Assembly: GCF_026151205.1 (NCBI RefSeq)
Contig: NC_087081.1
Coordinates: 3,973,246-4,037,245, forward strand
Length of the DNA stretch: 64,000 nt
Source of the DNA: Bolinopsis microptera
Taxonomy: Eukaryota; Ctenophora; Tentaculata; Lobata; Bolinopsidae
Direction of reading: 5' to 3'
Shown here: positions 1-64,000 of the stretch, piece by piece
Position numbering within the stretch: position 1 is the first letter of the stretch
Layout of the letters: the number at the start of each line of letters is the position of its first letter
Notes under the pieces: model-generated
What the model was told of the DNA's origin: nothing
Databases searched by the model: none
What the model saw: the letters and a program-made list of their open reading frames with translations, nothing else
Made by a program: the position numbers and the translations under genes

Positions 1-360
1 TGTATGGTAGCCTACCAAGCAGTAAACGACCGGGGGTAGGATTTGGCCGGGGCCGGGGCCGGGAATGTCCAAATTTTGCCGGGGCCGGGAATTGGCCGTT
101 CTGGAATTTGGCCGGGGCCGGGCCGGGGCCGGGGCCGTGAATTTAATAAATCCACGGCCAAGTTACGGCCAGAGGTTACAAAAACAAAGGACTGCTCTTG
201 AAAGTTGGCACTCTGGACATCATCCTTTCAAAATTGAAAATCCATTTTAAGATTTATATGAAAGTTTTAGGCCGATTTCGATCAAAAATTCCCGGCCAAA
301 TTCCCGGCAAAAATTGAAAATCAGCCGGGGCCGGGAAGAAATAGCTCCCCCGGTGCCGGG
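1..360. repeat. GGCCGG-rich degenerate repeat
   Basis: Repeated GGCCGGGGCC and GGCCGGGAATT words on the plus strand turn into CCCGGC words near 290-380, so the stretch is partly self-complementary. The small reading frame inside it is a by-product of the repeat. No gene is visible. Confidence 0.6.
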
Positions 361-470
361 ATTTCACGGCGCCGGGAATCCCGGTTGATTACTGCTACCA
401 AGGCTGTCAAACAAGTTATGAAGCAGGAGATTTAAAATGGCGGGACACTGCATCCGACATCCTGAGCTAT

Positions 471-570
471 TGGGGGGGGGGGGGGGGGGGGGGGGGGGTC
501 CAACCCGATCATTTCCGATCATTCCGATCCCGATTTTGGCCTCATCAACCCTCATATCGGAAAAATCGGG
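471..570. repeat. poly-G run with adjoining repeat block
   Basis: A run of about 28 G is followed by GTCCAACCCGAT and by CGATTTTGGCCTCATCAACC. The second block recurs in the same orientation at about 18550-18590, next to a poly-C run and the complement of GTCCAACCCG. The two sites therefore look like copies of one dispersed repeat that has been rearranged. Confidence 0.6.
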
Positions 571-1160
571 AAAATTTAAATCTTCCCTCTGAGGTTTCTA
601 GGCGATATAGGTAGCTATTTCTGTACTTAAATATGACAAGAAATCGATTGGTGGTGGTCCCAGAACCCCAAAATGGTATCTTGTTCCAAACAAGAATCGT
701 TTCGTCCGAAAAAAACAACACACTGTCGTATCAACTCTTGTTTGACAGAAACATCCACCCCGGTCCACAATTGAAAGAGGTACGGTTGGTTATAACAATC
801 GTAACAAATAGCGAACGCTTTAGTAACTTTTGATTTAAATTGTCTCCACAATTTGTAACAGGCTATCTGCAGAAATGGGTAGCACGGTTAATGACCATGG
901 TCCTTTCTCAAACTTCCAATCCTCAGTTAGATACAAAGAATAGTCTACACAATTTTTGATAACATTAAAAGGGATGAAAATCACTTTATTTATCAAAATC
1001 TTTATTTATCATGTAACAACTTTTCCATAGTACTGGAGAGTAAAACTCTGTTAAACAAAAATATTCTCGAGCACATTTTGAGTCAGTAACAGTAACATGT
1101 CAATATGTTACAGACTCAAATGCGTTTAAAAACATTTTAGTAACAATAAATTGTGTTAAC
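571..1160. other. non-coding stretch, nothing recognised
   Basis: Ordinary AT-rich sequence. The overlapping short open frames on both strands at 627-851 have no recognisable domain or splice context. Confidence 0.5.
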
Positions 1161-1162
1161 TG

Positions 1163-4100
1163 ATGAGGAGGAGAAGGAGGACTGAGGAGGACAGAGGAGG
1201 AAGACTGAGGAGGACCAGGACGAGGACTAGGAGGATGAGGACGAGGACTAAGGACGAGGACTAGGAGGATGAGGACGAGGACTAAGGACGATGAGGATGA
1301 GGACGAGGACTAAGGACGAGGAGGAGGACGACTGAGGAGGAGGACTGATTAGGAGGAGGACTGATTAGGAGGAGAAGGAAGAGAAGAAGGAGGAGGAGGA
1401 TGAGGATGAGAACTGAGGAGGAGGAGGAGAAGGAGGAAGACTGAGGAGAAAGAGGAGGACCGAGGAGGACTGAGGAGGAGGAGGACTGAAGAGGAGAGGG
1501 AGGACTGAAGAAGAGGAGCAGGATTGTTGTGGAGGAAGACGAGAAGGAGGAGAAGGAGGAGGACGAGAGCGAGGACGAGGAGGAAGACTGAGGAGGAGGA
1601 CTGTTAAAAAGGAGAAGAACGAGGACTGAGGAGGAGGACTGAGGATGAGGAGTCGAGGAGGAAAAGGAGGACTGGGGGAGGACTAAGGACGAGGAGGACT
1701 GAGGAGGAGGACTGAGGATGAGGAGGAGGACTGAGGATGAGGAGAAGGAGGACTGGGGAGGACTGAGGAAGAGGAGAACTTGGGGAGAAGGATGAGGAGG
1801 AGGAGACTGACGAGGACGAAGAGGACTGAGGAGGAAGACTGAGGAGGATGAGGACGTGGACTAAGGACGAGGATTAGGAGGATGAGGACAAGGGCTAATG
1901 AAGAGGAGGAAGACGACTGAGGAGGAGGACTGATTAGGAGGAGAAGGAAGAGGAGAAGGAGGAGGAGGATGAGGAGGAGGACTGAGGAGGAGGAGGATAA
2001 GGAGGAGAATGAGGAGGAGGATGAGGAGGACTGAGGAGGACGAGGATAAGGAGGAGAATGAGGAGGAGGAGGAGGATGACTCAGGAGGAGGACTCAGGAG
2101 GTGGAGGAGGACGAGGAGGAGGACTCAGGAGGAAGACTGAAGAGGAGGATGAGGACTGATGAGGAGGAGGAGGACTAAGATGATGCGAGGACTAAGGACG
2201 AAGAGGACTGAGGAGGAGGACGAGAGCGAGGACGAGGAGGAGGACTGAGGAGGAGGACTGATCAGAAGGAGAAGGAGGAGGAGGAGGACTGAGGAGGAGG
2301 ACTGAGGATGAGGAGAAGGAGGACTGGGGCCGGGGAGGACTGAGGAAGAGGAGGACTTGGGAAGGACTGAGGAGGAGGAGGACTTGGGTAGGACTGAGGA
2401 GGAGGAGGAGGAGGAGGAGGATGAGGAGGAGGAGAAGGAGGACTGGGGGAGGACTGATGAGGAGGAGGACTGGGGGAGGAAGAGGACTTAGGAGTAGGGG
2501 GAGAAGGAGGAAAAGGAGGAGAAGGAGGAGAAGGAGGAGAAGGAGGAGGAGGACTGGGGACTGAGGAGGAGGAGGACTGAGGAGGAAGAAGATGAGAAAG
2601 AGGACTGAAGAGGATGAGGAGGGGGAGAAGGAGGACTGGGGGAGGACTGAGGAAGAGGAGGACTTGGGGAGAAGGATGAGGAGACTGATGAGGAGTAGGA
2701 GGACTGAGGAGGAAGACTGAGGAGGATGAGGACGAGGACTAAGGACGAGGACTAGGAGGATAAGGACAAGGGCTAATCTAGAGGAGGAAGACGACTGAGG
2801 AGGAGGACTGATTAGGAGGATAAGGAAGAGGAGAAGGAGGAGGAGGACTGATGAGGAGGAGGATAAGGAGGAGAATGAGGAGGAGGATGAGGAGGACTGA
2901 GGATAAGGAGGAGAATGAGGAGGAGGAGGAAGACTCAGGAGGAGGACTCAGGAGGTGGAGGAGGATGAGGAGGAGGACTTAGGAGGAGGACTGAAGAGGA
3001 TCAGGAGGAGGAGGACTGATGAGGAGGAGGAGGAGGACTCCAGAGGAGGAGGACTCAGGAGGAGGAGGAGGAGGAGGAGGACTGAGGACGGGGAGAAGGA
3101 GGAGGAGGAGGACTAAGAGGACGCGAGGACTAAGGACGAGGAGGACTGAGGAGGAGGACGAAAGCGGAGGAGGAGGACTGAAGAGGAGGACTGAGGATGA
3201 GGAGAAGGAGAAGGAGGACTGGGGGAGGACTGAGGAAGAGGAGGACTTGGGGAGGACTGAGGAGGAGGAGGAGGAGAAGGAGGACTGGGAAGGACTGAGG
3301 AAGAGGAGGACTTGGGGAGGACTGAGGAGGAGGAGGACTGGGGGAGGACTGACGAGGAGGAGGACTTAGGAGTAGGAGGAGAAGGAGGAAAAGGAGGAAA
3401 AGGAGGAGAAGGAGGAGAAGGAGGAGGACTGAGGAGGAGGAGGAGGATGAGGACTAAGGAGGAGGATGAGGAGGAGGCTGAGGAGGAGGAGGACTGATGA
3501 GAAGAAGAAGGAGGAGGAGGACTGAGGAGGAAGACTGAGGAAGAGAAGGAGGAGGACTTAGGAGTAGGAGAAGGAGGAGGAGGAGGACTGAGGAGGACTG
3601 AGGAGGAGGAGGACTGACGATGAGGAGAAGGACTGAGGAGGAGGAGAAGGACTGACGAGGAGGACTGACGAGGAGGATGAGGACTAAGGAGGAGGATGAG
3701 GAGGAGGAGGATGAGGAGGAGGAGGACTGATGAGAAGGAGAAGGAGGCGGAGGACTGAGGAGGAAGACTGAGGAGGAAGACTGAGGAGAAGAAGGAGGAG
3801 GACTTAGGAGTAGGAGAAGGAGGAGGAGGACTGAGGAGGAGGATGAGGAGACTGAGGAGGAGGAGGAGGACTGTTGAGGAGGATGATGAAGATGAGGACT
3901 GATGAGGAATACTGAGGAGGACGAGGACGAGGACTAAGGACGAGGAGGAGGAGGACGACTGAGGAGGAGGAATGATTAGGAGGAGAAGAAAGAGGAGAAG
4001 GAGGAGGAGGAGGAGGATCAGGAGGAGGAGAAGGAGGAGGATGAGGAGGAGGACTGGGGGAGGACTAAGGAGGAGGATAAGGAGGACGAGGACTAAGGAC

Positions 4101-4590
4101 GAGGATGAGGACGAGGACGATCATGAGGAGGACAGAGGATGAGGACTGATGAGGAGGAGAAGGAGGAGGAGGATGAGGAGGAGGAGAAGGAGAAGGAGGA
4201 CTGGGGGAGGACTGAGGAGGAAGAGGAGGATGACTGAGGAGGAGGATCAGGATCAGGAGGAGGACTCAGGAGGTGGAGGAGGATGAGGAGGAGGACTCAG
4301 GAGGAGGAGGACGACTATGAGGAGGACTGAGGAGGACGGATGGGGAGGAGAAGGAGGATCAGGAGGAGGATGAGGAGGAGAAATGAGGATGAGGAGGAGG
4401 AGAACTGAGAAGGAGAAGGAGAAGGAGGAGGACTGGGAGTAGGACTGAGGAGGAGAAGGGGATAGAGGAGGAGGGTGAGGAGGACTGAGGAGAAGGAGGA
4501 GGACGAGGACGAGGAGTCAGGAAGAGGACTGAAGAGGACTGAGGAGGAGAATGACTCAGGAGGAGGAAGACTTAAGAGGAGGAGGAGGAG
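1163..4590. repeat. 3.4-kb polypurine GGA/GAGGACT satellite
   Basis: More than 3 kb of plus strand consists almost wholly of G and A, built from GGAGGA and GAGGACTGA words with sparse C and T. Larger units of several hundred bases recur: the words around 1860-2100 return near 2720-2960. The reading frames inside, rich in Arg/Glu/Gly on one strand and Ser/Leu on the other, are translation of the repeat and not genes. The strand asymmetry is extreme, and such DNA is known to form triplexes and R-loops. Confidence 0.9.
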
Positions 4591-5340
4591 GACATCTAAA
4601 TGTTTTGTCTGTTTTTGTCCGTTTTTGTCCGCCCTACTTTTTGTCCGTTTTGAAAATACAGGGTACCGAACTGACACAAAACATGATCCCCCAGCCAAGC
4701 ATGTGTTACGATACAAATGTACTTGACTATACATTTAAGGTGCAGTGTACTAGTGATTTTATGGTATGTTTAAAGACCGGACCACAAAATATAACCCGGT
4801 ACCTAGTGTTGTACTAATACATAATAACAAGTAACAGGGATAAAATTAATGAGCAGAAACAATCGATCTCACGTCAAGAGGCCAAAGCACTCGGGTCTGG
4901 GAGTACATGACAACTCCAACTAGTAGTGAGCATACTAGCCCCTGTAGTGCAAAAACACATAAAACATACTATTGGAATGTCCAATTGGTTTGTTTTCTCA
5001 TAACAATATCTATATTATAATTTAAACTTGACGAAATTTCCCCGGCAACGGGGACAGAAGAAAAAACACCGAAAATCGACCTCAAAATGACCTTCTGGTG
5101 AAATCAAACCCAGCTCGCAAATGGAGTTGAAACCTCGCCATTTTTAGCAGGGTTGTAGAAAAAGGATAGGAATAGGCTATAGCATTCTTAGAATTTTGAT
5201 TTAGGCTTTAGATTTTTTATAATTAACGTCGGAAGTGAGGTAAAATAACCGTTAGAATAATGTCGTTATTTTAGCAAAGGTTTACTGCGGTGTTGCGTAG
5301 CAACGTTAAAATGCACGTGCGCGAGCAAAAACATCTTAAC
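4591..5340. other. intergenic, nothing recognised
   Basis: Unique-looking AT-rich sequence after the polypurine satellite. I see no domain-bearing frame or RNA gene. Confidence 0.45.
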
Positions 5341-5615
5341 TACGCGCGTTGTTATGCTGTATGCTACGTCATAATTTCAAAACTAGCTCACATTTACGCT
5401 CACGCTATGACTTATATTCATAACTTTGGTTGTGATTGGTATTTTTTGATGCGGTAAAAAGTATCGTTTTGGGAATCCGAATACTAACAACGCTGTCGCC
5501 ATTGTTAGATAAATTCCATTATGTCTACAGTATAACAGAGCTATATGATGAAGAGAAATTAAAACATAACTGATTTTTAAAATTTCCTCGAACAAAGCTT
5601 TCGACTAGCGGTTTT
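5341..5615 (+). repeat. dispersed repeat, copy 1 of 2
   Basis: The stretch from GCGCGTTGTTATGCTGTATG to CTTTCGACTAGCGG recurs at 18232-18441 in the same orientation with high identity. The second copy lacks about 70 internal bases (those around 5470-5540 here). The two copies lie on either side of the nested LINE cluster. Confidence 0.7.
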
Positions 5616-5823
5616 CTTCGCTAGAGCTACACACAATGCTGACATTACGCCGCGCACACACCATTAACAAAAATATTGTTGTTTTCTGATTACGCAAATA
5701 ACTTTGCGCAGTTAAACATCACGTGCCATTTTAATTGCCTGGCAATAATTCAATTGACTGTCATTCTCGATTGAAATATCTTCCAACGATTAACATATTT
5801 TACTCATCTGTTGTTGTTTTTCA

Positions 5824-6365
5824 ATGCCCTTTCGTGGATCTAGACCTGCTAAACGGAGATCTCTGCACAATCGATTTGCTGTGACAGTTAAAGATATTAA
5901 AAAGTTCAGACACCGTGACTCATCGTAAGAACCTACATATATTTAACTTTAAACGTCGTTACATTACCATTCTTGCTTTATAAATATCATCTAAAATTTG
6001 TTGTATCTTTATCTATCCACTTTAACATTAACTTTTAGTTTCACTTTCAGTACCGATGAATCGATCCTTACAGATCAAGATTCCCTGAATCTCACTCAAC
6101 TTTCGCGGTGCCTTAACGTACCATTAATCTCTGCTAATCTAGACGAACATCCATCAAATTCTACCAGGTATTCGATTAACCCCCAAAATATGCGTTCCAC
6201 CAGGATGGTGAGACTGTACAACAGTCATTGGTAATAGTCTCCACCATCCTTGAGACTTTAGAAAATTACGACGATTTCAAAAAAGACAACGAAGATTTTA
6301 TCAAGATTTATCTTAATGAACCTGATTTTAGCGGGAAGGGTAATAGAAGGAGTAAGCAGAAGTGA
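5824..6365 (+). CDS. doubtful small spliced gene
   Basis: An ATG at 5824 opens a basic frame (MPFRGSRPAKRRS) that runs to a plausible donor, TCATC/gtaaga, near 5925. A pyrimidine-rich acceptor (ttagtttcactttcag) follows near 6050, and the frame continues in phase with TDESILTDQDSLNLTQLS. A further open stretch, DGETVQQSLVIV to NRRSKQK, ends at a TGA at 6363-6365. It is joined only if a second intron runs from about 6118 to 6204. AT-rich sequence typical of a 3' UTR follows. I recognise no family. It could be a decayed gene or chance. Confidence 0.25.
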
Positions 6366-6797
6366 TTTTATTTATTATTTATGATTTTATTATTTTATTA
6401 TGTCATTCTGTTCTTTATCTTTTATCTTTTATCTTTTATCTCTTATCTTTTATCTTCTGTCATTGTATATTTCGTGTAATGATTATATTTTGATTGCGTT
6501 TCATTTTTTTATGTGATTTGATTTATTTATTTACAATTTACATTTATATTTTGTTCGTAAGGTTTCCCTATTTACAGAACTTGCATCATACTATCATACA
6601 TCCATATCTCTCTCTATGATCAGAAAAGTCCGTCACATTTCATTTAATCCAACCGGTACAGTGACTTCTTCCTATCTATTTATTTTTATAACAATCAATT
6701 TTTATATAATATTTTTATTTTATTTATTTTATTTTATAATTCTAACGTTTTTCCAAGTTTTAAACTATTTTCACATCTACAATTAAATACATTTATT
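6366..6797. other. AT-rich non-coding, TTTTATC simple repeat
   Basis: Contains a short TCTTTTATC tandem repeat at about 6413-6460. No gene is seen up to the LINE boundary. Confidence 0.5.
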
Positions 6798-6947
6798 GAG
6801 GTATGACCAAAATGACCAACATGACAAAAATGTAATGTAATTGGAGGTATCAAATCTATTCAATCAACTTCAATCAACTTCAATCGACTTCAATCAATCT
6901 TTTTATCTACAACCAAACAACCTAACCAACTCAACCAACTCAACATC

Positions 6948-8684
6948 ATGAACGATTCATTGGAAACATTTTTCGGCAAATTATTGATGGAATGTGATAC
7001 AAAATGTAAAAACTGTTCAGATCTTGAAACTCGCGTGAAGTTTCTGGAGCGTAAAGTGTTCATTTTAGAGGAGATTGTTCAAACCTCACAAACAATAGCA
7101 GAGATTAATGAAACTATTTCGCCTCAAAGTGGAAACCAATCAATTGCTCAATACAAGTGTTTCGATGTATCAGTGCAAACGGACTCCAGCAACAATAACA
7201 TTCAGTATGACAATGAATGTGAGGTACCAGAATCATTTTTGTTGATTGATGATGATGGCTATGTAGAAGCACCTCTATCAATTATTTCTAACAACATAGA
7301 CATTTCAACCAGCGAGATTACAGACACTGGCTCAGTTATTCCAAGAAGTGGTGAATATTATGCAGGATTAGATTTAACACCTGTGTCAAGTTCAGACCTT
7401 ACTACAGACTATGAAATCCCTGATATCGCCATCACACCTGTTGAACTTATTGAACAGGCACCATTCAGCAAATTTTCTGTTGAAATCTTATTTGAGGAAT
7501 TAAAGTTCAGCCACCACTTCCATAACAGGAAATCAGTCTACTTTGGGAAACATCCTTACGTGTACAGTGGAGGAATGCATGACCCAAAGAAGATCCCCCA
7601 GGGATCTTACATGGCAAGTATATGTTCCTTTCTAGATGAGCTATTCCCAGAATACAACTACAACAGTGTTCTGGTCAATCTCTATGAATCTGGAGAGGAA
7701 CATATGCCTGCTCATAGTGACAATGAAGAATTTATTGAAGAAGATTCGTACATTGTAACAGTGTCCCTTGGTGCTTCCAGGATGATGCAGTTGACTGAAA
7801 TCAAAACAGGACAAGTGGTGACTTCCCTAATTTTAGAACATGGAGATGTATGTCTTATGTCCAAAAAGTCCCAACATCAATTCAACCATGAACTATGTCC
7901 CGATCCACTATGCACAGACAAAAGGATCAGTTTAACTTTTAGACTTATCAAACCAGTTGTCTGCAGTCAACCAAGAAAATCACCTTCTACAGCTAGTGGA
8001 TATGTACCCTACAACGAAAGTGAATTTGAAGTCCACCATTCCAGAGTTCAGAGTTCAGCCAAGTCAACTGCAGCGCCTCCTTCACCTGAACAGATCCCAA
8101 GTGACCTGCCAATTGATACCATCTACATCAGCAGCAGTATGTTCAGGGACCTCAACGGAACTCTACTAAGTTCGAGGAAGCAGAAAGCTAAGGTGTTCTT
8201 CTACCCTGGAGCGAACTCTGCTCAAATGCTAAATAGGCTGTTACATGATGAGGAGTTCAAAAAACTGGACAAAAAGGATGTAAAGCGTGTTTTCATACTA
8301 ACAGGCACAAACTACGTAGATTCTGTCTGTAACAATTATATTTCTATGAAAAATGCAACAGAAGGAATTGATCAAATACTTAGTATACTTTGGGGAATGT
8401 TTATTGGAGCAAGAATTTCAGTTATAAATATTTTACCTAGGAACAGTTATAACAAAAATGAAGTTATCAACGAATTAAATAGGTTTATTTCTAACACCTG
8501 CTCTAGCCATGGGTTAAATTATATAGATTTAGAACGTACCAATAGACTATTTACCAGCCGAGTTACTGGAGTAAGGAAACAGGTATTTTTCAAAAAGGGA
8601 ATAGATAATGTTCACCTTAATATCAAGGGAATCGCCAGGTTGGCGAAACATTTAAAATATTTATCCCACAATGAGCAAACTTAG
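6948..8684 (+). CDS. LINE ORF1: Cys/coiled-coil, AlkB-like dioxygenase, SGNH hydrolase
   Basis: 578 residues. Residues 16-23 form a C-x3-C-x2-C cluster, followed by a probable coiled coil at about 25-55. Residues about 175-335 are an AlkB-like 2-oxoglutarate/Fe(II) dioxygenase. H256-S-D258 and H310 are the iron ligands, and R326 and R332 (RISLTFR) are the 2-oxoglutarate-binding pair. Their spacing matches bacterial AlkB closely, and NLYESGEEHMPAHSD is typical of the family. Residues about 388-570 are an SGNH hydrolase: the GDS block is changed to SSS with S397 kept, followed by G453-T-N455 and the D553-N-V-H556 block. AlkB enzymes remove alkyl groups from DNA or RNA; SGNH domains occur in ORF1 of CR1-type LINEs. 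The fusion suggests an ORF1 that binds or repairs the element RNA, which is inference. The ATG at 6948 is the only sensible start. Confidence 0.88.
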   Translation: MNDSLETFFGKLLMECDTKCKNCSDLETRVKFLERKVFILEEIVQTSQTIAEINETISPQSGNQSIAQYKCFDVSVQTDSSNNNIQYDNECEVPESFLLIDDDGYVEAPLSIISNNIDISTSEITDTGSVIPRSGEYYAGLDLTPVSSSDLTTDYEIPDIAITPVELIEQAPFSKFSVEILFEELKFSHHFHNRKSVYFGKHPYVYSGGMHDPKKIPQGSYMASICSFLDELFPEYNYNSVLVNLYESGEEHMPAHSDNEEFIEEDSYIVTVSLGASRMMQLTEIKTGQVVTSLILEHGDVCLMSKKSQHQFNHELCPDPLCTDKRISLTFRLIKPVVCSQPRKSPSTASGYVPYNESEFEVHHSRVQSSAKSTAAPPSPEQIPSDLPIDTIYISSSMFRDLNGTLLSSRKQKAKVFFYPGANSAQMLNRLLHDEEFKKLDKKDVKRVFILTGTNYVDSVCNNYISMKNATEGIDQILSILWGMFIGARISVINILPRNSYNKNEVINELNRFISNTCSSHGLNYIDLERTNRLFTSRVTGVRKQVFFKKGIDNVHLNIKGIARLAKHLKYLSHNEQT

Positions 8685-8860
8685 TCTCTCCATTCAGATT
8701 GTAGAAAGTTCTGTAGTTAAATGAGTATTTGATACTTTTATCAAAGAATCACATTTTAAATTATTAAGTCACAAATAAATCAGCATGACATAAAACTAAA
8801 TGTCATGAATTTTATTTAAATTGCTTGAAGAAGAAACGTATAGATTTGTCCTCCTTTTAA

Positions 8861-9418
8861 CTTTATTATTACCACATTCGTACCTCAATAAACGATAATC
8901 TCTCTCTTGGTCTATGTAATATACAGGGTGGCCTGACTAATCTGGCAAAAACTCTCGAACTACAGGAGCTAATATTTCGCGAAAAGCTTGACATAATTGG
9001 AATTAATGAGACAAACCTTAAATCTGATATAGACACTAGTACACTTAACTTCCCCTTAAACTTTGATTTTATAAGGTGTGATAGACCTAACGATAGAGGA
9101 AGAGGAGGGTGTGGTATATTGATCAACCAAAATGTAAACCACAAATTACTCAATTTAGATATAACTTACTCTGATATTTCTAAAATCGAAGCTATATGGA
9201 TACAACTCAAGGATGCCAATCTTTACATTTGCTGCTTCTACAGATCACAAAACTTTTGTCACCTAGATACTTTCCTTGATTATATGACTGAATGTATGAT
9301 GAAACTTCAAGGTAAGAAAGTAATATGGATTGGCGATGTTAATGTTAACCAAAACTCTTTATCTGATCTAGATTATAAAAAGTTAGATATAACAATGAAG
9401 CTCTTTGGAATGATACAG
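8861..9418 (+). pseudogene. outer LINE ORF2, 5' fragment (endonuclease)
   Basis: The frame opens after a TAA at 8858-8860 and has no in-frame ATG before the TTG at 9119. It encodes the first half of an APE-type endonuclease: NIQGGLTNLAKTLELQEL, then GINETN with the catalytic Glu, GRGGCGILI, and WIGDVNVNQ with the Asp/Asn pair. The frame is cut at 9418, in the codons for GMIQ, by the inverted copy. The missing remainder lies at 14956-17394. The identical upstream frame is present in the inner copy, so the lack of an ATG is not a local defect. Confidence 0.85.
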
Positions 9419-9867
9419 AATTAGAATTAGAATTAGAATCAAATTTACACAGCAATACAATAAGAATAAAAATAATTTAAGAAGCTTCAATCTGCTGTGC
9501 AGGACATTCAAGTCAGTCGAAAACTGTTAGCAGAACACCCTTCTAGGGACATAAGGATATAGTTTGTAAAACATAATGAGTAATAATTAATGAGTGATAA
9601 AATAAGATATGATTTAACAGTGAACTGTGGGCATGAAGGTAACAATTAAGATTACATAGATGCCCACTTTGGGATAACGTTAGTAATGTTATTTACAGTT
9701 ATATACAGAGAAGTATAGAACAATAATAGATTGGCAATGATAAAAAATGGGAACGAATAAAGGAGATGTTTAAAGTTCTATACTTCTGGAAATACCTAGG
9801 TCATATATAACACAGGGGGCCTTTCCACCCGACAAAAACTCCAGCCCCATAAAATTTGTTTCAGTTG

Positions 9868-12864
9868 TCACTTAGCTAGAGTGTAGAAATAGTCGAAACT
9901 ATTGTTTATTTCATAGGATGAAACTCCTTGAATTACATCTGACATAAATTTAGATTTCATACATTGTGAGAATTTTACACTACATTCTATAGTCCTTATG
10001 TTCTCTGGAATTGTATTCCAACATTTTGCACCTAAATATGTAAAGGTTTTGTGTGTTCTGGATTTGTGAATATAAAGGTTGCACCTCTCAGCATCACGTG
10101 ATCCTCCGGATACATAAGAAAATTTATCTGTGAATGATGATGGTGCAGCCTCATTAAGAATTTTATACATATACGTTGACAGATGGAGTTGTCTTCTTAA
10201 GTGTAAGGGTAACCACTTCATATTTCGATATACATTTACTGATGGTTCCTGCCAATGAACATCCAGAGCAATTTTTGCTACTTTCTTGTATAATATATCA
10301 AGAGAATTAAGTTTGGTTTTGGCAGCCCTACACCATATTATATCCAGGTAGTCAAATTGGGGGAGCATAAGAGCATTTACAAACATTTTTCTATATTTCA
10401 GTGGAAGAAGATTTTTCGACCTGTATAATGCCCCTATTCTTTTAGCAATTTTTGATTTCACATAATCAATATGGTCATGAAAGTTCAATAAATTGTCTAT
10501 CATGAGACCTAAATATTTTTGAGATTTAGTTTCTTCTATAAATAGGCATTCTTTTTCCAAATCCAGAGGGATTGACAACGTGTCCAGATTAAGTGATCTA
10601 TCAAATACAATGAATGAAGATTTTGCAGCATTTAGTCTCAGCTTGTTGATTCTAAGCCATTCATACACAATTTTCATATCCTTAATTACATTCTCATATA
10701 TGCCTCGGGAAATGTTATCAAAATATAGTGCACTGTCATCTGCAAATAAGTAAACAGTAGATTGTGTGCAATTTCTACTGAGATCATTTATGAATAAACT
10801 AAATAGAATTGGTCCTAATATGCTACCCTGTGGCACACCTGTTTTAACAGGGAGTGATGTGCTTACATTACCACGTATTTTGGTGTGTTGCTTTCTGTCC
10901 CCCAGGTAGCTTTTGAACCACTTTATGACAAAGCCATCAACTCCATAATACTTAAGTTTTTTTAATAAAATATTATGGCTTACTGTGTCAAAGGCCTTTT
11001 TGATATCTAAGAATACAATTGCAGGTTTCTTCTGTGATTCCTTAGACGTAAATATTTTATCAAACAGATTAAGCATTAAAAAAGTGGTGGAATGATCTTT
11101 TCTAAAACCATACTGATGGTTGGTAAGCAGTTTATTTGTTTCAACATACTCTGTAAGCTGTTGGTTAACAAAATATTCTATGCATTTTCCAAGTAGGGGG
11201 AGTATGGATATTGGCCGGTAGTTATTTGGATCATTAGGGTCACCAGTTTTAAGAATTGGAGTGACTGATGCAATTTTACATGCCAACGGCATTGTTCCAC
11301 TTTTCATACTAAGGTTTATAATATGAGCTACTGGATCGATGATTTGGGGAATAATATACTTATATATTTTAATGGGCATGATATCGTTAATCGATTTATC
11401 TGATGGTATACTGAGTATATATTCTTTTACTTGTTCAACAGTCACCTCTTCGAATACAGAGAGTTTACACTCTGTTGGAGGCGGCATATATTCTAGGAAG
11501 TCGTCTGAATCCTTTTCCTTAATCGATTCTTGTATTATTGTACCAACTGTGGCAAAATGCAGGTTAACTCCGTTAACATTTAAGTTGCTTGGGGAAGAGC
11601 TACTTATTTTTCCAGGTAAGTTTGAAGCATGTTTGATAGTTTTCCAAATGCCTTTTAAATCGTTTTTTGCACTTTTCACAGTAAGGTCCTGAACAATATT
11701 TGTACGTCTGTTTTCTTTGGATAATTTTGTCACATAGTTTCTTTGGGGACGATAGTTATCCCACGAAGTAGAGCATTTCTTATGTAGTTCACTTTTTCTG
11801 CATTTACATATTCCATTAATACAATTACACTTGAATTTGTTTAATTGTCCTAAACACTTTTTATACTTTCTGAAGAGTATCTTCTTCTTCCGTATTTCTG
11901 CCAACAGTTCTTTAGAGGGATTACAGAGAAAGTTACTATTACATTTTATCTGTTTAGGTGGACAGTAATTATCATACGATTCCTGGATGTGATGATTAAG
12001 TCCATCTAGGGCATGGTCTACATTAGTACAGCTTAGAATATTACTGTAGTTGCTGGAGGATCCCAGAAAATAGCTTAAGGCTTTCAGATTGTTTAAGGAG
12101 TGGTCTCTGATAAGAACCTTCTGGAATTTACTAGCTTTACTTACTTTAAAGTCGAGAACACATTTGAGAGCTTGGTGATCTCCTATTCTATCATCAAGTA
12201 CTTTACACTCTATGAAATTAGAGTAACAGTTAGTCATGACAACATCTATTGTGCTCTGCGTTATCCTACCATCTAAGTTTGCAACTCTAGTAATTCCTGT
12301 AACAGTCTGTATCATTCCAAAGAGCTTCATTGTTATATCTAACTTTTTATAATCTAGATCAGATAAAGAGTTTTGGTTAACATTAACATCGCCAATCCAT
12401 ATTACTTTCTTACCTTGAAGTTTCATCATACATTCAGTCATATAATCAAGGAAAGTATCTAGGTGACAAAAGTTTTGTGATCTGTAGAAGCAGCAAATGT
12501 AAAGATTGGCATCCTTGAGTTGTATCCATATAGCTTCGATTTTAGAAATATCAGAGTAAGTTATATCTAAATTGAGTAATTTGTGGTTTACATTTTGGTT
12601 GATCAATATACCACACCCTCCTCTTCCTCTATCGTTAGGTCTATCACACCTTATAAAATCAAAGTTTAAGGGGAAGTTAAGTGTACTAGTGTCTATATCA
12701 GATTTAAGGTTTGTCTCATTAATTCCAATTATGTCAAGCTTTTCGCGAAATATTAGCTCCTGTAGTTCAAGAGTTTTTGCCAGATTAGTCAGGCCACCCT
12801 GTATATTACATAGACCAAGAGAGAGATTATCGTTTATTGAGGTACGAATGTGGTAATAATAAAG
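9868..12864 (-). CDS. LINE ORF2: APE endonuclease and reverse transcriptase
   Basis: The open frame is about 998 codons; 912 of them follow a TTG at 12606, and there is no ATG in the first 86. It provides target nicking and cDNA synthesis for retrotransposition. The N-terminal APE-type endonuclease carries NET, GDVN (72-75, counted from 12606), IDVVMTN and DH (143-144). A cysteine cluster follows at C251, C260, C262, C267, C269 and C278. The RT has NYRPISILP, motif A FLDIKKAFD (532-540), motif B GVPQGSILGP (590-599) and motif C FADD (621-624). There is no RNase H domain. The frame is intact, unlike in the outer copy. Translation may start at a non-AUG codon or by reinitiation after ORF1, whose stop lies 176 bases upstream of the open frame. 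Confidence 0.88.
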   Translation of the reverse strand, partial: LYYYHIRTSINDNLSLGLCNIQGGLTNLAKTLELQELIFREKLDIIGINETNLKSDIDTSTLNFPLNFDFIRCDRPNDRGRGGCGILINQNVNHKLLNLDITYSDISKIEAIWIQLKDANLYICCFYRSQNFCHLDTFLDYMTECMMKLQGKKVIWIGDVNVNQNSLSDLDYKKLDITMKLFGMIQTVTGITRVANLDGRITQSTIDVVMTNCYSNFIECKVLDDRIGDHQALKCVLDFKVSKASKFQKVLIRDHSLNNLKALSYFLGSSSNYSNILSCTNVDHALDGLNHHIQESYDNYCPPKQIKCNSNFLCNPSKELLAEIRKKKILFRKYKKCLGQLNKFKCNCINGICKCRKSELHKKCSTSWDNYRPQRNYVTKLSKENRRTNIVQDLTVKSAKNDLKGIWKTIKHASNLPGKISSSSPSNLNVNGVNLHFATVGTIIQESIKEKDSDDFLEYMPPPTECKLSVFEEVTVEQVKEYILSIPSDKSINDIMPIKIYKYIIPQIIDPVAHIINLSMKSGTMPLACKIASVTPILKTGDPNDPNNYRPISILPLLGKCIEYFVNQQLTEYVETNKLLTNHQYGFRKDHSTTFLMLNLFDKIFTSKESQKKPAIVFLDIKKAFDTVSHNILLKKLKYYGVDGFVIKWFKSYLGDRKQHTKIRGNVSTSLPVKTGVPQGSILGPILFSLFINDLSRNCTQSTVYLFADDSALYFDNISRGIYENVIKDMKIVYEWLRINKLRLNAAKSSFIVFDRSLNLDTLSIPLDLEKECLFIEETKSQKYLGLMIDNLLNFHDHIDYVKSKIAKRIGALYRSKNLLPLKYRKMFVNALMLPQFDYLDIIWCRAAKTKLNSLDILYKKVAKIALDVHWQEPSVNVYRNMKWLPLHLRRQLHLSTYMYKILNEAAPSSFTDKFSYVSGGSRDAERCNLYIHKSRTHKTFTYLGAKCWNTIPENIRTIECSVKFSQCMKSKFMSDVIQGVSSYEINNSFDYFYTLAK

Positions 12865-13040
12865 TTAAAAGGAGGACAAATCTATACGTTTCTTCTTCAA
12901 GCAATTTAAATAAAATTCATGACATTTAGTTTTATGTCATGCTGATTTATTTGTGACTTAATAATTTAAAATGTGATTCTTTGATAAAAGTATCAAATAC
13001 TCATTTAACTACAGAACTTTCTACAATCTGAATGGAGAGA

Positions 13041-14777
13041 CTAAGTTTGCTCATTGTGGGATAAATATTTTAAATGTTTCGCCAACCTGGCGATTCCCTT
13101 GATATTAAGGTGAACATTATCTATTCCCTTTTTGAAAAATACCTGTTTCCTTACTCCAGTAACTCGGCTGGTAAATAGTCTATTATTACGTTCTAAATCT
13201 ATATAATTTAACCCATGGCTAGAGCAGGTGTTAGAAATAAACCTATTTAATTCGTTGATAACTTCATTTTTGTTATAACTGTTCCTAGGTAAAATATTTA
13301 TAACTGAAATTCTTGCTCCAATAAACATTCCCCAAAGTATACTAAGTATTTGATCAATTCCTTCTGTTGCATTTTTCATAGAAATATAATTGTTACAGAC
13401 AGAATCTACGTAGTTTGTACCTGTTAGTATGAAAACACGCTTTACATCCTTTTTGTCCAGTTTTTTGAACTCCTCATCATGTAACAGCCTATTTAGCATT
13501 TGAGCAGAGTTCGCTCCAGGGTAGAAGAACACCTTAGCTTTCTGCTTCCTTGAACTTAGTAGAGTTCCGTTGAGGTCCCTGAACATACTGCTGCTGATGT
13601 AGATGGTATCAATTGGCAGGTCACTTGGGATCTGTTCAGGTGAAGGAGGCGCTGCAGTTGACTTGGCTGAACTCTTAACTCTGGAATGGTGGACTTCAAA
13701 TTCACTTTCGTTGTAGGGTACATATCCACTAGCTGAAGAAGGTGATTTTCTTGGTTGACTGCAGACAACTGGTTTGATAAGTCTAAAAGTTAAACTGATC
13801 CTTTTGTCTGTGCATAGTGGATCGGGACATAGTTCATGGTTGAATTGATGTTGGGACTTTTTGGACATAAGACATACATCTCCATGTTCTAAAATTAGGG
13901 AAGTCACCACTTGTCCTGTTTTGATTTCAGTCAACTGCATCATCCTGGAAGCACCAAGGGACACTGTTACAATGTACGAATTTTCTTCAATAAATTCTTC
14001 ATTGTCACTATGAGCAGGCATATGTTCCTCTCCAGATTCATAGAGATTGACCAGAACACTGTTGTAGTTGTATTCTGGGAATAGCTCATCTAGAAAAGAA
14101 CATATACTTGCCATGTAAGATCCCTGGGGGATCTTCTTTGGGTCATGCATTCCTCCACTGTACACGTAAGGATGTTTCTCAAAGTAGACTGATTTCCTGT
14201 TATGGAAGTGGTGGCTGAACTTTAATTCCTCAAATAAGATTTCAACAGAAAATTTGCTGAATGGTGCCTGTTCAATAAGTTCAACAGGTGTGATGGCGAT
14301 ATCAGGGATTTCATAGTCTGTAGTAAGGTCTGAACTTGACACAGGTGTTAAATCTAATCCTGCATAATATTCACCACTTCTTGGAATAACTGAGCCAGTG
14401 TCTGTAATCTCGCTGGTTGAAATGTCTATGTTGTTAGAAATAATTGATAGAGGTGCTTCTACATAGCCATCATCATCAATCAACAAAAATGATTCTGGTA
14501 CCTCACATTCATTGTCATACTGAATGTTATTGTTGCTGGAGTCCGTTTGCACTGATACATCGAAACACTTGTATTGAGCAATTGATTGGTTTCCACTTTG
14601 AGGCGAAATAGTTTCATTAATCTCTGCTATTGTTTGTGAGGTTTGAACAATCTCCTCTAAAATGAACACTTTACGCTCCAGAAACTTCACGCGAGTTTCA
14701 AGATCTGAACAGTTTGTACATTTTGTATCACATTCCATCAATAATTTGCCAAAAAATGTTTCCAATGAATCGTTCAT
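13041..14777 (-). CDS. LINE ORF1 (inner copy): AlkB-like dioxygenase plus SGNH hydrolase
   Basis: 578 residues, the same architecture as the outer ORF1 at 6948-8684. I count six replacements between them: K21T, G200E, D266N, T348S, Q368K and T531N. None touches the iron ligands H256, D258 and H310, the arginines R326 and R332, or the SGNH residues S397, N455, D553 and H556. That conservation in two copies shows the domain is a fixed part of the element and not a one-off capture. Confidence 0.88.
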   Translation of the reverse strand: MNDSLETFFGKLLMECDTKCTNCSDLETRVKFLERKVFILEEIVQTSQTIAEINETISPQSGNQSIAQYKCFDVSVQTDSSNNNIQYDNECEVPESFLLIDDDGYVEAPLSIISNNIDISTSEITDTGSVIPRSGEYYAGLDLTPVSSSDLTTDYEIPDIAITPVELIEQAPFSKFSVEILFEELKFSHHFHNRKSVYFEKHPYVYSGGMHDPKKIPQGSYMASICSFLDELFPEYNYNSVLVNLYESGEEHMPAHSDNEEFIEENSYIVTVSLGASRMMQLTEIKTGQVVTSLILEHGDVCLMSKKSQHQFNHELCPDPLCTDKRISLTFRLIKPVVCSQPRKSPSSASGYVPYNESEFEVHHSRVKSSAKSTAAPPSPEQIPSDLPIDTIYISSSMFRDLNGTLLSSRKQKAKVFFYPGANSAQMLNRLLHDEEFKKLDKKDVKRVFILTGTNYVDSVCNNYISMKNATEGIDQILSILWGMFIGARISVINILPRNSYNKNEVINELNRFISNTCSSHGLNYIDLERNNRLFTSRVTGVRKQVFFKKGIDNVHLNIKGIARLAKHLKYLSHNEQT

Positions 14778-14955
14778 GATGTTGAGTTGGTTGAGTTGGT
14801 TGTAGATAAATAGATTGATTGAAGTCGATTGAAGTTGATTGAAGTTGATTGAATAGATTTGATACCTCCAATTACATTACATTTTTGTCATGTTGGTCAT
14901 TTTGGTCATACCTCAAATTACTTGTTATATAGTAGTGTTGAAAGTATTAAAACAG

Positions 14956-17394
14956 ACTGTTACAGGAATTACTAGAGTTGCAAACTTAGATGGTAGGATA
15001 ACGCAGAGCACAATAGATGTTGTCATGACTAACTGTTACTCTAATTTCATAGAGTGTAAAGTACTTGATGATAGAATAGGAGATCACCAAGCTCTCAAAT
15101 GTGTTCTCGACTTTAAAGTAAGTAAAGCTAGTAAATTCCAGAAGGTTCTTATCAGAGACCACTCCTTAAACAATCTGAAAGCCTTAAGCTATTTTCTGGG
15201 ATCCTGCAGCAACTACAGTAATATTCTAAGCTGTACTAATGTAGACCATGCCCTAGATGGACTTAATCATCACATCCAGGAATCGTATGATAATTACTGT
15301 CCACCTAAACAGATAAAATGTAATAGTAACTTTCTCTGTAATCCCTCTAAAGAACTGTTGGCAGAAATACGGAAGAAGAAGATGCTTTTCAGAAAGTATA
15401 AAAAGTGTTTAGGACAATTAAACAAATTCAAGTGTAATTGTATTAATGGAATATGTAAATGCAGAAAAAGTGAACTACATAAGAAATGCTCTACTTCGTG
15501 GGATAACTATCGTCCCCAAAGAAACTATGTGACAAAATTATCCAAAGAAAACAGACGTACAAATATTGTTCAGGACCTTACTGTGAAAAGTGCAAAAAAC
15601 GATTTAAAAGGCATTTGGAAAACTATCAAACATGCTTCAAACTTACCTGGAAAAATAAGTAGCTCTTCCCCAAGCAACTTAAATGTTAACGGAGTTAACC
15701 TGCATTTTGCCACAGTTGGTACAATAATACAAGAATCGATTAAGGAAAAGGATTCAGACGACTTCCTAGAATATATGCCGCCTCCAACAGAGTGTAAACT
15801 CTCTGTATTCGAAGAGGTGACTGTTGAACAAGTAAAAGAATATATACTCAGTATACCATCAGATAAATCGATTAACGATATCATGCCCATTAAAATATAT
15901 AAGTATATTATTCCCCAAATCATCGATCCAGTAGCTCATATTATAAACCTTAGTATGAAAAGTGGAACAATGCCGTTGGCATGTAAAATTGCATCAGTCA
16001 CTCCAATTCTTAAAACTGGTGACCCTAATGATCCAAATAACTACCGGCCAATATCCATACTCCCCCTACTTGGAAAATGCATAGAATATTTTGTTAACCA
16101 ACAGCTTACAGAGTATGTTGAAACAAATAAACTGCTTACCAACCATCAGTATGGTTTTAGAAAAGATCATTCCACCACTTTTCTAATGCTTAATCTATTT
16201 GATAAAATATTTACGTCTAAGGAATCACAGAAGAAACCTGCAATTGTATTCTTAGATATCAAAAAGGCCTTTGACACAGTAAGCCATAATATTTTATTAA
16301 AAAAACTTAAGTATTATGGAGTTGATGGCTTTGTCATAAAGTGGTTCAAAAGCTACCTTGGGGACAGAAAGCAACACACCAAAATACGTGGTAATGTAAG
16401 CACATCACTCCCTGTTAAAACAGGTGTGCCACAGGGTAGCATATTAGGACCAATTCTATTTAGTTTATTCATAAATGATCTCAGTAGAAATTGCACACAA
16501 TCTACTGTTTACTTATTTGCAGATGATAGTGCACTATATTTTGATAACATTTCCCGAGGCATATATGAGAATGTAATTAAGGATATGAAAATTGTGTATG
16601 AATGGCTTAGAATCAACAAGCTAAGACTAAATGCTGCAAAATCTTCATTCATTGTATTTGATAGATCACCTAATCTGGACACGTTGACAATCCCTCTGGA
16701 TTTGGAAAAAGAATGCCTATTTATAGAAGAAACTAAATCTCAAAAATATTTAGGTCTCATGATAGACAATTTATTGAACTTTCAAGACCATATTGATTAT
16801 GTGAAATCAAAAATTGCTAAAAGAATAGGGGCATTATACAGGTCGAAAAATCTTCTTCCACTGAAATATAGAAAAAAGTTTGTAAATGCTCTTATGCTCC
16901 CCCAATTTGACTACCTGGATATAATATGGTGTAGGGCTGCCAAAACCAAACTTAATTCTCTTGATATATTATACAAGAAAGTAGCAAAAATTGCTCTGGA
17001 TGTACATTGGCAGGAACCATCAGTAAATGTATATCGAAATATGAAGTGGTTACCCTTACACTTAAGAAGACAACTCCATCTATCAACGTATATGTATAAA
17101 ATCCTTAATGAGGCTGCACCATCATCATTCACAGATAAATTTTCTTATGTATCCGGAGGATCACGTGATGCTGAGAGGTGCAACCTTTATATTCACAAAT
17201 CCAGAACACACAAAACCTTTACATATTTAGGTGCAAAATGTTGGAATACAATTCCAGAGAACATAAGGACTATAGAATGTAGTGTAAAATTCTCACAATG
17301 TATGAAATCTAAATTTATGTCAGATGTAATTCAAGGAGTCTCATCCTATGAAATAAACAATAGTTTCGACTATTTCTACACTCTAGCTATGTGA
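14956..17394 (+). pseudogene. outer LINE ORF2, 3' fragment (late endonuclease, RT)
   Basis: Continues the ORF2 broken at 9418, starting at TVTGITRVANLDGR. It holds the end of the endonuclease, the cysteine cluster and the whole RT (FLDIKKAFD, GVPQGSILGP, FADD), and ends at TGA 17392-17394 (the last residue is Met where the inner copy has Lys). The apparent start at 14890 is an artefact: its first codons come from the inner element's 5' end read backwards. It has a handful of replacements relative to the inner copy and no internal stop. Confidence 0.85.
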
Positions 17395-17852
17395 CAACTG
17401 AAACAAATTTTATGGTGCTGGAGTTTTTGTCGGGTGGAAAGGCCCCCTGCGTTATATATGACCTAGGTTTTTCCAGAAGTATAGAACTTTAAACATCTCC
17501 TTTATTCGTTCCCATTTTTTATCATTGCCAATCTATTATTGTTCTATACTTCTCTGTATATAACTGTAAATAACATTACTAACGTAATCCCAAAGTGGGC
17601 ATCTATGTAATCTTAATTGTTACCTTCATGCCCACAGTTCACTGTTAAATCATATCTTATTTTATCACTCATTAATTTATTACTCATTATGTTTTACATA
17701 CTATATCCTTATGTCCCTAGAAGGGTGTTCTGATAACAGTTTTCGACTGACTTGAATGTCCTGCACAGCAGATTGAAGCTTCTTAAATTATTTTTATTCT
17801 TATTGTATTGCTGTGTAAATTTGATTCTAATTCTAATAATTCTAATTCTAAT
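17395..17852 (+). other. LINE 3' UTR with TTCTAA tandem tail
   Basis: Matches the reverse complement of 9419-9867. It ends in repeated ATTCTAATTCTAA units, the short tandem tail typical of CR1/L2-type LINE 3' ends. Confidence 0.8.
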
Positions 17853-18231
17853 CCAACCTATATCCATTTATTCACATTTGTAACTCAGGTTAAATCTACA
17901 CTCAACGTCCCAAGTGTTGAGTCATTTGATAGATTATGTCATTTTACCAATTTCATTCAGCACAAATTTCCTTTTTTATTTATCACAATTCTTTCATACG
18001 TAAAAACTTCAATTTGAACAGATCTATCAAATGAGACGATGAGGGACCTGACATTTACCGAAATGATTCAAATGTGTAATTCATATATTTTCAGTGAAGC
18101 AGGGTTCGGGAACTAAAGCATATTTGTTGGATTGTTTGACCATTGACTAGCGATGACCGATAAATTCGAACGATAAATTCGCTCCCTTATAGTGTCCTTT
18201 AATAAAATTTTCGACTACAGCGGATTTCAAC

Positions 18232-18441
18232 GCGCGGTGTTATGCTGTATGCTACGTCAGAATTTCACAACTAGCTCACATTTACCCTCATGACGCTATA
18301 TACCTATATATATTTATAACTTTGGTTGTGATTGAAATTTTTTGATGCGGTAAAAAGTATCGTTTTGGGGCTATATGATGAAGAGAAATTAAAACATAAC
18401 TGATGTTTAAAATTTCCTCGAACAAAGCTTTCGACTAGCGG
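18232..18441 (+). repeat. dispersed repeat, copy 2 of 2
   Basis: Partner of 5341-5615, same orientation, with an internal deletion. Confidence 0.7.
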
Positions 18442-18539
18442 CGGGTTTCTAGTAGCATTATATGTAGGGGTTCTGGTTGAATTATATCACTTCTGAGAGG
18501 TTTTAGAATTTAGAGATCGATTCTGTAAATTTCTCAATT

Positions 18540-18624
18540 TTCCGATTTTTCCGATTCCGATTTTGGCCTCATCAACCCTCATATCGGACATCGGGTTGGA
18601 CCCCCCCCCCCCCCCCCCCCCCCC
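18540..18624. repeat. poly-C run with adjoining repeat block
   Basis: CGATTTTGGCCTCATCAACC and CGGGTTGGAC precede a run of about 24 C. Partner of the block at 471-570. Confidence 0.6.
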
Positions 18625-19180
18625 AGCTATTTGCCAGTGATTTAGTCTTATGGGAACCTACGCACGGTAGAGCACAGCAAGGCCGACCAAGGCAAAGCTA
18701 CTTGTCTATGTTACTGAAGGAAGTTGGGACAAACTCTAAAGAGGAACTGCGAACCCTCATGCGGGACAGGGATATATGGAGGGGGTTATCTGGCGTAGAT
18801 CGGACTTAGCTCCGACATAGTCTAGTAGTAGTAGTAGTTAATGAACGGACATTAAAATGAACGCTTGAACTCAAAGGCATTAAAAACCATAAAAGTAGTA
18901 GTATACAGAAAAATCGATATACCTTACGAGACATATATTTAAAAGGTACAAAATACGGTGGTTTTCCGAAATTTAGGTCACCATAATTTTTGGGGTGCGA
19001 AATGAGTAGGTTTCGGTCCCAAATCAATTAGGTCACCGGGATTTCGTACCTTTTAAATATGTCTTGTAAGGTATTCAGATAGTTTTTGAATTCTGAAGTA
19101 AAGTAAAACTAGAAAGTAATTTGATTTCCAGTATTTTGCCCCCAAGTACGAAGTATTTTTATGTTATTCAGTAGTATTAT

Positions 19181-19217
19181 TATTGTATTGCTGTGTAAAT
19201 TTGATTCTAATTCTATT
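19181..19217 (+). mobile_element. very short LINE 3'-end fragment
   Basis: ATTGTATTGCTGTGTAAATT and the following TTGATTCTAATTCT match the last bases of the AlkB-SGNH LINE (17800-17840). This is probably a severely 5'-truncated insertion of the same family. Confidence 0.6.
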
Positions 19218-20797
19218 TTTAATTTATTCAGTACCTCTCAGGAGGGATGGGAATATGTCTTGAAGCAGTCCAAGATCATGGTCAGATATAGGGATGTTGC
19301 TCTGCTGATGATCATGTAGGGCCTGCCTAATGCGCTCCTCGTCTGAGCACGGTCTTTGAGTCATTTGCTAAATAGCTTAAAGAAAGCAAAGAGGTTAGTC
19401 ACAGGTTAACAGTAGTCAATAAGCAAGGTTTAGAGTCGATTATTTAATTCAAATGAAAACATGGAGCTAGGTTGATGAACAATGTAATGAACATAGTGAA
19501 AGGGCTTTCTTTATCTTGTATATAATACAGTTTTAGCCGTAAATCGAAAATCAGTACAGCCAATGCTGTATCATATTTAGTGGTGCTAAATTTAAGGGGG
19601 CCTGGGGTGGTGAATTTAAATTTAGACTAAAGTTATTTTTCAGTAGCTGAGGTTGTCAATGAATGGACAAATAACTTAACCTGGTCAGCAGGCTCACTTC
19701 TTATTGACGTTAAATCAGCATCCAGGAGCATGCGCATTGCTGGAAAAATTGTTTAAAAATTGTTTTGTGTTGGTCAAAAATTCTATCGTGCCACGTTTTC
19801 AGAAGCTGTGGAGTTAAATCACATTTTTTTATTCAAATACAATCCAATAATTTTTTCAGTAGCACCTGCCTTTAGCTTTGTAACAAAGGAGGTTCAGTAA
19901 GGTTCTGAAGTTTGTGATGTGAGATATTCACTACAATAACTATAACTACAGGACAAATTCTTCATTTTAAATTAATATCTATATTCTATACCCTGCAACT
20001 CATACAACAAATCATAGCGAAAGACAATTATGGTTCACAATGCAAATAATAATGGGCATAATTTTAATTTTTCTAAGTATAGGTCGTAAAGGTTAACAAT
20101 ATGTAGCCAGACTCTTTTACCAATCACTTAGAATACTTTTGAAAGTACTTAACTTTACTTTAATTCACTTTAAGTATAAGTAAAGAGGACAGCAAACTGA
20201 AAAACGTTATTGTGATCTTATTTCTTCGTGCAAAATCACAGTTGCCCTGGTTAGAGTAACTTTTGTTTTGTTGGTTAATAACCTACGAGTATCACTTCAA
20301 AATCAAGCAATTTGCTGTCCATTGTTAATCATTGATGGACTAAGATACTTACGCTATTGTGATTTTCACGGAGAAATACGTCAATAGCTGATAGCGTTTT
20401 TGAGCTTTTTATTCTCTTTCAAAAGTATTACATGTGAATTGTATAGTATCTAAAGTGCATATGGTATGAATGTGAACTCCACATCAATGAGAATACATGA
20501 AACATAGTATAATTAGTTATCGAATTGCACATCGAAAAGATGACCAAACACAGCGAAAATGAGTTTTAAATTGCAACAATAACATTCAAAACTATTAAGG
20601 TACTTTGCGTGAAAATATGACAGTATTTGTGTTAAAATATGACAGTATTTGTGTGAAAATATGACAGAGTTTTCTATGGCGCTCGATTTTAATACTATGG
20701 TGTAGATTTCGAAAATATGCGCGGCGCGCCTAAAATTTTTCTTTCCATTTAAAATAAAACTTTGTGGCCAAAATCATATTTATTTGTCCATTTACCA
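19218..20797. other. non-coding, nothing recognised
   Basis: AT-rich sequence without a convincing frame. A roughly 22-base unit containing AAAATATGACAGTATTTGTG is repeated about three times at 20600-20670. Confidence 0.45.
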
Positions 20798-21330
20798 TTG
20801 TCATACGTTGTATGACTCGCCGCGCACGGGTGCGCGGCTCCCCTGTATCGTTGAAACCCCTGTATCGTTATAACTCTAATCTCTATAGTGAGGCAACAGT
20901 GGTGGTTACCACGTGATACAAATATATACTACTGCCCTATCAGTGTGTGTATAAAATGAGTCTATTTTGCGCGCGCGACGCCAGTTATGTGTTAATTAAT
21001 TACAGGCATAGCAACCAGTTTTCGGTGCTTGACGACTGATACACACGGATCAATCATCAATTTAATTGTTATTTTTGTAAAAGGAAGCTTAATAAATTAC
21101 CGAGTGATAAAATTTAGCAAGTCAAACAAAATAAAATTATGATATCAGCTGATAAACTCGTGGCTGATTATTTAACAGTTAATCGACACTGAATGGTAAA
21201 TATGGTGTCCGAATTGCACTGATTTTAGCCTTGAATCACGTAGTGACCCCCACTGTCGCAGCACTATAGAGTTTCAACTATACAGGGGAGCCGCGCACCC
21301 ATGCGCGGCGGGTCATACAACGTATGACAA
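20798..21330. mobile_element. MITE with ~110-bp terminal inverted repeats
   Basis: It begins TTGTCATACGTTGTATGAC and ends with the exact complement GTCATACAACGTATGACAA. The inverted homology continues inwards through CGCCGCGCAC, GCGCGGCTCCCCTGTAT and a CACTATAG region. The 533-base element has no coding capacity. A lone arm of the same repeat is at 22562-22668. Confidence 0.75.
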
Positions 21331-21831
21331 TTCTAGCCCGAGTAGTGTTCGAAAGGCCGGCGCCCTGTTTTGACATACAGCTCTTGAGCCGGTATTCATT
21401 TTTTCTCTGAGCTAGCTAGTGTGTTTCAATTTATTGTTGGTGTTTTGTTTGTGTTTGTTTGTCCGTAGTAGGAATTTACTGTTTGTTTGAAGACTGGGCG
21501 CGGTAATGTCCCAAAGGGTTTGTAATTAACATCATGGATGCTGACTAGGAGGACTTCGCCGCTTCGACACGCCGCGCAAACTTGCATAATATACTGCATA
21601 CTTGCTTCGCATCGAATCATTCTCAATATGCAATAGATTGACATTTGACACCGTCAATCAACAATTTTCGCTAAAAATGTTACACAGCGCTTGTTCGCCG
21701 CGCGTGCTTTTTTCGCGCAAATTTTTAGTTTTTGGCCTAATTCTTTCTCATTTTCAATTATTATCACATATATATAATAGTTATTATGGTATAATCGTAA
21801 TCAGCTCATTGAGACGAAACTTTTAGTATTA

Positions 21832-23720
21832 TTAAAAGCGCTTATGTGTTATGATCGCTTTTCTACCGCTTTTCCTTATACCACCCATGGCCTGGTTGGC
21901 AGGAATTAGAAAACGCTTATAAGCACTTTTTCAATGCTGCACCTAACTTGGTCGGAACGGGGTAGCGCCCGGAATTTAAAAGCGCTTATAAGCACCTTTT
22001 CAATGCTGCCCCTTACCCGGTCGGAACGCTCCTACTAAATCGCTCGCCCAAATTTTAAGAAAATTCTTGTGAGAAGGCCCTTTGGGTATGAAAGTTATCT
22101 GAATCAGTGTATTTTTGGACGCTGATTCCGAATCACCCCCCATGACGTAGGGTTAAAATACTTCCCTGGAGAGTTATTGGTAAAAAACCGTTTTGGTCAT
22201 GTGACAGGCTAGTAAAATACTAATTCGATTGTTTAGGGCTCGGCTTAGAGTTAGGGTTGTGGTAAGGGTTACCGGTTATGGTTAGCTTCGGGGTTATGAT
22301 TAGGGTTAGGGTTGGGATAAGGGTTTCCGGTTTATGTAAAACCGTTTTGTACGGCTGCAAAACCATAAAAACCAAATGCCAAAGTCACGTGACATTTTTG
22401 GGCGAGCGAATTAGTAAGAGCCCGGTCGGAACGGGGGAGTGCCCGGAATTAAAAAGGCGCTAATAAGCGATTTCTCAATTCCCTTAACCTGGTCGGAACT
22501 GGAAATCAGAGTGCCCGCTTATAAGTGCTTTTCTGTGCAACCTGGGGTGCACCGGCAAAGTTTGTCATACGTTGTATGACCCGCCGCGCACGAGTGCGCG
22601 GCTCCCCCTGTATCGTCGAAACTCTACACTATAGTGAAGCGACAGTGGGGGTCACCACGTGATACAAGGCAGAGTCAGGATTAAAAAGCGCTTATGATTG
22701 CTTTTCTACCGCTTTTCCTATCACCCATGGCCTGGTTGGCAATAATTATAAAGCGCTTATAAGCGCTTTTTCAATGCTGCCACTAACCTGGTCGGAACGG
22801 GGGAGTGCCCGGAATTAAAAAGCGCTTATAAGCGCTTTTTCAATGCTGCCCCTAACCTGGTCGGAACTGGAAATCAGAGTGCCCGCTTATAAGTGCTTTT
22901 CAATTTCTGAGCAACCTGGGGTGCACCGGCAGAGTCAGGATTTAAAAGCGCTTATGATCGCTTTTCTACTGCTTTTCCTATCACCCATGGCCTGGTTGGC
23001 AAGAATTAGAAAGCGCTTATAAGCACTTTTTCAATGCTGCCCCTAACCTGGTCGGAACGCGAACGGGGGAGTGCCCGGAATTAAAAAGCGCTTTCTCAAT
23101 TCCCCTCAACCTGGTCGGAACTAGACTGGAGAGTGCCCACTCGTATGTGCTTTTCTGAGCAACCTGGAGTGCACCGGCAGAGTCAGGATTTAAAAGCGCT
23201 TATAGGCGCTTATGATCGCTTATCTACCGCTTTTCCCATCACCCATGGGCTGGTTGGCAGGAATTAGAAAGTGCTTATAATAAGCGTTTTTCAATGCTGC
23301 CCCTAACCTGGTCGGAACGGGGGAGTACCTGAAATTAGAAAGCGCTTATAAGGGAGAGTGCCAGGAATTAAAAAGCGCTTATAAGCTTAACGGGCGATAC
23401 TCGTAAAATATTTGTTTCAAATATTACGGCGCGCGTCCTGGTAAGTTATAAATTTACAATTATAAGCACAAATCTAAACATCCGTTCACCTGGGGTGCAC
23501 GGAATTTAAATGCGCTTATAAGCGCTTTTCTCGATGCCCCTAAACCTGTCATGCACTGGCGGGAGTCAGGATTTGAAAAGTGGTTATAAGCGCAGCGATT
23601 ACAATCACTTTTTATTACTGGCATGGTTTTTACCGCTTTATCTATCATTTATCAACATGGATTTAAGCATAGTTGTTTGACTGGCGATCTAGAAGTAGAA
23701 GCCAAGCAAAAAGGCTAAGT
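21832..23720 (+). repeat. AGCGCTTATAAGCGCT palindrome family, left arm
   Basis: Repeated modules of about 80-110 bases, each with GCGCTTATAAGCGCTTTT followed by CAATGCTGCCCCTAACCTGG and TCGGAACGGGGGAGTGCCCG. The same modules appear in reverse orientation at 26070-26812, so the two arms flank a LINE fragment. Other copies are at 38600-38850 and 39455-40253. The interior includes a lone MITE arm (22562-22668) and a short GGTTAGGGTT stretch. Confidence 0.75.
22562..22668 (+). mobile_element. solo MITE terminal arm
   Basis: TTGTCATACGTTGTATGACC through ACCACGTGATACAA matches the left arm of the MITE at 20798. It lies between palindrome modules. Confidence 0.7.
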
Positions 23721-23849
23721 GCACGGCGCGGCAAAGTTCTCCGACAATAATTGTCAGAAATTGTAAAGCGCTTGCAAGCGTTTATTTATATGTTGTTAAA
23801 TCAAAGTCAACCAGGATCCCTGAAACTGTCAAATATCATAATCGCTTTC

Positions 23850-25332
23850 GAAACAATCCATCTGATCAAGCTGCCCTTTTTAACGAATATTTTTATGAGC
23901 AGTTTTCTCAAGAGAGCGATTATGGCATTGACATAGATTTTCGTGATGATTGTTTTTCAAGTCTTGTGTTTAGTAGAGAAGATGTTCTGTTGATTCTTAA
24001 AAAGTTAAATCCTAACAAGGCCCCTGGCCCTGATGGGATTCATGGGAGAGTCCTCAAAAACTGTGCCCAAAGCCTTGCATACCCACTTAGTGTTTTATTT
24101 AACCTGTCTTTCTCGAGCGGATGCATACCCCCTGATTGGAAGCTGGCACTTGTTATAGTACCAGTGCACAAAAAGGGCGATAAGTCTTCGGTTGAGAACT
24201 ACAGGCCTATCTCGTTAACATCTCTTGTAATGAAAGTCTTTGAAAGGTGCATAAAGACTGCATTATACGCTGCATGTTCTGATCTGTTGGATGACCGACA
24301 ACACGGTTTTGTTAATGAACGTTCATGCACAACCCAAATGATACCTTTCACGGACAATCTTGCACTTGCATTGAATAACAGGTCCAGGACTGATATAATA
24401 TATTTTGATTTTGCGAAAGCTTTTGATAGCGTTTCGCATGACCTCATTTTAAGTAAATTAAAGAATATTTTTAATGTCGATGGACTAATGCTTAAATTTA
24501 TTAAGTCCTATCTTAAGGGGCGACAACAACAAGTAGTGATAGGAGGCCAAACGTCTTCTTCTCTACCAGTTCGGTCTGGTGTCCCTCAAGAAACGTGCTG
24601 GATAACTTGCCATTCAATACCTTCTTTTATAAACTTTCTGGAAGTGATATTGACTTTGTGCCCTCTCAGTCAGATTTAGGAGTCGCAATAAACTCCAGGT
24701 TTAATTGGGGTGCACAATGTAAAGCGCTTGTTTCCAAAGCTACCTCTAGACTTGGACTACTTAAGAGAACATGTCATTTCACTACTGATAAAAGGCAGAA
24801 AAGATCGTTCTATTTAGCGTTAATTAGGTCTATATTTGAAAATTGTTCTGTCATATGGTCCCCTCAATCTGCAACTCATCTTCAACAGTTTGTTGCTATC
24901 CAAAAGAGGACTATTAAATGGATCAATGGTGAACCTTACTCCAGTTATAATGACGATAAACTTGCTACAGAGCAAAAGAAACTAAATATTCTCCCTGTTA
25001 AACAGAAGTTTATTTATAACGATCTTATGACCTTCTATAAAATAGTGAATAGCATAATTCCAGTTTCGCTCCCTACATATATAGTCCTATGCCGTCCAGA
25101 GGGCACCCGATACACTAGGCACAATGCTCAAATAATTGATATGTCGGATACTTCAACTTACATGAGTACCACTGTGCCCTGCTCGGATGCCTTCCGAAAT
25201 AGCTTTTTTCATAGATCTATGCTGAAATGGAATAGTCTACCAGTATGTATCCGGCAGTCAGAGCGGATTTCTACTTTTAAGGCCAAACTGATCAAGTACC
25301 TCTGGGCTGCCGATACAGTCTGGCCAGATTAG
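23850..25332 (+). pseudogene. CR1-like LINE with RT core deleted
   Basis: The frame enters at about 23850 (NPSDQAALFNEYFYEQF). It continues through NKAPGPDGI, NYRPISLTS, motif A YFDFAKAFDSVSHDL and the start of motif B SGVPQ near 24590. There the sequence jumps, in another frame, to the thumb and C-terminal region (SDLGVAINSRFNWGAQC to AADTVWPD, stop at 25330). The DNA for motif C (YADD) is missing, so this is an internally deleted, inactive copy. AT-rich sequence and an A-run near 25746 follow. It sits between the inverted palindrome arms. Confidence 0.85.
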
Positions 25333-26069
25333 CTCATTAGTCTTATCAGTCTCAGAAATTTGTTTTTGTTGGTTACAATTCTGTCCGTCCAATTTCCTAT
25401 CTGCTTGTCCTTTTCTTTTTTCTTTATCAGTTGTGACGGAATTGTAATGAACAAAATCCTTATAATTATTTATGATATGTTTGATTTCTTGTTAATGTTT
25501 GTCATTCAAATTTGGTAGACGGCCCCAACGTTAATGTGGCTCTTGCTATGTGTTGGTTCAGCCGAATTAATTATTATATAATCAAGTTTATTTTTCTCGT
25601 TAGTTGTCATCAGGCCAAACATTAAGCAACTTATATTGCAGTACCATTTACCATTTAGTATATCAAAATATGTCATTGTAATTTTGCATGGCTGAAATGT
25701 AACGCTTGATTTATATATTATATAATGATCAATTGAATTTTCAAATAAAAAAAAAAAAATGGTGGCGGTTGTCCTGGTGGCAGTCGATGCGCGCTGAGTC
25801 ATCAGTCATACACACTTCACATTCAGAACTTGCAAAAGAAAAGTATAGTATATGAAATTAAATTATTGCGCTGGGCCACGCTCAGCCTGTCAACGAGTAT
25901 GACAGGCCTGTTCGTTCATGTCATTCCATGGAATCTCTAGTAGGGCTGAGCGAATCACGACGTCCGAAAAAAGTGCAGTGCTCATTTTACCTGGGGACCT
26001 CAGGCTATTATGTTCATAAACATATGAATAGAGATTCGGCGGAATGACAGGCTGAGCGCGGCCCAGTAA

Positions 26070-26812
26070 CAAATAAGTTCCGACCAGGTTAAGGGGAATT
26101 CAGAAATCGCTTATAAGCGCTTTTTAATTCCGGGCACTCCCCCGTTCCGACCAAGTTAGGGGCAGCATTGAAAAAGCGCTTATAAGCGCTTTTAAATTCC
26201 GGGCACTACCCCGTTCCGACCAGGTTAGGGGCAGCATAGAAAAAGCGCTTATAAGCGCTTTTTAATTCCTGCTCACCTGGCCATGGATGATAGGAAAAGC
26301 GGTAAAAGCGGTAAAATAGCGATGAATTAGCCGTAATAAGCGATTTCTAAAAAAGCGATTATAATCGATTATAAGCGGTCATAAGATTAATATAGCGTTT
26401 TCCTGACTCAATTTTAAAAACGCTTACAAGCGCTTTGTTTGCGCTTTACAAACAGCTAAATTGCACCCCACTTATAAATGCTTATAATCGCTTATAAATG
26501 GTTCAAAAAAGCGCCTACGAATCGCTTATCCGGCCAACTGCTTATCCACCCGTTTTTGGCGCCAATTTTACTGGAAAATCGCTTTCAAATCGCTCAGCAG
26601 GACTTATGATCGCTTAAAAGCGCTTATAAGCGCTTTTAAATGTAAAAAAGCGCTTTTAAATGTAAAAAAGCGCTTTTTGAATTATGACATCAATTATAGT
26701 CGATTATAAGCGATTTTTTTTGAACCGTTTATAATCGTAAAAAGTCGATTGTAAACGGTTTAAAAAAAGCGCCGAGAGAAAGCGCCCAATAAGCGATTAT
26801 TGGCGCCGATAA
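26070..26812 (-). repeat. AGCGCTTATAAGCGCT palindrome family, right arm
   Basis: Carries the reverse complement of the modules at 21832-23720, then a region of shorter GCGATTATAATCG palindromes. It ends with a motif near CCAATAAGCGATTATTGGCG, which recurs at 40227-40253 and so probably marks the element edge. Confidence 0.7.
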
Positions 26813-27807
26813 TAAAATATTGTTTATGGAAACTTGCTTTATTATAGAAATGACTAGGCGGTCGAATGCTGTCGGAAACGAGGAAAAAGCAGATTCTTGA
26901 GCTAAAACAATAAAATGTAGAACGACTTTTCGATTTATTGTATAATTATACTTATAGCTATAGCAACTTTTTATTTCAATGATTTCATCAACTTCACTTT
27001 AAGAGAAATGGGCTTTTTCTAAATTTACTTCCGTTAAATTATTTGCATTTCGCTTTAATATTTTTATAATAAATCATAAATATTTATTTCGAAAACTGGT
27101 AAAAATATTTGCACTTATTAGGAGATATGACGCACGTTCTATCACAATAATAACAAAGATGGATAAATATATATACCACCAGCGGGCGCTTGTATAAAAT
27201 TGAACTATAGACAAGATCGCCACTAATTGTTGTAACCATGGTAACACGTCACGTGTTCAATGTAAGCCAATCATTTTGGGCTGCGTCGTATATTATAGGG
27301 GCTGGAGATAAGCGATCCATACTGGCACTGCACATTCCTGGGCCGTGGGAATAATTAATGTAATGTCAGTGACGATGAACATCAATAATAGGGGGATTAT
27401 AGTGCTGATCATGTGTATTGTGTAGTGTGTTATAATGACATGTGCAGTAATGTGTATCGATCATCATAAAGATGGTGCACGTGGATTGCTGTATCATCAG
27501 CTGGCAGCCCTGCCGGACACAAAAATAAAATATATATCTCCGGGCTATATTATTATATCGCCCGATGGTATAGCGGGCTCCCGCTATATCAGCAGGCTGT
27601 GAGAGCGGGCTGGGATATAATATCATGTCTTCTAACTAGCGGGCTGCACGGTCCTGCTGGCGAAAATATAGCCCGCTGGTGGATATAATATTAATATTGA
27701 TATGCAGCTATACCAGATATATTTAAATATATTTTTTAATAGAAAATGATCGTATGAAATGATAAATAAGGCGTTTAGTTATTCTGTCCTGGCTCTTATT
27801 TGTGCTC
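26813..27807. other. non-coding, small palindromes
   Basis: No gene seen. AGCGGGCT and its complement recur around 27540-27680 together with ATATAATAT words, a locally self-complementary stretch. Confidence 0.4.
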
Positions 27808-28038
27808 TCAAAGAATCCATTCTTCTAACTGAGAAAGTTTAGTGGTAATCGGAGTTTGGGGCTCTATTTTCCATGAAGTTTTGGGAGTCAATCTTGCCTT
27901 GAACTTAGCATAATTTTTTAGTGTTGACAATTGATAAATTTCCGCTTTGGGAGTTTGTTTTAGAGTTTGTTTTCTCTTGAATTTTACAACATCACTCTGT
28001 GGTGGGGGCGTGGGTGTTATCTTTCCTCGGCCTCTGAT
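27808..28038 (-). CDS. candidate terminal exon, basic Pro-rich tail
   Basis: After a strong acceptor (cttctcctctag) the minus strand stays open for 76 codons, from IRGRGKITPTPPPQ to KLSQLEEWIL, then TGA. It is basic (KFKRKQTLKQTPKAE) and has no recognised domain. It lies just downstream of the receptor's last assigned exon. The phase needed (0) matches no good donor I can see there, so it could be an alternative receptor tail, an exon of another gene, or chance. Confidence 0.3.
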   Translation of the reverse strand: MRGRGKITPTPPPQSDVVKFKRKQTLKQTPKAEIYQLSTLKNYAKFKARLTPKTSWKIEPQTPITTKLSQLEEWIL

Positions 28039-28084
28039 CTAGAGGAGAAGCGGACCTTTTTCCGGAGACATACGAACTTGAATG

Positions 28085-28265
28085 CCACTGCATCTTTTAT
28101 CTCTGTCTGAGCATTGACAAAACTTTTTGGTCAAGTCGATCTATTGGGATTGTTAGTGTTAGTTTCTTGAGCTGCCACTGTATCTTTTATCTTTGTCTGA
28201 GCATTGAACTTCTCGGTATAATTGATTTCTGGACTGTTAGACATTAGTGTTAGATTATTGAGCTT
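28085..28265. repeat. two direct ~90-bp copies
   Basis: GCCACTGCATCTTTTATCTC and GCCACTGTATCTTTTATCTT, each followed by TGTCTGAGCATTGA, mark two adjacent copies. On the minus strand both read as NAQTxIKDxVA peptides, so they may be a coding duplication. Confidence 0.55.
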
Positions 28266-28348
28266 CAAGGAACTCTAAATTGCTGGGAACTGGGTCGCCC
28301 GGAGGAGTTAAATCGTGCCCTGACTGGTCTCCAAGTGGAAAGTGGGAG
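28255..28348 (-). CDS. receptor exon: cytoplasmic tail and stop
   Basis: Acceptor ggttatcatttcag, entered in phase 2. Encodes SHFPLGDQSGHDLTPPGDPV and ends in LEFLEAQ and TAA. The phase fits the donor at 29779. If that donor is not used, the previous exon would read on to a stop at 29598 with a hydrophobic, unlikely tail. Confidence 0.6.
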
Positions 28349-31300
28349 CTGAAATGATAACCTGATCAATAAAACAAAATGAACGCCGGGTCGAATATGT
28401 AAAAATCACATAAGCTGATTAGAATTCTTAAGCAAGGAAAATTATTCGTTAAACTGACTTTTAAGTTTTAACACTCATCTTATTTGAATATGATAAATAC
28501 ACAATATATTATCTTGAATGTGATTGTGAAAATGATCTTTGCTAGAAACATAGCCTACCTGGGTGGTGGTTATTTTCCCGGTGTTTATTTTCCCGTTTTT
28601 TAACCATATTTGGGCAAAAACGACATATTTGTGCCCATATTTGATAAAAACGTGCAAATAAACTCCGGGTAAATAACCACTAAGGTACTCAGCAGGGCTT
28701 ATTTTGCAGTGAGCCACTCTAAAGTACTAAAATATCAATGAACTAGTGTAGCTCGTGCCTAAGGCCGGGACTTCACTACATTGCAGTTGAAATGCAAAAG
28801 ACCAAACCTGCCTATAACACGCATGACATTGTCGTATGTGACCGCAATGAGTGCCCCCCTCCCCCCCCCCCCCTTTAATAAGCTTATAGTATTACATAAC
28901 AGTGAATCTTTGGGCTAACCTAATAATGATTCATGTACCAACGCTGCATATTCAGTAATGGGAGAGTGAGCGAGGAGGGAGAAAAAGTGAGCCCTTTTAT
29001 GTCATATTTGATATTTGTGTTACAAAACCATCAATTAATCCACTTACCACCGGCCGATTAAAAAATTGCTTATAATTGGCTTCATCAGATCTTTTTCGAA
29101 ACTTTAAGGAAAAAAATCGCTTCCATGACTCTAACCGTTTACTTGATATTAAACCGCTCGGAAATTACACGCGCACACACATAGAGACAGACACACAGAC
29201 AGACACATATTCTGAGATTATTATTCAGATAGAATTGCTGCAAAAGGGCTTATATGTCTTAAAGGCTAAAGCCATTATCATTTATCATATTACCAGCTAT
29301 TGTGAATTTCAAAAGGGCTTATTATATCTTACAGTTAATTCGTTTTTAATTCATATAGATCTGCCTCCAGAGAAGTTTGATGGCATCAATGTCATCAAAA
29401 TGTGTAATGATCTAATTAACATAATCACCATTGACAAACAGATTTGAGCCAAATCGAGTGAAAATTGATACTGCTAATTAAAAACATTAATATCTCATAA
29501 CTGTATTTTTTGAGATAAGCCCTTTTTGTATGTTACTGACAATTATTGTGGTTTATCCCAATTGCTTTAAGACGGTTTTTAAAAGAAAATAGAGCTTTTA
29601 ACTGCATGAATGGAGTAGATGTAACTGAAAAGAAATTGCAACCAAACATTTTAACACAATTTGGTAAATCAGTAAATACACTATAGAGTAAAGCTGCAAA
29701 ATAGGAGTTGAACAAGGATTTAAAATAAACATGCTAAAAAGAGAAAACCAGGAAATTAATCTAAATAAATTATAAAACCTGCTACTGGGTTTATTTTTAG
29801 ATTTCTTCCCAATGTTACGGAAGAAATACGACCACTTCTGGTAAATGTCCGGTTTGATTGCACAGTGAAAGATGAAAATCAGGACTCCTACGGAATAAAA
29901 TCGTTTAAACAAATTTAGAAATGACATTACAGCATCAATAATAGCCGGTAGAAATGCAGTTCATTGTAATGCTGGTTGTGACAATTAAATTGGTTATACT
30001 GCCATGATAATTATGAAATGATAATGATTTCAAATCATAGATTTTTAAAAATTCATAACCTTTGGTTAACCACCTTCCTTGTGTTGTTGGATAATCATAT
30101 GACTTTATGAGCGGGATATAAATACCTCATTTCATTTCATTCTATACCTTGCAGAGTATTGCAGACAGTAAACAGATAGTGGAATGCAATATTAGCGGGA
30201 TGGTCGAACACCAGAAACCCCAGCACCCAGGCGAGACCCAAAACACACGACAAAGTACAAACAGCCTTCAACTTTGAGATTATTTTCTGTATTTCACTCT
30301 CGGAATGCTGGTATCTTCCTTTCTTGCAGATTTTGGCCATAACATAGATGAAGATACCCCAGTTAACAATACTCGATACACCTGTGGAATGTTATTAGCA
30401 AGTTATTAGTGTAATGTTCATGTTTAAATTAAGTAATTTATTCAGGAGATTGTAACAATAATTTAATTAGGTTTGTTAAACTGTTAGTGTTGCTATTCGA
30501 AATATTCCTCATAACCAATAAAATTGTCGCTATCAGTTCCCGTGAAATCTCTACAAACCTACCAATTGGAGCATAGAAAACGTAGTATTGCATTGGTATG
30601 GTGCTCTCGTTGGAATTCCGAAGCAGACAAACTGTCTCGTCAGTATAACTGTCATAAGATATTCCGACTGTTAAACCAACAATCAGTCCCGGTATCACAA
30701 ATACCGATATCGCTGAAAGATATGAAACATTCATGAAACCTCCTACCTACCTATGTCACCTATGGGAATTGTGAAACTAACAAAAATCCCTTCTTACAAC
30801 TCTAAAACTATTTCATTTCACTTAAAGTGACATAGTGACAAAGTGAAAAAGTGACAAATGTATCCTCTAAATTTCTAAGGCAAGGTCCTGAAGGATCGAA
30901 CAACAAAATAAACCTGATTTCATTATAAATCTGGAGCTCCTAGCTTGAAGGATCCTGATGAAGAGCAACCAGAGATTGCAAGATTCCACCACAGTCCACA
31001 TAAGCACAGTTAACCACAAGTAATGCAGAACTATAGCTATAGCTTTACAGAGGTGCTCGTTCATGCCATCATAATGTTTTGCTCCTGCGGTGAGTTACAA
31101 GTTAAGAACAATTTCTCATAACGATCACAGTTTCAGATCCTCCATTTATTGCTTCACATTGTTATGTTTCCACGTTGTTTAAAACTCGAAACGATAATTT
31201 CCACACCCCTCCCCAGTCCCCAACACTTACCTCCCAGGAAGAGGAGCATGGCAAGTAACATGGTTGTAGCCAGGCAGATGTGAATCTTGTTAGAAGGAGA

Positions 31301-34300
31301 CCGTCTGATGTCCTTGAACCAAGTGAGGGCTATGAGAGTGAGCACTAGAGCAAGACACGACATTCCCCCGCACACGTAGGTTAGGTAGGATAGTATGCGG
31401 TCGTGCGGGGCGTCTAGTCCCTTGCCCTGGAGAGGAGGGGTTTTATTTAGTGATGATTTAGTTTGTTACTTTGAAACGTAGGCAGCTCAAGTTTAAATAC
31501 ATAGCGACAAATCAGTAAACAATCTTGTTCTTCTGCAAATCAGTAAAAAAATTATTATTTTTGGAGTTCCCCAGGGATCACTTTTTGGGGCCTATTCTTT
31601 TCATCCTTTATATCAAAGCTCTCCAGAAAATTGCGGCCAAATATGGTCTTGATATACAGCTCTATGCAGATGATTCTCAACTGTACATCTCATTTAAACC
31701 AAACCATGTGGTACAGTTGATTGATGTCCAAGACAGAACGAACAAATGTCTCGCAGAGATAAGAGCATGGATCGTGAACAACTACATGAAACTGAATGAT
31801 ACAAAGACAGAACTACTGTTGTTAGGAAAGAGCCATGTTCTAAAAAAGTGTGAACTCATTATCAGACTGCAATTTGGAAGCGCTGAAATTCTACCTACGG
31901 AGTGTAAAGGAGACAGCTGGAAGAGTCTGGGTGTCAAATTTGATGAAACTCTAAATATGGAAAGAACGATCAATAATGTCAAAAGGAAATGCAGCTGGAC
32001 AATGATGAACTTAAGAACCATTGGTTGTTACCTGGATAAAGGCATTAAATTGATGCTGGTGAAACAACTGGTCATATCTAAATTAGACTACTGTAATTCT
32101 GTTTACATGAATCTACCCAAGACCACGGACTTGGTTCCCTTCTATAAGAAGGCCCACATACTCCCTATAGACCAACGAATCTTCTTTAAAGTTTTCATTT
32201 AACCCACAAATCAGTCCACGGTACTGCACCTGATTACCGCATGTAGCGGATATAGAACTTTCAAACACCATGACCAGGTCGAAGAGACCTGGTGAGTGGT
32301 GACCATCTCATGCTCAAAGTACCAAAGAATAAAAAGTCCAAAGTTGATGACAGAACTTTCTCAAGCCATTCACCGATTGCATGGTACTCTCTTCCCCTGA
32401 TGTAGAGATGTACTACTGATACCAACTGTTTCAAGCGAATGTTAAAGAATTATTTATATAACCAGTTCTGATGTTTTTATTTCCATTGTCTTCACTGGAA
32501 AGGCTTTTATTTTTTACCGCACTCCATTTTATGTCTTGATCTCTTACTTTCTAGGATTTGTTTCTTTCTTGATTGATTATGTCACTGTACTTACCTTTAT
32601 TATACCTACATGTATTGTATGGTTTCTGCTTCTATTTAGTTTAGTGCGGCTTACAATAGAAGATGTGGAAGTGGGGCTGGGTACATCATCACGACTGACA
32701 ACAACAACACCACCCTGGAAGAGAGATCATTCAAGCTCCCTGATTATTGCACTGTCTACCAGACAGAGCTCACTGCAATCATTGAAGCCTGCAAGTATCT
32801 CTCATCCTACACCAACTCACACATCATTATATGGTCTGATAGTCTCTCCTCCATACAAGCTATTTCCTCGCTCTCAACGAGGAGCAGAACTACTAGAGAC
32901 TGTTATGACACCCTTAATGCACTCGGATCGAACAACACTCTAGAGATCCGATGGATTGCAGCCCATATTGGGTTGTGGGGAAATGAAAAAGCGGATGAGC
33001 TGGCCAAGCTTGGCACGACCAGCGAACTCGTTTTGAAATGCCCAATCCCTCAATCTTACATCAAACGACAAATCGACAACAAAGTCCACAGACTGAATCA
33101 GGATATCTGGTTAACGGATGGTCCTAGACACACCAAACTAACACTTGGCCAAAAGCACACCAAAATAATTAATAATATAAACACGTCACTCATCAACAAT
33201 AGACAAGACTATAGAACCGCAGTCCACCTAATCACGGGCCACTGCGGCTTAAACAAACACCTCCACACCATCCGCAAATCAAGCACCAGTGCTTGTCCCA
33301 TGTGCGGAGACGGAGAGGAGACTGTCTCACACTTTCTTGGACAGTGCCCAGCTATTGCCCAACTAAGAGGTCAATACTTTCGGGACTACTACCTCTCGGT
33401 CAACGACATATTCGACAACCACCACATTACCACAATCGTTAACTTCGCAAACCGCACCAAACGCTTAATAGTACCAAAAGAACTGGATCAGACTGGCGTA
33501 ACTTAGCGCATTAACACATTACATATGCAGCCTTGCCTAACTGATTTCTAATCTCATCTGGTACCAAAGTGCGGTATTCCCATTCAGATCATTACCACCA
33601 CCGTCCTCCACAATTCACACTGTTGTCCCCGACAAACTCCCCCACATCCCAGAGGTAGGCAAAGCATCTTAATGCTATCCTCCAGTGGGCTTTCTATGCC
33701 CAGCCTCTCTCTAAAAAAAAAAAAAAAATAGAAGATGTTTTAATTTTGTCTTTGCCTTATGATGAGTTATACTTTAGTTCACTTTTACACATTTGCTCAC
33801 ATCAGCCGCTCTGACATGGTCAGCCGCTCTGACATGGTTTACCACCTTCCTTGTGTTGTTGGTTAATCATATGAGCGGGATATAAATACCTCATTTCATT
33901 TCATTTCATTTCATTTCATTTCATTTCATTTCATTTCATTTCATTTCATTTCATTTCATTTCATTTCATTTCATTTCATTTCATTTCATTTCATTTCATT
34001 TCATTTAAATTTAATTTCGATTTCGTTTCGTTTCGTTTCGTTTCATTTCATTTCATTTCATTTCATTTCATTTCATTTCATTTCATTTCATTTCATTTCA
34101 TTTCATTTCATTTCATTTCATTTCATTTCATTTCATTTCATTTCATTTCATTTCATTTCATTTCATTTCATTTCATTTCATTTCATTTCATTTCATTTCA
34201 TTTCATTTCATTTCATTTCATTTCATTTCATTTCATTTCATTTCATTTCATTTCATTTCATTTCATTTCATTTCATTTCATTTCATTTCATTTCATTTCA

Positions 34301-37300
34301 TTTCATTTCATTTCATTTCATTTCATTTCATTTCATTTCATTTCATTTCATTTCATTTCATTTCATTTCATTTCATTTCATTTCATTTCATTTCATTTCA
34401 TTTCATTTCATTTCATTTCATTTCATTTCATTTCATTTCATTTCATTTCATTTCATTTCATTTCATTTCATTTCATTTCATTTCATTTCATTTCATTTCA
34501 TTTCATTTCATTTCATTTCATTTCATTTCATTTCATTTCATTTCATTTCATTTCATTTCATTTCATTTCATTTCATTTCATTTCATTTCATTTCATTTCA
34601 TTTCATTTCATTTCATTTCATTTCATTTCATTTCATTTCATTTCATTTCATTTCATTTCATTTCATTTCATTTCATTTCATTTCATTTCATTTCATTTCA
34701 TTTAAGTTCATTTCATTTCATTTCATTTCATTTCATTTCATTTCATTTCATTTCATTTCATTTCATGTATTAAGCGGTGTAGGTATCTCAATAGTCAATA
34801 TGTGTAAAGTATTATGGGTCTCAAATTGTGACACTTCAAGTTGGGAAACAACCGTTAGCTTCACTTTTTAATTCGTTTGAGTTGTAAGTGAGAACTAGTG
34901 TATATTGTTAGTGTCAATTACTAATTACAAATCACTAATTAATAATTTGTGTGCTACTGTATACGAATTGTCATACCAATTGTATAGATAATGCAGTCAA
35001 ATGAGTCGTGTTACATTCCAAAGTACTGTCGTCTGTAAATGTTGTCGTAACTGATCCATCAGTCGTCCAAGAGAGCGCTGCAAAGTTCGATTTATTTTAG
35101 GATATTCGGTTTTTATGAAGGCTAAAGATAAGGTAGGGAAGTGTTTTTAGAAAGGCTTGATCTATAGTCTGTAAATAAAATATATTGCAATAGTGTACAA
35201 AAATAAGTAATTTCTTTCATATAGATACCTAATTTTCAGTCATTGTAAGTAACCTTACACCGAAGCAGCTCACTTACTTGTTTCATTATACCAATAGCAC
35301 AGAGGGTTGTAATACAAACTAAACTTGTTCTTATTAGTTAGCCTAATTCCGATTGAGATCTCTTGATCCTTCTTTAGATAACTAGGTAACTCGTTTGGCG
35401 GCTCAACATCTACCAATTTCGAGATGTAACGTTTATCTGTTAAATAAGTACATTATCTTAATAAGAAATTCATCAAGAAAATTTAGATCGCACTGCCAAT
35501 TATCATCACATACAATTTGACATGACCACAAATCCTTCATCAAACTCGTATCTATGTAATTGTATAGTTAAAAATAAAAGAGGAAATCGTGAACATTGAA
35601 CCTTCTAGATTGCTATTGAAATCAGTTTCAGGATCATGGTATAGGGAGACTATAAAAGATTGAGACCCCGCGAGAGCAGTTATGTTATTGAGGCTCCTTG
35701 GCAGTGTGATTTTTATTTCAGTCTCTTTTACCCCTGAAAGTTATAAAGTGGTTAGGAATTTCCCTTATATTATGAGATTACGTCAGAGTTGAGGAGTTGA
35801 ATGATCCAATTGTGAACTTAAACGTTTGTTGAAATAGAATTAGACATATCGAAGGGAAAGAATAAACATTTAAATACATTACCCTCTGCCATAGGAAAAT
35901 CAAGTGTTTCTTCCTTTTCTAGAGGAAACTTAACTTCCCATAAGACCACAGTAACCTTCTCTCCGTGAGTGGTTGTCAAGTCATTCTCATCTGATTGAAC
36001 ATTTTTCATGAAGGCTAGTCTTAGGTCTTTCGCTCTGAGGACAATCTAGATTTCAACTGTTATATATAATGAGATTTTTATGTTTTTTATAGAAAATCGT
36101 TAAAAATTGACCATTCAAAATGATTTGAAATAACTTATTATAATTTCGAAATGTTCACGAAATACCAACTGCTAGAGCCTAGATTCAGAAAGATATAACA
36201 AATACATGCTCCCACCTTTTCCGCAACTCAATAGAAACATTCGTTGAGGAGCTCATCTGAGTCAATATGATCATAACACCGTTCAGACTCAGTCTATCGC
36301 CATGTTCAAAATAAGATTGGTTATCTTTAAATTCTTGTAGCATCTCTTGTAGCAGTAACTGTAAGTACACTAAACAACGTGTATGTTGTTTCAATGTCAA
36401 ATTTACTAGTTCTCCTTCTAACACGTTCATGGAATCCAGGGTAAGGTCGCTTATCTTTTTTAGCTTGCAGTCCGATTGAACATTTTTCATGAAGGCTAGT
36501 CTTAGGTCTTTCGCTCTGAGGACAATCTAGATTTGTACTGTTATATATAATGAGTTTTTTTTTATAGAAAATCGTTAAAAATTGACCATTCAAAATGATT
36601 TGAAATAACTTATTATAATTTCGAGATGTTCACGAAATACCAACTGCTAGAGACTAGATTCAGAAAGTTATAACAAATACATGCTCCCACCTTTTCCGCA
36701 ACTCAATAGAAACATTCGTCGAGGAGCTCATCTGAGTCAATATGATCATAACACCGTTCAGACTCAGTCTATCGCCATGTTCAAAATAAGATTGGTTATC
36801 TTTAAATTCTTGTAGCATCTCTTGTAGCAGTAACTGTAAGTACACTAAACAACGTGTATGTTGTTTCAATGTCAAATTTACTAGTTCTCCTTCTAACACG
36901 TTCATGGAATCCAGGGTAAGGTCGCTTATCTTTTTTAGCTTGCAGTCCGATTGAACATTTTTCATGAAGGCTAGTCTTAGGTCTTTCGCTCTGAGGACAA
37001 TCTAGATTTGAACTGTTATATATAATGAGATTTTTTTTTTATAGAAAATCGTTAAAAATTGACCATTCAAAATGATTTGAAATAATTTGTCATAATTTCG
37101 AGATGTTCACGAAATACCAACTGCTAGAGACTAGATTCAGAAAGTTATAACAAATACATGCTCCCACTTTTTCCGCAACTCAATAGAAACATTCGTTGAG
37201 GAGCTCATCTGAGTCAATATGATCATAACACCGTGCAGTCTATCGTCATGTTCAAAATAAGATTGGTTATCCTTAAATTGTTGTAGCAGTAACTGTGAGT

Positions 37301-40300
37301 ACACTAGACAACGTGTATGTTGTTTCAATGTCCAATTTACTACTACTAGTTCTCCTTCTAACACGTTGATGGAATCCAGGGTAAGGTTGCTTATCTTTTT
37401 TAGCTTGCAGTCCGACCTTGTGTCGTTTATCCAGTATGTAGTCTAGGAATGGTTTAAAATTAAGACAATGGCAAAGATGCTTACATTGTAAAACATACTC
37501 AGCTATCACGTTAATAACAAATGTATGTTATATTAATTTAACCATATTTATTAATGACAATGTGCAGAATCAATCAATCTCTATTAAATTGCCTTAAATA
37601 GATTGATTTATTTGATACCTTGGAAAGAGATTTAAGCTTGCAATGAGCTTTAATCCCGTCACATGACGTATCCTTTTCACCAAGAGCAACATTTTCGAAG
37701 TTGCAGTTCAGTAACTTGTACTTGCTACAATTTTCCCCTGGTATAAATAAGTGTGAAATAACTTGGTTTAAATTATAATGGTATGGGTCGAAAATTGGTT
37801 GAGATATCTGTGTCAATATACTACTTTTGCTCCCTTAAAAATGAGTTTTGGGCCAGTCATCTAAAAACCAAGTTTCACAAAACTCCTCAATACAACAGAA
37901 AATTTCAAAGAAAGTTCTAACCTTTGACGGCGAGGAAATCTAAGTGAGTGTCTCCAATACGAGCATTGGAGGGTACACTGTGTGAAGCAAACATATACTT
38001 CTCTTTTTCTCGCAATATCTCACCCTCCTATTATAGATATCAAAGGAGGTTTTATTCAATTATAGTTTTCAAGTTTACAGTGAAAAATTTGTTTATTTTA
38101 TTTGCATACTTGATAACTGTACATTGTACAATTACACGTTAATTAAAAGGAATTTTTCAGATTTCAATAACATACTTTAAATAGTGGCTCAACACTTGAT
38201 TTCAGCTGATTCAAATCCGGGTTTAAGTTGAGCATGAACGTCTTTTCTATGAAATTCTCGGCTGAAATTATGTGGTGCGTTAAATCTAATTCTAATTAGA
38301 GGCAGCGGAATTGATTATTCTAAAACATTCTTTTCTGCATTTCAATTAATATTCTACTATTTACTTGATGCCATCAATTAAAGTCCGACTAACTTAAAAC
38401 CAAAACATTTGAATATTAATTCTACAAAGAGTATTCACATTGTGAAACCAGCGTAGTAAATAGAAAATTACGAATAAATGTAATTTAAGCTTACTAACCT
38501 GACGGTGGAAACGTAATGTTCAAACTTTCCGTCGCACCCGAAGAGCAGGTAACTCCTTTGATCCGACCCTTAACTTCGCTACTGCCTGACAGAAATATGT
38601 GGGCATATGTTTAATTCCGGGCACTCCCCCGTTCCTACCAGGTTAGGGGCAGCATTTAAAAAGCGCTTATAAGCGCTTTTCAATTCCTGCCCACCTGGCC
38701 ATGGATGGTAGGAATTAGGAAAAGCGGTAAAAATCGGTAAAAAAGCGATGAATAAGCCGCAATGAGCAATTAAAAAAAAGCGATTATAATCGATTATGAG
38801 CGGTTATAAGATGTAAAATAGCGTTTTTCTGACTGAATTAAAAAACGCTTATAAGTAGGTAGTGCGCCATCGACAGTGAGCCGCGCGTGCCGACTGTGGG
38901 ATGGTTTTTTAGCGCTAATTTCGGCCAGCACAATTTTCTTCAAACAAATAGATATTAAGTATTCTTCCGGACCTCTGATTGCAACAAAAATTGGTAAGCT
39001 TACTCATAGACTTACAAGAAATGTGTCCGAAAAGTTTAAAGCATATCCAACCATCAAACTGAAACATTATGTTACAGCTAAAAGCAGCGTATTTTGCCCC
39101 ATTTTGATCACTATATCAACTCCGATATCCACCAAATTTTTCGGACAGTTGTAAAAGCCCTATTGGAAGATCGTCACCAATTTTCAGAATGATCTCATTC
39201 AAGGAACTGAAGATATATCCAAATAATACGACAAAAATCAACGAATTTGGTCAAATTTGGTCAAATTACGCGACTTTTACAGCTAATTTTGCTCCAAAAG
39301 CCGCGCACCATCAAATATGGCACCTAGGCAAAACTCACTGATCTTTCCAAAAAGGTATGACAAATTTGGTATTGTGAAAATTCTCACAGTCTCTAGAAAA
39401 CAATGGTACAAAAATGTTTTAGATCCGAGCAAGTTTATTTTTATAGTGCACCTCCTATTATAAGCGCTTTTTAAGCGCTTTGCAAACAGCTAAATTGCAA
39501 CCCAATTATAAGCGCTTATAATCGCTTATAAATGGTTATAAATAGTTATAAATATATATAATACGGCCACGGCCAGGGGTGATTTGGAAGCGTCCTTGTA
39601 GGTTTATAACCTACCAGGAGTCAGAACTGATCGCGCCGCGTTGGACTCGTCGACGGTCCTAATATTTGAAACAAATATTTTACGAGTATCACCCGTTAGC
39701 TTATAAGCGCTTTCTAATTCCGGGCACTCTCCCGTTCCAAGGTTAATTGAGGGGCATTGAGAAAGCGCTTTTTAATTCCGGCACTCCCTCATTTCAAATC
39801 CAACCAGGTTAAGGGGCATTGAGAAATCGCTTATAAGCGCTTTTTAATTTCGGGCACTCCCCCGTTCCGACCAGGTTAGGGGCAGCATAGAAAAAGCGCT
39901 TATAAGCGCTTTGCTAACAGCTAAATTGCAACCCACTTATAAGCGCTTATAATCGCTTATAAATGGTTCAAAAAAGCGCTTACGAATCGCTTATCTGGCC
40001 GACCGCTTATCCATCACTTTTTACCGCCAACCCTACTGGAAAATCGCTTTCAAATCGTTTGTGGGGACTAGGACTTATAAGCGCTTTTATATTCAAAAAA
40101 GCGCTTTTTTGAATTATTACATCAATTATAGTCGATTATAAGCAATTTTTAAAAAACCGTTTATAATCGTAAAAAAATCGATTATGAACGGTTGTTTTTT
40201 AAAAAAGTGCCGAAAAAGCGCCCAATAAGCGATTATCAGCGCCGATAATCAGTTAAACAAAAATTTCAGTTAAACAAAAATTTCAATTTTATGCCATTTA

Positions 40301-43300
40301 TTACAGATTAAACAAGTTTACAATAAATCAATTTGATATTTAACGGAATCCTAATTCAATGTGCAGTATGGTTGTCACTCTTTAAATAGATTAGATATAG
40401 GTTGACGGGGCAAAGGAGTGTGCGTGCTGTTCGCTATTGCTCACACCAAACGGCAACCTAGTAAATGTTTTGTATGAACACCGGTCTCCATCACGACACA
40501 AAATTAGGATTGTAGAATTTATTGTATAACTATTAGTGCAGTGGAGGTAGCGGTGTGGTGCATTAATAGAGTGACAGCCTACTGATTTAGAGTTGTTTTT
40601 AAGTGAGCATAATGGGTGTATTTTTGGATCTAATGGCAACTTTAAAATTTGTTCTTTTAATCATTTATTAAATATCAGTTTAAAAATATATAAATCTGGA
40701 ATCTGTTCACTCTGTGAACCAGTCCTAAAAAAATTCCAAAAACCCTCCTAAATTAAATATTAAAAACGTCTCAGTAATGGAAATAGTCATACAATTAAGA
40801 AATTATCCAAATTCTTAATATCTACCTAAGAGAAAAATACCTACCTAAGTCAATTTCTACCTGTAATACACTAAATATTAGGTTAAATACATAGGTGGTG
40901 GAGTCAGCACACATTTACCAAAATCAAAATTGTTTAATAGGTGGAGCCTGTGGGCCGAGATCACTGGATTAAATTTGATGAAGGGGGTTGTTTTCAAATG
41001 ACAGCTGCATTATGTCATAATCGCTTGTGGTCCATGCCGAATCATTATAAGCATGTTGCAGCTTTAGAAGTGCCTTTTTCAGGCGACTTTTAGCAAGGCT
41101 AATCTTGTAGGAGTAGTCAAAGAGCTTAAGTTTAGGTGCAATTGTGTTCCAAATTTTGGTGGATCTTGATATAAAGTCATTAGATGGGAGTTGTGAAATG
41201 ATAGTGGTTTCCTTTCTAGAAGATGACTGATAATGCTGTTGCAGTGATGCTGGGCACCTTAGTTTTAGTATTTTAAAAACTTCCATAAATGTGTGATATG
41301 TATATAAATTTTTGAAAGCCAGGATGTTTTGTTGCTTGAAAAGTGGTTTACAGTGCTCTAGTTGGAAGAATGTATGGTCAAGTGCCTGGCTGTCAAACTC
41401 TCTTGTTCTTGCACATGTAAGGAACTTGTTTAGGTATGCCTCTTTATCACCAAAGAGGACCCGTACACAGTGCTTCTGAGACAGCCAGATACTTGCTGTC
41501 CTAAAGAGTGCTGCATCACCCCAAACTGAGATACAATATGTGAGGTGGGATTCAAATAGTGTGTGGTAGAGGTCTTTATGGAGTTCCTTTGGTACAGAGT
41601 CCCTAATTCTATTTAAGGTGGCAGAGGCATAGTTTAACTTTCGTTTAAGTGCTGTTATATGAGGCCCCCAGGAAAGCTGTTCGTCAATAACAACTCCAAG
41701 AAACTTAGTTGCTTTGGTTTTTTTAATTGGAAAGCCATCAATATGGAGTTGAAGCGAATCTGGCAATTCTACTGGTTTACTAGCCTTTGGTTTAAAATGC
41801 ATATAACAGCACTTTGACATGTTGATGTGAAGTTTGTTAAGGATCATATACTTTTTTATACAGCTTAGCAATTTGTTGCCTTTCTCATAAGCTTCTTCTA
41901 CAGTTTTTCCATCAATAAAAATGTTGGTGTCGTCAGCAAATAGTATGAAGGTTCCTAAATCCGAGGAATTGGCAATATCATTTATGTATAGAAGAAAAAG
42001 GAGCGGTCCCAAAACAGAGCCTTGTGGAACTCCATATTTAATGATAAGGTTTTCGGATTTTTCATTAAGGACTTCTGTATACTGTGTTCTATTTGATAAG
42101 TAGCTTTTAATCAGACAGTTTGCATTGCCTCTTATTCCATACCTATCTAGTTTTGTTAGGAGTGTACTATGGTCGATTGTATCAAATGCTTTACTCAAAT
42201 CTATAAATATAATAAAATTTCGTTTATGGAAACTTGCCAATTTATGTTTGTTTACTGTTTAAGACACATGACAATAATTTATTTACACACAGATGTCAAA
42301 ATTAGCCCCCTTTATTATACAATATGCAAATAAAACTATTTAAAAAACGACGAACACGTTTGTCCCATTTTCTCAAAATAACATTGATGATTGATGATTG
42401 ATGATTGATGATTGATGATTGATGATTGATGATTGATGATTGATGATTGATGATTGATGATTGATGATTGATGATTGATGATTGATGATTGATGATTGAT
42501 GATTGATGATTGATGATTGATGATTGATGATTGATGATTGATGATTGATGATTGATGATTGATGATTGATGATTGATGATTGATGATTGATGATTGATGA
42601 TTGATGATTGATGATTGATGATTGATGATTGATGATTGATGATTGATGATTGATGATTGATGATTGATGATTGATGATTGATGATTGATGATTGATGATT
42701 GATGATTGATGATTGATGATTGATGATTGATGATTGATGATTGATGATTGATGATTGATGATTGATGATTGATGATTGATGATTGATGATTGATGATTGA
42801 TGAGTTTTTAATACTTTCAACACTACTATATAACAAATAATTTTAGGCATGTACGCTAACATGGCGGCAAAGTGCAGCTGAATCGGCGGGTATGATGGGG
42901 ATCTGGGGAGCCAGATGGGTGTCTTGAGTTGTTCACTGCCAGTGTCTCCTTCTCTTCCACCCAGCATAAAGCTGGGTGGCTCTTAACTTCACTACCAGGT
43001 TGTACATTGATATCTGGATATTATCCGGTTGGATATTGACTAAATAAAAATTTAGTTATACCTATTTTTACCACTTTTTATCTCAATCAGTTTCAATTAT
43101 TCAACCTCCATAATACTCTCTTCTTTTATGAGTCCAGGATAACAGTTGCTGCATCCTCAGCAAGTTTCTTGTTGAGAGGATGGTTTTTTGATGATCTTGC
43201 TAGCATAATGACCACTGGTCGCTGCTATCACTGTTCTCATTAATTCTTTCTTCAATTTTGTTATTTCACCATTCAACTCACTTTCTTTCCTCAGCTTATA

Positions 43301-46300
43301 CACTTAATCGCTGACAACTGGTGGTGACTGCTCCTGATACCTTGACGGCAATCCAGTGAACCTGAATCCAGCTCCTTCATCTTGGTACAATACAATGTTT
43401 AACCTCAAAGATACTATTGAATCGCTTTCATCCGCTTCAACACAGGACCTAGCAGCCCTCATTAAAACTGCTCAGAAGATTATGGATTGTAGGCACCTGG
43501 ATGGACACTTGCAATTTATTCCAGATATAATTGACAGTGCAGTTTGTTCCGACTTGTTGGCTGAGTGTGATTCCCTCAACTTGTCGGCTTCATCCAGAAG
43601 ACCTGAGTCACAATGGCTCAGTGTAACCGACAGGCCTCCTAGGCACTAATGCAACGGTATACCAGTGTGAACTGTTTGCTCTCAACACATCAGCTCACTG
43701 GGCAACTATCAATATTTCAGAACCTGGGAGTATAACATTCTTTTCAGACTCACAGGCAGCAATCCTAGCAGTCACACACCACACAGTCACATCTAACTTA
43801 GTACTTGATACCATTAACTACCTTAACAAACTAGGACAAACCCACTCAGTTAATGTCAGGTGGGTCCCAGGACATGCAGGTATTCCAGGAAACGAAAGAG
43901 CTGATGAACTAGCCAGAGAAGGATCACTCACAATCGCTCTAGGTCCTGAACCCTTCATCAGCATATCCGAAGGAGCAATTAAGACGGCAGTAAAGGAGTA
44001 TTTACACGGAATTCATCTTCGTAGATACAGAAACACGGCACTGAGCGAGAAAGGGAAAATACCACTAACAATCCTACTCACCAAATATAAATACAGGAAT
44101 CTTGGACTTGCAGGAAATCATCAAAGATGGCTAACCTGGCTCTTCACAGGACATAGCCCCCTAGCCTACTTCCAATACAAGGCAAACAATTTCACATCCC
44201 CCCGTTGTGAACACTGTCCAGAAGAGGAAGAAACCTCGGAACACTTCATGTGTCACTGTATAGGATACATGACCATTAGGCTAAGAATTTTCGGTAATAC
44301 ATTTCTAACCTGGGAAGACATAGTATCAGCTAGAATTAGTACGGTTATAAAATTTATCGAGGCAACCAATAGACTACTAAAGGAGGATCTTTTCGAGGAT
44401 CCCATTAACCACTAATACAAATAGGACATCTTGCAGTTTTCTAGGCATTGACCGTCCCTGGAAGTCCCTGTCTCCCCATCGTTAACCCGTAAGGGGTTGC
44501 ACCAGGGGCGGTGGTAACAGAACTTCAAGACTCTCGGAGTCTGTTGTCGATATCTATGTATAATATATTTATGGTATATAATTTGGGAGTCCCTCTCTCC
44601 AGCAGCAGGAGTTGGAGAATGGGGACGCGTTGTGAAAGCCACCGCAAGGAAGGCTTACAGTCGACGCCGACCAATCAAAAGAAGAACCGACAGGCCTTAC
44701 ATATATGTCGATAGTAAGCCAGTACATCATGCTAAGGACATTACCACACTTCTTACTTTCAGTAAAGTTATGGAGACATTTAATGAGAGGTTTAATTGCA
44801 AAATAGACTCTTGTTTAGTACTCAAGTACACTTCAACAAGTGCAGGTACGAGTCTGCATACAGAACAGAAGCCTGGTGCTTATGAAACCTGGTACCCAGG
44901 AGGTTATGAAACATCGCGTTCCTGGTGAATCAGGCGCACCTGGGACACCTTCGCTGAGATATTCATTATTGTTCCGGGCTATGGCAAAGCGTCCTCAGCC
45001 ACCTCCACCGGAAGTAGCACAAACGAAGGGAGCTGAACAACCGTCAGGTCACGTCAAGAGTGATATTGATAACGGCAGCCTCACAGCTCCAGCAGTCAGA
45101 CTTGTGTGCCTAATCGCCGGTGATAGCTATGCTGCCAGGCTGGACACTGTAAAACTTGGTAGAAAATGTGTTGATGTTGTGTCTGTTGCCAGTGGAGGTG
45201 CAAGAATACATCAAGTGATGGAGCAGATTAGAGATTTTAAGTCTAAGAATGAATCTGTCATTGTAGATAAGATATGTATTAGTGTCGGAACGAACGACAT
45301 TAGATATGCGGACTCTTTAGATAAGATTAAGGTTAAATTTAAGAGTCTATGTGCTTTAATCAAACAACTTTATACTTCTTCAAAAGTTTATTTTCAGTCC
45401 CTTTTACCTCTGCCTTGCAAAAGCAGGCATGACTTGAGAACTAACTCTTTTGTTATGAAAATGAATAGTGTCATCAAGAATGAATGTATATATCGAAGAT
45501 TCCATATGCTAGACGCTTTTCGTCCATTTTCTCTACGATACTTTGATCCACGAGTACCTCATATCAGAGATGATAGATTTTTCAAGGCTTGAGACATCCA
45601 TCCCAGTGAGGCTAGGGCATGGGTGTCCTAGCTTAACTTTATCTGAGAGCGGTTCATATTAACTTTTTTGACCCATTCACTTTTCAGTAAAATTACTATT
45701 AGGGCTTAAGGGGTCAAGCTAGTCTACATAATTCGAATTTTAAGATATATTAGAGTGTTTTTTTAAAGTTTTTGGAGCTGGATGTCGGTTAACAGGGTTC
45801 CCTTAATGCTACTAAATGATTGATCTATCATCTAAGTCAATATAGATTAAAAGTTGGTATTCGCCACATGGAATGTTAGAGGCATTAGTCAGGAACACTC
45901 GCAGCATCTAGCTGCAAATGATTGCAACAGATACAACTTGGATGTTATAGCCCTCCAAGAAACAAAGGTGTCTAAACACTCAGACACTGTTATACCCGGC
46001 AACCACAGGCTTCTTTTGTTTAACCAGAATTTGTCTTGGCATGGCGGACTCGGTTTTATTATCAACAGTAAATTTGTATCAAATGTTGTCTCGTACCATC
46101 AAATCAGTGACAGAGTAGCATACATGGACCTTTCTCTACCATCAAAGTGTCATGGGAAACCATCACTGAAAGCCCGTATTATAAACTGCTACAGTCCAAC
46201 TAATGTCAAATCTATACAGAACCCACGCATTGCTGATGAGTTTTACTGTGAGCTCCAGGAAGCTATCAGAATTCCTGCCAGACATGAACTTTTTATCTTG

Positions 46301-49300
46301 GGTGATTTTAATGCTAGGCTAGGGAAACGGACTAAATCAGATTTTGAAAGTGGTCTTCAAACTAACATGGGAAGACATGGTATTGGTCGGCGTAACGAAA
46401 ATGGCGAAAGGTTGCTAGCTTTCATGATCACTAATGGACTCTATGCAGCCAACACTGCATTTTCACATGCGAGCAGACACACCAACACTTTTACAGGATG
46501 GATTAAAGACCGTAGATCCAAAAAGTCTGTACCCTGGTTTTCTCAAATTGATTATGTTTTATGTAGATCTAGAAGTACCCCTCTGCTTGTTGACGCTAGG
46601 TCTTACGCTGGTGCAAAACTTCAATCTGATCACAAAATTGTAAAAGCAACTTTTGACCTCAGTAAACGTTACAAACTTTACAGTACTGCCAAACTCAAAG
46701 TCAAGCAGTATAACACCAACTCATTGGTTTGTAGCAAAGATGTTCAAAGTTCTTTTCAACAAAATGCTGCTCAGAAGATTGAAACTGATACATCTGCCCA
46801 GTCAGTCACTGAAAGTTTTAACAACCTTTTCGAGGCGGTTAAAATTGCTGCATCTGAAACAGTGGGTATGAAAAGAAACACAGCCAAACGTCACAGAACA
46901 ACAGACCCACAAGTCGTCTCTATGTCAGAAAAGAGACACCAATTACTACAACATTTAAACGACAACAAAATGCGTGACAGAACTATCCTGCGTAAGGAAA
47001 TCAACAGACTCAAGAATGACATTGCAAAGCGCCTTATTACACTTGAAACCGCTCATGCCGACCTTCTAGCTGAGACGATCAACTCCACTGATGATACCAG
47101 AAGAATGTTCGAAGCAACCAGAGCGATTTCAAGCACAAAGGACACTCCTCCCATTTCAGTATTCCTACCAGAAACAGAAGAACTTGCTCTCAATGACGAA
47201 GATAAGGCAGACATAGTCAAGAACTGGTTCATGGAACATTACACAGGCCCAGAACCCCCACTAGAACCTTTTGTTGGAGCTGCTAAGCCATTAGATACGC
47301 CTATAACTGCACTTGAAGTTGAGACAGCAGCCAAGAAACTAAAGAACGGTAAAGCCGTTGGTCCTGACAACCTCCCTAACGAATTCCTTAAGTATGCACC
47401 TCCTTCTTTCTACATGAAGTTTGCATCACTTATCAATGAGTCCTTTGAAAAACAAGAGCACGTCCAATCGTTCACTGAGGGATATCTTACCCCCCTACAG
47501 AAGCCTGGAAAACCAAAAAGACCAGTTAAGAGTCTGCGTCCCTTATGCCTTCTCAATGGAACTAGGAAAATCCTTTCCATGATAACACTCCAGCGTATTC
47601 AACAACAGATAGCAAACTACACTGGGCCATGGCAGAATGCCTATAAATCAGGACACAGCTGCTCTAATATTGTCTGGACACAAAGGGTTCTTATTTCTGT
47701 TGTCAAGGAGAAACATTGGGAGTTTAGTAAAATGGGGATAGACATGTCATCAGCCTTCGACACAATACATCGGTCAACTATCCTCAGGCTACTCGAAGAT
47801 GCAGGATGCTCAGAAGATGACATAAGACTAGTTAGATATCTACTCGCTAACACCAAGCTCAGAATTAAGATCAAAAAGACGACATCGGGAGAGTTCGAAG
47901 TCACAATAGGAGCCTTTCAAGGTGACTGTTTGTCTGGCTCGCTGTTTACCATGTACCTAGCTGGAGCACTCTACCACCTTAGAGTTGTTGTTATACATCT
48001 ACGTCCAAATCCCCCCATATCTGAAAGCTCCCTTCCTTTAGAATGGGAATATGCTGATGATGTGGACTTTGCTGATGAAGATGAGGATTCGTTACACCAG
48101 CTCCTTCCAATTTGCAAGGAAATTCTCTCAGAATGGAATTTGTTTGTAAATGAATCTAAAACCGAGTTTGTAAAGTGTTATCTGGCTGGAAGTAGTGAGA
48201 AGGACGAAAAAGGAGAACCTCTAAGAAATAGAGAACCTTGGAGGAAGTGTGTGTCCCTAGGCTCTAAGCTATGTAGTAAAGAAGACATACAGCATCGTAT
48301 AATCCTTGGAAATGTTGCATTCGAAAAATACAAGAAAGTTTGGATGCAAGGATCTAAGATTAATCTGAAGACCAAGATTAAGATATACGAAGCATACGTT
48401 ACATCTGTTATGCTCTATAACTGCAATAGCTGGGCTACCCCTCAGAACCTATTTGACAAACTTGATGCATGTCATAGAAGACACCTGCGTCAAATATTGA
48501 AGATGACTTATCCCATTATTATCAGTAATAAAGCACTATATGAACGCTGTGGTGTAACACCGTTGTCAGAGCGAGTGACATATGCTCGCTGGAAAATGCT
48601 GGGACATGTCCTTCGCAGTGACTGCTCATCACCAGCTCAGAGAGCTCTTCAATTTGCTGTTAATGCGTTATTTACCATGAAAGGACGTGTTGGTCGACAC
48701 CAAAGTAATCTTTTAAAGTTTATTATAAATGATTTGAATAAAAGAAACCTACCATTACGTGATATTAATGATCTTTATGATCTTAGGGCTACTGCCTCTA
48801 ACAGAGTTTTGTGGAGAAAATTATTTACCTCATAATTAACCTTTATTTTTCAGAGAACTGTTATGTTTTTTTGGGCACTTATCAGTCTCTTAAGATGTTT
48901 CTTTACTATTTCGAGATTGTTTTAAAAGTTAGATAATAATAATAATTTATAACAACAGTAAGAACCGCAGATCTAAGCAGGTTAGTATTACAGGTAACTT
49001 TGTGCCCGACATCGGGGTTCTTGATGCTTTAAGACTTTTTGTTTTGATTTATTTGTATCTCTATTTTGCATAATGTGTGATGAGTGTGACGATTGGGATG
49101 GCTTTGGAGTGTCATTTTAGACCTTTTACTGTCACAGCCTTCCACAGTATCTCAGACAATGAATTTATTCATCTCTTTCACAGTCATAGCAAAAGCTATG
49201 CTGCGGTATTAATGTTTTTTCTCTTCAAAAAAGACTGGTGGCTTTATAAAATATTAGGGGCTTCTCCTGGCTTACTTGGCAAGCTGTTCTTCACTGGTCT

Positions 49301-52300
49301 TGAAAACAAGCCAGACAGTTGCGGATACATTCAGCTAATTATGCACTACCTCAATATTATTATTGTTAGCTGCTCGCTTTGGATACATACCTTGAACGCT
49401 ATCCTTTTAATTATTGTCAACCCAAGCTTACTTAACCCTGGGCCTACTACATACCTCAAGGTTGTTTCTTTTAATACGCATGGCCTGATTCCCTTCTCAC
49501 AGCTACAGTCCGACAATCCTTCTTTTGACAACACTAAAACATTTGAACTCCATCACTATATTCACTGCCATGAACCGGACATCCTCCTGATAATGAATCT
49601 TGGCTTAAAAAGTCTATCATTGACTCTGAAGTCATACCTGAATCGTACAAAGTTTTTAGACTTGATCGTTCCTTACAAACCCATCCACCAGATCCACAGA
49701 ATCCAAGAAGATTTAGGAAGCATGGGGGTGGCGTTTTAGTTGCTATACGTAGGGACATTGATATTGTATCTACTAAGTTAGAGTACAAGTGCCCGGCAGA
49801 GCTTCTTGGTATAACTCTCAAATTTAGGGACGGTAGTAAACTAATTCTTTGCAGCTTCTATAGGGTAGGTACTTTAGGGGCCAACAATCATAACGCCTTC
49901 CAAGATTATGTTAGGAAGGCAAGGCAACGTAGAGGTGTTAGAGGTATTGTAATTGCAAGGAATCTTAATCTACCAGGTATTGATTGGCAGAATTACTGTA
50001 GCAACAATCCGGTTGAACAGCTCTTTCTAGATACTTCTAGTAACTTTGGTTTAGAACAACTTATTACCAGTCCAACGCATACTGGAGGAAACATTCTTGA
50101 TCTAGTTTTAACCGATAAACCCCATCTTATATCCGATATAAAATTTCAGAGCATAATATTCCATGTAAGTCCGACCATTTTGCAGTATCCTTTACTTTGA
50201 AATCAAAGGTGAAGCGCATCAAATCGCAAAAGAGGGAATCTTTAAATTTTAAAAGAGCAAATTGGGATGCACTTAATGCAGACCTTGCAGATATTGACTG
50301 GCAGGCAGAGTTCACTGGTAATATGGAAACATCATGGAACAAGTTTAAGGAAGTTTTAGAGCAAAGAACCAATGAACATATTCCAAAGATTAAAATTGGA
50401 GGCAGGGCTCAACCTCCTTGGTTTGACGCTGAGTCTCAGGCCTGCCTAGAAAAAGAAAGGCTACACAAAAATTATAAAGAAACCACGGACCCTTCCTGCA
50501 AGGCTGAGAAGTACTTTAAGTTCTCTAAAAGCAGAAGCGATTTTAAGAAAATTGCCTCCAATAAGATGGCATCTAGCTTTGAGGACGAGGATGATTCGAA
50601 TCTAATTACAAAGAAATTCTGGTCCTATGTTAAAGCGGTTCTTTTGCGATAGTCAAAACGCGACAACTAGCGCTGGATGGCGACAACTAGCGCTATCCAG
50701 CGCCAGTTGTAGCCATCCAGCGCTAGTTGTCGCTATCCAGCGCTGGATAACGCTGGCCAGCGCAAAATATATATGTTCGATAATTGTCGCTATCCAGCGT
50801 TAGTTGTCGCCATCCAGCGCTAGTTGTCGCCATCCAGCGCTAGTTGTCGCTATCCAGCGCTAGTTTTCGCTGGCTATGCGACACTGTCGCACGCGATAGT
50901 TTGCGATGGCCAGCGCAACTGGCCATCGCAGAAAACAGTTCGATAACTAGCGCTGGATAGCGACAACTAGCGCTGGATAGCGACAACTAGCGCTGGCCAG
51001 CGCTGGCCATCGATATCCAGCGCAAAATTTTTGCGCTATTACCCGTCAGTTAGCGCTGGCCAGCGCTAACCAGCGCTAACCAGCGCTAGCCAACGCTAGC
51101 CAGCGCTAGCCAGCGCTAACCAGCGCTAACCAGCGCTAACCAGCGCTAGCCAGCGCTAATCAGCGCTAACCAGCGCTAACCAGCGCTAGCCAGCGCTAGC
51201 TGACGAGTAATATCGCAAATATTTGATTTTTATATTTTGCGCTGGCCAACGCTGGCCAGCGCTAGCTGACGAGTAATATTGCAACCATATTGCGCTGGCC
51301 AGCGCTGGCTGACGAGTAATACTAATATCGAGCGTGCTAAATCACTCTACAGTCGATCTTCGAGATTGTTCTAAAAGGGCCCCCGATGGACAAGGATGAG
51401 TCGACTACCTGTTTAATACTTAATACCCATGTGCAGTGATGGATCAAAATCCAGCACTTCCCAACATATGGAGGGCATTATCCATAAGTATAAGCACCTT
51501 CTCAATCTTGATCCGGCCCTGAAGAAGCTGGTACGTGCGGACAATGTATTCGTGAGTCATCGAAAGAATCAAACTATCAGTGGCATGCTTGTACACAATA
51601 AGTATCGTACCAGTGGAACTATAAACTGTGATAATGAGAGAGTAAACAACTGCAAGTCAGATCCAGGAACCAGACCCCGAAAGTCTAACGGCGATTCCCG
51701 GGGCTGTCGACCCAGGGTGCTATGCTTGTGGAAAATGCTATGTTTGTAAGCAAAATTTCCTGTCCCCCTGTTCCAATTTAAGTAGTCACCATTCTAAACA
51801 AGTTTTCCTTATTACTAAGTATATACATATATTGTCAGAGTTATAACCTCATTTATTTGATTGAGTGTAAGACTTGTAAACAGTTGTATGTCGGTTATAC
51901 TACCTCAAATCTCCCTAAGATATTTTCTAACCATAAGAGTCACATAAAGAAAGGTATAAGAAGTTGTAAATTAGTTAACCATTTTTTAGATATTGATCAT
52001 GGTTTAGATTTTAGTACCATAGCCTCCTATAATTCCTCACTTAGTAAGCACCTTTCTGTCATTATAGTAGAAGCTTTAGTATTTGAGCTGAATATTAGTA
52101 AATCAGACAAAAAAAGGCTATGGAAGCTAGAGAGGGATTCTACCAAACCCAATTGAAAACCCTTGAACTGTTTGAGGGTATGAATACCCTTGATAGTAAC
52201 CATATACTTTTTAAGTCTGCCGAAGCTTAGTTTTAGTTTTAGTTTTTGTATATTTTGTAGATTTTATTTAGTTATACCATTATTCCAGAGACGTGTGTAA

Positions 52301-55300
52301 ATTTTTTTAACTTTAGTATACATTTTACAGGTTTATTTTGTGAATTTAAGTGATTTTCTGAGAATCAGTTATCAGTATTTAGATATGAGATAAGATAAGA
52401 GTATCTTTTTTCACAGCTTTTAGTTCATCAGATTTTCACACTTCTTTTAGTTTGTATATTTACAAAGAAGAGAATATATATATTCTCAATTGTATATGAT
52501 TAGTATTTGTTATAGTTGCTTTAATGATATAATTTCTCAGAATTGATGTTAATAAATGATGCAAAGAATTACGAGGATCTAGTCAAACCGCTTTTTTTAT
52601 TGTGTAGAAGTTCAGCAATGAAATATATATCTTACTATATATAAAGCGAGACGATATATATATATATCCGTACCATTTTACTGACACCACGACATCAACT
52701 TTAACACGACTTTCCGCAAAAACCGTAAAAGATATACAACTTAAACTTTTTTGACTGGTTCAAATGCTCTAATGATCTTCAAATCAGCATGAAAAAATAA
52801 AAAAATGGCCAAGGAATAATAATTTTAGTGCCCAAAATGTGGACCCCCAAGTGGTGTCAAAAACGCGAATTAAATAGGTAATAATTATTTTAGTCTCTTG
52901 AGTCTTGACACCACTTTAGACGGGTTCCTGCTAGTATATATAAACCCTGCACTCGAGGGTGCAGGGTTTAAATGCTGCAGAGCAGAAGTTGATCTCCACA
53001 GGCCAACTCAGAAGTATGTTTCACCAGACAACATCGCTGCACCTATCAGATCAGCTCTCAAAGAAGTGAAAGGATGGAAGGATGTGGTTATTAGACCTTT
53101 TGACAAAGGGGTAGGATTCTTTCTTCTTGGAGAGGAAGAATATGTTCAACGAATAGGTGTACATTTGAATGATAGATCTGTATATAGTATTGTAAATAAT
53201 GTAGATGATTTAGTTTCAGAATTAATTGATAAATTTCATGTTGGACAGTCAAGTATAAAGAAGAATTAGGTATGTCTAAGAAGGTCAGGGAGTGGGTTAT
53301 TCCGTGTACGGAGCTCAACCAGCCTGGTAATATGTACCTGGATCCCAAGGCCCACAAGCCACCTTTGTACCCTGGGAGGATGATTACTACTGAATGTGGT
53401 TCGTACATTGAGAACCTATCTGCCTTGACTGCATACGAATTGAAGAAGGCTATTTTAAATTATAGAATTATTGACACCCCTCATTTTCTGAGGAAGATTG
53501 ATAGCTTGAATGAGTCCACCATATTGTTGGGTAAGGAGGTGATACATGTTGCCATAGATATATCCAACATGTTCACCAATATCCCTAGGGATATGGGGAT
53601 CAATGCACCAAGCACCTGAATGAAAGAAGTAGTTATGATCAATTGTTCAGTACAGAATGCATTATTAGTGCTCTAGAAATCACTCTTGATTACAACATAG
53701 CTTCATTCAACGGTATAACATACCGTCAGGAGCGTGGAGCGGCGATGGGTCATAAGAACTCATGTGAGTATGCAGATTGTGCTATGGATAAGATCGATAT
53801 TTTAGTTAATGAAAGAGATTTAGAACATGGCCCGCCACACAGACCAGCATTCTGGGGTAGGTTGCGCGACGATATATATATGGCCTGGCCTGGTACTGTT
53901 GAGGAGCTTCTACAATTTATGGAATGGCTCAATAGTATCCATCCGGACCTTGTGTTTACTTACGACTACTCTAAGGATGGTGTTGAGTTTTTAGACACAT
54001 TATTGTAGACGATGCTTTCAACAAATTTAGTGATATAACCAATAGGAAAAACTTGTATGCCTCTAAAAATAAGGATGAGACGACTACTTGTCTAATACCC
54101 ATGGTGATGGATCAGAATCCAGCACTTCCCAACATGGGGAGCATTATTCACAAGTATAAGCACCTTCTTAATCTCGATCCAGCCTTGAAGAAGCTAGTAC
54201 GTGCTGACAGTGTATATTTTGTAAGTCACCGAAAGAATCAAACTATCGGTGGCATGCTTGTACACAATAAGTATCGTGCTAGTGGAACTGTAAGCAGTGA
54301 TAGAGATGGAGAAGCCACTGCTAGTCAATTTCTTGAACCAGAGGCTGCAATATTGCCGGCTGTTCGGGAGGCTGACAACGCAGGGTGACATGCCTGTGGA
54401 AAATGCTATGTTTGTAAGCAAAGTTTCCTGTCCCCTTGTTCCAAATTGAGTAGTCACCATTCCAAACAAGTTTTCCCTATTACTAAATATATAACTTGTC
54501 AGAGTAATAACCTTATTTATTTAATGGAGTGTAGAACTTGTAAACAGTCGTATGTAGGATATACTACTTCTAATCTCCCTAAGAGATTTTCTAATCATAA
54601 GAGCCACATTAAGAAAGGTATCAGGAGTTGTAAGTTAGTAAATCACTTTTTAGATATTGATCATGATTTAGATTTTAGTTCAGTAGCCTTATATAACTCT
54701 TCACTTAGTACGCACCTTTCTGTTATTATAGTGGACGCTCTAGAATTTAAACCTGCAATAAGTAAAGCAGATAGGGAAAAGGCCATGGAAGCTAGAGAGG
54801 GGTTCTACCAGACCCAATTGAAAACCCTTGGGCGTTATGGGGGTATGAACACCCTCGATAGTAACCACATCCTTTTTAAATCCGCTGGAGCTTAGTGTTT
54901 AGTTTATTTATTTTATTTAACATGATCTTAGCCTATAAACCCGTGTTTAGTTTACAATATTGCTATCAGAGACGTGTTATATTCATTACTATTTATATAT
55001 TTTTATTGCTTGATTCAGAGAAATCTAGCTTTTTCCGAGAAACTAACCTTTAATAGATTAGATAAGATGTACTCAGCCATTCTTTTCGTTTGATTATTAC
55101 TCAGTATGTTTTAGTTTTGTACCGTTTTAAGTCACATAGTTTTGTACGTCTTCCTAAGACTTGTTTTCCTTTCCTAGTTTGTAAGTTATTTTAAAGATTT
55201 GTGTATATTCCAGTTGCTTTTAGAACAATTTTATCTCAGATAACGATGTTTAATAAAATGATGCAAAGAATTTCGAAGATCTAATCAACACCGACTTTTA

Positions 55301-58300
55301 ATGTGTAGGAGTACAGCTACGAAATATATATATATATCCGTACTATTTTACTGACACCACGGCATCAACTTTAACACGAATTTCTGCAAAAACCGTAAAA
55401 GATATACAACAAAGATATACAACTTATATTTTTTGACTGGTTCAAATGCTTTCATGGCCTTCAAATCAGCATGAAAAAATTAAAAATTGGCCAAGGAATA
55501 AGAATTTTAGTGCCCAAAATTTGGACCCCAAGTGGTGTCAAAAACGCAAATTAAATAGGTAATAGTCATTTTAGTCTCTTGAATCTTGACACACTTGAGT
55601 CTTGGTGGCAAGAGATTATTTATAATCTCAGGGAATAGTGATCGTGAAGGCGGTGAAGCCAATAACCTCTCCTATTCCAATGACCATAGTGCGTGATGAA
55701 GAATCACATCCTTTTCGAGGTGCTACTATTAAGCATTGTAATCTGTCCTGGGTGACTCCAGTATAAACAGATGACGTGCAACAAAACACTTTGGATCTAG
55801 ACAGGCAAAGGTCGATAAAAAACCGGGTGCGAGATGCTGGCAATTTCTCCTCTCTAAAAGTTTGCTACTGAAACATTACACACAAATCAAGGACGATGTG
55901 CTTATACCTCTGCGAGGTCGGGTGAGACCAGGATGACGGCAACTGGGCAAAGCCTCAGGGACCCCAGTGGCCTGATGAGAAGAGTGGTTGCTCGTCATAA
56001 CAACAGAGTAATTAGTCAACAGATCGATCATGTTGACACTGATTTCAGCAAGTCCAATCCTATCAACTACAGCAAACACTCAATGTACTTTGGAACCTGG
56101 AATGTTTTATCTTTAGTCAGCTCATCTTCACAGCTTTATCAACTCAGTCAGAACATTGATCACTACAGTCTTGATATTTTGGGTATTACTGAAACTCATA
56201 TGCCAGGATCTGGAAGTACACTTTTGGACAATGGTAGTCTACTTATTCATTCTGGTAGAGTAGATGGCATCAAAAGGCAAGGGGTTGGCCTATGTCTTTC
56301 CAAAAAGGTCAGGAACTCCCTGATCTCTTATGTACCTACAACAGAGCGGGTCTTAACAGCTAGGTTACACGGCAAACACCTCAACATATCTGTTGTTGTA
56401 GCCTACGCTCCGACTGACGGTGCTGATGACGGACAGAAAGATCGTTTTTACAACGTTTTATCAGACACGTTTGGTAAACTGCCCCGACATGATCTGAAAC
56501 TGCTACTGGGTGACTTCAATGAAAAAGTTACTTCAAACAGATATGGATTCGAGGGAGTTATTGGTGGAGAATCTCTCCATAGTTCATCAAGCGACAATGG
56601 GACCAGGCTCATAGATTTCTGTGCAGCTAATCAACTTGTTATTGGTGGAACTCTGTTCCAGCATAGAGACATCCACAAGGGTACATGGCAGTCTCCCAAC
56701 GGGTTAACTGTGAATCAAATAGATCATATTTGTATTAGTGGACGATTCTAACACTCGTTACTCGATGATAAGGTATGTCGTGTGGCGGACATTGGTTCAT
56801 ATCACTATCTTGTTCGTGGACGGCTGCAAATCAAACTGCAGTCGGTAGCTAAGATCACTGCTAAAAGGCACGATGTGCCTGCTATCGAACATTTGCGAAA
56901 CTCGTCTAAGGTTCAAGAGTACAACGTGGCTCTTCAGAACCGTTTTGATTGTCTGGCTAATGAGGTCAACCTTGAGGACATGTGGGATAATTTCAAGCAG
57001 AAAGTCACTGATGTCTCGATGGAAGTGCTCGGAAAGCGTCCCCGGAAGGTTAAAGAATAACACCTTTCGCAAACGTGCTAATGGTGCGTTCCATCAGCTT
57101 TGGAAGATATGGATAATGGAACAGTCGAACTATAAGAACGCCCACCAAGATCCGTATCTACAAGGCTACTGTTATTACTATTCTGTAATATGGAGCTGAA
57201 GTGTGGAACACAACAAAGAAGCAGATGAAACGGTTTGAGGTCTTTCATCTGACCTCCCTGAGAGGAATCTTGAAGATAAAGTGGTTCTTCCATGTCTCCA
57301 ATGAAGAAGTTCTCAGGCATGCTGGAATTAAGTCTATCAAAACTTTCATCGGTGCGGCTAGACTAAGCGTGGTACGGACATGTTGTCAGAATGCCAGAGA
57401 CGCGGTTTCCCAATTTCTTACTGGATTGGAAACCAAACTATGGAAAGAGACTGAGAGGACGACCCCGCTAAGGCTGGATGGCCTGTGTACTCGAGGATGC
57501 GGCTGAATTTACAGGTGTCGATAACATCAGCAGAGATGCAGTGAAACAGTTGGCTCTAAAGCCGTAGAAGAGATGTGTGTGATACAGGCCACTCCAACGA
57601 CTAGGAGGAGACCTCTTAATAAGCATGTATGTATGAGTCTTGACACCATTTTACTTTTAGGGTTAGATTAGACGGGTTCCTGCTAGTATATTAAAGTCAC
57701 CATTGTGACGGTACATTAGAACTAGACAGAAACAAAGTGTGAAGGGCCTGAACGGAACCCCTCGGTTTCAGTTCCTTGTTTAACACTGCCGTACAGCAAG
57801 GACATCTACCGGGTTCTCCAAGGATGGGCACATAGCTCACTCTACACATTGCTACACACTATGCTCTCCATATATAACTTTTGGAAACCAAGCGACAGCT
57901 ATTTATTATCTATACATATATATATGTGTTGCAGTATAGAAACAAAAGAAAATTTAAACGAAGTTTAAGCGTTTCTAAGAAAATTTTATACTTACAGACT
58001 GCATAGAGATATCTTTCTGGACTTCTTATGGTGATAATTGAAAATACAACAATTTCACAGCTATAGAATCCATCATCACTATGGTCTGAATTCAAACGTA
58101 ATTTTTGGTCACTCGAAGTCACTTCAATCTTTGTTTCGTCAAGAAGTGTTCTTTTGTACCATCTGAGTATTTGGATTAAGAATAACACTATTAATATCGT
58201 CATTGACAATACTAGTCCTTTGTCTAAATTAACTTGGGTTGAATAATCTGTTACAGTTTTGCTAATAGTATCCCGTTTAGAAATGGAATATGTTCATACC

Positions 58301-61300
58301 ATATTGACGGGTAAGGTAATGGTTATTGGAGATATCTGCAGTATGAACTATGAATAGTTATCTTGATAAAACCGAAAAATTTGTAGTCTCCAATTTGGCT
58401 AAGATTTAAATCAGCTGTGACAAACTGGTAAAGAATCGTATCGCCGAAAGAACCAACTCTCTAGCGTACGTGTAACGCGTGTTATTGCAATAATAAGCTG
58501 TGGCCTCGTGACGTCATAAAGTCCCTCAGTGCGCGCTTGCATAGCGTAATTTACATTACAAATGTTTATCATCGTCAATAAAACACGTGTAACTCACTCA
58601 AATTTTAGAATTATGACTATTACCCTAGTTCTCCAAAATCCTTATAGTTTTGGCTATCATCCTAACTAAAGGAATAGCTGATTGGATGTACAGTGCTCAC
58701 GTCATGATTTTAAACAGTGATATAGGTTCTTGAACAGTGGCGGGTGAATGTACGGTTAGAAAGTTTCTGCTATTACAACTTATGTCATATGTGATAATTT
58801 TGGATTGTTTTCATTGCTTAATTACACAAGCAGGGAGACTGTACCGATTATTTTTCCCCAGTCCATGAAACTCTAACGAATTTAGAAAGGATACAGATAA
58901 GTAGGAGTTTGTTCAATTCCGAGAGCAATTATATTTATAGCATAGCGAAATTTCTAACTTTAATCTGCAAGTGTCTGCCAGTACAGGAGACAAGAAGTCT
59001 GGCTACTTTACGGCCGTTCCTCTGGGACCATTAGTAGAAGTAGCTTCTATCAGAACAGTGCCGTGGGAACAGAATTCCCGCCAAAATACCCGGTCTACCA
59101 AATAGTAAAATTACTGATTGGAGGTGTGTACGGTGTGAGGTGTATTTTGAATTAGACTTCCGGCTTACCTAGTTGTTATCCTAATTCATTGTTATCCTAA
59201 TTGCATTATCATCGGTGCATAACATAAATAAACTACTGGTAAGTTTAAATACCAAGTGCAAACGTGTTCAGTCGATCGACCCACTGAACAACTATAGAAT
59301 TTCCAAGACCCTATTATTCTCTGGCCATATATTACGGCACGATCGATTGTTAGATGGCTAAATGACCAACGTTAATCTATACAATTCTAAAACTATGAGC
59401 TAGCACTTTAATCTAAAAATACCTTTTTTATATTACTCCTGATTTTTACATTTCACGTAAAACATTGTCGCCAGAGGTTGATCATGGACACTAACAGCTT
59501 AATTTGAGATAAATGACTTATGAGTTTCTCTAAAGTTAACTCTAAAGTTGTGTAGTCCAATCATTTATGGACATTTATGGAAATGAACCTGCAAATGTTC
59601 TAATACTCACGAAACTTTGCACAGACCTTCCCGAAGTTATGATTAAACGATTTTCGTTTGGAGACATTTTTTTGACCGTGGAGAAAACCCAGGAGGGCCA
59701 CGCCCATATTGACCCGATAACGTAACCGACCCCTTGCTTCTGAAGGTCGTAGAGACTTCAAAATAGGCTTGAACGAAGCCGCATATGCATGTTTATATAG
59801 GAGTTATTGAGCAACACATGGCCTAAAATCCTTACTTTTCGATAAATTCGCCAAAAACCATTTTGGGCGTGGTGCTAAGCCCATTTTCGATATGATCGTG
59901 ATGGAGTCTTCAGACAGGATGCAAAAGAGCCGCAATTAGCATATTAATATATGACTTACGAACAAACATATGCCTTAGAGTGCTTACTTTTTCAGTTATT
60001 GGCGAAAAACTGATTTTCGGTTCCAGAAATCATGCAAAACTATGGGTATCTGGTTAATTGGGCTATGAAGGCCCTAAAGGTTTTTGAATGTGTGCAAATT
60101 GTGCAGAATGGCCATGTTTATGTACAACTTATGAAGCAACATGTACCCTAAATTACTTACTTTTCGAGTTATTCGGGGGAAAAGATTGTATTATGTCCAT
60201 TTTTACCTGTAAAATACAGTCTCACGAGCTACTCTGCGCGCAAGAGGGACTTTATGACGTCATCGCCAAAATAATACAAACGCTATTTACACGCGTTAGA
60301 GAGCAGTTAGAGATTTAGGAATTTCGACTCGTTGCTTAGTTTGCTATTTGTCACAATCTGTCAAAATATGAGGATAACTTTTTTTTCAGTTAACTGGTCC
60401 TTTAATCACCCAGAAAACATTCTAAGAAACAAACCTGTAAGTTATATCCGTGTTGATAAACAGATCATTCAACCTCGGAATAGCGCAGTTCAAGATCACA
60501 TCAGACCCCTTTGTCATTCCATATGATCCATTCACTGCAAGCTTGAGGTTATCAGGTAACTTATCTGGGAACATTTCCCACTTATATAAAACACCTGGAG
60601 GAATTGTTATTTAATATTGTGCAATGTGCATGTGATAGTAAAATAGTATGATGAAATGTTAGAACATTATAACCATTGCATCAATTCCTAATTGATGACC
60701 ATACATTATCTTTTCATCAAAAGAACATAACAAAAGTCTTCAATTCTAAACCTGGTTGTGAAGAATAGCATTGCCATTTGTAGGAAGACTTCCAGTTCAG
60801 TTGGTTCACCTCACAGTCAGTATCATTAACTTCAGAGAATAATATGCAGGATCCTTCTTCTTCAAACGACTGGTAGGAGAGATGATTGTCTGGCTAATTT
60901 CAGGGTCACGAATTATTTCATGATATAAATTTCCGCCCGCTAGGCTGCGTAGATATATACCTTATCGGACCTTATTTGGACGGACATTACTCGGACGTTC
61001 ATACCATACGTTCATCTTAATTTCCGTTCAAATAAAGTTCGTTCATTTAAGGTGTTATACCTTCTGTATAACAAGTTTTAACTTCTTAACATTAAGCTTA
61101 ACCACGCTCTCCCATAGTTCAACTGATTAACAGAAGATCACTTTAACAACGAAGTAATACAGCCGTCAACTCAGTGGCTGATTACTAACACAGTCAACGC
61201 GTCCACGACTAGGAGCAGGACACATCGCCTGGACACCGGACACCACTCTTATCCCAGCTTATCTGCACTACAACGTGACGTCACAGCAATATCGCAATAC

Positions 61301-62839
61301 GTGTCTAAGCAGACTTCAGCAAGGAGGACTTCGATTCTAGCACGGGAGATTTGCCACGGACTTTACTGAGTTACTGAATAGACTCTTTACTCCCATCTTT
61401 ATCGTCTTGATATTATACTTATTGTCAACGTTACTTTTATTCGTATTTTATCCAACTGTTTTAATTGTTCAACGTTAGACAGGACCTAAAACTAATAGCC
61501 TATAAACGGGTCATTTATAATAAAGGTCCGTCCAAGTTAAAGTTCGTTGAATTTTTTTCAAACATTTTTTTCACTTCGAACTTTTTGTCCAGAATATGAC
61601 AACTATCATAACGACAGAAAGGTTCTCCAATTGGTCTGCCGGAGGCACTGAAAACTCTACTAGTATATGATGTTTTCAAGGGTCACTTGGCGGAAAAAGT
61701 CAACGAAATTATGGCACTCAACAACATAGTTCATGAGCTAGTCCCCGCCAACATGACAAACTTGTTCCGGCCTCTAGATATTACGGAAAATCGTGTTGCC
61801 AAGGACATTTTCCGACGTTGTTATCAGTAATAGTTCATATTACTCAGGGGAGGTAATGAAACAGTGCGGGGTAGTTTGATAAAAAAGGTTTCCACTTTCC
61901 ATAAAGCTAGAAATCACTGATGATTTAAAACCCTTTTCATGGAAATGATATGTGTGGGGCTCCGTGCAGACCAACCTACCTGTGGCTAAAGCTCTAATAT
62001 ACAACAACAAATAACAATACATGTGATATTAGACACTGATCATGTACACATATTTTAACATTTTTACTGCTTAATGACTGCTTTTCTTACTTACTGTATA
62101 AAAAATGGATTTAAAAATCTTTTGCTGAAACTTAAAAAACGTCAACAAAATTGAAAAAAATCGGATTTTTGATGGTTTTGGAATTTGGATGCCTTCTAGC
62201 GTTCATATTAATGTCCGTTCATAATTATGTCCGTTCATGTAATGTCCGTCCAAATAAGGTCCGATAAGGTATATATGTTTTTATCATTATTGAGGCAATG
62301 TGTATGTTTAAAGCTCCAGTTTGGACTCTGACCCTATAAACAGCACCAGTTCACAAGTTGGATAGCATCGCTTTCATTCAGTTTACTTTTGCCAGTTACA
62401 TAATTTGAAAGCAAAATTTTACTTCTCATGTTATTTAGAAGCCTGAACTAGTGAACTAAACAATTAATTAATTTGTAAATTTACCTCAAAAGAAATACCA
62501 TTACACTTATCTTCAGACCACATGCAATACATTGCACACGCGTTAAAGTCTCTAGCAGCAAGTTTAACTATCTGTGTTCCACTGAATTTTATTTTGTCCA
62601 TTTGGCATCTGTCTTCTGGGAGCTCGCATATCGCTAAAGTCAATCCAAGCAGTGCTGAAATAATTCAGTTAAGTAAAAGTAACAAAATTAATAATATGAA
62701 ACGTTGAGATTGAGGATTTTCAGCAGCTGTTATTCAACATATATTTTAAAACTTTATACTTGTATAGTAGAATAGCATCCGCCATAAAGCTTGTATCATC
62801 TCCCTTCACCATTCAATCACTGATTATTGTTAACATCAT
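28255..62839 (-). CDS. adhesion G-protein-coupled receptor with PAN and Ig domains (spliced)
   Basis: A cell-surface receptor of the adhesion GPCR class. Twenty exons are joined by GT/AG sites with agreeing phases: 62839-62821 (tentative), 62654-62485, 60869-60752, 60594-60435, 58162-57996, 38585-38499, 38261-38176, 38027-37922, 37737-37619, 37442-37168, 36990-36691, 36515-36216, 36034-35883, 35436-35278, 35077-34977, 31426-31231, 31084-30914, 30712-30563, 30381-30148, 29887-29779 and 28348-28255 (the last holds the stop). The sum is a multiple of three, about 1,090 residues if all GAIN exon copies are used. Order: signal peptide, PAN/apple, Ig-like, cysteine linker, GAIN, GPS, seven helices, short tail. 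GAIN domains self-cleave at HL/T and expose a tethered agonist; the ligand here is unknown. Introns hold nearly all the mobile DNA between 31 and 58 kb. Confidence 0.85.
29779..29887 (-). CDS. receptor exon: end of TM7 and juxtamembrane region
   Basis: Acceptor ttccgtag, phase 1. Encodes GVLIFIFHCAIKPDIYQKW, the conserved end of helix 7 and start of the tail in adhesion GPCRs, then a Lys-rich segment. The donor AGCAG/gtttta is moderate. Reading through is open to 29598. Confidence 0.8.
30049..30142 (+). mobile_element. short retroelement tail with (ATTTC)n end
   Basis: ACCACCTTCCTTGTGTTGTT, then GAGCGGGATATAAATACCTC and a few ATTTC units. The same block occurs at 33840-33890 in front of the large TTTCA satellite. 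It ends about 6 bases from the donor of the receptor exon at 30148. Confidence 0.65.
30148..30381 (-). CDS. receptor exon: TM5-TM7
   Basis: Acceptor acattccacag, donor CTGCAAG/gtatag, phase 1 to 1. Encodes SSIVNWGIFIYVMAKI (helix 5), a basic third intracellular loop, LSCVLGLAWVLGFLVF (helix 6, with the class-typical LGLAW-LGF) and FHYLFTVCNTLQ (start of helix 7). Confidence 0.88.
30563..30712 (-). CDS. receptor exon: TM4, extracellular loop 2, start of TM5
   Basis: Acceptor tttcatatctttcag, donor CCAATTG/gtaggt, phase 1 to 1. Encodes AISVFVIPGLIVGLTVGISY, then a loop with VCLLRNSNES whose cysteine is expected to pair with the one at the top of helix 3, then YYVFYAPI. Confidence 0.85.
30914..31084 (-). 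CDS. receptor exon: TM3 and intracellular loop 2
   Basis: Acceptor ctcaccgcag, donor AAATCAG/gtttat, phase 1 to 1. Encodes NEHLCKAIAIVLHYLWLTV and LMWTVVESCNLWLLF. Cys, H-Y-L-W-L and the M-W-x-V-E segment are typical of class B/adhesion helix 3. Confidence 0.88.
31231..31426 (-). CDS. receptor exon: TM1 and TM2
   Basis: Acceptor cctctccag, donor CTGGGAG/gtaagt, phase 0 to 1. Encodes the linker after the GPS, helix 1 (LTYVCGGMSCLALVLTLIAL), a basic loop and helix 2 (KIHICLATTMLLAMLLFLG). Confidence 0.88.
31540..32470 (+). pseudogene. 5'-truncated L2/CR1-like LINE, RT fragment with frameshift
   Basis: Starts within RT motif B (FGVPQGSL) and then shifts frame at a run of T near 31580. It continues with LGPILFILYI, motif C LYADDSQLYISF, the thumb (KSLGVKFDE) and LDYCNSVYMNLP. 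It reads on past a stop near 32200 into APDY and FSQAIHRLHGTLFP remnants. It is dead and lies in a receptor intron, in the opposite orientation to the receptor. Confidence 0.85.
32640..33727 (+). pseudogene. RNase H and zinc-finger tail of an I/Nimb-type LINE
   Basis: The open frame from about 32640 to TAG at 33506 has an RNase H domain: GSGAGYIITTD, YQTELTAIIEACKYL, IIIWSDSLSS, and HIGLWGNEKADELAK with the final catalytic Asp. A C-terminal CPMCGDGEETVSHFLGQCP zinc knuckle follows. The 3' UTR ends in an A-run at 33712-33728. The 5' part (endonuclease and RT) is absent, so it is a 5'-truncated insertion. Confidence 0.82.
33840..34766 (+). repeat. TTTCA satellite seeded by a retroelement tail
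   Basis: From about 33890, roughly 875 bases are near-perfect (TTTCA)n, with a short TTTCG interruption at 34018-34042 and a small break near 34704. The satellite starts directly after GAGCGGGATATAAATACCTC, a block that elsewhere (30109-30130) carries only a few ATTTC units. It lies in the receptor intron between the GPS and TM1 exons. Confidence 0.92.
34977..35077 (-). CDS. receptor exon: GPS second half with HLT cleavage site
   Basis: Acceptor aactttgcag, donor CAATTG/gtatga, phase 1 to 0. Encodes LSWTTDGSVTTTFTDDSTLE, then CNTTHLTALSIQL. HLT is the canonical autoproteolysis triplet and the residues after it would be the tethered agonist. The usual GC after the tryptophan is GS here, and CxC is reduced to one Cys, so the GPS keeps two of four typical cysteines. 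Confidence 0.85.
35278..35436 (-). CDS. receptor exon: GAIN subdomain B and GPS first half
   Basis: Acceptor tatttaacag, donor GAAACAA/gtaagt, phase 1 to 1. Encodes KRYISKLVDVEPPNELPSYL to YYNPLCYWYNE. The CYW near the end is the first conserved Cys-Trp of the GPS. Confidence 0.82.
35883..36034 (-). CDS. receptor exon: start of GAIN subdomain B
   Basis: Acceptor ttgtcctcag, donor GCAGAGG/gtaatg, phase 2 to 1. Encodes AKDLRLAFMKNVQSDENDLT, then a beta-rich VTVVLWEVKFPL segment. Its first 12 residues are also found fused to the front of the duplicated exons at 36515 and 36990. Confidence 0.8.
36216..36515 (-). CDS. receptor exon: GAIN-A copy 3 (chimeric)
   Basis: 300 bases, phase 2 to 2, so it can be included or skipped without changing frame. 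Starts AKDLRLAFMKNVQ (as in the 36034 exon), then SDCKLKKISDLTLDSM (as in the 37442 exon), then the helical GAIN-A body to SIELRK. Acceptor and donor (GGAAAAG/gtggga) are intact. Confidence 0.75.
36691..36990 (-). CDS. receptor exon: GAIN-A copy 2 (chimeric)
   Basis: Same length, phase, splice sites and coding sequence as copy 3 at 36216-36515; differences fall mostly in the flanking intron. It is either used in series with copies 1 and 3 or as an alternative to them. Confidence 0.75.
37168..37442 (-). CDS. receptor exon: GAIN-A copy 1 (ancestral start)
   Basis: Acceptor aaaccattcctag, phase 0 to 2. Encodes TTYWINDTRSDCKLKKISNL and the helical body INVLEGELVVVNWTLKQHT to SIELRK. It lacks a few residues present in copies 2 and 3 (for example EML before QEF). 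The donor is weaker (AAAAA/gtggga). TTYWINDTRSDC resembles the end of the hormone-receptor-like module that often precedes GAIN. Confidence 0.78.
37619..37737 (-). CDS. receptor exon: cysteine-containing linker
   Basis: Acceptor cttatttataccag, donor TCCAAG/gtatca, phase 1 to 0. Encodes GENCSKYKLLNCNFENVALG, then KDTSCDGIKAHCKLKSLSK, with four cysteines. No family recognised. It lies just before the GAIN exons. Confidence 0.68.
37922..38027 (-). CDS. receptor exon: ectodomain linker
   Basis: Acceptor tatctataatag, donor GTCAAAG/gttaga, phase 0 to 1. Encodes EGEILREKEKYMFASHSVPS, then ARIGDTHLDFLAVK. No recognised domain. Confidence 0.65.
38176..38261 (-). CDS. receptor exon: ectodomain linker
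   Basis: Acceptor cacataatttcag, donor TTTAAA/gtatgt, phase 1 to 0. Encodes AENFIEKTFMLNLNPDLNQL, then KSSVEPLFK. The pattern resembles a SEA-like segment, but this is weak. Confidence 0.65.
38499..38585 (-). CDS. receptor exon: after the Ig domain
   Basis: Acceptor atatttctgtcag, donor CCGTCAG/gttagt, phase 1 to 1. Encodes CSSEVKGRIKGVTCSSGATE, then SLNITFPPS. Follows an intron of about 19.4 kb that is full of transposons. Confidence 0.65.
38600..40253 (-). repeat. AGCGCTTATAAGCGCT palindrome family, interrupted copy
   Basis: Modules like those at 26070-26812 run from 38600 to about 38850, are interrupted by about 600 bases of unrelated sequence, and resume from about 39455 to 40253. The stretch CTCGTAAAATATTTGTTTCA near 23405 recurs inverted near 39680. 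The terminal motif GCGATTATCAGCGCCGATAA matches the edge at 26812. Confidence 0.7.
38851..39454. other. insert within the palindrome element, nothing recognised
   Basis: Unrelated sequence splitting a palindrome-family copy. The short plus-strand frame 38876-39154 has no recognisable domain. Confidence 0.4.
40254..40968. other. non-coding; probable 3' UTR of the adjacent LINE in its upper part
   Basis: AT-rich. The part nearest 40968 follows the stop of the minus-strand LINE ORF. No other gene seen. Confidence 0.4.
40969..42240 (-). pseudogene. 5'-truncated Jockey/CR1-like LINE ORF2, RT to C-terminus
   Basis: 423 residues, uninterrupted. It begins in RT motif A (IIFIDLSKAFDTIDHSTLL), followed by motif B YGVPQGSVLGPLLFLLYIND, motif C LFADDTNIFID, the thumb (KFLGVVIDEQLSWGPHI) and a long C-terminal region ending NNPLHQI. 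There is no RNase H. The endonuclease and first part of the RT are missing, so it cannot act alone, yet the remaining frame has no stop. Confidence 0.85.
42370..42803. repeat. (GATTGAT)n satellite
   Basis: About 62 near-perfect 7-base units. Because 7 is not a multiple of 3, one frame gives an endless QSSIINH repeat; this is not a gene. Confidence 0.93.
42807..42843. repeat. 37-bp block shared with the LINE 5' end
   Basis: TTTTAATACTTTCAACACTA and the following CTATATAACAAATAATT are almost identical to the first bases of the inner LINE (minus strand, 14951-14915). Here it adjoins the 7-base satellite. Confidence 0.7.
42844..43355. other. non-coding, nothing recognised
   Basis: No coding signal apart from short open frames. 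It may be the 5' part of the element that follows. Confidence 0.35.
43356..43640 (+). pseudogene. possible LINE N-terminal coding remnant
   Basis: A 94-codon open stretch (MNLNPAPSSWYNTMFNL to SRRPESQWLS) with no recognised domain. It runs straight into an RNase H frame, as expected for an internally deleted LINE. Confidence 0.35.
43641..44415 (+). pseudogene. RNase H and zinc-finger tail of a LINE
   Basis: The open frame from GTNATVYQCELFALN has TFFSDSQAAILAV and RWVPGHAGIPGNERADELAR (RNase H active-site segments), then CEHCPEEEETSEHFMCHC, the C-terminal zinc knuckle, and ends TAA near 44413. The endonuclease and RT are missing. It differs from the RNase H tail at 32640-33506, so two lineages are present. 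Confidence 0.8.
44632..44928 (+). CDS. LINE ORF1 upstream reading frame
   Basis: 98 codons, basic at the start (KATARKAYSRRRPIKRRT). It overlaps the SGNH frame from 44840 by 89 bases in another frame. It could be the N-terminal half of ORF1 separated by a frameshift, or a separate small ORF. Confidence 0.4.
   Translation: MKATARKAYSRRRPIKRRTDRPYIYVDSKPVHHAKDITTLLTFSKVMETFNERFNCKIDSCLVLKYTSTSAGTSLHTEQKPGAYETWYPGGYETSRSW
44840..45592 (+). CDS. LINE ORF1 with SGNH hydrolase domain
   Basis: Up to 250 residues; an ATG at 44981 (MAKRPQPPPPE) is a likelier start than 44840. The SGNH hydrolase blocks are IAGDSYAARL (G94-D95-S96, counted from 44840), SGGARI, and SVGTNDIR with G150 and N152. The last DxxH block is not clear before the stop at 45590; DPRVPHIRD may be its remnant. 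It lies 261 bases before ORF2. Esterase-type ORF1 domains are known in several LINE groups; their role is unsettled. Confidence 0.7.
   Translation: MQVRVCIQNRSLVLMKPGTQEVMKHRVPGESGAPGTPSLRYSLLFRAMAKRPQPPPPEVAQTKGAEQPSGHVKSDIDNGSLTAPAVRLVCLIAGDSYAARLDTVKLGRKCVDVVSVASGGARIHQVMEQIRDFKSKNESVIVDKICISVGTNDIRYADSLDKIKVKFKSLCALIKQLYTSSKVYFQSLLPLPCKSRHDLRTNSFVMKMNSVIKNECIYRRFHMLDAFRPFSLRYFDPRVPHIRDDRFFKA
45854..48835 (+). CDS. LINE ORF2: APE endonuclease and RT, intact
   Basis: 993 residues, uninterrupted. The endonuclease (about 4-270) has TWNVRG, LQETK (E36), LGDFNARLG (D151, N153), QIDYVL and SDH (259-260). The RT has KKLKNGKAVGPDNLP, LRPLCLLNGTRK, motif A IDMSSAFDTIHRSTIL, an unusual motif B GAFQGDCLSGSLFT where most LINEs have GVPQGS, and motif C EYADDVDF. 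The C-terminus has RWKMLGHVLR. There is no RNase H. It may be RTE-related, which is uncertain. With both ORFs open except for the ORF1 frame overlap, this may be a recently active copy. Confidence 0.85.
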   Translation: MVFATWNVRGISQEHSQHLAANDCNRYNLDVIALQETKVSKHSDTVIPGNHRLLLFNQNLSWHGGLGFIINSKFVSNVVSYHQISDRVAYMDLSLPSKCHGKPSLKARIINCYSPTNVKSIQNPRIADEFYCELQEAIRIPARHELFILGDFNARLGKRTKSDFESGLQTNMGRHGIGRRNENGERLLAFMITNGLYAANTAFSHASRHTNTFTGWIKDRRSKKSVPWFSQIDYVLCRSRSTPLLVDARSYAGAKLQSDHKIVKATFDLSKRYKLYSTAKLKVKQYNTNSLVCSKDVQSSFQQNAAQKIETDTSAQSVTESFNNLFEAVKIAASETVGMKRNTAKRHRTTDPQVVSMSEKRHQLLQHLNDNKMRDRTILRKEINRLKNDIAKRLITLETAHADLLAETINSTDDTRRMFEATRAISSTKDTPPISVFLPETEELALNDEDKADIVKNWFMEHYTGPEPPLEPFVGAAKPLDTPITALEVETAAKKLKNGKAVGPDNLPNEFLKYAPPSFYMKFASLINESFEKQEHVQSFTEGYLTPLQKPGKPKRPVKSLRPLCLLNGTRKILSMITLQRIQQQIANYTGPWQNAYKSGHSCSNIVWTQRVLISVVKEKHWEFSKMGIDMSSAFDTIHRSTILRLLEDAGCSEDDIRLVRYLLANTKLRIKIKKTTSGEFEVTIGAFQGDCLSGSLFTMYLAGALYHLRVVVIHLRPNPPISESSLPLEWEYADDVDFADEDEDSLHQLLPICKEILSEWNLFVNESKTEFVKCYLAGSSEKDEKGEPLRNREPWRKCVSLGSKLCSKEDIQHRIILGNVAFEKYKKVWMQGSKINLKTKIKIYEAYVTSVMLYNCNSWATPQNLFDKLDACHRRHLRQILKMTYPIIISNKALYERCGVTPLSERVTYARWKMLGHVLRSDCSSPAQRALQFAVNALFTMKGRVGRHQSNLLKFIINDLNKRNLPLRDINDLYDLRATASNRVLWRKLFTS
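49350..50652 (+). pseudogene. CR1-like LINE ORF2, 3'-truncated, frameshifted endonuclease
   Basis: The frame LNPGPTTYLKVVSFNTHGLI starts an endonuclease that shifts frame near 49600. It continues as RRFRKHGGGVLVAIRRDI, LILCSFYRVG, IVIARNLNLPGIDW and GGNILDLVLTD, then after a stop near 50200 as the linker KSKVKRIKSQKRESLNF to KFWSYVKAVLL. It ends at 50652, where a CAGCGCT array begins, so the RT is missing. The usual loss is at the 5' end, so the 3' loss points to a later deletion or rearrangement. The hydrophobic stretch before NPGP (49077-49440) may belong to the element. Confidence 0.7.
50640..51312. repeat. CAGCGCTAGC tandem array
   Basis: The first part alternates CGACAACTAGCGCTGGATAG with its complement CTATCCAGCGCTAGTTGTCG. 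The second part (51045-51200) is a 10-base tandem CAGCGCTAAC/CAGCGCTAGC, and the third has longer units ending CTGACGAGTAATAT. The core AGCGCT is self-complementary, so both strands can fold. Confidence 0.88.
51388..52230 (+). pseudogene. Penelope-like element copy 1, 3' part (GIY-YIG)
   Basis: Starts in the region after the RT core (ALKKLVRADNVFVSHRKNQT). After a frame shift it contains the GIY-YIG endonuclease: LIECKTCKQLYVGYTTSNLP, then NHKSHIKKGIRSCKLVNHFL. It matches copy 2 (54050-54895) with many point differences and lacks the RT, so it is dead. It lies directly before copy 2, a head-to-tail arrangement. Confidence 0.8.
52600..52925 (+). repeat. Penelope-associated direct repeat 1 (pLTR-like)
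   Basis: From the ATATATATATATCCGTACCA region through TGACACCACGACATCAACTT, AAATCAGCATGAAAAAAT and GTGGTGTCAAAAACGC to TCTTGAGTCTTGACACC. It recurs at 55310-55600; the two copies bracket the longer Penelope-like copy. The tail words GAGTCTTGACACCA and AGACGGGTTCCTGCTAGTAT recur a third time at 57640-57690. Confidence 0.75.
52926..54895 (+). pseudogene. Penelope-like element copy 2 (RT and GIY-YIG), frameshifted
   Basis: Four successive open stretches in shifting frames make up one Penelope-type protein. The first is an N-terminal part (PFDKGVGFFLLGEEEYV). The second is MYLDPKAHKPPLYPGR with motif A HVAIDISNMFTNIP. The third is motif B QERGAAMGHKNSC with motif C RDDIYMAW and DLVFTYDYSKDGVEFLDTL. 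The last is a GIY-YIG endonuclease (CRTCKQSYVGYTTSNLPKRF, then NHKSHIKKG) ending at 54893-54895. The frameshifts make it inactive. Penelope-like elements are a separate class of eukaryotic retroelement related to telomerase RT. Confidence 0.83.
55310..55600 (+). repeat. Penelope-associated direct repeat 2 (pLTR-like)
   Basis: Second copy of the block at 52600-52925, same orientation, with small insertions such as a duplicated AAAGATATACAAC. Confidence 0.75.
55933..57600 (+). pseudogene. RTE-like LINE, internally deleted
   Basis: The first frame (55933-56751) is a full APE-type endonuclease: MYFGTWNVLSL, LGITETHMPG, LLLGDFNEKV, GTWQSPNGLTVNQIDHICIS, the last being typical of RTE elements. It stops at 56749. 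A linker follows in another frame (SVAKITAKRHDVPAIEHLR to KRPRKVKE). The RT core is missing, and C-terminal pieces resume near 57140 (ITILLYGAEVWNTTKKQMKR). The end is near 57640, with TGTATGTATG units. Confidence 0.78.
57996..58162 (-). CDS. receptor exon: Ig-like domain, second half
   Basis: Acceptor aatactcag, donor GCAGTCT/gtaagt, phase 2 to 1. Encodes WYKRTLLDETKIEVTSSDQ, then LRLNSDHSDDGFYSCEIVV. The D-x-G-x-Y-x-C motif is the hallmark of Ig strand F. Confidence 0.82.
58454..60308. mobile_element. inverted-repeat DNA element with internal degenerate repeats
   Basis: Imperfect inverted ends of about 80 bases. The left has AACTCTCTAGCGTACGTGTA and GACGTCATAAAGTCCCTC. The right, read on the other strand, has AACTGCTCTCTAACGCGTGT and the same GACGTCATAAAGTCCCTC. 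The interior has three diverged copies of a unit containing ATGGCCTAAAATCCTTACTT (at about 59820, 59970 and 60130). No transposase seen. Confidence 0.55.
60435..60594 (-). CDS. receptor exon: Ig-like domain, first half
   Basis: Acceptor acaattcctccag, donor CTTACAG/gtttgt, phase 1 to 2. Encodes VLYKWEMFPDKLPDNLKLAV, then a strand with GSDVILNCAIPRL holding the first Ig cysteine. Confidence 0.8.
60752..60869 (-). CDS. receptor exon: PAN domain, second half
   Basis: Acceptor atctctcctaccag, donor CAACCAG/gtttag, phase 0 to 1. Encodes SFEEEGSCILFSEVNDTDCE, then SSYKWQCYSSQP, with cysteines placed as in PAN/apple modules. Confidence 0.8.
60953..62276. mobile_element. Tc1/mariner/pogo-type element with ~37-bp inverted ends
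   Basis: Left end ATATATACCTTATCGGACCT, then TATTTGGACGGACATTA; the right end is the exact complement. It contains a DDE_1-type transposase remnant at 61651-61830. The TA-rich edges fit TA-target transposons. The many CCGTTCA words near both ends suggest longer degenerate sub-terminal repeats. Confidence 0.72.
61651..61830 (+). pseudogene. pogo/DDE_1 transposase C-terminal fragment
   Basis: About 59 codons: KTLLVYDVFKGHLAEKVNEI, then ELVPANMTNLFRPLDITENR. This fits the DDE_1 family pattern of a hydrophobic strand ending in D-x-F, then V-P-x-N-x-T and P-L-D, where the usual Q before PLD is R. The rest of the catalytic domain is absent. Confidence 0.7.
62485..62654 (-). CDS. receptor exon: end of signal peptide and PAN domain, first half
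   Basis: Acceptor tgaattatttcag, donor TTTTGAG/gtaaat, phase 1 to 0. Encodes LLGLTLAICELPEDRC, then DFNACAMYCMWSEDKCNGIS. The C-x3-C-x5-7-C-x-G-I-S pattern marks a PAN/apple module, a binding domain for proteins or sugars. Confidence 0.8.
62821..62839 (-). CDS. tentative first exon of the receptor
   Basis: ATGATGTTAACAATAATCA followed by gtgatt gives MMLTII, which joins in phase 1 to LLGLTLAICE and makes a short signal peptide. The donor is weak and other first exons outside the window are possible. Confidence 0.35.
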
Positions 62840-64000
62840 GATGACTAAAACCTGGTCTTTAAAGTTAAACAAAACATTTATTCAAAAAATTCCAAATTGT
62901 TTATTAACGGCCCTTATTTCAGCAACTTGCACTCAACTGCTTAAAAAGAGGGAAGCTCACAATTTTGGCCGTGTAATTTTGGTTGCTCATAATTATGTTA
63001 TTCGTTATTTCGGAACTTAAGACCAATACTATTTTCAATAGTCTCACAGCCTTTATGCGTACAAGTACTGTACAATTGTCCTATGACTCCCAGGTCAATA
63101 TCATTACATATTTCGCATATTAATATACGACATATTTCGAAGGAAAACCACGACATAACAAAATTATTGTTAAATTTTGTTACAAATTAATTTAATTTCA
63201 GAAATAGTTGATTACAGAATTCCTTGAAAAAAAAATTTTTCAAAAAAATTTCTTGAAAAAATTTTGGGAATATTTTGATATTTTCATGACATCCGAAATC
63301 ATGACATCCGAAATCTTGACATCATGTCATGATTTACAAATATCTGAGAAAGTTCACGCATATTTTTACCTGTATTTTACAGGCAAAACTTGACATGAAA
63401 AACGTCCCCGCATATGTGATAAGATGAGCGCATATTTGACATGGATCTAAATATCTGACGGGGGATATCATATAAAAAATATCCGTGTGTTTGAAAAATT
63501 ATATCAAAAAAGTTAAGAATTTTTTAATAAATCTTTCTAGGACTCGCCTGTAGCAGGCTTTGTCCCCTGCTAATTTGGATCATTGTGGGGCCCAAAAATG
63601 CCCCATCGGGTGATAAAAACCATGACATATTTCACCCAGATATAATAATATACGACATATTTTTAATGATATTGACCTGGGCTATGACTGACACAGAACG
63701 TACTGTCTTACTGTAGTACTGTGTAATGATTCGCCGACATTGTTGCGATGGTTCTTAATCTGCACAGTAATTCGTGCTTCGTTTGAGCAATTTGTTCTAC
63801 TATGCTCTTAATTAGGGCCGTCAATACCAGGTTGTTGCGTTCAAATTAGGCTGGTAAGGTAGTTACTCTGGTCAAAAATTTAAAGGATGTTAATGCCAAG
63901 ACAAACACTTAAATATGCCAAGAATTCGTATATAGTTCCACGGAAAAAGAACAAGGCTCTGAAACCTGGAGGGGGATATTTAAAACATATAAGTGATACG
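62840..64000. other. upstream region, nothing recognised
   Basis: AT-rich sequence that would hold the receptor promoter if the tentative first exon is right. Short repeats CATGACATCCGAAATC at 63286-63320. No domain-bearing frame seen. Confidence 0.4.

What the first reader, a model, noticed from the sequence alone, without database searches (positions are those of the whole stretch)
6948..8684. LINE ORF1 that joins an AlkB-like dioxygenase to an SGNH hydrolase
The sequence shows H256-x-D258, H310 and R326-x5-R332 in a 578-residue ORF1. The spacings of 54 and 16 residues (H-H and H-R) are close to those of bacterial AlkB. An SGNH hydrolase follows, then an endonuclease/RT ORF2. SGNH domains are known in LINE ORF1 proteins, and AlkB domains are known in some plant RNA viruses, where they are thought to reverse RNA methylation. 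I do not know of a described LINE with this fusion. A retrotransposon that carries its own demethylase could protect its RNA or cDNA from host methylation or alkylation damage.
Basis: partly seen in the sequence, partly recalled or inferred. Interest (0 to 1): 0.88.

Follow-up and report, generated by a model that had tools for sequence, protein, structure and literature searches.

The report
Comb-jelly LINE with AlkB-type domain
A jumping gene in what looks like a comb-jelly genome carries, fused into its first protein, an enzyme domain of the kind that strips methyl groups off damaged RNA and DNA, joined to an esterase-like domain, and many open copies of it exist.

The parts
6756..6800 (+). 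spliced-leader-like sequence (type SL3) at the 5' end of the outer copy A
   Evidence: nearly the same leader on L018; only a weak match to the Hormiphora leader (score 30, shuffle maximum 32), so assigned by position and by sharing with L018; SL3 was not searched in the genome
6801..9418 (+). outer copy A, first part: 5' UTR, ORF1, start of ORF2
6948..8684 (+). ORF1 of copy A: N-terminal helix (res 21-57), AlkB (160-336), low-confidence linker, SGNH (385-577)
7425..7955 (+). AlkB-type 2OG-Fe(II) dioxygenase domain (residues 160-336)
8100..8678 (+). SGNH hydrolase domain (residues 385-577)
8861..9418 (+). 5' part of ORF2 (endonuclease) of copy A, cut by the insertion of copy B
   Evidence: frame; start placed by offset from copy B
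9419..14911 (-). copy B, full length and inverted, inserted in copy A; (TTCTAA)n tail at 9419-9440
9868..12864 (-). ORF2 of copy B: endonuclease + reverse transcriptase, 998-aa open frame, no in-frame ATG before the endonuclease
13041..14777 (-). ORF1 of copy B, 578 aa, ten codons differ from A
14912..14955 (-). spliced leader (SL1) at the 5' end of copy B; its outer edge is uncertain by a few bases
14956..17852 (+). outer copy A, second part: rest of ORF2 (to 17394), 3' UTR and short-repeat tail

Best explanation
This is a recently active LINE (non-LTR retrotransposon), most likely of a ctenophore, whose ORF1 protein is an N-terminal helix + ALKBH2/3-type dioxygenase + SGNH esterase fusion. 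SHOWN by computation: the domains, intact active-site residues, many open near-identical copies, and spliced leaders at copy 5' ends. INFERRED: ORF1p multimerises on the element's trans-spliced RNA (and perhaps the first cDNA strand), and the AlkB domain uses Fe(II) and 2-oxoglutarate to oxidise methyl groups off Watson-Crick positions (m1A, m3C type). That keeps the nucleic acid readable by ribosomes and by the element's own reverse transcriptase, while the SGNH domain acts on lipid or acyl esters or helps place the particle on membranes, as proposed for ZfL2-1 (PMC3905857, PMC4120745, passages).
Against: No activity, expression or substrate was tested. The slower change of AlkB than SGNH does not hold against subfamily iv (A/L028: AlkB dN 0.76, SGNH 0.66) nor for the 93% copy (A/L020: 0.030, 0.025), and A/L019 has 0 synonymous and 3 non-synonymous differences in AlkB. 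The R2 paper reports only modest changes for intact tRNAs after AlkB treatment. A Helitron-like frame in the same genome carries SGNH and AlkB too (L059); Helitrons are thought to use no reverse transcriptase (recalled), so clearing an RT template cannot be the only reason such domains are kept. AlkB enzymes of this type act on DNA as well as RNA (recalled). Copy B has G200E at a position invariant in 61 of 61 aligned ORF1s and G in 115 of 117. Profile ranking does not prove substrate choice.
Confidence: 0.55

Rival explanations
1. m6A eraser: the domain removes m6A from the element RNA so that host m6A readers or silencing do not act on it, as proposed for the orchid Gypsy element.
For: An AlkB encoded by an orchid Ty3/Gypsy element demethylates m6A in vitro (PMC9289625: abstract, passages and section 14); m6A affects L1 retrotransposition in mammals (abstract start in the listing).
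Against: The orchid domain is nested among Arabidopsis ALKBH5 homologues; here ALKBH5 scores E 0.07 against 2.4e-24 for ALKBH3. E260 after HxD is kept in 118 of 119, as in ALKBH2/3 of this genome (listing; that ALKBH5 lacks it is recalled).
Confidence: 0.15
2. Protection of the DNA intermediate: the domain repairs methyl lesions in single-stranded cDNA or target DNA during target-primed reverse transcription.
For: ABH2, a DNA-repair enzyme, is the best fold match; a Helitron-like frame, whose kind is thought to move through ssDNA (recalled), has the same two domains.
Against: ORF1 proteins of LINEs are thought mainly to bind RNA (recalled), although PMC3905857 reports no known RNA-binding fold in esterase ORF1ps (passages); ALKBH3, the best sequence match, also acts on RNA (recalled).
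Confidence: 0.2
3. The domain is kept for binding or folding, not catalysis.
For: Some 2OG-dioxygenase folds are catalytically dead (recalled).
Against: The iron and 2OG residues are invariant in 61 of 61 aligned ORF1s while mean column identity is 26%.
Confidence: 0.07
4. Chance fusion, assembly artefact, or a host ALKBH gene beside a LINE.
For: None found.
Against: The same fused frame recurs at many places in this genome and in other data sets including Mnemiopsis; ALKBH2- and ALKBH3-like genes lie elsewhere, and 21 of 22 ORF1 rows group apart from them in the tree (93/90).
Confidence: 0.01

Closest known systems
Orchid (Phalaenopsis) Ty3/Gypsy elements with an AlkB (2-ODD) ORF, PMC9289625
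   Same: A retrotransposon encoding an AlkB-type demethylase
   Different: LTR element, separate extra ORF, nested among plant ALKBH5 homologues; here a LINE ORF1 fusion, ALKBH2/3 type, with SGNH, in an animal
Esterase-type (Type IV) ORF1 of CR1/L2 LINEs, e.g. zebrafish ZfL2-1 (PMC3905857, PMC4120745)
   Same: N-terminal helix, SGNH domain, EN/RT ORF2; the ZfL2-1 esterase 4c1b is a weak profile hit (E 0.0076)
   Different: No AlkB domain (0 occurrences of AlkB or oxygenase in either main text); PMC4120745 found the esterase type only in vertebrate groups, here it is in an apparent ctenophore
AlkB domains of plant RNA viruses (Alpha-/Betaflexiviridae, Closteroviridae; named in PMC9289625)
   Same: AlkB domain inside a replication protein; BFVD matches to RNA-virus polyproteins at 1e-12 to 1e-17 (that the AlkB part is what matches is inferred)
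   Different: RNA viruses, replicase polyprotein, no LINE reverse transcriptase
Fungal DNA transposons with TET/JBP dioxygenases (PMC12730594)
   Same: Mobile elements that captured a 2OG-Fe(II) dioxygenase
   Different: TET/JBP not AlkB; DNA transposons and Helitrons; that paper found no retrotransposon with TET/JBP (passages)

Membership tests
ALKBH2/3-type AlkB dioxygenase | 2OG-FeII_Oxy_2 profile above curated cut-off | tested here: met
   75.1 bits against 31.2
ALKBH2/3-type AlkB dioxygenase | HxD...H iron triad and R..R of the 2OG site | tested here: met
   H256, D258, H314, R326, R332
ALKBH2/3-type AlkB dioxygenase | AlkB double-stranded beta-helix fold | tested here: met
ALKBH2/3-type AlkB dioxygenase | placement within the ALKBH2/3 clade by a tree with all ALKBH families | not tested
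   the tree held ALKBH2, ALKBH3-like, stand-alone and ORF1 rows only; profile ranking favours ALKBH2/3
ALKBH2/3-type AlkB dioxygenase | demethylase activity on m1A/m3C | not testable with these tools
   needs purified protein
Esterase (Type IV) ORF1 LINE | SGNH domain with S, G, N, D-x-x-H residues | tested here: met
Esterase (Type IV) ORF1 LINE | N-terminal coiled coil | tested here: inconclusive
   one predicted helix, residues 21-57; no coiled-coil test was run
Esterase (Type IV) ORF1 LINE | APE-type endonuclease + reverse transcriptase in ORF2 | tested here: met
   Exo_endo_phos 26.5 bits (cut-off 24.5) and RVT_1 135.3 bits
CR1/L2 clade | placement of the reverse transcriptase in a reference tree | not tested
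   no reference set at hand; the short 3' tandem repeat is only suggestive
Orchid AlkB-Gypsy element | LTR retrotransposon with an ALKBH5-type ORF | tested here: not met
   LINE-type ORF2; ALKBH5 E 0.07 against ALKBH3 2.4e-24

The most novel reading that the evidence does not exclude
In ctenophores an AlkB demethylase, paired with an SGNH hydrolase, is a shared self-protection module of mobile elements: it is fused into ORF1 of distantly related LINEs, swapped between them as a unit, and also carried by Helitrons. It would defend the elements' nucleic acids against methylation used by, or inflicted in, the host, while the LINEs also take on a fresh host spliced leader in each round of copying.
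Probability: 0.4. Interest if true: 0.9.

Novelty: new variant of a known kind. Interest (0 to 1): 0.78.

Why it matters
I found no described LINE that carries a nucleic-acid demethylase (searches named in the report), and the scale (587 first-look AlkB candidates in one genome) suggests a benefit to the elements. It makes a question testable: do methyl marks or lesions on RNA or ssDNA limit retrotransposition, and do elements counter them? The exchangeable leaders also give a readout of spliced-leader trans-splicing of element RNA.

Tried and rejected
H310 as iron ligand: rejected, not conserved. m6A-eraser reading: kept as a rival, disfavoured by profile ranking. Host-gene or artefact reading: rejected.

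Led nowhere: two scans of viral contigs found no relative; a search with one AlkB domain found one protein at E <= 1e-6 among 6 candidates; PHROGs gave general AlkB and repair families; NCBIfam hits were far below their cut-offs; Rfam gave only sub-threshold hits for the candidate spliced-leader gene, SmY 17.6 bits against 39. The clade of the reverse transcriptase was not settled. One origin of the AlkB in the mobile-element rows was neither shown nor rejected (AU p 0.196 for 22 ORF1 rows, 0.106 with the Helitron row). The first tree had one wrongly cut row (hostALKBH3_L061), recut. The trees used 13 of the 120 listed ORF1 homologues and 19 stand-alone proteins (P0121 and 18 of the 119 newly listed, which listed 120 of 724 hits). 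dN/dS between subfamilies rests on near-saturated dS. Paper searches for a described LINE with AlkB: (open-licence PMC only); listings showed none. One search read its first term without underscores and found nothing, so it says little. Repbase could not be checked. No novelty is claimed for leaders on LINEs (searches were listings).

Full report
WHAT IS THERE. ORF1 at 6948-8684 (+) is 578 aa. Pfam finds 2OG-FeII_Oxy_2 at 202-332 (E 1.1e-20, well over cut-off) and Lipase_GDSL_2 at 419-561 (E 1.6e-5, under its cut-off). A second ORF1 at 13041-14777 (-) differs in ten codons. Inverted-repeat and BLAST comparison show two copies about 99% identical: copy B (minus, 9419-14911) sits inside ORF2 of copy A (plus, 6801-9418 and 14956-17852), at a point where B's own sequence is uninterrupted. 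The AlkB-SGNH ORF1 is thus part of the transposing unit. ORF2 of B is one open frame of 998 aa with Exo_endo_phos (26.5 bits, cut-off 24.5) and RVT_1 (135.3 bits); it has no in-frame ATG ahead of the endonuclease.

CONSERVATION. One search found 139 proteins at E <= 0.001, 120 listed; the 7 of these with a source name are all Mnemiopsis leidyi. Aligned with 121 homologues (the 120 plus P0121), non-gap rows keep H256 119/119, D258 119/119, H314 119/120, R326 and R332 120/120, E260 118/119, S397 120/120, G421 117/119, N455 118/118, D553 115/117, H556 114/117. The reverse transcriptase of copy B is 56% identical over 627 aligned positions to that of a Mnemiopsis protein (P0116) that also holds an AlkB piece over cut-off and a weak SGNH match.

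THE GENOME. The window lies at G000:C10:3973246-4037245 of a 264,652,675-base assembly. Its leaders (below) and the Mnemiopsis relatives point to a ctenophore; size and the run of large contigs fit Bolinopsis microptera, a recalled guess that no call establishes. With ORF1 as query, 819 first-look candidates gave 75 scored matches. By my hand count, 63 run from residue 170 or earlier to 574 or later (14 at 93-100% identity, 10 at 57-60%, 27 at 41-45%, 12 at 37-38%), none with a stop inside the match; the other 12 are shorter, 3 of them with stops. I read 20 copies, chosen to sample all four groups. Of 22 ORF1s including A and B, all keep the five AlkB residues, E260, S397, G421, D553 and H556; N455 is kept in 21 (D in L010). 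Between A and L022 (subfamily ii), dN is 0.24 N-terminal, 0.22 AlkB, 0.61 linker, 0.41 SGNH; A/L025 and A/L026 give 0.38 AlkB and 0.65 SGNH. The order turns round against subfamily iv: A/L028 0.76 and 0.66, L022/L028 0.75 and 0.66, L026/L028 0.72 and 0.69. dS is 1.6 or more or saturated, so ratios such as 0.13 for AlkB are rough. Between A and the 93% copy L020, dN/dS is 0.29 for AlkB and 0.21 for SGNH; A against L019 has 0 synonymous and 3 non-synonymous differences in AlkB.

MODULE SWAPPING. Of three subfamily-ii copies read, L022 and L023 have ORF1s 55% identical to the window's but ORF2s 98.7% (992 aa) and 96-98% (two frames, 400 and 601 aa) identical; in L021 the only ORF2 match lies on the other strand at 54%. 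Nucleotide identity L009/L022 goes 0.60, 0.93, 0.99 in successive 150-base windows across the ORF1/ORF2 border. So ORF1 appears to be exchanged as a unit between related elements. A LINE with a 593-aa ORF1 (L064) carries AlkB (70.6 bits, over cut-off) and a weak Lipase_GDSL_2 match (E 0.001, under cut-off) with an ORF2 28% identical to the window's; another (L063, 843 aa) has AlkB (81.1 bits) and a still weaker SGNH match (E 0.0079).

BEYOND THE WINDOW'S FAMILY. Pfam PF13532 has 587 first-look candidates in this genome; 150 were scored, giving 151 matches, and every row listed is over cut-off; the list is cut. Apart from the 20 ORF1 copies I read seven of these places: three are stand-alone frames, L060 being ALKBH2-like (3.9e-60 to human ABH2), L061 ALKBH3-like (2.5e-39) and L062 grouping with L061 (99/96); three are LINEs (L063-L065); one, L059, is a Helitron-like frame with SGNH (27.0 bits, under its 32.9 cut-off), AlkB (76.5), DUF6570 and Helitron_like_N (32.8, cut-off 28.9). 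Only 2,039 aa of its 3,388-aa frame were read. In the tree of 45 AlkB domains, 21 of 22 ORF1 rows (8 of 9 from this genome and 13 homologues) group together (93/90, not a firm value) apart from the ALKBH2/3-like and stand-alone rows; the 843-aa class falls outside and the Helitron sits on a long branch beside the group (87/80). One origin for all is neither shown nor rejected (AU p 0.196 and 0.106).

SPLICED LEADERS. The 5' flank of B is the best match in the window to the published Hormiphora californensis leader (score 45; a site at 42.8 kb 44; copy A 30; maximum over 30 shuffled leaders 32) (PMC8527503 passages). The SL1 pattern occurs 1,423 times in the genome with 2 mismatches allowed, against 0 for the reversed control. 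Of the 22 copies, 17 have a complete or nearly complete leader directly before the LINE body, 2 a partial one (L020, L027), and in 3 (L023, L025, L026) my script, which looked for two 5' motifs only, found none. Near-identical copies of subfamily i carry three different leaders: SL1 (L009, L012, L014, L016, L017, B), SL2 (L010, L011, L013, L015, L019), SL3 (L018, A). SL2 occurs 838 times (control 0), many of them about 434 bases apart at C1:14.49-14.55 Mb; in the three units read there it is followed by GTAAGA, a 5' splice site, not by LINE sequence, which fits an SL-RNA gene array. The simplest reading is that the LINE RNA is trans-spliced to a host leader before reverse transcription, and that leaders change between rounds. 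No transcript was seen; SL3 was not searched in the genome.

MECHANISM. See best explanation. The link to reverse transcription rests on PMC12140624 (passages): modifications appear to impede the R2 reverse transcriptase, AlkB treatment removes m1A and m3C and raises capture of most 3' tRNA halves, while changes for intact tRNAs are called modest. The Helitron case argues that the benefit is not limited to reverse transcription.

KNOWN AND NEW. An orchid Gypsy element with an active, ALKBH5-like m6A demethylase is published (PMC9289625: abstract, passages, section 14). Two papers on LINE ORF1 types contain no AlkB or oxygenase (word counts and passages), and one of them found esterase ORF1s only in vertebrate groups. 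Eight paper searches listed no LINE with AlkB (the term was misread), within open-licence PMC only; Repbase was not available. I therefore call it a new variant of a known kind.

Noticed in passing
window 14912-14955 (-), 6756-6800 (+), about 42803-42846 (+); L009-L028; array at G000:C1:14490815-14549191 (L057): Host spliced leaders stand at the 5' ends of LINE copies, with different leaders on near-identical copies; a candidate SL-RNA gene array with a unit of about 434 bases was located.
   Followed up: yes
L022, L023 against L009: ORF1 swapped as a module: ORF1s 55% alike ride with ORF2s 96-99% alike.
   Followed up: yes
L059 3883-9999 (+): Helitron-like giant frame with SGNH, AlkB, DUF6570 and Helitron_like_N; other AlkB frames of 2225-3366 aa are listed.
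   Followed up: partly
window 44840-48835 (+): Another LINE with an SGNH ORF1 (Lipase_GDSL_2 8.2e-9) and EN/RT ORF2 but no AlkB match.
   Followed up: partly
window 9868-12864 (-): ORF2 has no in-frame ATG before the endonuclease; ORF2 of the related 551-aa family (L065) has one.
   Followed up: partly
window 13041-14777 (-), residue 200: Copy B has E where 61 of 61 aligned ORF1s have G in the AlkB domain.
   Followed up: no
window 52898-54895 (+): By eye: reverse-transcriptase-like and GIY-YIG-like frames, perhaps a Penelope-like element; no search was run.
   Followed up: no
L064 3686-6499 (+): By eye: Cys-rich, PHD-like start of ORF2 in the 593-aa class; Pfam did not report a PHD there.
   Followed up: no
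L037-L056: Leaders also head many non-LINE sequences, including repeated ones (e.g. L045, L049, L050), perhaps retrocopies or short elements.
   Followed up: no
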